Assembly: GCA_021776375.1 (NCBI GenBank)
Contig: JAJFGA010000026.1
Coordinates: 1 to 47,276, forward strand
Source: Hyphococcus sp.
GTDB lineage: Bacteria; Pseudomonadota; Alphaproteobacteria; Caulobacterales; Parvularculaceae
Direction: 5' to 3'
DNA length: 47,276 nucleotides
This document shows, piece by piece, positions 1-47,276 of this stretch; position 1 is the first letter of the stretch, and each line of letters starts with the position of its first letter. Under the pieces are notes generated by a model. That model was given only the letters and a program-made list of their open reading frames with translations, was not told the DNA's origin and made no database searches. The position numbers and the translations under genes were made by a program.

Positions 1-1
1 C

Positions 2-2305
<2,304 letters not shown>

Positions 2306-2310
2306 TAGAT

Positions 2311-3363
2311 TCAACCGTCTTCCATTGCTTTTAAGAGTGCGTCGACCTCATCGTTGTTTGACACTGCGTTGTCGTTTGCCGCTGGCGTGGTCTCGTTTAG
2401 GCCATATCGGCTAACTTCAAAGCCGTAAGTCTCCAACAACGCTGGCACGGAATATTCATCGCCGACTAGGTGCCCTGCGCCGACGGCGATGAATGCGTTG
2501 CCGCTTCCATCTTTCATGACGGCGGCAATCTCCGCCGCCCATGCTTTGTTGCGCTCAACAATCAGGCGCTGGAACACCTCCGGGACTTTTTTACGCATTG
2601 AGGTGTTCATCTCCTCGTCAATAAAACAGGCGTCGCCCGCGCGCCAAGCGGTAAAAAGCCTGTCAAAGGCCACAACTTCGGCATCCCAATCGTTGATTGT
2701 CCGGACGAGAAGCGCCTTTTCAACTTTTGGCTCAAGGCCGGTGAAGAGCTCCAGTTGCTGTTCGAGTGTTTCAAAAAATCGAACTTCCTTACCGAGCGTG
2801 CGGGCCTCGGCGAGGAGGACACTATCGACGCCGGATCCGGGATCAAACCCTTGCTGCACAATAAGTTGCACGCTCAGCGTTAAAAATGCCTGCCATGGAC
2901 GCATTGGGTTTATTGCGGCAAAATGTAATTTCAACGATTTAGCAATTTCTTGCAGCTTGTGAGCATCGTCTGGTTCAAGTATGTCCGAGAGTAGCGTGCC
3001 CGGCGGGTTAAACCCTTGGGTCATCATTATGCGGACCGTGGTCGACTGAGCGCCTGGCGCATCGGCCTCGACCTCAAAATAAACGATATCGGCACGCCGA
3101 AACGCGTCATCGAGCGCCACCCCGCGCCATTGGAGATCGGGCGGAAGTATGTGAAAAGTCCCCAATAGGATGAATTCAGAGTCAGCATCCGTGATGCGCC
3201 ACATTGCCGGTGATGCTTGAGTGGGCGACTGTTCGTTTAATTCAACGTTCTGTGCAATGTTTTTCGGCTGTGCTCCAGCTGGCTGTATAAGGAAGCTGAG
3301 ACTGACGACAAACACAGCCATGGTGGCCATATTCGCTCTTATACGGAGTATCGAGTTTAGCAT
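2311..3363 (-). CDS. TraB/GumN family protein, exported
   Basis: A 350-residue protein with an N-terminal hydrophobic signal segment (residues about 12-31, ending PAGAQ) and the TraB/GumN fold signature: LLGTFHILPP near residue 67 and a C-terminal AVGAGHLVGDEYSVPALLE. The paired GTxH and GxxH motifs are the conserved histidines of this family, which is distantly related to Tiki-type metalloproteases. The cellular role of bacterial members is not established. Met12 or Met15 are alternative starts that still keep the hydrophobic core. It converges on gyrB with a 5 bp gap and no clear terminator between them. Confidence 0.85.
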   Translation of the reverse strand: MLNSILRIRANMATMAVFVVSLSFLIQPAGAQPKNIAQNVELNEQSPTQASPAMWRITDADSEFILLGTFHILPPDLQWRGVALDDAFRRADIVYFEVEADAPGAQSTTVRIMMTQGFNPPGTLLSDILEPDDAHKLQEIAKSLKLHFAAINPMRPWQAFLTLSVQLIVQQGFDPGSGVDSVLLAEARTLGKEVRFFETLEQQLELFTGLEPKVEKALLVRTINDWDAEVVAFDRLFTAWRAGDACFIDEEMNTSMRKKVPEVFQRLIVERNKAWAAEIAAVMKDGSGNAFIAVGAGHLVGDEYSVPALLETYGFEVSRYGLNETTPAANDNAVSNNDEVDALLKAMEDG

Positions 3364-3747
3364 GGGGTTCCTTGAGGGCAGTTTGAGTAAAGCTGAGATC
3401 CCTGTGGCGGCGCATATTTATCACATCACGGCGAATCTTGTCCAATTCTGCAGGAGTGATGCGGCAAGTTGTGTAGCCGGCATTGTAGGCCGTCATTGTG
3501 GCGTAAGATTGGTTTATGCCTGTGGTGACAAAGTGGTAACATAGTGGGTGGCCCTAAAGGCTGTAACCGTTATTTCCGGTTCAAAAGATGGCCGAGATGC
3601 CGCGTCCAGCAGATGGGCCTGCAGGCCGCAGTGACTCAATGAGAGGGACAGGCTTGCTTGCTGGCATTGGCTTCTTGTTTCGGGAAATGGCTTGAAGATT
3701 TTGGCCGGCGGGGTAATAACCGCCGCAAAAAGATCGTCGAAAACCCC
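3364..3747. other. Intergenic region before tRNA-Arg
   Basis: This 384-base stretch lies between the TraB/GumN gene and tRNA-Arg. I see no convincing gene. A small minus-strand frame (3242-3496) overlaps the TraB start and has no recognisable domain. A GC-rich hairpin near 3704-3728 has no T-run on its 3' side in either orientation, so it does not look like a terminator. Confidence 0.4.
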
Positions 3748-3824
3748 GGTCCCGTAGCTCAGCTGGATAGAGCGCACGCCTCCGAAGCGTGAGGTCACAG
3801 GTTCGAATCCTGTCGGGACCGCCA
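3748..3824 (+). tRNA. tRNA-Arg (anticodon CCG)
   Basis: A 77-nt cloverleaf reads directly from the sequence. The acceptor arms are GGTCCCG (3748-3754) and CGGGACC (3814-3820), followed by G and an encoded CCA (3822-3824). The D stem is GCTC/GAGC. The anticodon stem is CACGC/GCGTG with loop CTCCGAA, giving anticodon CCG, which reads arginine codon CGG. The T arm is ACAGG-TTCGAAT-CCTGT. I see no duplicate of its 3' end downstream that would mark an integrated element. Confidence 0.96.
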
Positions 3825-4282
3825 TTCCGGCATTAAACTGTGAACTGCCCTGCGAGTTGTGTGAGCAGCTCGCCTGCTACAGTCTCGACAATAGCATCTT
3901 TCGGCCTTGCTCTCGTTCTCAACTCCCTTCAAGGATGACGCTGAGCCAAAAACGCTCCCTTAGCAAAGCGCCGAAACTGCCTCGAAGGCTCTGACGGTGT
4001 ACTCAGTAAATGAGGGAGCGAGGCATCGTATTGTAGGCTCTCATGACCACGTCCTCTAAATCGCCCGTTATGCACATAACGGCTTGAAAAAAGGACGCAT
4101 TTGACTCTATTAATATCATATTCATAGACGTGATATAAATATCACTTAACGTTTAAAAGCTCGGGTTACTGCATCGTCTCATTGTCATAAGCATCTTTTC
4201 AATGAAACATTGCGGCGGGAAAATCCGTTCAGTTGCCGCACTTTGTGCGAGAGCAACGAAATCGACGCTGGGAGGGTCAAGA
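3825..4282. other. Intergenic region, tRNA-Arg to TonB receptor
   Basis: A 458-base region with no supported gene. It holds a widely spaced inverted repeat, CGCTCCCT at 3953-3960 and AGGGAGCG at 4013-4020. From about 4100 it is AT-rich, with a dyad at 4130-4145 listed separately. A TTGACT at 4101 has no well-placed -10 partner, so I do not call a promoter. Confidence 0.4.
4130..4145. promoter_or_regulatory. 16-bp palindrome, candidate operator of the TonB receptor gene
   Basis: GTGATAT-AA-ATATCAC is a perfect inverted repeat with 7-bp arms and a 2-bp centre. A further ATATCAT half-site lies just upstream at about 4113-4119. It sits about 140 bp before the receptor start, in AT-rich DNA, as expected for a dimeric regulator. 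The regulator is unknown. Confidence 0.4.
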
Positions 4283-6757
4283 ATGAATAACCTGAAGAAA
4301 ATCGTATGCGGCACTGCATCCGTAATTGCTGTCGCGGTTGCGTCGAGCGCTGCGCTTGCTGCAGACGTCATCGTCGTCACCGCCACTAAGCGCGCGACAA
4401 CGCTGCAGGAAACACCGGTCGCGGTTAGTGTTATTGGCGCTGACGATCTAAAAGATTCGCAGATACGCGATGTTCGAGATCTGCAGCTTCTGGCGCCGTC
4501 GCTAACCGTCGTACAACAGCAAACATCATCCAATACAGTCTTTTCTATTCGGGGCATCGGCACATCGGGCAACAATGCCGGGCTAGAGCCGTCAGTCGGT
4601 GTTTTTGTCGATGGCGTTTACCGTTCGCGCCAAGGCGCCGCGATCAACGATTTTCCGACGGTGGAGCGTATCGAGGTTTTGCGCGGCCCGCAAAGTACAC
4701 TCTATGGTCGCAACACGCCTGCTGGTGTTATCAGCATCATCACCCAAAAACCGGAATTTGAAGTTGGGGCCGATGCAGAAGTCACTTATGGAAATTACAA
4801 CAACGTTATCATGAAAGGCAGCGTGACTGGGCCAATAAGTGAGAACATCGCAGTCCGTTTATCTGGCAACGTTAACAAGCGTGATGGCTTTATCGATAAT
4901 GTGACCACTGGCGAAGATGTTAACGGTCGAGATCGCTGGGCTCTTCGCGGACAGCTGTTAATTGAACCGTCGGACAGCGTCTCTATTCGGATTATAGGCG
5001 ATTACAGCGCGCTTGATGAAGAATGTTGTGCGGCGCCGTTCTTTGTGAATAATCCGACGAATGCTTTCGTTCTTGGCACCTTGCTCGGCGCCAATATTTT
5101 GCCGGCGACGCCGTTTGAACGTGAAGTGGCGTTTGATGGCGGTTTGCGCACTGACCAGGAAATATTTGGATTTTCCGGCGAAGTGAATATCGATCTGGGC
5201 TATGCTGAGCTGACATCAATCACTGCCTATCGTGATTTTGCTGAAACTTCAGATATCGATGCTGACTTTGTTGATATTGAGCTTTCCAGAAATAATCTAA
5301 GCTCAGACGCTTACAACACTTTCACACAGGAGTTGCGTCTTGCATCCACCGGCGACAATCGCCTCGACTGGATGTTCGGCGCCTTCTACTTTAATCAGAA
5401 TCTGATGCATGACCGGAACTCGCCTTTTGGCGCCTTCCTGCGACCGTTTGCTGATATCGCCTCTGGCAACAATATCACTACCCTTGAAACTATCCTGGGA
5501 GCCTTTCCAGGCGGCCCCGCGCCCGGTGATTTCTTGGCCGCTGGCAATGGTCTGCAACAGGAACTGTTTACGCAAGACGATGAAAGTATAGCTGTTTTCG
5601 GTACTCTTGATTATCATCTCTCCGACAGCCTAACGGTAACGGGTGGTATCCGCTGGGAATCGGAAACCAAGGACGTCATCAGCGATGTAGTTACAGCGGG
5701 CCCGTTCCTGGCGCTTGATTTGACTAACATCCCTCAACTGGGATTTGTGCCAGCAGGTATTCCTGATGATCCGATGACGGCATTCGACGAGTCGACAATA
5801 ACCATACCGGTCGGCGCCTTTGCAGGGCTTTCACCATTTCAGTTCTTTCCCAATCCTTTCGTGAACTTCGGCGCCTCGCGTACTGATGACAAAACTTCAT
5901 ACCTCGGTCGGATCGCCTATGATGTGAGCGATAATCTCAACATCTATGGCAGTTACTCGACTGGCTTTAAATCCGGCGGATTTAACTTGTCTGCTGGCTC
6001 ATCCGTATCCACTGCTGACTTTGCGCCGGAGACGACAAGATCGTTTGAAATCGGCGCCAAAAGCAGCCTCTATGATGGGAGGATGACCGTAAACGTCGCA
6101 TTGTTCGACCAGAAAGTGACAGATTTCCAGGCGAATATTTTTAATGGCACATCTTTCGACCTGACCAATGCTGGTGAGAGAAAAATAAAAGGGTTTGAAT
6201 TTGAAACCGTAGTTACTCCTCATGAGAATTTTATTCTTACTGGCGCAGTAACCTATCTTGATGCCGATTTTACGGATTTCGTAAGGGGATCTTGCGTCAG
6301 CTCCGGCTTTATTGACGACACCAATATCCCGCCTGAATTGCTGACATGTTCGCCAACTGTATCGGGTGCTGCAAATCCGGCATTTACAAACACCCGTGAC
6401 TTCAGTGGGGAACCAGACTTGGGCGTCCCCAAAGTGAGTGCAGTGACCACGGCGACCTGGATAGTGCCCATGGGCACTTTGGAAGGTTATGTCCGTGGCG
6501 AGTATCAATATGGCGGTAAATTTAATGCCGGCGGCGACCAGAATCCTTTGAAACTTGTGTCGTCTCAAAGCATGCTTAACGCCAGCGTCGGCATCAGCAA
6601 CCCAGACCAAGGCTGGCAACTCGTTGGCTGGATTAAAAACATCACTGATGAAGAATTTGCCCAAGGCATTTTCGACTCGGTGGCGCAACCGGGCAGCCTT
6701 AACGGCTATCCGAATGATCCGCGCACCTATGGAGCGACTGTACGGCTCAGCTTCTAG
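4283..6757 (+). CDS. TonB-dependent outer-membrane receptor
   Basis: An 824-residue outer-membrane transporter that would import a ligand using TonB energy. The start at 4283 is preceded by GGGAGG and gives a clean signal peptide (MNNLKKIVCGTASVIAVAVA, cleaved after about ALAA). A TonB-box-like DVIVVTATK follows at once, then a plug domain (ETPVAVSVI; IRGIGTSGNNAGLEPSVGVF; VERIEVLRGPQSTLYGRNTP) and a long beta-barrel with a typical C-terminal strand (TYGATVRLSF). The substrate cannot be read from sequence. Frame-open codons upstream of 4283 lack a ribosome site and are probably untranslated. It is followed by its own terminator, so it may be a separate unit from the ethanolamine-type operon. 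Confidence 0.93.
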   Translation: MNNLKKIVCGTASVIAVAVASSAALAADVIVVTATKRATTLQETPVAVSVIGADDLKDSQIRDVRDLQLLAPSLTVVQQQTSSNTVFSIRGIGTSGNNAGLEPSVGVFVDGVYRSRQGAAINDFPTVERIEVLRGPQSTLYGRNTPAGVISIITQKPEFEVGADAEVTYGNYNNVIMKGSVTGPISENIAVRLSGNVNKRDGFIDNVTTGEDVNGRDRWALRGQLLIEPSDSVSIRIIGDYSALDEECCAAPFFVNNPTNAFVLGTLLGANILPATPFEREVAFDGGLRTDQEIFGFSGEVNIDLGYAELTSITAYRDFAETSDIDADFVDIELSRNNLSSDAYNTFTQELRLASTGDNRLDWMFGAFYFNQNLMHDRNSPFGAFLRPFADIASGNNITTLETILGAFPGGPAPGDFLAAGNGLQQELFTQDDESIAVFGTLDYHLSDSLTVTGGIRWESETKDVISDVVTAGPFLALDLTNIPQLGFVPAGIPDDPMTAFDESTITIPVGAFAGLSPFQFFPNPFVNFGASRTDDKTSYLGRIAYDVSDNLNIYGSYSTGFKSGGFNLSAGSSVSTADFAPETTRSFEIGAKSSLYDGRMTVNVALFDQKVTDFQANIFNGTSFDLTNAGERKIKGFEFETVVTPHENFILTGAVTYLDADFTDFVRGSCVSSGFIDDTNIPPELLTCSPTVSGAANPAFTNTRDFSGEPDLGVPKVSAVTTATWIVPMGTLEGYVRGEYQYGGKFNAGGDQNPLKLVSSQSMLNASVGISNPDQGWQLVGWIKNITDEEFAQGIFDSVAQPGSLNGYPNDPRTYGATVRLSF

Positions 6758-6824
6758 GAGTTGTTCTGCCCCTGTAGAATTGTCTGTAGGGGAAAGTCGC
6801 TTGTTGCTTATTTTGACAATATTA

Positions 6825-6852
6825 AGGCCGCGCCAACTGGTGCGGCCTTTTT
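6825..6852 (+). terminator. Rho-independent terminator after the TonB receptor
   Basis: AGGCCGCGCC (6825-6834), loop AACT, then GGTGCGGCCT (6839-6848) form a 10-bp stem with one G-T wobble, followed by a T-run. It lies 68 bp after the receptor stop codon. Confidence 0.85.
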
Positions 6853-6980
6853 CTGTAGGTAGCGTTACGCCGATACTCAGTGTTTTTCCCGGGCTTGTTG
6901 CGACACATGTAATAACCGTGTGACGCGATTAGCAATCACCGTTAGGGTTGTCATGACTGGCAGCCAACACAGGTGAATAC

Positions 6981-8489
6981 ATGTCGGAAAATACAAAAGG
7001 TGGCGTTGTCTATGCGCGGCCTGATGAGGGGTATTTCGAAAGGCGCGGCCTGAAACGCTATGCCGGCGTATGGTCGCTTTGGGCGCTGGGTGTTGGCGCC
7101 GTAATTTCGGGGCATTTTTCGGGATGGAATCTCGGTCTCGGCGTCGGTGGTTGGGGCGGAATGTTCATTGCCACAATCATCATTATGACGATGTATCTGG
7201 GGCTGACATTTTCCATTGCGGAAATGAGCCCGGCCTTACCGCATACGGGCGGCGCTTATTCTTTCGCCAGAACCGCCATGGGCCCCTGGGGTGGATTTGT
7301 GACAGGGTTGGCAGAGAATGTTGAGTTCGTTCTCACGCCTGCGGTGATCGTGTTTTTTATCTCGTCTTATCTCTCCGGAATATTTGAAACACCAGACAAT
7401 GTGTTGCCTGTTTATTGGTTTTTAGGATACGCGGTGTTCGTGACACTGAATATCGTTGGCGTTGAGTTATCCTTTCGTGTGTCCTTGCTCGTCACTCTAG
7501 CGGCGCTGACCTGTCTGATTGTGTTTTGGGTTTCCGCCGCTTCGAATATTGATTTCAACGCATGGGCGCTCGATATTGGCGCGGACGGTGAAAAGCTGGA
7601 GGGCGGCGGTGGCCCGTTCCTGCCGTTTGGGTTTTCCGGCGCGCTCGCGGCGCTACCTTTTGCGGTCTGGTTGTTTCTGGCGATAGAACAATTACCGCTG
7701 GCGGCGGAGGAATCGGTTGACCCTAAACGCGATATGCCGCGCGGGATTATCGCAGGCATGGTAACGCTCATCATTTCTGCGTTCGCAATATTATTCCTTA
7801 ACGCCAGCGTCATCGGCGTTGGCTCCCACGCGCTCGGTCAATCGGGAGAGCCTTTGTTGGATGGCTTCCGCGCCATCTATGGCGGCAGCACCGCCAAACT
7901 GCTCGCCCTGGTAGCGGTCATCGGCTTGGTTGCGTCTTTCCACACGATTATTTTCGCCAAAGGCAGGCAGATTTATTCTCTTTCTCGCGCCGGATATTTT
8001 CCGCAATTTTTATCGCTTACCCATGGCTCGCGCAAAACGCCCTATGTAGCGATGATTTTTGGCTCGGCAGTCGGCCTCACTGTAATGATGACGGTATGGC
8101 TTCTGGCTGGCGCCGCGCGCGGGGAAAGCATCATCGGTGGAACATTGTTAAACATGGCTGTTTTCGGCGCGATGTTTTCTTACGTTTTGCAGGCGGCCTC
8201 GTTCCTGCTGCTCCGCAAAAACATGCCGTCAATTGAACGGCCTTTTCGCAGCCCGCTCGGGCCGCCTGGCGCATGGACGACAATAGTCATCGCTCTGCTT
8301 ACATTGTATTACCAGCTCAGCGATCCCACCTACCGCGCCGGCGTCTTTGCTGTTGCCGGGTGGTTCGCGGTCGGGATCGTCTATTTTGCCGCCCATGGCA
8401 GACGCCACCTTGTCTTGTCGCCTGAAGAACAATTCGCAATGGATCAGCGGACAATATCAAAACAATCTAACCACGGACAAAAAATCTGA
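6981..8489 (+). CDS. APC-family permease, ethanolamine-permease type
   Basis: A 502-residue inner-membrane transporter with about 12 hydrophobic segments. It resembles the ethanolamine permease branch of the amino acid/polyamine/organocation superfamily. Useful stretches are GVGAVISGHFSGWNLGLGVG in helix 1, ALPHTGGAYSFARTAMGPWG, and FLAIEQLPLAAEESVDPKRD before the centre of the protein. The ribosome site CAGGTG lies 7 bp before ATG. Its stop overlaps the next gene by one base (TGATG), so translation of the two is probably coupled. The substrate assignment to ethanolamine rests on family resemblance and on the partner genes; another small amine or amino alcohol is possible. Confidence 0.82.
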   Translation: MSENTKGGVVYARPDEGYFERRGLKRYAGVWSLWALGVGAVISGHFSGWNLGLGVGGWGGMFIATIIIMTMYLGLTFSIAEMSPALPHTGGAYSFARTAMGPWGGFVTGLAENVEFVLTPAVIVFFISSYLSGIFETPDNVLPVYWFLGYAVFVTLNIVGVELSFRVSLLVTLAALTCLIVFWVSAASNIDFNAWALDIGADGEKLEGGGGPFLPFGFSGALAALPFAVWLFLAIEQLPLAAEESVDPKRDMPRGIIAGMVTLIISAFAILFLNASVIGVGSHALGQSGEPLLDGFRAIYGGSTAKLLALVAVIGLVASFHTIIFAKGRQIYSLSRAGYFPQFLSLTHGSRKTPYVAMIFGSAVGLTVMMTVWLLAGAARGESIIGGTLLNMAVFGAMFSYVLQAASFLLLRKNMPSIERPFRSPLGPPGAWTTIVIALLTLYYQLSDPTYRAGVFAVAGWFAVGIVYFAAHGRRHLVLSPEEQFAMDQRTISKQSNHGQKI

Positions 8490-9856
8490 TGAAGGGTCTG
8501 CTTTCTCTGGATGAATTGCGAGATGAAGTTCGCAAAGAGCGCATCGATACAGTTCTCGTTTGCTTTCCGGATATGCAAGGCCGGCTGATGGGCAAGCGGT
8601 TTCATGCGGAATTCTTTATCGATGGCGCGCATGAGGAAACCCATGCATGCGATTATCTTCTCGCCAATGATATGGAAATGGAGCTTGTGCCCGGCTATGA
8701 GGCGACGGGTTGGGACAAGGGCTATGGTGATTTTATTTTAAAGCCCGACCTTTCCACGCTCCGCATCACGCCCTGGCTCGAGGGAACGGCGCTGGTCCTT
8801 TGCGACATTCTGGATCACTCCGGCAAGCCGGCGCCGATCAGTCCACGCGCAATGCTCAAAAGCCAACTTGCGCGGCTGGAAGTGATGGGCATGACGGCGA
8901 TGACTGCTTCTGAACTTGAATTTTATTTATTTCATGAAACTTATGGATCCGCTACGGATAAGCATTTTCAAGACTTGAAACCAAGCGGCGCCTTCATTGA
9001 AGACTATCATATCCTGCAAACATCTAAAGAAGAGCTCGTGCTGCGCGCGATGCGTAATGGTATGCAAGGCGCCGGTATTCCGGTTGAAAATTCAAAAGGC
9101 GAGTGGGGCCCCGGGCAACAAGAGTTGAATGTCCGCTATGCGGATGCGCTGACCATGGCCGACCGCCATGTCATCATGAAGAACGGCATGAAAGAAATCG
9201 CCCACAGTCACGAACGGGCTATCACCTTTATGGCAAAGTGGAAGCATGAGCTTGCCGGCAATAGTTGTCATATTCACTTGTCGCTGTGGGACAAGGCCGG
9301 TAAGAAGCCGTTGTTTTTTGACGAAACCGCCGAATATGGAATGTCGCAATTGGTGCGGCAATTTATGGCGGGGCTGTTGGCCCATGGCGAAGAAATCACA
9401 TTTTTTCTGGCGCCGTTCATCAACTCCTATAAACGGTTTCAGGCGGGGACGTTTGCGCCAACGCGTCTGGTGTGGTCGCGCGACAACCGCACGGCTGGCT
9501 TTCGTTTATGCGGCGAAGCGACAAAGGCAATTCGCTGCGAATGCAGGGTGGGTGGTGGCGATCTCAACCCATATCTGGCGAAAGCAGCGCTCCTCGCCGC
9601 CGGGATTGACGGCATTGAAAAGAAAATGACTTTGGCGCCGGGCTTTGTCGGCGACGCCTATGCAGATGACAGTCTGCGCGCCGTGCCCGCAACATTGCGC
9701 GCCGCGATCGAGGCGCTTGACCAGTCGGAAATGTTGCGCGCTGCTTTTGGGGATGGGGTGATTAATCACTATGTGCATGCAGCGCGATGGGAGCAGTCCG
9801 AGTATGATCGCTGCGTCACGGATTGGGAATTGAAGCGTGGATTTGAACGCTCATAA
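8489..9856 (+). CDS. Glutamine-synthetase-like gamma-glutamyl-amine ligase
   Basis: A 455-residue member of the glutamine synthetase superfamily. These enzymes join glutamate to ammonia or an amine using ATP. It has the N-terminal beta-grasp region (VCFPDMQGRLMGKRF), the catalytic-domain SELEFYLF, GPGQQELNVRYADALTMADR, GNSCHIHLSLWD, and the ATP/glutamate region RLVWSRDNRTAGFRLCGEA followed by ECRVGGGDLNPYLA. Its place in an operon with an amine permease and two dehydrogenases argues for a catabolic gamma-glutamyl ligase (PuuA, IpuC or GlnA4-like) rather than ammonia assimilation. The amine is inferred to be ethanolamine. Coupled by a 1-bp overlap to the permease. Confidence 0.85.
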   Translation: MKGLLSLDELRDEVRKERIDTVLVCFPDMQGRLMGKRFHAEFFIDGAHEETHACDYLLANDMEMELVPGYEATGWDKGYGDFILKPDLSTLRITPWLEGTALVLCDILDHSGKPAPISPRAMLKSQLARLEVMGMTAMTASELEFYLFHETYGSATDKHFQDLKPSGAFIEDYHILQTSKEELVLRAMRNGMQGAGIPVENSKGEWGPGQQELNVRYADALTMADRHVIMKNGMKEIAHSHERAITFMAKWKHELAGNSCHIHLSLWDKAGKKPLFFDETAEYGMSQLVRQFMAGLLAHGEEITFFLAPFINSYKRFQAGTFAPTRLVWSRDNRTAGFRLCGEATKAIRCECRVGGGDLNPYLAKAALLAAGIDGIEKKMTLAPGFVGDAYADDSLRAVPATLRAAIEALDQSEMLRAAFGDGVINHYVHAARWEQSEYDRCVTDWELKRGFERS

Positions 9857-9868
9857 CGGGCGAACGGC

Positions 9869-11260
9869 ATGACTGAAATGACGCGATGCATATCGCCGAT
9901 TGACGGCTCGGTATATCTTGAACGACCGGTTGCGACGGCCAAGGATATCGAAGAGGCGCTCGGCGCGGCGCGTATTGCGCAAGCCGGTTGGTCTGCCCTT
10001 TCTATCGCGGAGCGCGCGCAATATTGCACTTCTATTGTCGATAATGTGCTGGCCATGGAAGCAGATATTACGCCCGAGCTTGCATGGCAGATGGGACGCC
10101 CTGTGCGGTTCGGCGCCGGAGAGTTGCGCGGCTTTGAGGAGCGTGCACGCTACATGATCGAGATCGCCGAGGAGGCGCTGGCGCCGACTGAACCCACGCC
10201 CACTGACGGCATCCGCCGTTTTATTCAACGCGTTCCCGTGGGCATGGTATTCATTATCGCCCCGTGGAATTACCCCTATCTCACCGCGGTAAACTCGCTG
10301 ATCCCGGCATTGATGGCGGGCAATACCGTCATTTTAAAACACGCCGCGCAAACCCTTGGCGTGGGTGAGCGGTTGCAGGCGGCGTGCGATAAAGCCGGCT
10401 TGCCAGAGGGCGTATTTAAAAATCTTTTCCTCACCCACGAGCAAGCAGCAGCGATGATTGCCAGCAACACAATCGACCAGGTGAATTTTACCGGCTCGGT
10501 CTCCGGTGGCAGGGCGGTTTCTGCGGCGGCGGCGAACACATTTATGGGGGTTGGGCTGGAGCTGGGAGGCAAGGACCCGGCTTATGTGCGAGAAGATGCA
10601 GACCTTGACCATGCGGTCGAGAACCTTGTCGATGGCGCATATTTCAATTCAGGCCAAAGTTGTTGCGGGATTGAGCGCATCTATGTGAGTGACAAAATCT
10701 ATCAAGATTTCATCGATGGTTTTATAGCGCTCACGCGGGCTTACATTTTAGGCAACCCGCTTGATGAGGCGACGACGCTTGGGCCGATGGCCAAGTCTGC
10801 GACGGCTGATTTTGTGCGTAGACAAATTAATTCTGCGGTTAGCTCCGGCGCACGTGCGTTGATCGATACGAAGGATTTCAAACTGGACGCGGCGGGCTCA
10901 GCCTATATGGCGCCGCAGGCGCTCATTGATGTCGATCATTCCATGGCGGTGATGATGGAAGAATCATTTGGGCCGGTCGTCGGCATCATGAAAGTGGGAG
11001 ACGATGATGAGACTGTTCGATTGATGAATGACAGCGCCTATGGGTTGAGTGCGTCTATTTGGACGGCGGATATGGATTGCGCGCAAATACTTGGCGGCCA
11101 GATAGAAACTGGAACCGTTTTCATGAACCGGTGTGACTATCTCGATCCGGCGCTCGCCTGGACCGGCGTTAAAAATACTGGACGCGGCGCGACGCTTTCA
11201 ACTATCGGATATAGCACGCTGACGCAGCCGAAATCATTTCATTTGAAATGCAAAATCTAA
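9869..11260 (+). CDS. NAD(P)-dependent aldehyde dehydrogenase
   Basis: A 463-residue aldehyde dehydrogenase. Motifs in order are the Rossmann/active-site lead PWNYPYL, the cofactor loop FTGSVSGGRAV, the general-base region GLELGGKDPAYV, the catalytic cysteine in FNSGQSCCGIERIYV, and EESFGPVVGIM near the C terminus. It starts 12 bp after the ligase. In the inferred pathway it would oxidise the gamma-glutamyl aldehyde to gamma-glutamylglycine. A role in oxidising another aldehyde made by the adjacent alcohol dehydrogenase is equally compatible with the sequence. Confidence 0.9.
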   Translation: MTEMTRCISPIDGSVYLERPVATAKDIEEALGAARIAQAGWSALSIAERAQYCTSIVDNVLAMEADITPELAWQMGRPVRFGAGELRGFEERARYMIEIAEEALAPTEPTPTDGIRRFIQRVPVGMVFIIAPWNYPYLTAVNSLIPALMAGNTVILKHAAQTLGVGERLQAACDKAGLPEGVFKNLFLTHEQAAAMIASNTIDQVNFTGSVSGGRAVSAAAANTFMGVGLELGGKDPAYVREDADLDHAVENLVDGAYFNSGQSCCGIERIYVSDKIYQDFIDGFIALTRAYILGNPLDEATTLGPMAKSATADFVRRQINSAVSSGARALIDTKDFKLDAAGSAYMAPQALIDVDHSMAVMMEESFGPVVGIMKVGDDDETVRLMNDSAYGLSASIWTADMDCAQILGGQIETGTVFMNRCDYLDPALAWTGVKNTGRGATLSTIGYSTLTQPKSFHLKCKI

Positions 11261-11273
11261 AGGGCGCCTGACC

Positions 11274-12431
11274 ATGCAGATGCATGCTGACTGGAGTTAT
11301 CCAACATCTATTCGCTTCGGCGCGGGCCGCATCAATGAGCTGGCGGATGTTTGCACAAGTGTTGGCATGCGTCGGCCCTTGTTGGTAACGGACCCTGTAC
11401 TTGCAAAATTTCCAATGATTGAGGGTGCCTTGTCGCAATGTCGTGCGGCGGGCTTGGGCATGGCGCTCTTTTCGGACCTTAAGCCAAATCCGACCGGCGC
11501 GAATGTCTATGCCGGCGCCAAAACCTTCCGCGACGGCGGTCATGACGGCGTCATTGCTTTCGGCGGTGGCAGCGCAATTGATTGCGGCAAGGCGATTGCG
11601 TTTCTGCATGGCCAATCACTTTCGCTCTGGGACTATGAAGGCATAGATGACTGGTGGAGCCGCGCAGACAGTGACGCGATTTCACCGGTTATTGCCGTGC
11701 CGACGACGGCGGGGACGGGGTCAGAGGTTGGCCGCGCATCAGTTATCGTTAAGGAAGACACGCTTGAGAAGAAAATCATTTTTCATCCCCGGATTATGCC
11801 GGTATGTGTGATTTCCGATCCGCAACTGACCGTTGGGATGCCACCGATACTAACGGCCGGGGTGGGGCTGGATGCGTTTACTCATTGCCTGGAAGCCTAC
11901 TGCGCCCCGACATTTCATCCGCAATCGGAAGGGATTGCGCTTGAAGGTATGCGGCTTGTCAAAGACGCGCTCGGCGACGCCGTCAAAGATGGTACAGATA
12001 TAAAGGCGCGCGCGAAGATGCTTGCGGCCGCATCCATGGGCGCTGTCGCCTTTCAAAAAGGGCTCGGCGCCATTCATTCCCTATCGCACCCGATCGGCGC
12101 CATCTATGACACCCACCATGGCATGACCAATGCGGTAATTATGCCTTATGTGCTGGCTTTTAACCGTAAGGCCATAGAGGAAAAGATCGAGCGGCTATCG
12201 GCTTTCATAGGGATAGAAGGAAAATTTGACGGGCTGATGAAATGGCTGATCGATCTCAGGTCAGAAATAAATATTCCGTATACATTACAAGAATTTGGCG
12301 TTGATGACGCGAAAGTGCAGAAAATTTCCGAAATGGCCGCCACTGACCCAACCGCTGCAACGAACCCGATAAAGCTCGACGCAAAGGCTGCCCGTGAAAT
12401 CTTTGAAGCCGCCTATGCGGGAAGGCTGTAG
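11274..12431 (+). CDS. Iron-containing alcohol dehydrogenase
   Basis: A 385-residue group III alcohol dehydrogenase. The NAD-binding segment is AFGGGSAIDCGKAIAFL, followed by PTTAGTGSEVGRASVI. The metal site is formed by GLDAFTHCLEAYCAPTFHP and by AIHSLSHPIGAIYDTHHGMT with its spaced histidines. It starts 13 bp after the aldehyde dehydrogenase and ends the operon at a strong hairpin. In context it would oxidise the hydroxyl of the gamma-glutamylated amino alcohol to the aldehyde used by the neighbouring enzyme. Confidence 0.9.
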   Translation: MQMHADWSYPTSIRFGAGRINELADVCTSVGMRRPLLVTDPVLAKFPMIEGALSQCRAAGLGMALFSDLKPNPTGANVYAGAKTFRDGGHDGVIAFGGGSAIDCGKAIAFLHGQSLSLWDYEGIDDWWSRADSDAISPVIAVPTTAGTGSEVGRASVIVKEDTLEKKIIFHPRIMPVCVISDPQLTVGMPPILTAGVGLDAFTHCLEAYCAPTFHPQSEGIALEGMRLVKDALGDAVKDGTDIKARAKMLAAASMGAVAFQKGLGAIHSLSHPIGAIYDTHHGMTNAVIMPYVLAFNRKAIEEKIERLSAFIGIEGKFDGLMKWLIDLRSEINIPYTLQEFGVDDAKVQKISEMAATDPTAATNPIKLDAKAAREIFEAAYAGRL

Positions 12432-12434
12432 TAA

Positions 12435-12460
12435 GGCGTCAGTATTTGACTACTGACGCC
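12435..12460. terminator. Bidirectional hairpin between convergent operons
   Basis: GGCGTCAGTA (12435-12444) and TACTGACGCC (12451-12460) form a perfect 10-bp stem with a 6-nt loop TTTGAC. It begins 4 bp after the alcohol dehydrogenase stop and overlaps the end of glpV. No long T-run follows on either strand, so it may act as a weak or processing-type terminator. Confidence 0.6.
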
Positions 12461-14168
12461 AACTTTCAACTAGAGTGTCATAGTCAATGGTTTCCGGCGC
12501 TGGGCGTTCATTGGCGAGTTTGGCTTTGGGCGCACCGTCTTTCGCCAGCCAATCTGCGGGGTTTGTTTTTTTGTTGAGTTTCGGCCCGCATTCCCCGTGC
12601 ACGCCAGCACGCTCCAGTCGCGACAGGATTTTATCTTGCGCGTCGGCGAGGGCGTCCATCGCCTGTTGCGCGGTTTTGGCGCCGGAGGAGGCGTCGCCGA
12701 TATTTTGCCACCAAAGCTGGGCAAGTTTCGGGTAGTCCGGAACATTCGTGCCGGTTGGCGACCACTGAAGACGGGCGGGCGAGCGGTAAAATTCAACCAA
12801 CCCGCCAAGCTCTGTCATGCGTTCTGTGAACGATCGATCCCGAATGTCCGACTCTCGGATGAAGGTGAGGCCGACATGGCTTTTCTTTAACGATACGGTT
12901 TTGGAAACTACAAATTGCGCATAAAGCCACGCCGCCTTGCGCCGGTCGACCGGTGTTGATTTCATCAAAGTCCACGACCCGGCGTCCTGGTAGCCGAGCT
13001 TTTGACCGTCCTGCCAATAGGCGCCGTGCGGCGAGGGGGCCATGCGCCATTTTGGTGCACCATCTTTGGCGACAACTGGCAGACCCGATTTGACCATGTC
13101 GGCAGTGAAGGCGGTGTACCAGAACATTTGCTGGGCGATGGTACCTTGTGCGGGTACGGGGCCAGCTTCGGAAAACACCATGCCGGCGGCTTGCGGCGGC
13201 GCATAGGCTTTCAGCCAGTCGATATATTTTTGCACCGCGTAAACAGCGGCGGGACCGTTGGTCGCGCCGCCGCGTGAGACTGATGAACCCACGGGACGGC
13301 AGCCGTCAACGCGAATGCCCCACTCATCCACAGGCAGACCGTTGGGTATGCCCCCGTCGCCCGCGCCGGCCATGGAGAGCCATGCATCCGTAAAGCGCCA
13401 GCCGAGTGATGGGTCCTTCTTGCCATAATCCATATGGCCATAGACGCGCACGCCGTCGATTTCACGCACGTCGTTTGTGAAGAAATTCGCAATATCTTCG
13501 TAGGCGGACCAGTTTACTGGAACGCCTAGCTCGTATCCGTATTTTTCCTTGAAGCGAGCTTTGAGGTTGGGATCGGTAAACCAGTCATAGCGAAACCAGT
13601 AGAGGTTGGCGAATTGTTGGTCTGGGAGTTGATAAAGCTTCCCGTCCGGTGCGGTAGTAAAAGTCCGTCCGATAAAGTCATCAACATCAAGCGTCGGCAA
13701 TGTAACATCCTTGCCTTCACCAGCCATCCAATCGGACAGTGCGACAACTTGCTTGTAGCGATAATGCGTGCCGATCAAATCGGAATCATTGACATAAGCG
13801 TCGTAGATATTGCGCCCGGTCTGTATTTGGGTTTGCAGTTTCTCAATAACGTCGCCTTCGCCGATGAGGTCGTGATTGACCTTGACGCCGGTGATTTCAA
13901 AAAACGCTTTGGCGAGTTTCTTGGATTCATATTCATGTGTGGCGATGGTCTCCGACACGACATTGATTTCCATTCCCTTGAAGGGGGCGGCGGCCTTGAT
14001 GAACCACGCCATTTCGGCTTGCTGCTCACCCTGGCTTAGTGTCGAGGGTTGGAATTCTTCGCCAATCCATTTGCGGGCGGCATCCATATCTGCTTGGGCT
14101 GAACCGGCGGCGATGACCGCAATAGCCAGAACACTGGCGGCTTGTTTTATTGTGGACAGTAGTCTCAT
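12450..14168 (-). CDS. glpV: Glycerol ABC transporter, substrate-binding protein
   Basis: A 572-residue periplasmic binding protein. The start at 14168 has AGGAG upstream and yields a signal peptide (MRLLSTIKQAASVLAIAVIA, ending GSAQA). The mature part has the extracellular solute-binding fold seen in sugar and glycerol binders (ETIATHEYESKKLAKAFFEI; YQLPDQQFANLYWFRYDWF). The large size and the gene order with two ATPases, two permeases and a DUF2160 membrane protein match the glycerol transporter described in Rhizobium leguminosarum. It is the last gene of the minus-strand operon. Frame-open codons upstream of 14168 belong to the leader and the glpU end. The substrate is by family, not seen directly. 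Confidence 0.85.
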   Translation of the reverse strand: MRLLSTIKQAASVLAIAVIAAGSAQADMDAARKWIGEEFQPSTLSQGEQQAEMAWFIKAAAPFKGMEINVVSETIATHEYESKKLAKAFFEITGVKVNHDLIGEGDVIEKLQTQIQTGRNIYDAYVNDSDLIGTHYRYKQVVALSDWMAGEGKDVTLPTLDVDDFIGRTFTTAPDGKLYQLPDQQFANLYWFRYDWFTDPNLKARFKEKYGYELGVPVNWSAYEDIANFFTNDVREIDGVRVYGHMDYGKKDPSLGWRFTDAWLSMAGAGDGGIPNGLPVDEWGIRVDGCRPVGSSVSRGGATNGPAAVYAVQKYIDWLKAYAPPQAAGMVFSEAGPVPAQGTIAQQMFWYTAFTADMVKSGLPVVAKDGAPKWRMAPSPHGAYWQDGQKLGYQDAGSWTLMKSTPVDRRKAAWLYAQFVVSKTVSLKKSHVGLTFIRESDIRDRSFTERMTELGGLVEFYRSPARLQWSPTGTNVPDYPKLAQLWWQNIGDASSGAKTAQQAMDALADAQDKILSRLERAGVHGECGPKLNKKTNPADWLAKDGAPKAKLANERPAPETIDYDTLVESWRQ

Positions 14169-14244
14169 GAAGATACTCCTCATAACTAAAACGCCGGCGA
14201 ACCGGGTTGCGACGGTGAATATGCGGGTATGAAAACCAACAAAA

Positions 14245-14532
14245 TTACCCCCACCAAAAAACGATTGCGGCGTAAACCAGTGAAGCTGCCGCCGCCCATT
14301 TGAGATCATACCCAGTTGCGCCAAGCCACGCCAGATGGATAAAGGCGCTGCCCAGCAGGGAAATAAACAACCGGTCGCCGCGCGTGGTGGCAAGCTTGAA
14401 AAATAGCCCCGGACGCGGTTCGGCACCATTTGGCCGCAAGAAATATAAACTAGCCATCAGGGCGAGAACGGATCCGATAGCGCTAAAAAATAGTACGGTG
14501 GGTACCGTCCAGGCCATCCATGAAAGGTCCAT
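14245..14532 (-). CDS. glpU: DUF2160 small membrane protein of glycerol transporter
   Basis: A 95-residue protein with about three hydrophobic segments (VPTVLFFSAIGSVLALMASL; LFISLLGSAFIHLAWLGA; AAASLVYAAIVFWWG). ATG at 14532 is chosen because GGAGG lies 5 bp before it; an upstream in-frame TTG at 14544 overlaps that ribosome site. DUF2160 proteins occur between permease and binding-protein genes of glycerol-type ABC transporters. Their exact role is unknown; an accessory part of the membrane complex is likely. Confidence 0.8.
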   Translation of the reverse strand: MDLSWMAWTVPTVLFFSAIGSVLALMASLYFLRPNGAEPRPGLFFKLATTRGDRLFISLLGSAFIHLAWLGATGYDLKWAAAASLVYAAIVFWWG

Positions 14533-14547
14533 TGCCGCCTCCAAAAT

Positions 14548-15366
14548 TTACACTCGGCCGAGTGCAAAGCCACGTGCGATGTGATGGCGCACAAACCAGA
14601 TGACCAGTGCGCCGGGAAGGATGGTCAAAATGCCCGCCGCTGCCAGAACGCCCCAGTCTAGGCCGGAAGCGGAAACTGTTCGCGTCATCACTGCTGCGAT
14701 TGGTTTGGCGGCGACAGATGTTAATGTGCGTGCGATGAGCAATTCGACCCATGAAAACATAAAACAGAAAAATGCGGCAACGCCGATGCCGCTCGCGATT
14801 AGCGGCGTAAAAATTTTCACGAAGAACTTAGGGAAGGAATAGCCGTCAATATAAGCCGTTTCATCAATCTCGCGTGGTACTCCGGACATGAAGCCTTCTA
14901 AAATCCAAATCGCCAGCGGGATATTGAAAAGCGTATGCGCTAAGGCAACGGCGATATGAGTGTCGAAAAGGCCGATTGAAGAGTAAAGCTGAAAGAATGG
15001 CAGTGCAAACACGGCAGGCGGCGCCATTCTGTTGGTCAGCAGCCAAAAGAAGATATGTTTGTCGCCGAGGAAACGGTGCCGAGAGAACGCGTAAGCCGCT
15101 GGCAATGCCGCCATCACGGAAATCACCGTATTCATTGAAACATAGATCATCGAATTGATGTATCCAGAATACCACGACGCATCGGTGAAGATGACAATGT
15201 AATTTGCCAGGGTCGGATTTTTCGGCCAGAGGGAAAAAGCTGACAAGATTTCCTGATTGGTTTTTAGACTCATCGTCAAGAGCCAGTAGATCGGCGTCAT
15301 CAGGAAAATAATATAAAGCGTTGGCGCAAAATATTTCGCGCGCAATTTCTTCCCAGGGGCGTTCAT
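14548..15366 (-). CDS. glpQ: Glycerol ABC transporter permease (MalG-like)
   Basis: A 272-residue inner-membrane permease of the MalG/UgpE type with six predicted helices. The ATPase-docking EAA loop reads EIDETAYIDGYSFPKFFVKI. The start MNAPGKKLRAKYF overlaps the stop of the preceding permease by 4 bp, which suggests coupled translation. Here glpQ is the permease name used for rhizobial glycerol transporters and not the phosphodiesterase of the same name. Confidence 0.87.
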   Translation of the reverse strand: MNAPGKKLRAKYFAPTLYIIFLMTPIYWLLTMSLKTNQEILSAFSLWPKNPTLANYIVIFTDASWYSGYINSMIYVSMNTVISVMAALPAAYAFSRHRFLGDKHIFFWLLTNRMAPPAVFALPFFQLYSSIGLFDTHIAVALAHTLFNIPLAIWILEGFMSGVPREIDETAYIDGYSFPKFFVKIFTPLIASGIGVAAFFCFMFSWVELLIARTLTSVAAKPIAAVMTRTVSASGLDWGVLAAAGILTILPGALVIWFVRHHIARGFALGRV

Positions 15367-16244
15367 CGCACGCCTCCAGATGGTTCAAAATCTTCACGCG
15401 TCATGATGGTGTAGAACGCCCATGAGACTAATATAACAATAAGGAAATATATCACTGACAACGCCGCCGCTGGGCCTAAATCAAACTGACCTATCGCCAT
15501 TTTGACGAGATCCACGGAAAGAAAAGTGGTGGCGTTGCCGGGGCCGCCGCCGGTGACGACGAAAGGTTCTGTATAGATCATGAAGCTGTCCATGAAACGC
15601 AACAGAACCGCAATAAGTAAAACGCGGCTCATTTTGGGAAGTTCAATATAGCGAAAGACCGCCCAGCGTGATGCGCCATCAATGCGCGCCGCCTGATAAT
15701 AAACGGGCGGGATAGCAACCAGCCCTGCATAACAAAGCAGCACCACCAGGCTTGTCCAATGCCAAACATCCATAATGATGAGTGTCGCCCATGCGGCACC
15801 GACGTTTTGTGTGTAGTTGTAATCAACGCCAAGCCCGTTCAGCGTATAGCCAAGAAGGCCGATATCGACCCGCGCAAAAATCTGCCAGATCGTACCGACC
15901 ACGTTCCACGGGATTAATAGCGGCAGCGCCATCAACACGAGGCAAACAGAAACGCTGATACCTTTTTTCGGCATGGAGAGGGCGATGGCGAGTCCCAGAG
16001 GGATTTCGATTGCCAATACCGTGGCTGAGAATGCGATTTGCCTGAGGAAGGCGGCGTGAAACCGGTCAGATTGCAGAATTTCCCGGTACCATTCCGCGCC
16101 GACCCAGAAAAATTGATTATTCCCGAACGTGTCCTGTACGGAATAATTAACCACAGTCATTAAAGGAATAACGGCCGTAAACGCCACCAGCAATAATGCC
16201 GGCGCGACAAGCCATAAGGCTTTATGATCATGTGTTTTTTGCAT
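15363..16244 (-). CDS. glpP: Glycerol ABC transporter permease (MalF-like)
   Basis: A 293-residue permease of the MalF/UgpA type. The start at 16244 (MQKTHDHKALWLVAPALLLV) puts the first helix immediately after a short cytoplasmic tail. Codons upstream in the same frame run inside glpT and are not needed. The EAA-type loop is YYQAARIDGASRWAVFRYIE. The gene follows glpT by 4 bp and overlaps glpQ by 4 bp. Confidence 0.87.
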   Translation of the reverse strand: MQKTHDHKALWLVAPALLLVAFTAVIPLMTVVNYSVQDTFGNNQFFWVGAEWYREILQSDRFHAAFLRQIAFSATVLAIEIPLGLAIALSMPKKGISVSVCLVLMALPLLIPWNVVGTIWQIFARVDIGLLGYTLNGLGVDYNYTQNVGAAWATLIIMDVWHWTSLVVLLCYAGLVAIPPVYYQAARIDGASRWAVFRYIELPKMSRVLLIAVLLRFMDSFMIYTEPFVVTGGGPGNATTFLSVDLVKMAIGQFDLGPAAALSVIYFLIVILVSWAFYTIMTREDFEPSGGVR

Positions 16245-16248
16245 GGCG

Positions 16249-17331
16249 CTAGGCTCGCTTTCCCACGAGATGGCCGTCGGCATATATGTGCACATTATCC
16301 GCATCGAATAAAACGCCAGCAGTCTCGGAAGGCGGCGGTGCGCCATCGGGAAGAATTGCGGCGAGCTGTAGGCCGCGAAACCGCAGCCGTGCGATCCGAT
16401 ACCGCCCGGCATCCTCGATCGCCTCAACGGTTACCGGCAAGGCGTCATTATTATCAGTGACTTTGACAAATTCCGGGCGCACGCCAAGCTCAATGCATTC
16501 GGCGCCAGAGGGCAGAGTGACGTTGCAGCCGACATTGATGGTGTGACCGGCGAGACTGATATGATGGCCGTCGAGTGCGCAGGGCAACACATTCATCCCC
16601 GGCGAGCCGATAAATTGGCCAACAAACGTATGTGCGGGGCGTTCAAACAATTCTTGCGGCGAGGCAGTTTGCACGACCTCGCCTTCGGACATGACGATGA
16701 TCTGATCGGCGAATGTCAATGCTTCGGTCTGGTCGTGGGTGACATAGATCATGGTATGATTGAATTCAGCATGAAGCCGCTTCAGTTGAGAGCGGAGCGA
16801 CCATTTCAGTTGCGGGTCAATTACCGTAAGCGGCTCATCAAATAATATCGCGGTGACGTCTTCACGAACAAGGCCGCGGCCAAGCGATATTTTCTGTTTT
16901 TCATCCGCGGATAAATCACGGGCTTTACGAGGCAGATATTTTGATAATTCCAGCATGTCAGCGAGGCGGCGCACGCGGGCGTCAATTTCATGCTTAGGGA
17001 CTTTGCGGTTTTGAAGAGGAAAGGCTAGGTTGTGATAGACTGTCATGGTGTCGTAAATGACCGGAAACTGAAAAATTTGCGCAATATTGCGCACCTCAGG
17101 AGGGCTTGTGGTTATGTCAGCGCCATCGAACAAGACCGCACCTTGCGTCGGCTGCAGCAATCCGGAAATAATGTTGAGCAAGGTTGTCTTTCCGCACCCT
17201 GAGGGCCCTAAAAGCGCGTAAGCGCCGCCATCTTGCCAGCTGACATTGAGCTTTTTTAGAGCGAAGTCATCTTCTGATGATGGCGCCGCAAGGTAGGAAT
17301 GGGCGATATTATTCAAATCAATCTGCGCCAT
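16249..17331 (-). CDS. glpT: Glycerol ABC transporter ATPase with unusual signature motif
   Basis: A 360-residue ABC ATPase with a C-terminal TOBE-like extension, as in MalK-type subunits. Walker A is GPSGCGKTTLLN and Walker B is AILFDEPLTVIDP. The ABC signature is not LSGGQ: it reads LSADEKQKISLGRGLVRED. I recall this form from glycerol-transporter GlpT proteins, so it is probably a family trait and not damage. The start MAQIDLNNIAHSYL at 17331 lies one base after the glpS stop. It pairs with GlpS, which keeps the standard signature, so the two ATP sites are not equivalent. Confidence 0.87.
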   Translation of the reverse strand: MAQIDLNNIAHSYLAAPSSEDDFALKKLNVSWQDGGAYALLGPSGCGKTTLLNIISGLLQPTQGAVLFDGADITTSPPEVRNIAQIFQFPVIYDTMTVYHNLAFPLQNRKVPKHEIDARVRRLADMLELSKYLPRKARDLSADEKQKISLGRGLVREDVTAILFDEPLTVIDPQLKWSLRSQLKRLHAEFNHTMIYVTHDQTEALTFADQIIVMSEGEVVQTASPQELFERPAHTFVGQFIGSPGMNVLPCALDGHHISLAGHTINVGCNVTLPSGAECIELGVRPEFVKVTDNNDALPVTVEAIEDAGRYRIARLRFRGLQLAAILPDGAPPPSETAGVLFDADNVHIYADGHLVGKRA

Positions 17332-17332
17332 T

Positions 17333-18403
17333 TCAACAGCCCGGAGGAGCGACGACAAGAGCGCCAGTTTCATCAAAAACAAATAGCTTATCCGGGGCGG
17401 GATTGAGGGAGATTCTATCTCCCGTATTCAGAGCGTGGACTCCATGTAGCAAAGATACCCAACGCATCCCCATAAACTCTGCATGCACTATTGTTTCCGA
17501 CCCGGTAACTTCGGTCGTCGCCACAACCGCATCTATGCCGCAGCTAGCAGGCGCCCCAATGCTAAGGTGGTGCGGGCGTAGGCCGATTTCGTAAGGCCCA
17601 TCGGCAAGGGTTTCGATGTGACTCCCTGCATGCAAGCGCCCGTCGCCGTCAAATTCCAGAATAGCACCTTTTTTCTTAATACGTACCGTATTCAACGGGG
17701 GATCGCTCATGATTTGTGCAGTGACGAGTGAGTTCGGGTGATCATATAGCGAGCGCGCCGAGCCTGTGCTGGCTATACGGCCCTCATGCAAACATGTGAC
17801 ACTGTCGCCAATCAACATCGCTTCTGCGGATTCAGAGGTTGCATAGACAATCACCGCGCCGTTGCCTTTAAAAATCCGGGGTAATTCAGTACGCAACTCC
17901 TCGCGAAGTTTGTAATCAAGATTTGCCAGCGGCTCATCAAGCAATACGAGTGAGGCCTCTTTGGCCAAGGCGCGCGCTAATGCGACGCGTTGTTGTTGGC
18001 CGCCCGAAAGCTCGCTCGGACGCCGGTGTAAAAATTCTTTTATGCCGAGAACATCGGCCGCACCCTCTACTTTTTGCTTGATTTCTCGATTGGCGACACG
18101 GCGCACTCGTAAAGGCGAGGCGATGTTTTCAAAAACGCTTAAAGACGGGTAGTTGACGAATTGCTGGTAGACCATTGCGACGTTTCGTTTGCGCACTGGA
18201 ACACCGGTCATGGCTTGACCGTTCATGACGATCTCGCCGCTAGTGGGCCTATCGAGACCCGCCATCAACCGCATCAGGGTGGTTTTCCCAGACAGAGTTG
18301 GGCCTAGCAAAATATGTAATTTACCGGGCGCCAATGAAAGTGTGATGTCTTTCACCTGCGCTTGCTCGCGCTCATGCTTAGTGATGGATTTTAGCTCGAG
18401 CAT
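17333..18403 (-). CDS. glpS: Glycerol ABC transporter ATPase, canonical signature
   Basis: A 356-residue ABC ATPase, first gene of the operon. Walker A is GPTLSGKTTLMR, the signature is LSGGQQQRVALARALAKE, and Walker B is LVLLDEPLANLD. A TOBE-type regulatory region follows after about residue 240 (YEIGLRPHHLSIG). The order glpS-glpT-glpP-glpQ-glpU-glpV on one strand, with overlaps or gaps of a few bases through the first four genes, matches the rhizobial glycerol transporter. No glpK, glpD or glpR lies next to it in this window. Confidence 0.87.
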   Translation of the reverse strand: MLELKSITKHEREQAQVKDITLSLAPGKLHILLGPTLSGKTTLMRLMAGLDRPTSGEIVMNGQAMTGVPVRKRNVAMVYQQFVNYPSLSVFENIASPLRVRRVANREIKQKVEGAADVLGIKEFLHRRPSELSGGQQQRVALARALAKEASLVLLDEPLANLDYKLREELRTELPRIFKGNGAVIVYATSESAEAMLIGDSVTCLHEGRIASTGSARSLYDHPNSLVTAQIMSDPPLNTVRIKKKGAILEFDGDGRLHAGSHIETLADGPYEIGLRPHHLSIGAPASCGIDAVVATTEVTGSETIVHAEFMGMRWVSLLHGVHALNTGDRISLNPAPDKLFVFDETGALVVAPPGC

Positions 18404-18633
18404 CCAGCCTCAAATTCAGTATGCGTAATTCGTTTAGCAAATAGTTGACTATAAAACCATATTTCAGGAGATTGGCGCCCATAGCAATACAATCACACAC
18501 CCTTAAGGGCATTCTTCGTGTTGCGAATGGGCAATGATGTTTTTGACAGCACAGCTGTAAATGTGTGTGGAAATCTGTCTGGCCAAGGGTATACTCATAC
18601 CTATTCAGTGACGCTGAGGGGGGGGGCGAGCGC

Positions 18634-19225
18634 ATGTTAGAGAAAACGGTTACAGTGCTGGCGGCGGTGATCGCTGGGGTCTTTATCACTCCTTATGTGT
18701 GGATCGGGTGGGAGACAAGGCGTTTGATGATGAAGCGCGCAGCTGTGCTCCGGGGCAATTTTCAGAACTGACCAGCGGCAAACTCCAATATGTCTGGGGC
18801 GAGCTCACACCGGGTGCCGTGAATGGTGAGAGCATCTTCATGCTGCACGGGCTTTACATTTCCCATTTCATGTTTGCGCAAAACGCCGAAGCGCTTGCCG
18901 GTGCCGGGTATCGTGTTTTGTTACCGGATTGGCTTGGCCCCGCCGGCCTTTCCGACCGCCCAACTGAGAAATACGACCCGGCTTTCTTTGAGCTCCAAGT
19001 GTGAGATTTGTTGACTGTGCCTGGATAGACAAGCCGTTTTACCTTGTGGGCCGATCCGCAGGCGGCATGGCGGCGTCTATGCAGAGCTAGAGATTATTGA
19101 AAATGGCGACAACGCGATGGATTTTCGCAAGTCCGAAACAGTTATTCCGGTGTTGCTGTCATAGCTTGCTGGCCTAGACCCGGCCATATCGACTAATACG
19201 ATGGGTGCAAGTGAAGAAAGGTGAG
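18634..19225 (+). pseudogene. Alpha/beta hydrolase remnant, frameshifted and truncated
   Basis: The first frame gives a membrane anchor (MLEKTVTVLAAVIAGVFITP) and stops at 18770. A second frame continues the fold from about 18740: LTSGKLQYVWGELTPG, IFMLHGLYISHFMF with the oxyanion-hole HG, and YRVLLPDWLGPAGLSDRP, then stops near 19004. A third stretch at about 19030-19070 shows KPFYLVGRSAGGM, the GxSxG nucleophile elbow. After that the sequence degrades, and most of the cap and the C-terminal Asp/His part cannot be found. At least two frame changes plus a C-terminal loss make this a dead gene. A run of nine G lies just before the ATG (18618-18626). Confidence 0.8.
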
Positions 19226-19241
19226 CGAATAATTTTCGCTG

Positions 19242-20270
19242 TCACTTAGTCGAGGCTGCAACGCTCGCAAGCCGCGCCGCATAGGCCGCATCGGGGAAAT
19301 CTGTGAACACACCGTCGACGCCGAGATTGAAGAAGAATTCAAATTCGGCGTGTGCGGTCTGAAAAGCATCGGGTAGCTGGTCTGCCCTGAAGGTCCATGG
19401 ATGAACTTTGAGGCCAGCCGCATGAGCATCATTGATAAATCCGCTTGATTGACCTTCAGCATCGACGAGCAATTTTTTGTAGGGCCCAATACCATCAGCA
19501 AAAACAGCTATTTCTGACATGGTGAGGGCGCTCTTTGACTCGAGAAGATAGATGAGAGGTAATTGGGTTTTGGTCCTGAGGTCTTTTAATATTTGCATTT
19601 CAAACGACTGAATAAACACCGGCGCTTCTTTTTCGTTCCATCCGGCACGCTCCAATGCACCGATGATCTCAGTTGCATAATCATAACCAAGGCTGGCAAA
19701 ATAACTGGGAGATTTTGTTTCTGGATAAATACCTATTGTTCTACCCAGTCGTTCACTTTCAGATTGCGCAAGCGCAATTACTTCATCAAAAGTCGGGATT
19801 TCAAACAAGCCATCCGCTGCATGGCTGCGGGCCACCATGACCTGGCGTGCTCGCAGGGTCTTAATTTCAGCGAGAGTAAAATCTTCCGTGAACCAATCAG
19901 CACCGTCATGATTATGTTTTTCAGTTTTTCTGTCCGCAAATTCTGGGTGGTCAGAAATGTCTGTAGTGGTTGACAGATAGTGCTCATGGCGCGCAACTAA
20001 ATGCCCGTCTTTTGTGAACACAAGATCGGGTTCGATATAATCGGCTCCAAGTGTGGCACCTATACCGTATCCGGCGAGCGTATGTTCCGGGAGATAGCCG
20101 GGCGCGCCGCGATGGGCAATGATTAATGGTGATGAGGTCGTGTGCGCCATGATTGGCTCTTTCGCTTTGGTGGAGTGAGGCTTTGAATTCCTGATAGCGC
20201 AACCAGTCGCTACGGGAATCAGTGCCGCCCTGACTGCGGTTTGTAGCAATGTTCGACGCCTGAATTGCAT
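19242..20270 (-). CDS. Glycerophosphodiester phosphodiesterase, exported
   Basis: A 342-residue GDPD-family enzyme that would cleave glycerophosphodiesters to glycerol-3-phosphate and an alcohol such as ethanolamine. The N terminus MQFRRRTLLQTAVRAALIPV has a twin-arginine-like start, and VATGC at its end could be a lipobox, so the protein is probably periplasmic or membrane-anchored. The catalytic pattern is clear: IIAHRGAPGYLPEHTLAGY, GADYIEPDLVFTKDGHLVARH, GIYPETKSPSYF, and VDGVFTDFPDAA near the end. It appears intact although flanked on both sides by broken genes. Its product would suit the glycerol and ethanolamine genes nearby (inference). Confidence 0.88.
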   Translation of the reverse strand: MQFRRRTLLQTAVRAALIPVATGCAIRNSKPHSTKAKEPIMAHTTSSPLIIAHRGAPGYLPEHTLAGYGIGATLGADYIEPDLVFTKDGHLVARHEHYLSTTTDISDHPEFADRKTEKHNHDGADWFTEDFTLAEIKTLRARQVMVARSHAADGLFEIPTFDEVIALAQSESERLGRTIGIYPETKSPSYFASLGYDYATEIIGALERAGWNEKEAPVFIQSFEMQILKDLRTKTQLPLIYLLESKSALTMSEIAVFADGIGPYKKLLVDAEGQSSGFINDAHAAGLKVHPWTFRADQLPDAFQTAHAEFEFFFNLGVDGVFTDFPDAAYAARLASVAASTK

Positions 20271-20383
20271 GCCATTCGTCCCTATCGAATGTTCAAGTGT
20301 CGCAATTTTTTGAGTATTTGGCGAGAGTTGATATTCCCGGCTGGTGCTTCAAAGCTAAGGTCCGAATGAAATTTCGGCGCCTT

Positions 20384-21723
20384 TCATATGTTTCGCCGAA
20401 TAGCAATATAGATGTTATTGTTATTTCGAAACTGAGACAGGAAAGTATTGTCTTTCAAACCATAAAAAAAATTTCCACCGCATCTGGATGCGCAAGTCAT
20501 CCGATATCTTGTAAGATGCATTGAAACGGACATAGCCGTCTTTGTGTGATGGCGAGTAGAAGTTGAATGCGGATAGTTCTAAATTTTGCCGCAGCATTAG
20601 TTTAGTGACGCGTAATGTCACTAAATGTTTATCGCGATTATCCAGCAATGCAAATGACGGCAGGGCGTTTAAATCGTCGTTGGGGTTAATTTTGTGTTCG
20701 AGGTTGTACTGGATGCGCGCGGTTAGCTCTGTTGCAATTTCTTTTTCGAAACCGGCGAGCAAGCGCAGATCGCTGTTTCGGATAAGGGAATTTGATGCAG
20801 CATCAACGGTGCTATCATAATAGCTAGTCTCCGCCCATGCGATCCCTCCCGCCAGTGGCCCTTTGAGACTTCCTCCATAAACGCTCAATTTTGGAAATAT
20901 TGCGCGCCCATTAAAAGTATCCTGTCCGGCCGGGCTATTCCAAAACCCGTTGTAATAAAACAGAGCGACCTCAAAAGCATCGATAGAGCGATAGGCACGC
21001 GCTGCAACCTCGTCATCATCAGACCAACCACCTGGGCGATCAAAAATGAGTGGATCGTCCTGCCCGCGGAACGTATTGGTTGTACGGTCAAAGAACGAGA
21101 CTCTTCGTCCATCGACAAACCGGTCTGCGCCAAATTTTGTTGCGTAGACAATATTGATGTTCAGTGCATCAAAGAAAAAGGATGCTTTTGCGCCGTCAAC
21201 AGGCGCTTTTAAATATTCAATGTCACGTCCAAGAAAAAATGAATCCCAGTCTTTCGCGAACAAGTCGTTTATAAAAACAAAATCGCCTGTGCTCCAGGTC
21301 AGAGTTTGTCGGCCGGCTTTAATGTCAATGAAAGTTGCCGGACTGAATTCCACATTGATTCGGCGAGGGTAGATGGCGCCGTCGCCAGAAGCAAGGTCGA
21401 TAGCATATCGGTCCGTAACAGGATCAGTTAAAAAATCAACAGCGAAATTGAATGGGAATTGATTGATATATTGCCTAGTCTCAAGCTGTAATCGAATCTC
21501 ACCGAGGCTGATATCTTTGTCGCCGGCGACACCGTTACCGACGCGGACGCCAAATCGCATGTCGATAAAGCCATAAACATCAATTATTGCTGGCTTTTTT
21601 CATCATGTAACTCGTCTGTTCCGTTCGAGGGGGGCGATCTGTATCATAATTGCCGCTTCGGCGGCTTCGCTTGCCGCCGCGATCCCAACAACCACAAACC
21701 ATGCGGCGATCAAGACATTCACG
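20384..21723 (-). pseudogene. Outer-membrane beta-barrel protein, frameshifted at both ends
   Basis: A GTG start at 21723 opens a signal peptide (MNVLIAAWFVVVGIAAASEA) whose frame soon stops. The barrel resumes in another frame as PAIIDVYGFIDMRFGVRVG and runs open from about 21596 to 20421. Near 20480 the frame should shift again: the alternative frame reads GGNFFYGLKDNTFLSQFRNN and NNIYIAIRRNI, then stops at 20384. That is the expected last barrel strand, while the open frame ends in an atypical tail (WFERQYFPVSVSK). The family looks like the DUF1302-type barrels often encoded beside RND exporters and LolA-like proteins. The two frame changes suggest loss of function. The central 380 codons may still be annotated as a gene. 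Confidence 0.72.
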
Positions 21724-21729
21724 CATCGG

Positions 21730-22523
21730 TTACCTCATATATTCCCGGGGTGGGCGGCGTAAAAATCGTTCGGAAAAAATATTTTCCTTGATGCCTATGG
21801 AGTATTTGACGGCTGAATAATGTAGGACGGTTTTGCCGCCCATGGCGGTGTCTTCCATTTCGACGTCGATGATCGTTGGGTCGTTTTGAATAATCTCGAC
21901 GGTTTGCACCGAGAAAATTCTATATATTTCGCCGCGTTTTCCTGTGTATTCCATGCGCATGGGAAAGTACGTCGTCTTGTCCACCCAGCGCGTATAGCGG
22001 CTGAACTCTACGTCACCCGGGTTCTTCGGTATGCTTTTGATGACATTAATATTCATCCGTTTCTTCAATGAATTCGTGCTTATCCTCGTCGATATTACGG
22101 CCGGAGAGATCTTCATAGAAGAAGTTCGATCCGACGAAACTTGTCCGCTCGTCGCTTGCGGCAATCCGCTTAACCAGATCGAGCGCCGGAAGGTAGAGCC
22201 AGCGGTGATCTGCACGGTTGCTATTTTTCCACGCCATGAACTCCATTTCTTTGACGTCGGGTGGGCGGCTGAAAAATACATAATATTTCTGAGGGCCATA
22301 TCCAGGAATTTCATTTCTACGCAACATCGTCATCTGCCGGATGCGCTCGCGCGCCATGGCTGTCGATGATACGCATGTCAATGTGTGTTTTTGTGTCGCC
22401 GCCAGCGTAGTTCATTGCCTCAACGGCTTTGACGACGATATCCATGGCATCTAGCGTCTGCGAGTGGGCAATAGAGATTGAGAGAGGCTATAGGGCAAAG
22501 GCTATGAGGAAATAACGTTTCAT
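21730..22523 (-). pseudogene. LolA-like outer-membrane lipoprotein-sorting protein, broken
   Basis: The start at 22523 overlaps the RND gene stop (ATGA). Codon 12 is a TAG at 22490-22488, inside the signal peptide (MKRYFLIAFAL-stop-PLSI). The frame then changes near 22340 to a stretch with RWLYLPALDLVKRIAASDER and FVGSNFFYEDLSGRNIDED, and changes again near 22050 to YTRWVDKTTYFPMRMEYTGK and ENIFSERFLRRPPREYMR. These are hallmark segments of the LolA-like family that accompanies MMPL/RND exporters. With one nonsense codon and two frameshifts it cannot make a full protein. Confidence 0.82.
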
Positions 22524-25106
22524 GAGTTTACTCCAGCAGGGCGAAATTTAAATAGACGGTCTCCAAGCAGGCTTATTAGGGCCGGAAGAATGAGCAAAGT
22601 AGCAATGCCAGCAAGAATGAGAATCCCGGACAACATCACACCGACGACTTTGTACGGAATGAGAGGAGCTATCAGCAGAGGTAAAAATCCCACACCCAAG
22701 ATGAGTATGTTCCGGGCGATGGCGCGCGCCGGTTCGCCAAACACAATGCGGGCTGTGTCGGGCCAGTTGCTCTGCTCTTTGGCAATGTCATGGCTGCGCA
22801 TCACAAAATGGATTGCGTAATCAACCGCAAGACCAAGGCTAATGGCGCCAAGAATTGAAATGGGCGCATCGAGACTCTTGCCGGCCAATCCAATGCCGCC
22901 ATAGAGCATCGCGATTGAAAAACCCAGTGGGACGAAAGCGAGTAATCCCCATAAGATCGATCTGAATAAAAGCATCAACAATAATGTGATGATGATAAAG
23001 GAACCAGCTAAGGCTTTTGCCGTGCCAACGGTAATATAATCCTGCCAGACCACATTGATGTAGTTTAATCCAAACCATTGATGGGTTAGGTTGCGGGGCG
23101 GGGGATTTTCAGTGAAATACTGCGCCACAAGCGCATCAACGCGGCTCATGCCTTGATTGTCTCCACTTTTCATCTGTATCCAGATGTTATCTTCCCAATA
23201 GTCTGGTGTGACATAGTGCCAGAGATCATGTGGGCGGTGGCTATTTTGGAATGTGATGGGCGTTTGCGCGACGCCAGCGGCTTTGTCCGGGATGCGATAA
23301 TCGGCTTCTTCACCGGAAATTAGCTCTCGATAGACAGTCTTCACGATTTCGACCACGGAATTATTTTTCCCAACTGCCGCATCCTTTTCAATGAAGGCCT
23401 GGAGATTGCTCATATGAGCGAGCACTTGCGGATCTTTAAATATTTCCCCTTGCGCCCGTTCAGTATCTAGAAAAGAGAGCGCGTCTTCCCATGCGAAAAT
23501 CTCATGGTTGGATTTTGCGCTGCGCAACTGTACTTCTACATCAGCGAGGAGGGCGGAGAGTAGTTCTGTGCGTGATGTGGCGGTTTTTGAAATATCTCTA
23601 ACCAGCAAAGCAAGCATGTCCCGCTTGGATAAATCTTGTGCTAGGGTGCGCGTTTCCAGTTCGTCGACATATAACGCAAACGACTCCGTATTCTGATTGG
23701 CGCCGAGCGCCAGATAGGCCATGTAGCTGCCGCCAAATGCGCTGTTCAGAACCGCGTCAGCCTGGCGAATATTATGTTCCTTGCCGAACCATTTGACGGG
23801 ATTGTCGTTGGCGATAATCTGACTTGCACCATATAACGCCAGCGCCAAGCGCCGGTAGCGTGCGATGAAGAAATGACTTGGGCTCGCCACTAATATTTGT
23901 TTTGTTGAGGCCAAAGTTTTTGAATTTTCACTCCGGCATTAATTTAATATATGCAGGGATGAGGGTAACGGTTAGGAACCAGGCGACGACAACACCGATG
24001 CCAATAAATGTTCCAAATGCCTGCAATGGCGGAATTGGCATGAAGTTCAAAGATAGGAAGCCGATGCCGGTTGTGATTGATGTAAAGAACATAGGCAGCG
24101 CGAGTTTCGACATGATGTGTTTAATGGTCTTGCGCCGGTCTTTAAGCTCTGGGTACCGATCATAGAATTCTGAGAGGATGTGAATGGAATCCAAAACAGC
24201 GATGGGCATCACGAATATAGGTATCATAGAGGTCATGATGTGAATGCTATGCTCGGCCGCGATCAGGAGGCATGCTGTGATGGTGACCGATAGCATTGCA
24301 ACCATGATTGGCGATGCGGCCAGAGTCAGGTTGCGAAAGAAAAGCCACAACAAAAAGAACAACAGGCCTGTCGCAAGCGGCGTCGTTATGCCCATCTGGA
24401 TAAACATCTCTACGCCGAACTGATCCTGCGCGACCGGCAGGCCGGTTATCCAATATTTATCACCACTGTCGTAGCTGGCGATACGCTCACGCAGCTGTTG
24501 CGCGACCCTGTAGCTGACGCCTTTTGAAGTGATCGGGATATATAGTGCGATCGATCGGCCATCTTCCGAGATCAGGCTTCCATATAAAATTGGTTGATTG
24601 AGTGATCGGTCACGCACATCCAGCGCTTCGGCCTCACTTTGCGGCGGCGCATCCATAAGCCAATTGAAGTCCACTGTACCGGGGCCTGCCTGCCGAACAT
24701 ACCCCATCGTCGAGGGCGTGATAAGACCGATTGCTACAACGCCCTCAATTTGACCTTGTTTGTTGGTCCATTGGATATTCTTGGCGAATTCTGCCAGGTC
24801 GTAGATGTTTGAAAGCGAGGAGACGGAGAAGACGCCGTCTTTATGGCTGTCATTCACAACCCCGACGACAATTAGATCGTATAGGGAGAAAATATCTTTC
24901 TTTTCTCGGTTAAACGCTCGGACCGGCTCATCATAGGCGAGCATATTTTCTGGATCTGCATCGATGGACAAGGGCTGCAGGAATTGCGCGACCGGAGGCA
25001 ATAATGTTGGCGCTGCGACCAGCGCCATGAGCGAGAATGCGATGACGATCGCACCCCAAATGAAAGCTTTGGGCGCGGCGAGGGCGAAATTGATCAAAAA
25101 ATTCAT
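22520..25106 (-). pseudogene. RND/MMPL-family exporter, split by a frameshift
   Basis: Two open frames encode the two halves of one RND transporter. The first (25106-23928, 392 codons) has helix 1 (FIWGAIVIAFSLMALVAAP), a periplasmic loop, and helices 2-6 with the conserved IPIFVMPIAVLDSIHILSEF. It ends at a TGA right after LTVTLIPAYIKLMPE. The second half lies one base out of frame (23914-22520, from a TTG) and has the family landmark NDNPVKWF, a second loop, then helices with ISLGLAVDYAIHFVMRSHD. The linker between HFFIARYRR and NDNPVKWF also looks shorter than usual, so a small deletion may be the cause. It heads a former operon with the LolA-like and barrel genes. Confidence 0.82.
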
Positions 25107-25178
25107 GAAAGAATCTCAACTATTTTTGGAGAAACGAAGAAAGTTTTCGGATGGATTGTTGAGCGATGGGCCGCCGGC

Positions 25179-25844
25179 TCAGTCTCGCCAATGCGGAGGG
25201 CAGGCCCTGTCATAGCCGGGTAGCGCCTCAATCTGCGCCGCCCAAGCAGCGAGATTTGGAAAGGAGCTCTCGATTGGCAAGCTGGCGTCGCCTAAAAATT
25301 TTGCAGAAGGCTTACCAGCCGCTCTCAGGAAGCTTTGAACGTAAGGCATGAGAACAACATCGGCTGCAGGTATCTCGTTCCCAGTGAGGTATGGTGAGAT
25401 GGACAAAATATCTTCCGCCCATGTCAGAGCGGTGTGTGCGGTGGCAGTGATTTCTCGTATTTCGGCCAGATCATCCGTGAAGCGGCCCTGAAATATCGGA
25501 CGCGCAACATCGTCAATCAGCGGCGCCCGCAGGTAATTCGTTAGTTCAAACACACGCTGCCATATCAAGCTGGTTTTTTTAGGCGTAACGCCAAACAAAG
25601 AGCGTTTTGAACTTAACTGATCGACCTAAGAGTGGATTGCGATCGATTCATAAATGACTGTGTTGTCGTGTTTGAGGGTCGGAACCTTTCCATGCGGGTT
25701 GAGCGCGTAATACGCACCCGTCTTATGTTCTTTTTTGCTTGGATCGAGCCGTTGCGTAGTATATTTCAATTCTTTGATTTCCATACCGAGCATCACGGCC
25801 CAGGCGTGCGGGCTTCCGCTGATGATATAAAGTTCGAGGGCCAT
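25179..25844 (-). pseudogene. Glutathione S-transferase-like gene with in-frame stop
   Basis: The ATG at 25844 begins MALELYIISGSPHAWAVMLG, a thioredoxin-fold GST domain with NPHGKVPTLKHDNTVIYES, the glutathione-binding cis-proline region and ES motif. A TAG at 25628-25626 interrupts just after ESIAIHS. The same frame then continues without any shift: SLFGVTPKKTSLIWQRVFEL and a helical C-terminal domain ending LPGYDRACPPHWRD. A single nonsense codon in the linker therefore separates the two domains. Readthrough is possible in principle, but the surrounding decay makes a pseudogene more likely. Confidence 0.78.
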
Positions 25845-26068
25845 GTATCGTTCTCCAAATTGACTGCGGCGCCAGCGCGATAGCTGGGGAGCCACACATG
25901 TTTTCGAAAAGATAGGCAATTTAAATTTGGACAGAACTGGCGATATTTGAGCTGACGGTGTTCATTTATGGACATAACAGCATTAACTTCGGAGTATTCA
26001 ACTTCCCGACTCAAGGTTTGAAATTGTTTGCAAGTGAGCAGAGTTTGGCAACAGCCCTATCGAGATGA

Positions 26069-26966
26069 CTAGGGTTGAGGCTTTGGTTTCTTGCCCTCAA
26101 CGAGAGTACGGTGACGGAGCAATGCATCCGCAATAAAGCTCGTGAACTTTCTGATGCACGCAGTATTGCGCATGTCCTCATGGGTCAAAACGCAAACATC
26201 AGTCTGCAACACAAGAGACCCTGGCGGCATGCGATAGACACCGGCCGCCGCGTCACCCATAAAGCAAGGCAGGACTGCCATTCCTAACCCTGCGCGAATA
26301 GCATTGAGGGTCGCATGCGGATATTCAATGATCGACCCAATCGGCGTATCGGGAAAGTCTGTTTCTTTCATCCACTGCTGAGAGGACGGGTGATCTGACC
26401 AAACGATCCAACGGAGTACGGGCATTTTCTTGTGAGCAGATTGATTGCGCGGCAGATACTCCTTATTCACATATGCTGCGCGCGCCATTGTTAGAACCCG
26501 GCGGCCAATCAAATCTTGCGGCGGGTTGTTCGAAACGCGAATGGCGACATCAGCTTCTCGTTTTGCTAAATCTACCATTTCATAATTGGGTGCGATTTCT
26601 AGTTAGATATTCGGATTGGCCCTGGCAAATTCTGTAAAGCCGGGCATGAGAAGGTGGGTCGCGAGCACGCCGGGAATTGCAATGCGGATTTTGCCCGTCA
26701 GCTCCGCGTCGCGGCCGGATATTTGACGATCAACTGCATTTGCCTCTGTTTCTATCCGTTCCGCGGAACGCAACATCTCGTCGCCGGCCTCAGTTGTAAA
26801 ATACCCCTCCGGCAGTCGCTCGAATAAGCGCGCGCCGAGCTCATCTTCTAAGCCGTTATGCGGCGCATCACTGTGGAACGGCTCAAACCTAGAGCTTCAG
26901 CCGCTTTCGAAAGCGAAGTAGCGCGTGCGACCGCGAGAAATATTCGACGAATATCCCAGCTAACCA
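26069..26966 (-). pseudogene. LysR-family regulator, frameshift plus nonsense
   Basis: Translation from ATG at 26966 gives the LysR helix-turn-helix (DIRRIFLAVARATSLSKAAE, ALGLSRSTVMRRI) and then hits a TAG at 26850-26848. In the next frame the protein continues perfectly: LEDELGARLFERLPEGYFTT, and so on through GKIRIAIPGVLATHLLMPGF. It is then cut by a TAA at 26605-26603 between NPNI and LEIAPNYEMVDLAKREADVA. The effector-binding domain is open from there to 26069 (DVAIRVSNNPPQDLIGRRVL). Two independent lesions make it a pseudogene. The 170-codon C-terminal piece alone lacks DNA binding. Confidence 0.85.
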
Positions 26967-27061
26967 TATGTCTATTTATGCGCAGCTTAGAGTCAGGAAT
27001 CAACATTGACGCTCATTATTGGTGATGGCATCGTATCGATGGAATTAGGAGACAATATAAT

Positions 27062-27423
27062 ATGGGCAGCACAGCCAACATTTATATGAGCGAGTTCTGG
27101 AACGGCGAGGGCGGCGAGAAATGGGTGCGTTTTCAGGAAATAATCGAGGCAAGCCTTCTGTCATTTGGCCGGAAGGCTATGGCAGCGGCGGGCATCTAGC
27201 CCTGCGAGAGGGTTCTTGATGTCGGGTGCGTTGCGGGCGCCGCTGCGTTTGAAATTGCGCGTCTAGCTGGGGCTGGAGGCAGCATGTTGGAGGTTGATAT
27301 CTCTGAGCCTATTCTGGCGCATGCCAGCGCGCCATGTCTATCGCAGAGAAGAGTGTAACATTCGAATGCGGCGACGCGCAGCTGGATGGTTTTGACGCCG
27401 CCGCGCAGGAAGCAAAGCAGACG
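27062..27423 (+). pseudogene. SAM-dependent methyltransferase remnant
   Basis: ATG at 27062 starts MGSTANIYMSEFWNGEGGEK, followed by a TAG at codon 46 (27197-27199). The same frame then gives the SAM-binding motif I as RVLDVGCVAGAAAFEIARLA (the usual GCG changed to GCV) and EVDISEPILAHA. A frame change follows near 27330: the correct continuation MSIAEKSVTFECGDAQLDGF is in another frame. The gene is lost entirely at the folD 3' end (27424), so the rest of the domain was deleted. A nonsense codon, a frameshift and a truncation are all visible. Confidence 0.8.
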
Positions 27424-28335
27424 CTAAAACGATTTTATAAGATGCGGAACGCCCTTTTGCCGGCATGCGGCGGCAAGCGTATTCGCCATGAGTAGCGCAA
27501 TCGTCATGGGACCAACCCCGCCAGGTACCGGTGTGATAAACCCGGCCGCCGTAGCGGCGCTGGCAAAATCTACGTCGCCGACAAGCCTGGTTTTACCCTC
27601 ACCCTTTTCCGGCGCTGCAATCCGATTGATGCCGACATCAATGACTGTGGCGCCCGGTTTGATCCATGCGCCTTTGATGATCTCAGCGCGTCCGACGGCG
27701 GCGATGACAATATCTGCGCGGCGCACAACATCTTCAATGTCTCTGGTTCTGCTATGCGCGATAGTGACCGTGCAATTTTCAGCGAGAAATAGCTGGGCCG
27801 CCGGTTTGCCGACAATGTTGGAGCGGCCGATGATAACCGTGTGAAGGCCGGACAGATTCTCGCCAAGAACGGATTTAGCAAGAATGATGCAACCTGCCGG
27901 TGTACAAGGGATCAGCGCCTTGTCAAAATCACCGGCGCCGAGGCGGCCGACATTGATCGGGTGAAAACCATCAACATCCTTTTCCGGCGCTATCAATTCA
28001 ATAACTTTTGTCGCATCAATATGCGCCGGTAATGGCAGTTGAACGAGAATGCCATTGACGGCTGGATCGTCATTTAGGGTGGTGATGAGAGCAATCAGAT
28101 CGCTCTCAGTCGTATCGACGGGGAGCGTGTGTTGAATGGATTTGAAGCCAACCTTTTCCGCAGCCCTGCCTTTGTTGCGGACATAGACCGCACTTGCCGG
28201 ATCCTCGCCGACAAGGACGACGGCAAGACAGGGGGGCGTCCCGGTCTCGTGAATATAGTCTTCGGTTTGCGTGGCGATATTGTCGGTCACGCATGCGGCG
28301 ATGATTTTGCCGTCGATGGTTTTGGCTACGGTCAT
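27424..28335 (-). CDS. folD: Methylene-THF dehydrogenase / methenyl-THF cyclohydrolase
   Basis: A 303-residue bifunctional FolD. It interconverts 5,10-methylene-, 5,10-methenyl- and 10-formyl-tetrahydrofolate using NADP. The chosen start at 28335 gives [16 protein letters not shown], the normal FolD N terminus; upstream codons are not conserved-looking. Motifs are [20 protein letters not shown] with the catalytic-lysine region, [28 protein letters not shown], the cofactor loop [15 protein letters not shown], and [18 protein letters not shown]. It is divergent from the DUF1244-fds genes but clearly belongs with Fhs and Fds in one-carbon flux. Confidence 0.95.
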
Positions 28336-28578
28336 TCTTGAGCGCCTTTTTAGGCGTGAGATAGCGCATTGGTGCGGTGCCTGAAAGCCCTCTTTTTTGT
28401 CGCACAACCTTTGCGGCACCAGTTATCCTGCCGGTTAGGCGAGAAAAAACTGGCCAACAGGCCGGTCATTGAATAATTCTTAGCGGTGATAGTTATGGCT
28501 GCAAGCTTGGGAACCTGGCATATGGCGAGAGGCCCGGCTGTTTCGCCCGCGCCAGCCACCATGGAGGAGATTGAACAC

Positions 28579-28881
28579 ATGGCTTGCATGACGGATAATG
28601 ATCGCGACAAGTTGGACGCTGCTGTGATGCGCCGCCTCATTGCACATCTCGATGCCCACAAAGATGTGCAGAATATCGATTTGATGATTTTGGCCGGTTT
28701 TTGCCGGAATTGTCTTTCGAAATGGTATCTGGCGGCAGCCGACGAGCACGGCGCCAATGTTTCCTGCGAGGAAGCACGCGAGCGCATCTACGGCATGCCT
28801 TATGATCAATGGAAGGCGCAATATCAAACACCTGCAACACCTGAGCAGCTTGCGGCGATGGAGAGCCGAAAAAAAGACTGA
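28579..28881 (+). CDS. DUF1244 domain protein
   Basis: A 100-residue protein with the DUF1244 (SMc04008-like) signature: a helical N-terminal half (MRRLIAHLDAHKDVQNIDLM), the invariant GFCRNCLSKWY, and GMPYDQWKAQYQ. The start at 28579 is chosen because GGAGGAG at 28563-28569 lies 9 bp upstream. The frame is open further up to 28486, but that part is not domain-like. Function is unknown; the paired cysteines in FCRNC might bind metal. It lies 55 bp before fdsG, possibly without functional relation. Confidence 0.85.
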   Translation: MACMTDNDRDKLDAAVMRRLIAHLDAHKDVQNIDLMILAGFCRNCLSKWYLAAADEHGANVSCEEARERIYGMPYDQWKAQYQTPATPEQLAAMESRKKD

Positions 28882-28936
28882 CTACGTGCGATCAATACGG
28901 CATTTGTCCCGATTGGTGTGATATAAGAAACGAGAA

Positions 28937-29428
28937 ATGGCAGCATTGATTGATAAGCTTGAGCATGCACCCGCCCGCCTAATCTGCGGGCGGCACGATA
29001 ACCGTCCGGATGTGCTGTTGGAAATCCTGCATGAAGTGCAGGCAACTGAAGGCTGGCTCAGCGACGATGCGCTCCACACCATCGCCGATGCGCTCAATAT
29101 TTCCCGCGCAGAGATCCACGGTGTGGTTAGTTTCTATAATGACTATAAGCGTGAGGCGCCAGCCAAACATTGTATAAAATTATGCCACGCCGAGGCCTGC
29201 CAGGCGGTTGGCTCGGGAGCGCTTGCTGCGCATGCAAAAAATAAATGGAACGTCTCGACCGGCGGTAAGAGTGCAGATAACAAGATTGAATTGGAGGCGG
29301 TTTACTGCCTTGGTAATTGCGCCCTCGGGCCGTCGGCGATGATTGACGGCGAGCTTATTGGCCGGGTGACATCAGAACGCCTGGATGCGTTGATTGAAAG
29401 ATGCATTGAAGAGTCGGAGTGCGAATGA
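28937..29428 (+). CDS. fdsG: NAD-dependent formate dehydrogenase, gamma subunit
   Basis: A 163-residue NuoE-like subunit carrying one [2Fe-2S] cluster. The N-terminal helical part (LLEILHEVQATEGWLSDDAL; ISRAEIHGVVSFYNDY) is typical of NuoE. The four cysteine ligands sit in IKLCHAEACQAVGSGAL and VYCLGNCALGPSAMI. It is the first gene of the fdsGBA-fdhD operon and overlaps fdsB at its stop. The cluster passes electrons within the cytoplasmic formate dehydrogenase complex. Confidence 0.92.
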   Translation: MAALIDKLEHAPARLICGRHDNRPDVLLEILHEVQATEGWLSDDALHTIADALNISRAEIHGVVSFYNDYKREAPAKHCIKLCHAEACQAVGSGALAAHAKNKWNVSTGGKSADNKIELEAVYCLGNCALGPSAMIDGELIGRVTSERLDALIERCIEESECE

Positions 29429-30969
29429 TGGCTGGCAGATCATTCAAGGTTTATGTGCCTTGCGACGCCGCTGCAATATCAGTCGGCGCCGCTGATGTGG
29501 CAGCGACGATCCGCCGCGAAGCCTACAGGCGCAAAATTGATCTTGAGATTATTCGCAACGGCTCGCGCGGTATGTTATGGCTGGAGCCTTTGGTTGAGGT
29601 GGAAGCCGGAAGCGGGCGGATGGCCTATGGTCCGGTTGCCGATGGCGATGTTGCATCACTATTTGATGCTGATTTTCTTAGCGGCGGCAGTCACACGCTG
29701 GCGCATGGGATGACCGAAGAGATTGCCTATTTCGCCATGCAGGAGCGTATAACCTTTGCCCGCTGCGGCGTGATCGATCCTTTGAGCCTAGCCGACTTTG
29801 AGGCTCATGGAGGGCTTGTTGGGTTACGTAAAGCGCTGGCGATGACGCCGTCGGCTGTTGTTGAAACAGTTACGGCTTCCGGGCTGCGCGGTCGCGGTGG
29901 CGCCGGATTTCCAACCGGGATCAAGTGGAAGACTGCGCTCGAACAATTGGACGATGAGAAATATATCTGCTGCAATGCAGACGAAGGCGATAGCGGGACA
30001 TTTGCCGACCGTATGCTGATGGAAGGTGATCCATTTTCGCTGCTTGAGGGAATGGTTATTGCCGCGCGCGCTGTTTGTGCCTCGACTGGATATATTTACC
30101 TGCGTTCTGAATATCCTCATGCAATAAAAACCATGCGGTGCGCAGTTGACATTTGGCGCGAGGCGAACCTCCTAGGTGAGAATATTGAAGGGTCTGGTAC
30201 AAATTTCAATATTCATATCCGTGTTGGCGCCGGGGCTTATATCTGCGGCGAAGAAAGCGCGATGCTTGAAAGTCTGGAGGGTAAGCGCGGCGAAGTGAAA
30301 GTGAAACCGCCGATCCCGGCGATCAGCGGGTTGTATGGCAAGCCGACGATTGTCAACAATGTCCTGACCTTGGCGACAGCGCCGTTCATTCTAGCCAAAG
30401 GCGCAGTGCATTACAAAAACTTCGGCATTGGTCGTTCGCGCGGCACGCAACCGTTTCAACTTGCGGGCGACATTGCGCGCGGCGGTCTGGTTGAAAAGGC
30501 TTTCGGGGTTACTTTGCGTGAATTGGTCGACGATTTCGGCGGTGGCACGCGGTCTGGAAAACCGATACGTGCGGTTCAGGCGGGCGGGCCGCTCGGCGCC
30601 TATATCCCGACCCGTGATTTTGATCTAGAAATGGATTATGAAGCGCTGGCTAAGGCCGGCGCCATGCTCGGCCATGGGGGCGTCGTGGTTTTTAACGACA
30701 CCGTCAATATGGCGCGCCAGGCGCGCTTTGCGATGGAATTTTGCGAGATAGAATCCTGCGGGAAATGCACCCCCTGTCGCATCGGGGCAGTGCGCGGCAA
30801 AGAAACCATCGATAAAATTATCGCCGGCGATAACCGTACGGAAAATCTGGAAATCCTTGATGATTTGTGTGACCTTATGACGGAGGTCTCGCTTTGCGCC
30901 ATGGGCGGTTTGACGCCAATGCCGGTGCAAAGTGCGGTGAGAAATTTTCCGGAAGATTTCGGCGGTTAG
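29425..30969 (+). CDS. fdsB: NAD-dependent formate dehydrogenase, beta subunit
   Basis: A subunit of about 514 residues resembling NuoF fused to an N-terminal NuoE-like thioredoxin domain. It holds FMN, the NAD site and a [4Fe-4S] cluster. Motifs are the nucleotide loop GLRGRGGAGFPTGIKWK, ICCNADEGDSGTFADRML, GAGAYICGEESAMLESLEG, and the cluster ligands ESCGKCTPCRIGAVRG. ATG at 29425 (ATGA overlap with fdsG) is preceded by CGGAG; ATG at 29428 is equally possible. It transfers electrons from formate to NAD+. Confidence 0.94.
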   Translation: MMAGRSFKVYVPCDAAAISVGAADVAATIRREAYRRKIDLEIIRNGSRGMLWLEPLVEVEAGSGRMAYGPVADGDVASLFDADFLSGGSHTLAHGMTEEIAYFAMQERITFARCGVIDPLSLADFEAHGGLVGLRKALAMTPSAVVETVTASGLRGRGGAGFPTGIKWKTALEQLDDEKYICCNADEGDSGTFADRMLMEGDPFSLLEGMVIAARAVCASTGYIYLRSEYPHAIKTMRCAVDIWREANLLGENIEGSGTNFNIHIRVGAGAYICGEESAMLESLEGKRGEVKVKPPIPAISGLYGKPTIVNNVLTLATAPFILAKGAVHYKNFGIGRSRGTQPFQLAGDIARGGLVEKAFGVTLRELVDDFGGGTRSGKPIRAVQAGGPLGAYIPTRDFDLEMDYEALAKAGAMLGHGGVVVFNDTVNMARQARFAMEFCEIESCGKCTPCRIGAVRGKETIDKIIAGDNRTENLEILDDLCDLMTEVSLCAMGGLTPMPVQSAVRNFPEDFGG

Positions 30970-30991
30970 CCCCGTTTGGCAAGGAAGAAAG

Positions 30992-33832
30992 ATGCCCATT
31001 CTTCGAGAAAAAGATTTCGGAACGCCGGATGTTGCCGCCGCCGAGGCAGTCTCGGTTGAGATAGACGGGCATGCGGTAAGCGTTCCCGCAGGCGTTTCGG
31101 TCATGCGCGCGGCCGCGATTGCCGGGCTCACAATCCCAAAACTCTGCGCTACGGACCAGCTAAAAGCGTTCGGCTCTTGCCGGCTTTGCGTTGTTGAGGT
31201 CGAAGGCCGGAAGGGAGCGCCGGCCTCGTGCACGACACTCGTCGAAGACGGTATGAAAATCCGCACCCAGACAACAAGGCTCGCGAAGCTGCGTCGCGGG
31301 GTGATGGAGTTATATATTTCCGACCATCCGCTTGATTGCTTGACCTGCTCCGACAATGGCGATTGCGAACTTCAGGATATGGCTGGCGCGGTGGGCTTGC
31401 GTGATGTTCGCTACGGCCATGCGGGTGATGACCATCTGGATGCTGAAAAAGATGAGAGCAATCCTTATTTCACATTTGACCCATCGAAATGCATCGTTTG
31501 CTCCCGCTGCGTGCGCGCCTGCGATGAAGTCCAGGGCACGCTTGCGCTGACGATTGAAGGCAGGGGCTTTGGTTCGAAGGTATCGGCCTCGATGGGTGAG
31601 AATTTCTTCGATTCCGAATGTGTTTCCTGCGGCGTCTGTGTTCAGGTTTGCCCGACGGCGACGTTGCAGGAAAAATCTGTCATTGATCATGGCGTGCCCG
31701 ACCGCACGGTTTTGACGACCTGCGCCTACTGCGGCGTTGGTTGCTCATTCAAGGCGGAGGTCAAAGGCGATCAGGTCGTGCGCATGGCGCCTTATAAGGA
31801 TGGCAAGGCCAATCACGGACATTCTTGCGTTAAAGGCCGTTTCGCCTGGGGCTACGCGACGCATAAGGACCGGATTACTAAGCCAATGATCCGTGAGCAC
31901 TTTACGGACCCATGGCGCGAAACCTCCTGGGAAGAAGCGATTGGTTTTGCGGCTAACCGCCTCAAAGTCACCCAGGAGAAATATGGTCGCAAATCCATTG
32001 GTGCGATTTCATCTTCTCGCTGTACCATTGAAGAAGTTTGGTTAGTACAAAAATTGGTGCGCACCGCGTTCTCAAACAACAATGTCGATACTTGCGCACG
32101 GGTCTGCCATTCGCCGACAGGTTATGGTCTGAAGCAGACCTTCGGCACATCGGCAGGTACTCAGGATTTCGATTCTGTCGCTGAGGCAGACACGATCATG
32201 GTGATAGGCGCCAACCCGACCGATGCACATCCGGTATTTGCCTCACAGATGAAGCGGCGCTTGCGTGAAGGCGCGAAGCTCATAGTTGCCGATCCGCGCG
32301 CCATCGATCTTGTCCGTACCCCGCATGTTGAAGCGGCGCACCACTTGGCGCTCCTGCCGGGGACGAATGTTGCGCTGATTAATGCTTTTTCCCACGTCGC
32401 CGCCGTTGAGGGATTGATCGATGAGACGTTTGTTGAAGAGCGCTGCGATCTTGCGACCTTCTGTGAATGGCTCAACTTCATCAAGTTGGCCGATAACACG
32501 CCGGAGGCCGTGGCAAAGATAACCGGTGTACCGGCTGAGGATATTCGTAGCGCTGCAAGGCTTTATGCCGGTAGTAAAAATTCGGCCATCTATTACGGGC
32601 TTGGCGTTACTGAACACAGCCAGGGCTCGACCATGGTCATGGGGCTGGCTAACCTTGCGATGGCGACCGGCAATATTGGTCGACGCGGCGTCGGCATAAA
32701 TCCGCTCCGTGGACAGAATAATGTACAGGGATCATGCGATATGGGATCCTTTCCGCATGAGTTCTCCGGATACCGTCCTGTCTCTGACGCCGGAGTGCGC
32801 GCAGTCTTCGAAAAAGCCTGGGGCCAGAGTCAGGATCCAGAACCCGGCTACCGTATCCCGAATATGTTCGACGAAGCCTGCGCCGGTTCTTTTAAGGGGC
32901 TTTACATACAAGGAGAGGATGTCGCCCAATCCGACCCCGACACCACTCATGTGGAGGCGGCGCTCAAGGCGCTTGATATTCTAGTTGTGCAGGACCTTTT
33001 TCTCAACGAGACTGCGCGCTTTGCTCACGTCTTTCTGCCAGGTACATCGTTTCTTGAAAAAGATGGCTGCTTCATAAATGCCGAACGCCGTATTAACCGC
33101 GTGCGTCCGGTAATGAAATCACAAACCGGCAAGGACGAATGGGAAGTGACCCAAGAGCTTGCCCGCGCACTTGGTTATGAAATGGGCCACGGTTCGGCCT
33201 CCGCGATCCTGGATGAAATCGCGACGCTGACGCCAACTTTTAAAAATGTTTCCTACGCGCTGCTTGATGAAAAAGGCAGTGTTCAATGGCCATGTAATGA
33301 CGCTTCACCGGATGGCACACAAATCATGCATGTTGATGGGTTTGTGCGTGGCAAGGGAGCGTTTGTGGTCACTGAATATGTGCCAACGGAAGAAAAAACA
33401 AATCGCAAATTCCCGCTGATCCTGACGACGGGACGAATTTTGAGCCAGTACAATGTCGGTGCACAAACACGGCGTACGGAGAATGTTGACTGGTGGGAGG
33501 AGGATGTTCTGGAAATCCACGCTTCCGACGCTGAAATGCGTGGCGTACGCGACGGGCAATGGGTGTCGATCCGCAGCCGCAAAGGGGAAACCAGCCTGCG
33601 GGCTATGATTTCCGAGCGCATGGCGCCGGGCGTTGTCTATACGACATTCCACCACCCGCAATCCGGCGCCAATGTGGTGACGACCGAACTTTCCGATTGG
33701 GCGACGTCGTGTCCGGAATATAAAGTGACGGCAGTGGAAGTTGCGCCGGCGAACCACAAGTCAGATTGGCAAAATGCTTATGAACGCGAAACGCCGGGCT
33801 ACCGCCGGATTGCCAAGATACCGGCTGAATAG
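30992..33832 (+). CDS. fdsA: NAD-dependent formate dehydrogenase, molybdenum alpha subunit
   Basis: A 946-residue catalytic subunit that oxidises formate to CO2 at a bis-MGD molybdenum centre. The N-terminal NuoG-like part carries a [2Fe-2S] site (FGSCRLCVVEVEG), a His/Cys cluster (HPLDCLTCSDNGDCELQ), and two [4Fe-4S] ferredoxin motifs (CIVCSRCVRAC; CVSCGVCVQVCP). A further cluster motif, CAYCGVGCSFKAE, opens the molybdopterin domain. The predicted Mo-ligand cysteine is in CARVCHSPTGYG near residue 371; it is Cys, not selenocysteine. Length matches other FdsA proteins. A good AAGGAAG site precedes ATG. Confidence 0.96.
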   Translation: MPILREKDFGTPDVAAAEAVSVEIDGHAVSVPAGVSVMRAAAIAGLTIPKLCATDQLKAFGSCRLCVVEVEGRKGAPASCTTLVEDGMKIRTQTTRLAKLRRGVMELYISDHPLDCLTCSDNGDCELQDMAGAVGLRDVRYGHAGDDHLDAEKDESNPYFTFDPSKCIVCSRCVRACDEVQGTLALTIEGRGFGSKVSASMGENFFDSECVSCGVCVQVCPTATLQEKSVIDHGVPDRTVLTTCAYCGVGCSFKAEVKGDQVVRMAPYKDGKANHGHSCVKGRFAWGYATHKDRITKPMIREHFTDPWRETSWEEAIGFAANRLKVTQEKYGRKSIGAISSSRCTIEEVWLVQKLVRTAFSNNNVDTCARVCHSPTGYGLKQTFGTSAGTQDFDSVAEADTIMVIGANPTDAHPVFASQMKRRLREGAKLIVADPRAIDLVRTPHVEAAHHLALLPGTNVALINAFSHVAAVEGLIDETFVEERCDLATFCEWLNFIKLADNTPEAVAKITGVPAEDIRSAARLYAGSKNSAIYYGLGVTEHSQGSTMVMGLANLAMATGNIGRRGVGINPLRGQNNVQGSCDMGSFPHEFSGYRPVSDAGVRAVFEKAWGQSQDPEPGYRIPNMFDEACAGSFKGLYIQGEDVAQSDPDTTHVEAALKALDILVVQDLFLNETARFAHVFLPGTSFLEKDGCFINAERRINRVRPVMKSQTGKDEWEVTQELARALGYEMGHGSASAILDEIATLTPTFKNVSYALLDEKGSVQWPCNDASPDGTQIMHVDGFVRGKGAFVVTEYVPTEEKTNRKFPLILTTGRILSQYNVGAQTRRTENVDWWEEDVLEIHASDAEMRGVRDGQWVSIRSRKGETSLRAMISERMAPGVVYTTFHHPQSGANVVTTELSDWATSCPEYKVTAVEVAPANHKSDWQNAYERETPGYRRIAKIPAE

Positions 33833-33837
33833 GGTCG

Positions 33838-34653
33838 ATGTTTCCTGTTAAAGTTATCGGTGAAGCGGTGCCGCCGGACGGTGAGACTACTATTCGTGCT
33901 GCTGATGAAGCGCAAGACCAGTGGCGCGTGCCGGAAGAAATACCAGTCGCCTTGGTTTACAATAGGCGCAATTACGCAGTTATGCTGGCGACGCCGCAGG
34001 ATCTGGTTGATTTCGCCGTCGGCTTTACACTGACCGAACGCATTGTCGGATCGGTTAGCGATATTCTCGGGCTTGATATCATCCATACCGAACGCGGCGC
34101 CGATTTGCGGCTGCGCATTGCCGAGCATTATCTTGAGCGGTTCGATCTGCGTCAGCGCCGTCGCAACTTACCTGGCAATACCGGGTGCGGTGTTTGTGGA
34201 CTTGAAAACGCCGATACGTTTTTTGAAGCCTTGCCGAAGGTTGCAAATAAAAAAGCTTCGCTCAATCTATCGGCAATTTCAAAGGCGATTGAAGCGCTCC
34301 CCGGATGTCAACCGATCAATCAGCGAACGCACGCGGTTCACGCCGCCGCCTGGGTCAATTTTGATGGCGCCATATTGCATGCGCGTGAAGATGTGGGTCG
34401 TCACAATGCGCTGGATAAGTTGTTGGGCGCCCTAGCGCTTGGCGGCGCAGACATTAAGAGTGGGTTTGTTTTGATGTCGAGCAGGTGTTCTTATGAGTTG
34501 ATTGAAAAAGCCGCGCATTGCGGCGTGACGGCGTTGGCCTCAATCTCCAGCCCGACGAGCTTTGCTTTGCGCAAGGCGGCAGAGGCCAACATGGCACTTT
34601 ATGCGCGGACGACCACAGGCGTTGGCGAAATTATCGGCTACAGAACTGGATAA
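33838..34653 (+). CDS. fdhD: Formate dehydrogenase sulfurtransferase FdhD/FdsC
   Basis: A 271-residue accessory protein that transfers sulfur to the molybdenum cofactor before insertion in formate dehydrogenase. The sulfur-carrying CxxC is present as NTGCGVCGLENADTF near residues 115-120. Conserved THAVHAAAWVNFDG, REDVGRHNALDKLLGALAL and SRCSYELIEKAAHCGV complete the family pattern. It lies 5 bp after fdsA with AGGG before the start. The usual fifth gene, fdsD, is not found after it. Confidence 0.94.
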   Translation: MFPVKVIGEAVPPDGETTIRAADEAQDQWRVPEEIPVALVYNRRNYAVMLATPQDLVDFAVGFTLTERIVGSVSDILGLDIIHTERGADLRLRIAEHYLERFDLRQRRRNLPGNTGCGVCGLENADTFFEALPKVANKKASLNLSAISKAIEALPGCQPINQRTHAVHAAAWVNFDGAILHAREDVGRHNALDKLLGALALGGADIKSGFVLMSSRCSYELIEKAAHCGVTALASISSPTSFALRKAAEANMALYARTTTGVGEIIGYRTG

Positions 34654-34724
34654 AAAGCGGGAACTGGTTTTCACAAAGTCTGACTCGCAACAAAGAATCT
34701 AGACCGTCGGAAAACTCCTTTTAA
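34651..34724. repeat. Intergenic palindromic repeat, Rhizobiales-like
   Basis: Starting at the fdhD stop, the sequence AAAAAGCGGGAACTGGTTTT is followed by a spacer with CAACAAAGAATCTAGA and by GGAAAACTCCTTTTAA. The two ends are roughly inverted. The wording closely resembles the short palindromic units, of the form AAGcGGGAACcGGTTTTC plus CAACAAAGA, scattered in Rhizobiales genomes. There is only one copy in this window. Recognition is from memory, not from a search. Confidence 0.4.
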
Positions 34725-35058
34725 TCGCCTGATGAACTAGTAGCCGCACAACCTTCTCTATTTTAGGCTGATTGCTGCGTTCTCTCGGTGTCGAGTGTCG
34801 ATATGGAGCAAATTATGACGCCGTCATTGGTTTTTTGGCAGATAAATCACAAATATCGCAATAAATTTGGAGAATGATATCGTTTACAGGAAAGATCGTC
34901 CAGCTGGCTGGCGGCAGCATAACGAATAGGCAAGGATGAAGATCGTCAGGTCGCGTTCGCGCGCATCAAGGCGTTTAGAAGTGGACAAGAATTCGAACCG
35001 AACCGTTGGCGGTATCGACATAAAAAAGGAACGGCCTAGTAACGCCGTCAGGATGCAA
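34725..35058. other. Intergenic region, repeat to fhs
   Basis: About 330 bases between the repeat and fhs. No small ORF resembling the formate dehydrogenase delta subunit is visible on either strand. The fhs frame is open back to 34936, but the translated upstream part is basic and does not resemble formate-THF ligase N termini. Confidence 0.4.
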
Positions 35059-36759
35059 ATGACCGATAATAGGCTTCCGCCGCCAGGCGCTCCCGATATT
35101 GAGATTGCCCGCGCGGCAACCATGAAGCCAATCTTGCCGCTCGCAGAAGACCAGCTTGGCGTGTCGGCTGATGCGCTGGTTCCTTATGGTCACCACAAAG
35201 CGAAACTGACGCTCGATTATATCGCCTCAATTCAGGACCGGCCTAAAGGCAAGCTCGTGCTCGTTACCGCAATCACGCCAACCCCGGCGGGCGAAGGCAA
35301 GACGACCACCAGTGTTGGCCTTAATGATGGGCTCAATAAAATCGGCGTTAAGTCGATGGTGTGTTTACGTGAGCCGTCGCTCGGTCCATGCTTCGGCATG
35401 AAGGGCGGCGCCGCCGGCGGTGGTCGTGCGCAAGTCATCCCCATGGAAGACATTAATCTCCATTTCAATGGTGATTTTCATGCGATTACGTCCGCACACA
35501 GTTTGTTAGCGGCGTTAGTCGATAACCACATCCATTGGGGCAACGAACAAAATATTGACCCACGGCGAGTTAGTTGGCGCCGGGTTGTCGATATGAATGA
35601 CAGGGCACTTCGTAACATTAATGTCGGGTTGGGCGGGCCGGCGCATGGTGTACCGCGCGAGAGCGGATTTGATATTACCGTTGCGTCAGAGCTTATGGCG
35701 ATCCTCTGCCTGGCAAGCGACCTGGCCGACCTGCAACAACGCATCGGCAAAATTATAATCGCGCGCCGCTATGATAAAACCGCCGTAACGGCACATGATA
35801 TTGGCGCCGATGGAGCGATGGCAGTGCTGCTGAAAGATGCACTGCAACCCAATCTCGTCCAGAGCATTGAGCATAATCTTGCATTCATTCATGGCGGGCC
35901 GTTCGCAAATATCGCTCATGGCTGCAACTCCGTTATGGCGACGAAAACCGCGTTGCGACTTGCCGACGTGGTGGTCACCGAAGCTGGGTTTGGCGCCGAT
36001 CTTGGCGCTGAGAAGTTCCTTGATATTAAATGCCGCCAGTCCGGCCTGCGGCCTGACGCGATTGTACTCGTCGCCACCGTCCGGGCATTGAAAATGCAAG
36101 GCGGCGTCGCTAAAGGCGAGCTTGGATTACCAAACGCCGGCGCCGTTGAGCGCGGCTCAGCCAATATTATTCGACATATCAATAATTTAAAACTATATGG
36201 CGTGACGCCGATTGTCGCGATCAATCATTTCATCAAGGACACGGATGACGAAATAGCTGTTCTGGAAAGTGTTTGTAGAGAGCAGGGCGTCCAGTTCGCA
36301 ATTGCCAGACACTGGGCGGAGGGGGGCACGGGCGCCGTTTCTCTTGCTGAAGCCGTTAAAGCCCAACTCGAAGCCGGGTCGCCTGAAGTCAACCTTCTCT
36401 ATCCGGACGACATGCCATTGTCTGACAAGATAGAAACCGTAGCGACAAAAATTTATGGCGCGGCGGGCATCTCGCTGAGTACGTCGGCGGAGCGAAGTAT
36501 AAATGAATTCGAAAAGCTCGGTTATCGCGATTTGCCTGTTTGCATTGCTAAAACACAATACAGTTTTTCGACTAATCAGAGCCTCCTTGGAGCGCCGTCA
36601 GGTCATATACTAGAGGTGCGCGAGGCGCGGTTATCAGCCGGCGCAGGGTTCGTGGTCGCCGTGTGCGGTGATATTATGACGATGCCGGGACTGCCGCGCA
36701 AACCAGCAGCATTGGAGATAGGTCTGGATGAAAGTGGCGAGATCGTCGGCCTAACCTAA
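35059..36759 (+). CDS. fhs: Formate-tetrahydrofolate ligase
   Basis: Joins formate to tetrahydrofolate with ATP to form 10-formyl-THF, or runs in reverse. From the chosen start the protein has 566 residues. Motifs are the N-terminal [13 protein letters not shown], the nucleotide loop [39 protein letters not shown], and [23 protein letters not shown] at 35059 ([20 protein letters not shown]) is preferred because a weak CAGGA lies 5 bp before it and it gives a normal family N terminus. ATG at 35053, or a longer frame from 34936, cannot be excluded. It completes the one-carbon set with folD and fds. Confidence 0.94.
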
Positions 36760-36811
36760 ATGAGGCTGTTTCGAATTAGGGGAAATCACGACATACATCA
36801 GTTTCGCGGGC

Positions 36812-37837
36812 TTAAGATGCGACGCAGTCGCGCCCTTGCTCTTTTGCCTTGTTCATTGCGGCATCGGCGGCTCGGATAAGCTCCTCCGGCGATTCTGAAT
36901 TCTGTGATTCGACAACGCCAAACGACATTGTCATACGCCCAAGGTTATCATTGGTGGTTTTGTTTACCAGTTTGCGCTTACCAATAGATATTCGGAGGGC
37001 GTCAGCAAATTCTGCAGCGTCAGAAAGAGTCTTGTTGGGGAGTGCAAGTACAAACTCATTTCCGCCATAACGCGCATAAAGGTCCTGGCTTTTGGCGTTT
37101 TCCCGGAGGACATGTGCGACTAGTCTTAATACTTGGTCCCCAACCTGGTGGCCCCACTTATCATTAAACTGCCTAAAGTGGTCTATGTCGGCTACGACAA
37201 AACATATAGGTTTATTTTCCGCGTGTGTAGCAGCTAATAGTTTCGGGGCTACGGTATCAAAATAGTGGCGATTATTTAATTTTGTAAGCGGGTCGGTGTT
37301 GGCGTCAGAAACGACTTTTCCAATCGATTCCTGCAAGGAAGAGATTTGCGCCAACGCACGCGTTAAATTTTCTTCAAGTCTGCTGTTTTGCTCTATGGCT
37401 TTTTGCGCAGCTCCAACCAGAGATGATAAAACTTCTTTGGTCTCCGGGGCGCGATCATTAGATTCGTCAACTTTTTGCGAGAGGCCTGACAAGTCTTCGC
37501 GAAACTCTTTTGCCGATGAGCCAAAAGTTGTGGCGAGCTTATTTAAAAAATATACTTCTTCCAACATATCCACGGCAAAGTGTTCAACTTTTTTTGTAGA
37601 TTGAGTGATCTCGAAATATTTCTCGTGCATATCCTTCAGGAAATACTCATCAACAGGCTTCTGCGAGCTTACTCTTTGTTCGATTTCATGGGAGAGATCA
37701 TAATTCTTTTTTTCAAGATAGGAGAACCATACTTGGTAAAATGGCGGCATTGGAGGGATGTCCATTTTCGCCATTTCTTGCATAGCAGTATTACCAATGC
37801 GATGGGGCTCGTTCGCCATGTCTAATTTTTCACTCAT
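36812..37837 (-). CDS. GGDEF-domain protein with altered signature (GGNEF)
   Basis: A soluble protein of about 341 residues. The N-terminal half is helical with predicted coiled coil (EQNSRLEENLTRALAQISSL). The C-terminal half is a GGDEF domain: DPLTKLNNRHYFD, VADIDHFRQFNDKWGHQVGD, ARYGGNEFVLALPN, and MTMSFGVV. The catalytic signature reads GGNEF, so the third residue, normally Asp or Glu and a metal ligand, is Asn. The inhibitory-site RxxD position reads KSQD. Cyclic-di-GMP synthesis is therefore doubtful; GTP sensing is possible. Start at 37837 (MSEKLDMANEPHR) or 37849. Convergent with fhs. Confidence 0.85.
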   Translation of the reverse strand: MSEKLDMANEPHRIGNTAMQEMAKMDIPPMPPFYQVWFSYLEKKNYDLSHEIEQRVSSQKPVDEYFLKDMHEKYFEITQSTKKVEHFAVDMLEEVYFLNKLATTFGSSAKEFREDLSGLSQKVDESNDRAPETKEVLSSLVGAAQKAIEQNSRLEENLTRALAQISSLQESIGKVVSDANTDPLTKLNNRHYFDTVAPKLLAATHAENKPICFVVADIDHFRQFNDKWGHQVGDQVLRLVAHVLRENAKSQDLYARYGGNEFVLALPNKTLSDAAEFADALRISIGKRKLVNKTTNDNLGRMTMSFGVVESQNSESPEELIRAADAAMNKAKEQGRDCVAS

Positions 37838-37849
37838 CCGTCCACACAT

Positions 37850-38189
37850 ATTTTATGTCAGTAGAGAAAATTAACTTCAGTATAAGCGGATTGCGATTGA
37901 TTTATTCTTAACCTGGGCCAACCGAATATCGAGCTCAATGCTTGTTATGCTATTTGTTAAGAATGGGTAGTGCGAAAATTCATTCGAGTGTAATTCGGCA
38001 TAAAGCCGGATAGAACAAATACACTGCGATATTATAGGGTATACAATAAGCGCTCGCGTTATTGGTGTGTTATACTATTAATACAATTAATAGCTGATTA
38101 ACTTATTCAGCATAATTCTTGGCGCATGAGTGTTCTCTCTTAAATATTTGAGGACATGTTGGAAAAATTGGAGAGACTTTGGTTCGCCG
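37850..38189. other. AT-rich regulatory region between GGDEF and XRE genes
   Basis: A 340-base divergent intergenic region, noticeably AT-rich. It holds the CtrA box listed separately and single TTAAC half-sites near 37871 and 37908. A small hairpin CGGCATAAAGCCGG lies near 37998-38011. No gene is visible. Confidence 0.5.
38087..38102 (+). promoter_or_regulatory. CtrA-binding box
   Basis: TTAA-TAGCTGA-TTAAC matches the alphaproteobacterial CtrA consensus TTAA-N7-TTAAC exactly. It lies 88 bp before the XRE gene, in a region leading to the flagellar genes. Binding is inferred from the motif only. Confidence 0.6.
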
Positions 38190-38552
38190 ATGAAAACATC
38201 ACAGCAAAACATCGTAGACATGTATGTTGGTCGCCGGCTGAAGCTTTTGCGCAATAAAAAATATATATCGCAAAAGGAACTGGCCGGTCGGTTGGGGGTA
38301 ACATTTCAACAAATTCAAAAATATGAAAAGGGACTTAACCGCCTTCCTGCGAGTCGGATGTTGGCAATATGCTTTTCGCTAGACATCACTCCAAACGATT
38401 TATTTCGCGACCTCCTGTCGAAGGAGTACCCGCCTAAGGAGAGCGTAACCTATACGGACCAAGAAATGGAACTCATTGAAACGCTGCGGCAGTTGACACC
38501 GCCGTTAAAGAGTCAGGTACGAAAAATTGTTGGAACCTTGGCCAGTCAATAG
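38190..38552 (+). CDS. XRE-family helix-turn-helix regulator
   Basis: A 120-residue DNA-binding protein. The Cro/C1-type domain spans about residues 14-70: VGRRLKLLRNKKYISQKELA, GRLGVTFQQIQKYEKGLNRL, and ASRMLAICFSLDITPNDLF. The C-terminal part (DQEMELIETLRQLTPPLKSQ) is helical. Start at 38190 (MKTSQQNIVDMYVG) is chosen because the domain usually begins within 15 residues; the longer frame from 38130 looks like leader. With a CtrA box upstream and flagellar genes next door, it may act in motility or cell-cycle control (inference). Confidence 0.85.
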   Translation: MKTSQQNIVDMYVGRRLKLLRNKKYISQKELAGRLGVTFQQIQKYEKGLNRLPASRMLAICFSLDITPNDLFRDLLSKEYPPKESVTYTDQEMELIETLRQLTPPLKSQVRKIVGTLASQ

Positions 38553-38570
38553 CGAAGTCGCTATTTGGCC
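38540..38570 (+). terminator. Hairpin at the end of the XRE gene
   Basis: AATAGCG-AAGT-CGCTATT is a perfect 7-bp stem overlapping the stop codon, extended by an outer GGCCA/TGGCC pairing. No T-run follows, so it is only a candidate terminator. Confidence 0.35.
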
Positions 38571-38621
38571 GCAGAATTTAGTCGATATTTCGCGCTCGGG
38601 AGTTTAGTTTTATTATGGAAT

Positions 38622-39053
38622 TCAATGATCAGCCTGCTGGCTGAACTTGGCTAAAATAGATTGTTCGCTCTGTCGTTCTTCCTTTGCATTCCTTTGTTGC
38701 CGCGCTTCTCGCTTTAGGCTGTTTGTGGTCTTAGCCCATGCCAACTCGCGTTGTAGAGCATGCTGGAGGTTTGTACGTGCAGACTGGATCGCTAATTGAA
38801 AGCCTTCAGCTGTCGCGAATTTTCTGTTTGCAGCTTCGTTAAGCTGTGCTCTATATTTTTGCATATGCGAAAGCTCAACCGCCGTGGGGTAAGGTGCTTC
38901 AACCAGGATACTATCGTTGGCGAGGCGCTTTAGTCGGCTTCCCTCATTATAGATCATTTGTTGTTGATGTAAGATTTTGGCGTATCGCATCTTTTCAATC
39001 TGCGTTTTGGTCCGCAAGAGTCCGCCAAGTTTTACAACTTCCTTATGTTTCAC
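38622..39053 (-). CDS. Coiled-coil protein after flhB, FliJ-like candidate
   Basis: A 143-residue, charged, almost wholly helical protein without signal peptide or membrane segment (LHQQQMIYNEGSRLKRLAND; MQKYRAQLNEAANRKFATAE; LQHALQRELAWAKTTNSLKR). Its start overlaps the flhB stop by 11 bp, so it belongs to the export operon. Size, composition and place fit the FliJ stalk protein that couples FliI to FlhA. No FliJ is seen elsewhere in the window. Sequence identity within FliJ is low, so this is a contextual suggestion only. Confidence 0.55.
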   Translation of the reverse strand: MKHKEVVKLGGLLRTKTQIEKMRYAKILHQQQMIYNEGSRLKRLANDSILVEAPYPTAVELSHMQKYRAQLNEAANRKFATAEGFQLAIQSARTNLQHALQRELAWAKTTNSLKREARQQRNAKEERQSEQSILAKFSQQADH

Positions 39054-40146
39054 GATTGCGCTCCCCTACAGATTTTTTGCGAAGTTCATCCGCATAGTGG
39101 ATAGCTGCTGCAACAGCGGCGTAATGTTCACGCTTGATTTCTTTGCCAATGTCCACAAGAGCGAAGATTGAGCGCGCAGTGGGCGCGTCTCGTCGAATAG
39201 GAACACCGTGTTCCGCCGCGATCTGACGAATGCGTGCGGCGATTTCATCAACTCCTTTGGCGATGCATACTGGCGTGGCGCCTCTCTCTCTGTCCCACTT
39301 AAGTGCTGTGGCGTAATGTGTCGGATTAACGATGACTATGTCGGCCTTAGGCACGTCCGCCATCATCTGGTTCATTGCAATCGCTTCGGCGCGCTGGCGC
39401 CGCGCACCTTTAAGTGCCGGATCGCCCTCAATATCTTTATTTTCCTTCTTTACTTCCTGGAAGGTCATCATCTGCCTTTTGCGATGCTGAAAATGGCTCC
39501 AAGGCATGTCGACGGCGGCAATAACTACGGCGGCAGCGGTAATAAGACCAAAGAAAAATATCGCCTCGTTATGCAAAAACCCTAATATCGATTTTGCTGG
39601 CAGACCGGCAAGGGCCGGTAGTTGGAGAAACCGATCTTTAACCGCGAATAGAACAATGGCGAGTATAGCGCTTAGTTTTGCCAAACGCTTTACAAATTCT
39701 GATAAGCCGCTCGTTCCATATTTTTGTTTTGCATTGCTTATCATGGATATTCGAGAGAGTTTCGGTTTGATCTTTGATAGCGCAAATGCAAAAGCTTGTT
39801 GTGCGAAAGCTGAACAAAGAGCAGCTAAAGCCAATATAGCCAACAACGCCATCGCCGGGGCAGATGCGCGCGCGATTATGTCCCCCAGAGCTTCAGTATT
39901 GTTTTGCGAAAACAACAGCGTACTTATCTCTTCAGGCTTAGTAAAAAAAGGCAACAGTATGGAATATGTGCTTGTCGCCATCCACCCAGCGATAACGATT
40001 AAGGATACAAAAAACCCGATATAGGTCGCCGCAGAAGTTGCCTCTGACGAGTATGGTACATCACCTTTTTCTCGCGACTGTCGTAGCTTTTGCGGTGTAG
40101 GCTCGTGTGACTTGTCCTCGCCGCTTGGTTGTTCATTATCGCTCAT
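39043..40146 (-). CDS. flhB: Flagellar export switch protein FlhB
   Basis: A 367-residue inner-membrane component of the flagellar type III export gate. The N terminus is EDKSHEPTPQKLRQSREKGD, followed by four membrane segments. The cytoplasmic domain has the self-cleaving NPTH in IVNPTHYATALKWDRE near residue 270. The C terminus runs into the following coiled-coil gene. It overlaps fliR by 4 bp. It sets export specificity for hook versus filament. Confidence 0.95.
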   Translation of the reverse strand: MSDNEQPSGEDKSHEPTPQKLRQSREKGDVPYSSEATSAATYIGFFVSLIVIAGWMATSTYSILLPFFTKPEEISTLLFSQNNTEALGDIIARASAPAMALLAILALAALCSAFAQQAFAFALSKIKPKLSRISMISNAKQKYGTSGLSEFVKRLAKLSAILAIVLFAVKDRFLQLPALAGLPAKSILGFLHNEAIFFFGLITAAAVVIAAVDMPWSHFQHRKRQMMTFQEVKKENKDIEGDPALKGARRQRAEAIAMNQMMADVPKADIVIVNPTHYATALKWDRERGATPVCIAKGVDEIAARIRQIAAEHGVPIRRDAPTARSIFALVDIGKEIKREHYAAVAAAIHYADELRKKSVGERNRET

Positions 40147-40928
40147 CTGGCATAACCCATTAGATCGCCAATGAGTTCGCCGACCAGGTCAAGCCATATG
40201 CCCAGAAGCATCGGCGCAGTCATGGCGAGTAGCATCATGCCGGCAAGGGTTACCGCTGGAATCCCCACAAAAGCGACCATCAATTGCGGCATCGCACGGT
40301 TCGCGGCGCCAATCGCTAAATTGTACATGAACCCGAGAAGGATGAATGGCAGGGCAAGTGACATGGCGGCAGAAAACGCGAATGCAGCGCGGTTTGCCGC
40401 CCATTCGCCGGTTTCGCTCCCGCCGGGGAACGCGCCCACAGGAATGATCTCATAAAAGACTACCAACACGCCGACAGCCTGAAAATGCAGGCCAGAAGAA
40501 ACGGCAATCACGATAGCGGCGAACATAAGCAAATTGGCGATCGGCGATTCTGGTTGAAATCCGAAATTGGATCCGAACAATTGCGCAAGTGACAAGCTCT
40601 GGCTGGCGATGGCTCCTGCCGTCTGGATTGCAAAAACCGCGATGCGAATACTAAAGCCAATCAACGCACCGGAGACCGCTTCAGCCACAAGTATTGCGAC
40701 GGTCTGCGACAGGTTCACAGGTGGGTTGAACCCGCTCATAAGAACCGGGCTTATAACAAGGGTAACAGCCAAGGCGGCAGCCAGTCGCACCCGAACCGGC
40801 ACCGCACGCTCACCAAGGCCGGGCAAAAAGAATGCGAGCGCGGACATCCTGGTGAATATCGCTGCCGCCAGCATGATATTCTCGGTTGCAACGCCGCTTA
40901 GTAAGGTCAAGGACGATAGCGGTTCCAT
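40143..40928 (-). CDS. fliR: Flagellar export gate protein FliR
   Basis: A 261-residue membrane protein with several hydrophobic segments, of the FliR/SpaR family. Useful segments are FTRMSALAFFLPGLGERAVP near the N terminus, SQSLSLAQLFGSNFGFQPES in the middle, and FMYNLAIGAANRAMPQLMVA. It lies between flhA and flhB and is translationally coupled to flhB. Confidence 0.93.
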   Translation of the reverse strand: MEPLSSLTLLSGVATENIMLAAAIFTRMSALAFFLPGLGERAVPVRVRLAAALAVTLVISPVLMSGFNPPVNLSQTVAILVAEAVSGALIGFSIRIAVFAIQTAGAIASQSLSLAQLFGSNFGFQPESPIANLLMFAAIVIAVSSGLHFQAVGVLVVFYEIIPVGAFPGGSETGEWAANRAAFAFSAAMSLALPFILLGFMYNLAIGAANRAMPQLMVAFVGIPAVTLAGMMLLAMTAPMLLGIWLDLVGELIGDLMGYAR

Positions 40929-40939
40929 GGCGCTTGTCC

Positions 40940-43024
40940 TTACGCAACGCCGAGAATTGACGGTCTTTCCGACGGGTCAATTTCTTCGTAGGATATTACC
41001 GGATTACGAATGCCTTTTGCCGCGAGAACAGTCGTCAAAAACCGCCTGCGTTTTGCACTCGTTACGATTGCAGGGAATACTCCGCCGGAGACAGCGCCCG
41101 CAATCTTTTCGCGGATGGAGGATGCAAGGCGGTTAAAGTCGTTTGGTGATAGCGCAATATCGGCAATGCCGTTGGCCTGTTCTGTTTCCTGTTTCTGAAA
41201 CAGGTCTTCCCAGTCGGGCGCCAGCTGAATTAACGGCAGGTAGCCGTCCTCTCCACGGAGTTTGGTTGTAAATTGAAACCCAATCCGTTGGCGGACATAT
41301 TCCGTAATTTGTTCGGGTGAAGACAGAACAGAGCGCCCCTCTGCAATCGCTTCCAATATGACAGGCAGATTACGGATTGATATGCGTTCTTCGAGCAATA
41401 ACCGCAGCACGGCTTGGATAAGGTCGAAGGGGGTTTGGTCGGTAATAAACTCGTCGAGAATTTTCTGGTTTGCCTCTGCCTTTGCAGTATCAGAAGTCGC
41501 AACAAATTCGTCGAGAATACGGCGGAGTGCACGCCGCGTCATCAACCGCGCAAAGTTCGATTTAATCACTTCGAGAAGATGAGTTGCAGCAACTTCAACC
41601 GGCTCGATAACCGGCAGTCCCAGTATTACGGCGTCTTCCTGACGATCGGCGGCAATCCATCGTGCGGGAGCGTTGTATACTGGTTCTTTGACGTCGCGAC
41701 CGGAGATATCCAATGGGACGTCATCTCGCGTTAAGACCATAACGCCTCTCGGATCCAATGTGCTTCGCGCAACCTCGACGCCGTGAATACGGATCACATA
41801 TTCATTCTCGCGTAGCGCCGTGTTGTCGGTTAGGCGGATTGCAGGGACGATGAATCCGAACTCAGCGGCGACATATTTCCGAATCTTCACGATGCGTTTA
41901 TCGAGGCCAACATCGGAGTCCATACAAAGTGGTATGATATCAGGTGCAAATTCAATATGAATTTCATCTAGATCGAGAATGTCGCCCAGAGATTCTTGTT
42001 TTGGCAAACTATCCGTAGCCTCATCGGCTGACTCGATCTCGCTAGTCTCCGCGCGCTGTTTTCGTTGATATGCATAATATGCCGTAGCGCCCAAAATTAT
42101 CGCGAAGGCCATAAATGGTACAAACGGCATTCCTGGTAAGAGAGCGAAGACGCCAAGCATCACTGCCACAGTGGCGATAGCAGAAGGGTACTCGCCAAAT
42201 TGATCAAAAAGAGCACGGTCGGCCGATCCATGAATGCCGCCTTTTGAGAGCAGAAGCGCGGCAGCAATAGATATAATAACGGAAGGAATTTGAGAGACCA
42301 GGCCGTCGCCTACGGTCAATATTGAGTATGTTGTAATTGCATCGCTGAATGAAAGTTTGTGCACGCCGATGCCAATTGCCAGGCCGACAACTAGATTGAG
42401 CAACGTAATTAACAGTCCAGCGACAGCGTCGCCCTTTACGAATTTAGACGCACCGTCCAATGACCCGAAAAATGTCGTTTCTTCCTGCTCACGTTTGCGC
42501 CTTTGTTTTGCTTCATCATGGCTGATGGCGCCGGCCGCCATGTCTGAATCGATTGCGAGCTGTTTTCCTGGCATGCCATCAAGTGCGAACCGTGCGCCAA
42601 CCTCGGCCATTCTCCCCGCGCCCTTGGTGATCACCATGAAATTCACGATCAACAGTACGACGAAGATGACTAGGCCTAAGAATACATTGCCACCCATGAT
42701 GAACATCGCAAATCCACGAATAACACCGCCAGCAGCATCTACGCCGGTGTGGCCTTGGCCGATAATAAGCTTTGTTGACGAAATGTTCAGCGATAGTCGC
42801 AGCAAAAGCGACCCAAGCAGGATTGTTGGAAACGAAGAGAAATCGAGCGGACGTTCAATGAATAAAGTGATCGTCAGGATCAAAAAGGCCAATGTAAATG
42901 ATACAGTCAGGCCAACATCGACGATCCAGGCAGGCGCAGGCAGGACCATCATGACAATGATGATCATCAATGCGATAGCGAGCATCACGGTCGGCTGGAA
43001 AAAAACGCGTATATTAGTTTCCAC
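40940..43024 (-). CDS. flhA: Flagellar export gate protein FlhA
   Basis: A 694-residue central component of the export gate. The N-terminal half has about eight membrane segments and the conserved FHIPEP-type region, including GAGRMAEVGARFALDGMPGK and AIDSDMAAGAISHDEAKQRR. The C-terminal cytoplasmic half (from about residue 330) is the docking platform for chaperones and substrates (YVIRIHGVEVARSTLDPRGV; LDEFITDQTPFDLIQAVLRL). Followed 11 bp later by fliR. Confidence 0.96.
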   Translation of the reverse strand: METNIRVFFQPTVMLAIALMIIIVMMVLPAPAWIVDVGLTVSFTLAFLILTITLFIERPLDFSSFPTILLGSLLLRLSLNISSTKLIIGQGHTGVDAAGGVIRGFAMFIMGGNVFLGLVIFVVLLIVNFMVITKGAGRMAEVGARFALDGMPGKQLAIDSDMAAGAISHDEAKQRRKREQEETTFFGSLDGASKFVKGDAVAGLLITLLNLVVGLAIGIGVHKLSFSDAITTYSILTVGDGLVSQIPSVIISIAAALLLSKGGIHGSADRALFDQFGEYPSAIATVAVMLGVFALLPGMPFVPFMAFAIILGATAYYAYQRKQRAETSEIESADEATDSLPKQESLGDILDLDEIHIEFAPDIIPLCMDSDVGLDKRIVKIRKYVAAEFGFIVPAIRLTDNTALRENEYVIRIHGVEVARSTLDPRGVMVLTRDDVPLDISGRDVKEPVYNAPARWIAADRQEDAVILGLPVIEPVEVAATHLLEVIKSNFARLMTRRALRRILDEFVATSDTAKAEANQKILDEFITDQTPFDLIQAVLRLLLEERISIRNLPVILEAIAEGRSVLSSPEQITEYVRQRIGFQFTTKLRGEDGYLPLIQLAPDWEDLFQKQETEQANGIADIALSPNDFNRLASSIREKIAGAVSGGVFPAIVTSAKRRRFLTTVLAAKGIRNPVISYEEIDPSERPSILGVA

Positions 43025-43116
43025 GGCTACTCACACAATAAAACATTGATGCGCTACCTTGTCTGTTCTTGGCTAGCACAAGGGGCGCGCCGGTTAGGGA
43101 GGGGGGGCGCATACCG

Positions 43117-43380
43117 TTAATTCGCGATGAATTTGATGACGCTGTCGTTGAACACCGAAAGCATCAGGTTGGCTGAAAAGCCGATACACATTGTAAACGC
43201 GATGAGCATGGCGACAAGTTTTGGAACGAAAGTCAGCGTCAGCTCCTGGATGGAAGTCAACGCCTGGAAGAGACCGATTACAATACCCACGACAAGCGCA
43301 GTAATAAGCAATGGGGAGGCGATCCACACGCCCGCCCAAAGGTACTCTCTCAATAGGCCAATTATTTCTGCATCAGACAT
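43117..43380 (-). CDS. fliQ: Flagellar export gate protein FliQ
   Basis: An 87-residue protein with two membrane helices (ASPLLITALVVGIVIGLFQA; LVAMLIAFTMCIGFSANLML) and the family core LTSIQELTLTFVPKL. It lies between fliE and flhA. A G-rich stretch with a run of seven G separates it from flhA. I find no FliP gene in the window. Confidence 0.93.
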   Translation of the reverse strand: MSDAEIIGLLREYLWAGVWIASPLLITALVVGIVIGLFQALTSIQELTLTFVPKLVAMLIAFTMCIGFSANLMLSVFNDSVIKFIAN

Positions 43381-43401
43381 TTGTAATGACCAGTATAGTT
43401 G

Positions 43402-43710
43402 CTAGATCGGCATTCGCAGCAGTTCTTGATAAGCTTCGACGACGCGGTTGCGCAAAGTTACCGCAGTTTCGACCGCGAGTTCAGCAGAAGCGATCGCCTC
43501 AACGACGGAGTGCGGGTCAGCCTTGCCGGTCATATATGCAGACGCGGCGCTTTCGCTTTTTGCAACAGTGCCGACCAAATTTTCGGAGACTGATGAAAGG
43601 TTGAAGTCTCCTTCGCTGTCATTTGGCGTTGTTAGTTTTGCCCCCTCTGGGGTGAGGGCTTTTTGCGCTGAACTATAGGTTTTAAGAGCATTGAAGGCGC
43701 TGACATCCAT
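43402..43710 (-). CDS. fliE: Flagellar hook-basal body protein FliE
   Basis: A 102-residue junction protein joining the MS ring to the rod. The C-terminal half carries the FliE pattern DPHSVVEAIASAELAVETAV and RNRVVEAYQELLRMPI. It follows flgC by 11 bp and has the usual position after flgB-flgC. Confidence 0.92.
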   Translation of the reverse strand: MDVSAFNALKTYSSAQKALTPEGAKLTTPNDSEGDFNLSSVSENLVGTVAKSESAASAYMTGKADPHSVVEAIASAELAVETAVTLRNRVVEAYQELLRMPI

Positions 43711-43721
43711 GACTAATTTTC

Positions 43722-44114
43722 CTACCTTCTGAGAACATCGAGTAAGCTCGAATACATTTGCCGGGCTTGCTGAAAAGTTGCGAGATTGGCCTCATAAGAC
43801 CTGGATGCTTCGCGTCCATCCGCCATTTCAATCATAAGATTGACATTGGACATTTTTACAATGCCGTTTTCATCGGCCATAGGATGTGAGGGGTCATATT
43901 TATCCTGCAACGCTGAGTCATCGAGCGACATACGGCCAACATCGACAACATTCATGTTCGACTTGCTGTCGAACGCATTTTGAAAAGAGACTAACTTGCG
44001 ATGGTATCCAGGCGTATCATTGTTTGCGATGTTCTCGCTAACTACGCGAATACGAAATCCTTGCGCTCGCATCCCGCTCGCTGCCGCATTCATTGAATTT
44101 ACAAAAGAGTTCAT
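43722..44114 (-). CDS. flgC: Proximal rod protein FlgC
   Basis: A 130-residue rod subunit. The N-terminal rod/hook motif is MNAAASGMRAQGFRIRVVSE with ENIANNDTPGYHRK. The C-terminal helix NLMIEMADGREASRSYEANL ends in ATFQQARQMYSSLLDVLRR, as usual in FlgC. It is 8 bp downstream of flgB. Confidence 0.95.
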   Translation of the reverse strand: MNSFVNSMNAAASGMRAQGFRIRVVSENIANNDTPGYHRKLVSFQNAFDSKSNMNVVDVGRMSLDDSALQDKYDPSHPMADENGIVKMSNVNLMIEMADGREASRSYEANLATFQQARQMYSSLLDVLRR

Positions 44115-44122
44115 ATCAGTCG

Positions 44123-44509
44123 CTACGCCCTGCCTCTAACGGCTATCCTTAGAATGTCGATTGACTTTTTGTAGATCAGCGTCGCGGTCTCATGATCGCC
44201 TTGCGCTTCGATAGAGCGCATCATCTGATCTTCGAGGGACACGTTGTTGCCGTTTGGTGATTCCATGCCGGGCGTATCAATCAGGTTAACCCGCCATGGC
44301 GGCTCGCTTCCAGAAGATGGCGAGCGCTCACCGGGTTGATTGAATTCTTTCGCCATCCGTGAATAAGCCTCAGAAAAAGGCTCGAGTTCTTTTGCGCGAT
44401 AATTACTCGTATCGGCATTAGCGATATTTTCAGATATCAACTGATGGCGGTCCGCAGCATGGCGCGCCATTGCCGAAGCGAGTTTCAATATGTTTATGTT
44501 GTCAAGCAT
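44123..44509 (-). CDS. flgB: Proximal rod protein FlgB
   Basis: A 128-residue rod subunit, first gene of the minus-strand operon flgB-flgC-fliE-fliQ-flhA-fliR-flhB. The motif ADRHQLISENIANADTSNYR is diagnostic of the rod/hook superfamily. The C terminus is DHETATLIYKKSIDILRIAV. Its start at 44509 faces fliI head to head across only 31 bp, or about 80 bp if fliI starts at 44592. Confidence 0.95.
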   Translation of the reverse strand: MLDNINILKLASAMARHAADRHQLISENIANADTSNYRAKELEPFSEAYSRMAKEFNQPGERSPSSGSEPPWRVNLIDTPGMESPNGNNVSLEDQMMRSIEAQGDHETATLIYKKSIDILRIAVRGRA

Positions 44510-44540
44510 TCTGCCGACGTCCTGTTAAGGATTACAGTTT

Positions 44541-45929
44541 ATGAAAATAAACTTCAAAGTTGAAAATAAACTTAATTGGTGTGTTAACCTTATGAATATG
44601 AAATTTAACGATATCGTTAACGGCGTTGCAGCGGGAGCATGCGCTCACCAATTATGGGGAAGCGTCGCCGCCATTGAGCGCGGCGTCATACACATCACGG
44701 GGCTGCGTTCCTTGGCTCGCATTGGCGACCGTGTGGAAATCTGCGGACGAGTGTCATCGTATGGTGAAATCATTGCGATCAGAGATGAGCTTGTTTTGGC
44801 AATGCCGGATTCTTCCATGAACGGCATGTCGCCCGGAGATCGCGTCTATCTCCATACACACAAGGAAGTTCGACCGAGCAACGCATGGGTTGGTAACGTA
44901 ATGAATAGCGAGGGGGCATTTACAAACGGACGACCGACGCCTCAAGGTGAGCGGGCGATGATGTTAAATCCGCTTGGGCCATCGATAACAGGCCGACGCG
45001 GGTTGGGTGAACGCCTGAATACGCGAATGGCGCCGTTCGATACTTTTCTGCCGATCTGTAAAGGGCAGCGGATTGGTCTGTTTGCTGGGTCTGGTGTTGG
45101 AAAATCCATGCTGGTTGGAGAATTGGCCAAGGGCGTGGAAGCCGATATTGTCATCGTTGCGTTAATCGGCGAACGCAGCCGAGAGGTGCGCGAATTTGTT
45201 GAAGAAACGCTCGGGTCTGAAGGCCGCGCGCGTGCTGTTGTTTTTGCATCTACATGCGAGGAACCGGCGCCATCAAAAAGACGATGCGCGCTGATGGCGA
45301 TTACTGCAGCGGAGTATTTTCGAGATCAGGGTCTGCATGTTCTCTTATTGTTTGATTCAATTACTCGGTTTGCTGATGCGCACCGCGAAATTGCACTCAC
45401 CGCTGGTGAAACGCCTTCCTTGCGTGCTTATCCGCCTTCAACATTTCGCGCCATAGCCTCGCTTGCTGAACGGACAGGACCAGGCGCCCGTAATTCAGGC
45501 GATATAACGGCTATCTTCAGTGTACTGGTCGCCGGTTCAGATATGGATGAACCGGTTGCAGACATGGTGCGCGGCATTCTTGATGGGCACGTTGTTCTCG
45601 ACCGGGAGATATCTGAACGTGGGCGCTTTCCTGCAATTAATATTCGACGTAGTGTTTCGCGGTCACTGCCGAAAGCAGCGGGTGACGATGAAAACACCCT
45701 GCTCGCTGAAGCAAGGAGGCTGATCTCGGCCTATGACGATGCATCTGCGATGATACAAACTGGTCTTTATGCAGCTGGCTCAGATCCGGTTATTGATCGC
45801 GCCATTGACGCTTGGCCGCGGCTGGAAGCCTTTATCTCTGAACAGGCTGAATCGTGTGAGGCAAGCTTTGAAAAGTTGAAAATCGCCCTTACGCCACAAC
45901 AGCAGGGCGAAGACGAATTAGGTTTGTGA
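44541..45929 (+). CDS. fliI: Flagellum-specific ATPase FliI
   Basis: A 462-residue export ATPase related to the F1 beta subunit. Walker A is GLFAGSGVGKSMLVGELAKG near residues 180-195, Walker B is LHVLLLFDSITRFADAHREI, and GETPSLRAYPPSTF is the conserved arginine region. The start at 44541 has AAGGA 9 bp upstream; ATG at 44592 (MNMKFNDIVNG) is nearer to usual FliI N termini but has no clear ribosome site. It is the only plus-strand gene of the flagellar block and overlaps the DUF1217 gene by 12 bp at its 3' end. Confidence 0.95.
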   Translation: MKINFKVENKLNWCVNLMNMKFNDIVNGVAAGACAHQLWGSVAAIERGVIHITGLRSLARIGDRVEICGRVSSYGEIIAIRDELVLAMPDSSMNGMSPGDRVYLHTHKEVRPSNAWVGNVMNSEGAFTNGRPTPQGERAMMLNPLGPSITGRRGLGERLNTRMAPFDTFLPICKGQRIGLFAGSGVGKSMLVGELAKGVEADIVIVALIGERSREVREFVEETLGSEGRARAVVFASTCEEPAPSKRRCALMAITAAEYFRDQGLHVLLLFDSITRFADAHREIALTAGETPSLRAYPPSTFRAIASLAERTGPGARNSGDITAIFSVLVAGSDMDEPVADMVRGILDGHVVLDREISERGRFPAINIRRSVSRSLPKAAGDDENTLLAEARRLISAYDDASAMIQTGLYAAGSDPVIDRAIDAWPRLEAFISEQAESCEASFEKLKIALTPQQQGEDELGL

Positions 45930-46760
45930 AAGCAACAAGTTCTCAGTTGCTCCGGCGCCTAGGCTAGGCCCCTGGAGAAGAATTAGTGCTCCATACCCAG
46001 GTGTGGCGGGGCTGGGGCCGTTCTCTACTTGCCGCATAAGGAAGAAACGGCGCAGCACTTCATCGACGACCTCCGGGTCATCAAACTGCGCGGGATCAGA
46101 CGAGCCCAACACGCTTCTGGCACGATCAGCGAAGATTTCCTGTTGACGGTCAATACTTAGCTGAGCGACGGATGCCCCGATGTTGAAAGTTGCCGCTAGC
46201 ACTTCACGCAATGGCTGTTGACCCATAATTTGGAACCAGGCGGTCTTCTCAGTTGTATCCGGACCTGCCAGGGCTGGAATTTCTCGCCTGAAATTTAGCG
46301 CCAGGCGCATATCATTATCACTCTCTCCGACTGCGAGATCGAACTCCCGGACTTTGAAGCGCGCAATAATATCCTCACGGAAAGATTCGAGAAGAACACT
46401 CGAGCCAGCCTGGACATTGCCGTAGCCGAAAGCCTCCGACAACGCCTTAAAGCGTGGTTCGTTGAGGCGATTGGCGAAGGCATCTGAATTTTCAGTCCCC
46501 TCGTCGAGAATTTTTTCAATGAATGCTTTTTTGTTGATTTCATCACCAAGGCCAAAGGCGCCAAGCGCGACGGTTAGCAACCGGCGATCATTGACGAGAT
46601 CTTTTGCGGTTACGGTTTTGCTGATATTCTCACGAAAATAATCAATGTCACGTTCAAGAACCGGTGAACGTTCAAAAACTTCGCGCTGACGGACTTCAGT
46701 TCTTTGAAGTACGATCCAACCAGGAAGACCACCTATCCCCGCCGTCGGTTGAAAAAGCAC
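45918..46760 (-). CDS. DUF1217 flagellar-locus protein
   Basis: A 280-residue soluble protein of the DUF1217 family. Characteristic stretches are VERQREVF-like RQREVFERSPVLERDIDYFR, KDLVNDRRLLTVALGAFGLG, and KAFIEKILDEGTENSDAFAN. The family occurs in alphaproteobacterial flagellar clusters; its role is unknown. It abuts flbT (start and stop share base 46760) and converges on fliI with a 12-bp overlap. Confidence 0.9.
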   Translation of the reverse strand: MLFQPTAGIGGLPGWIVLQRTEVRQREVFERSPVLERDIDYFRENISKTVTAKDLVNDRRLLTVALGAFGLGDEINKKAFIEKILDEGTENSDAFANRLNEPRFKALSEAFGYGNVQAGSSVLLESFREDIIARFKVREFDLAVGESDNDMRLALNFRREIPALAGPDTTEKTAWFQIMGQQPLREVLAATFNIGASVAQLSIDRQQEIFADRARSVLGSSDPAQFDDPEVVDEVLRRFFLMRQVENGPSPATPGYGALILLQGPSLGAGATENLLLSQT

Positions 46761-47200
46761 TATGCCTCACTTTCACCAAGCTGTCGTAGTTCATTGGCGT
46801 GAGCGATGAGGAGAAGCTTTTCTTCATGTGGAAAAAGCGACTTTAAGGTACGCATTACCTGATAAAATGCTTTTTCGTTTAGATGTTTTTGCGTCTGATC
46901 AACAATATCGCGACACTCTTTTTCCGGTAGAGCATCATATAGTGCGCTTAGGCCGCTAATAAGTTCCGTCGAGCCTTTGTCCGGCTCGAGGTCTCCTGTC
47001 ACAATCAGTTGCGCTACATAATATAGCCTTTTAACCGGCGTCGTCGCGTCATTAGGGTGAAGCGCGTCGCGCAGTCTTAGCAAATTTGCATCATTGGACT
47101 TGATGCGCAACTTTGCGCGCTTCTCGCCATTTTCAAGAACAACGCCATTCACTAAAAATTTTTCGTGAGGCCGTAACCGTATGACTAACCCACCAGACAT
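46760..47200 (-). CDS. flbT: Flagellin synthesis regulator FlbT
   Basis: A 146-residue protein of the FlbT family, which in Caulobacter binds flagellin mRNA and limits translation until the hook is complete. The typical N-terminal strand-rich part is LVIRLRPHEKFLVNGVVLEN, and the helical C-terminal part contains YYVAQLIVTGDLEPDKGSTE. It overlaps the stop of flaF by one base (TAATG) and runs directly into the DUF1217 gene, so the three are probably co-transcribed. Confidence 0.93.
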   Translation of the reverse strand: MSGGLVIRLRPHEKFLVNGVVLENGEKRAKLRIKSNDANLLRLRDALHPNDATTPVKRLYYVAQLIVTGDLEPDKGSTELISGLSALYDALPEKECRDIVDQTQKHLNEKAFYQVMRTLKSLFPHEEKLLLIAHANELRQLGESEA

Positions 47201-47276
47201 TAGTCAAGGATTTCTGTTGGGGGTTGAGTTCGCAATCCGCGCATGATCATTGTGTTCACTTCAATAAGAATTTTCA
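47200..47276 (-). CDS. flaF: FlaF C-terminal end, cut by window edge
   Basis: Only the last 24 codons are in the window, reading KILIEVNTMIMRGL, then RTQPPTEILD and TAA. The LIEVN-xx-IMRGL pattern and the position directly before flbT fit FlaF, the flagellin secretion/assembly partner of FlbT. Identification rests on this short tail and on gene order. Confidence 0.6.
   Translation of the reverse strand, partial: KILIEVNTMIMRGLRTQPPTEILD

Follow-up and report, generated by a model that had tools for sequence, protein, structure and literature searches.

The four same-strand genes at positions 6981 to 12431 of the window (the whole 47,276-nt stretch of a Hyphococcus sp. contig analysed here) very probably form an operon for ethanolamine catabolism of the γ-glutamylation type. 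All lying on the forward strand, they encode an APC-family permease of the ethanolamine-permease type (6981..8489, 502 aa; Pfam AA_permease 9e-34, TIGR00908), a glutamine synthetase (GS)-like ligase predicted to be a glutamate–ethanolamine ligase of the ETAGA/GlnA4-like kind (8489..9856, 455 aa; Pfam Gln-synt_C 1e-97), an aldehyde dehydrogenase (ALDH) predicted to turn the γ-glutamyl aldehyde into γ-glutamylglycine (9869..11260, 463 aa; Pfam Aldedh 1e-114), and an iron-containing alcohol dehydrogenase (Fe-ADH) predicted to act on γ-glutamylethanolamide (11274..12431, 385 aa; Pfam Fe-ADH 1e-46 plus ADH_Fe_C). These coordinates, and the gaps of −1, 12 and 13 bp, match those of the first-pass annotation, which had already read the genes as one operon. 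Because dN/dS was 0.04–0.13 in 14 of 15 comparisons with congeneric relatives, the four ORFs are genes under purifying selection and not chance frames; in the fifteenth comparison (the permease of L126), a stop was met at the chosen start coordinate.

In the proposed pathway, the permease would import ethanolamine, a constituent of cell membranes, the GS-like ligase would use ATP to join it to the γ-carboxyl of glutamate, the Fe-ADH would oxidize the hydroxyl to an aldehyde, and the ALDH would carry the aldehyde on to γ-glutamylglycine. A hydrolase encoded elsewhere would then yield glycine and glutamate, and the glycine could feed the glycine cleavage system, of which GcvP was found in the genome. 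Such a route would require neither a lyase nor B12 nor a microcompartment. We infer the substrate, the products and the order of reactions, and the sequence of steps from ethanolamine through γ-glutamylethanolamide and the aldehyde to γ-glutamylglycine, as suggested by the first-pass annotation, is well supported by homology, namely by the permease type, Phe322 of the ligase and the gene order.

A predicted ethanolamine transporter of the permease type is present in the operon, and this permease variant also occurs in rhizobial clusters. Against the NCBIfam ethanolamine permease model TIGR00908 it scored 371.5 bits, with the next family at 129; this is, however, about 10 bits under the curated cut-off of 381.75, which counts against the assignment. 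The ALDH and Fe-ADH genes lie directly 3′ of the ligase, as in γ-glutamylation-type ethanolamine operons of the Phaeobacter/Chromohalobacter kind, and the place of the ALDH gene in the order is that of the Phaeobacter and rhizobial clusters. By motif, the ALDH carries Asn134, Glu231 and Cys265, which we take to be catalytic, and the Fe-ADH carries D200, H204, H272 and H282, whose roles we likewise assume.

The best PDB matches of the ligase were 11zs (648 bits) and 5dm3 (563 bits), the latter being, we presume, Csal_0679 of Chromohalobacter, while the other 36 matched sequences reached at most 179 bits. The protein is 66% identical to the GS of the S. meliloti and R. leguminosarum clusters. 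At the position of E327, the flap glutamate of the GS ammonium site, it has Phe322, and Phe occupies this position in 61 of the 62 aligned family sequences, the window's included; all 62 retain the six metal ligands. A point against the assignment is that N264 of the GS glutamate site corresponds to Ala256 (Ala in 59/62). The positions of R337 and R339 hold Asp and Arg, respectively, and the D50 column, where the alignment is not confident, is split between E (30/62) and D (32/62). Streptomyces GlnA4, which was assayed on ethanolamine, has F331 at the flap position (PMC6529630), and the same loss of the flap glutamate places the window ligase with the ETAGA/GlnA4 kind.

The novelty for an alphaproteobacterium that was initially implied is not supported, the scheme having been published for Phaeobacter (PMC10132767) and Streptomyces (PMC6529630); the route itself is known, and what is added here is its lipid-salvage gene context. 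The available portions of the former report describe the Phaeobacter sp. MED193 operon MED193_10021-10056 as consisting of RpiR, GGAH, EtoVWX, ETAGA, GAADDH and GETADH, with the hydrolase, the ethanolamine-binding protein, the ligase and both dehydrogenases rising on phosphorylethanolamine; the figure legend labels the pathway as predicted, and an assay, of binding, is described there for the transporter protein and not for the enzymes (PMC10132767). The two systems share the order of ligase, ALDH and alcohol-oxidizing dehydrogenase, the proposed chemistry and a link to phosphorylethanolamine use, whereas a TRAP transporter, a γ-glutamylglycine amidohydrolase and RpiR are present there, and an APC permease with neither hydrolase nor regulator here. 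That the last gene of the Phaeobacter-type order is an Fe-ADH was seen directly in a Ruegeria relative (L089). The Streptomyces GlnA4 cluster (SCO1610-1615) similarly includes a γ-glutamylethanolamide synthetase and an ALDH, together with amidohydrolase/amidotransferase genes, but it has a different order and a short-chain dehydrogenase instead of the Fe-ADH, and the permease gene found in other species is absent from the S. coelicolor cluster (PMC6529630).

Conservation of the four-gene order, a survey of which had been suggested at the outset, was followed by tblastn in the neighbourhoods of ligase relatives. The permease-GS-ALDH-FeADH order recurs on S. meliloti pSymB (L084) and R. leguminosarum pSK03 (L083), where, unlike in the window, RpiR and an N-formylglutamate-amidohydrolase-type gene (FGase) stand upstream (RpiR-FGase-permease-GS-ALDH-FeADH); it was also found on contigs filed as Bacteroidota or Rhodothermota (L013, L015, L058). 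Both dehydrogenases adjoin the ligase in 28 of the 43 relatives with both flanks available, and on two plasmids the ligase set lies next to β-hydroxyaspartate-cycle genes. Conversely, neither dehydrogenase was found beside the ligase in 12 of the 51 relatives with enough downstream sequence, so that ligases of this family must have roles in other settings too. In the ligase tree, with row labels assigned from the tblastn survey, the window ligase falls into a half of 35 rows, of which 29 are full sets, and the Burkholderiaceae ligases into the other; the branch dividing these halves has a support of 93/83, which is below the starred level.

Among the competing explanations, the one that survives best, although we regard it as unlikely, is that the same chemistry acts on a small amino alcohol other than ethanolamine, for instance 3-amino-1-propanol, serinol, alaninol or 1-amino-2-propanol, and gives a different product. 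Chain length is not fixed by sequence alone. In Burkholderiaceae, a ligase with 60–63% identity belongs to a cluster of another make-up that includes a PuuD-type hydrolase, joined on the P. sabiae plasmid by a desaturase and a homoserine O-succinyltransferase, so that other amines may be substrates for members of the family. Ethanolamine is nevertheless favoured by the type of the permease, by the nearest gene orders, which are those of published ethanolamine operons or their rhizobial relatives, by the β-hydroxyaspartate-cycle genes adjoining two copies, and by the separation of the window and Burkholderiaceae ligases into opposite halves of the tree.

A γ-glutamyl-polyamine or monoamine route of the PuuA, PauA or IpuC type is very improbable. 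Such routes do share the GS-like fold and an ALDH with the present operon, but the γ-glutamylputrescine synthetase model gave 229.5 bits against a cut-off of 650, the PuuC model 212 against 850, and the PauA7 structure 4hpp just 72 bits. Moreover, an Fe-ADH would imply a substrate with a hydroxyl, and Pfam detected no amine oxidase or monooxygenase in the operon; the Puu/Pau polyamine reading is ruled out by the model scores, the PDB scores and the flap residue. The same three lines of evidence dispose of the least probable alternative, an ordinary ammonia-assimilating GS lying beside unrelated dehydrogenases: a GS domain is present, but the ligase, devoid of the flap glutamate, scores 235 bits against the GlnA cut-off of 429 and 260 against the type III cut-off of 470, and a separate canonical GlnA with the flap glutamate is encoded on contig 70.

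Returning to ethanolamine glutamylation, its last step asks which enzyme cleaves γ-glutamylglycine where the usual hydrolase gene is missing. The published γ-glutamylglycine hydrolase is of the N-formylglutamate-amidohydrolase type (PMC10132767). In agreement with the first-pass annotation, the window showed no γ-glutamyl hydrolase, the FGase-family amidohydrolase included, either by eye among its 39 ORFs of 150 aa or more or by Pfam among the 24 proteins scanned, and an RpiR regulator is also missing from the locus, unlike in the rhizobial clusters. Since an FGase accompanies 11 of the 28 ligase-ALDH-FeADH loci with both flanks and the other 17 have no detectable copy, its presence in the cluster is usual, not defining, for this kind of operon.

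Elsewhere in the genome, two PF05013 genes were found, neither of them a clear dedicated partner. The best hydrolase homologue is the contig-43 FGase (L002; 31% identical to that of R. leguminosarum), the kind of which was detected at E 4e-45 or better in 22 of the 28 genomes of the genus; as it is found in 2 of the 5 genomes with the ligase versus 20 of the 23 without, co-occurrence does not support it as the dedicated hydrolase. The contig-47 FGase (L001) has the higher PF05013 score (253 versus 130 bits for L002), but the operon-FGase profile did not match it. As for a PuuD-type enzyme, which the first-pass annotation had named as worth searching for, just five weak Peptidase_C26 matches were obtained, and they look like ordinary class-I amidotransferase domains: the best (L003), which has a TrpD-like ORF immediately downstream, by eye resembles TrpG, the other four being judged by frame length alone. 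For the amidotransferase adjoining the Robiginitomaculum ligase, the genome contains no orthologue, the best match reaching 20 bits. Finally, the genome has three γ-glutamyltranspeptidases, which are weak candidates for this step because such enzymes are usually extracytoplasmic. The Eut ethanolamine ammonia-lyase pathway, with the same presumed substrate, was considered as well: of the initially proposed eutBC search, the EutB half gave no match, with the E. coli control matching, although the genome is 84% complete and absences are therefore weak.

Downstream, a convergent cluster on the reverse strand encodes a glycerol-type ABC transporter. Its binding protein (12450..14429, ORF limits, the true start lying further in; SBP_bac_1) shares 79% identity with an Azospirillum protein whose gene stands between glpD and glpK, and is followed by a DUF2160 small membrane protein (14245..14544; PF09928 1.4e-28; same order in L125), two BPD_transp_1 permeases (14548..15366, and 15363..16427 as ORF limits, about 295 of its 354 residues being matched in relatives) and two ABC_tran ATPases (16249..17382 and 17333..18403; best NCBIfam match of both UgpC, below cut-off). 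Beyond it are an α/β-hydrolase gene remnant on the forward strand (18634..19218; tblastn pieces) and, again on the reverse strand, a GlpQ-like glycerophosphodiester phosphodiesterase (GDPD; 19242..20270; Pfam GDPD 9e-44; PRK11143 216 bits, cut-off 254). Of the 28 genomes of the genus, 5 have the ligase and these same 5 have the binding protein; the block through to the GDPD is kept in 5/5. The hydrolase, intact in L126–L129 (335–339 aa; Abhydrolase_1 in both relatives scanned) and thus in 4/5 genomes, sits there between the operon/ABC transporter block and the GlpQ-like gene.

The transporter, the GlpQ-like enzyme and, in relatives, the α/β-hydrolase suggest one locus for salvage of phosphatidylethanolamine headgroups: these neighbours appear equipped to free ethanolamine and glycerol from the lipids of membranes, which suggests phosphatidylethanolamine or glycerophosphoethanolamine as the ethanolamine source. 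We tentatively entertain, as a possibility somewhat short of an even chance, that the operon makes up one half of an island for phosphatidylethanolamine salvage in this Parvularculaceae lineage, in which the lipase-like hydrolase and the phosphodiesterase would free glycerophosphate or glycerol and ethanolamine, the ABC transporter and the ethanolamine permease would take up the two halves, and the γ-glutamyl route would make glycine from ethanolamine, γ-glutamylglycine being cleaved by some hydrolase different from the customary FGase. Counting against this context, the α/β-hydrolase is broken in the window, and, of all the loci examined, those of the five close relatives alone have the transporter neighbour; the ABC genes beside the Ruegeria conchae operon gave no match to the window's glycerol-type binding protein. 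Among the literature matches listed, no title or opening of an abstract describes a locus that combines glutamylation of ethanolamine with a GDPD and the transport of glycerol. The present locus extends the lyase-free ethanolamine route to a Parvularculaceae lineage and physically joins it to glycerophosphodiester breakdown. Transporters for ethanolamine are common across the ocean and are expressed there (PMC10132767).

With regard to flanking signals, the whole scan returned 9 terminator-like sites (8.1 expected) and 4 promoter-like sites (5.3 expected), with no excess over shuffles in either case. The end hairpin of the first-pass annotation does exist as a 10-bp inverted repeat at 12435..12460 with perfect arms (12435-12444 and 12451-12460), but its role as a terminator is only plausible, as it lies between convergent operons and is absent from the terminator-scan list. 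On the other side, a terminator-like forward-strand hairpin at 6824..6849 (11 pairs and a T tail) follows the upstream TonB receptor gene and separates it from the operon.

The operon on the forward strand at 6981-12431 is best explained, with good probability, as one of the already known gamma-glutamylation operons for ethanolamine, a reading that rests on sequence comparison. Its chemistry is ordinary; the points worth specialist attention are the neighbouring genes, which suggest lipid salvage, and the missing hydrolase for the last step. The four open reading frames of the first-pass annotation, their strand and their spacings of -1, 12 and 13 bp were borne out exactly, and Pfam assigns them, with very low E-values, to the amino-acid permeases, the glutamine synthetase (GS) catalytic domain, the aldehyde dehydrogenases (ALDH) and the iron-containing alcohol dehydrogenases (Fe-ADH). 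The end hairpin is present as an inverted repeat with perfect 10-bp arms, which separates the operon from the convergent one, but it is absent from the terminator-scan list, which places a terminator-like hairpin at 6824-6849, after the upstream TonB receptor gene; throughout the scan, terminator-like and promoter-like sites were not above shuffled sequence.

The contig is number 19 of a 3.1-Mb assembly (92 contigs, 84.4% complete), and the nearest named records over the ligase, at 94-95% identity, are three Marinicaulis sp. assemblies, classed as Parvularculaceae in the ligase-tree listing, and one unclassified alphaproteobacterium. When the operon genes were compared with those of four congeneric relatives carrying the ligase (loci L126-L129), dN/dS was 0.04-0.13 in 14 of 15 gene-by-relative comparisons, the fifteenth, the L126 permease, giving no value, with a stop at the start coordinate chosen for the analysis. 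The L126 ALDH gene (L126:7255-8647) was excluded because tblastn matched it in two pieces in different frames, reflecting an assembly error or a broken gene.

The permease scores 371.5 bits against the TIGR00908 ethanolamine permease model (cut-off 381.75), the next family reaching 129. The predicted catalytic motifs are intact in the ALDH and the Fe-ADH. For the ligase, no NCBIfam model exceeds its cut-off (GlnA, 235 of 429; type III, 260 of 470; gamma-glutamylputrescine synthetase, 229.5 of 650 bits), and its best solved relatives are 11zs (648 bits) and 5dm3 (563 bits), which we take to be Csal_0679 of Chromohalobacter salexigens; the other 36 matched sequences score at most 179. In an alignment of 62 family sequences with the canonical GlnA of the same genome (contig 70), all 62 keep the six metal-binding residues as well as R321, R359 and G265 (GS numbering), the flap glutamate E327 is replaced by Phe322 in the window ligase (Phe in 61, Trp in one), and N264 by Ala256 (Ala in 59). 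Streptomyces GlnA4, assayed with ethanolamine (Km 0.47 mM), likewise has Phe at the flap position and N264 replaced (PMC6529630).

The first-pass annotation implied that the gamma-glutamyl ethanolamine scheme was novel; it is already in print, and in an alphaproteobacterium. One cluster of Phaeobacter sp. MED193 encodes RpiR, a gamma-glutamylglycine amidohydrolase, a TRAP ethanolamine transporter, an ethanolamine gamma-glutamylase and two dehydrogenases; five cluster proteins increased during growth on phosphorylethanolamine, and the binding protein has a Kd of 7.9 uM for ethanolamine, the pathway being labelled predicted in the figure legend (PMC10132767). The same intermediates were proposed in Streptomyces by Krysenko et al. 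(PMC6529630).

A single scan of genome contigs yielded 69 ligase loci, and is biased to close relatives because the queries were short peptide patterns of the window ligase. Among the 51 loci with at least 4.2 kb downstream (18 were too short), both dehydrogenases occur in 32, Fe-ADH in 39 and neither in 12. Where both flanks were available (43 loci, 26 being too short), both dehydrogenases stand beside the ligase in 28, accompanied by the window's permease type in 9, the TRAP type in 11, an N-formylglutamate-amidohydrolase-type gene (FGase) in 11, and permease plus FGase in 2. Gene order was also examined in 8 of 64 matching plasmid records. The four-gene order recurs on S. meliloti and R. 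leguminosarum plasmids, as RpiR-FGase-permease-GS-ALDH-FeADH; P. denitrificans and Qingshengfaniella plasmids carry the TRAP version, and a Ruegeria conchae plasmid FGase-GS-ALDH-FeADH. This last set directly adjoins beta-hydroxyaspartate-cycle genes in Aminobacter (L085:6172-15342) and P. pantotrophus (L086:6142-14122), where the neighbours are annotated as glyoxylate catabolism; the cycle acts on glyoxylate and glycine. PLSDB types these two plasmids as conjugative and mobilizable. The Paraburkholderia sabiae plasmid has a cluster of different make-up (L087:874-8353), with a 61% identical ligase, a PuuD-type hydrolase, a desaturase, a 2-AEP-type transaminase and a homoserine O-succinyltransferase, which recalls rhizobitoxine genes; serinol, a rhizobitoxine precursor, is an amino alcohol.

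In the ligase tree (70 rows), with gene-set labels assigned by us from the tblastn survey and "other" including loci cut by contig ends, the window falls in a 15-row clade (support 95/95) of 11 full sets and four Robiginitomaculum loci labelled Fe-ADH only, within a 35-row half (support 93/83) of 29 full sets, four Fe-ADH-only loci and two others. Of five Robiginitomaculum loci, L070 is truncated at its contig end; in the other four (L011, L012, L014 and L067) the ligase is accompanied by an Fe-ADH and by a class-I amidotransferase gene in convergent orientation, while ALDH is missing from the vicinity.

The genes convergent to the operon encode an ABC transporter and include one for a DUF2160 protein; we call the transporter glycerol-type because its binding protein shares 79% identity with an Azospirillum protein encoded between glpD and glpK, in a locus of equal gene order, DUF2160 included; neither glpD nor glpK adjoins the window transporter. 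The next gene encodes a GlpQ-like glycerophosphodiester phosphodiesterase (GDPD), below the curated GlpQ cut-off. Between the two, L126-L129 have an intact alpha/beta-hydrolase gene (Pfam on two of the four), present in the window (18634-19218) only as broken pieces. Of the 62 genomes of the family, five carry the ligase, each of them among the 28 of the genus, and the binding protein occurs in those very five. GDPD is 79-83% identical in the other four, and homologues of 48-56% identity occur in eleven genus genomes lacking the ligase, so GDPD genes in general are not bound to this operon. The block is conserved in all five ligase-bearing genomes, and what comes after GDPD varies (FolD stands immediately next to it in two, different genes in the others); as the five are close kin, this probably represents one event rather than five. 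Searches of the other 65 genome loci and 8 plasmid loci turned up no copy of the binding protein close to the ligase; GDPD gave weak matches in two (L051, L053). From these neighbour genes we infer that the locus serves lipid-headgroup salvage. One-carbon genes (FolD, a formate-dehydrogenase-like set, FdhD and formate-tetrahydrofolate ligase) at 27424-36759 could oxidise C1 units from glycine, though 15 kb away from the operon, and an ORF at 26069-26578 with a LysR substrate-binding domain alone (169 aa) is possibly a truncated regulator.

At least two kinds of hydrolase stand near the ligase in relatives: the FGase type (PF05013), the published type of gamma-glutamylglycine hydrolase, at 14 of the 69 loci from genomes and 7 of the 8 from plasmids, and enzymes of amidotransferase type, namely a class-I amidotransferase in five Robiginitomaculum loci and a PuuD-like gene in six Burkholderiaceae loci and the P. 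sabiae plasmid. Neither lies near the window ligase, in agreement with the earlier report of no gamma-glutamyl hydrolase in the window. This genome has two PF05013 genes, of which that on contig 43 is closer to the operon FGases (31% versus 26% identity to the R. leguminosarum protein); by a profile search with operon FGases, 22 of the 28 genomes of the genus have a gene of this kind. Co-occurrence does not support it as the operon's dedicated hydrolase, since only two of the five genus genomes with the ligase have this kind. By eye, it adjoins a carboxylate-amine-ligase-like gene.
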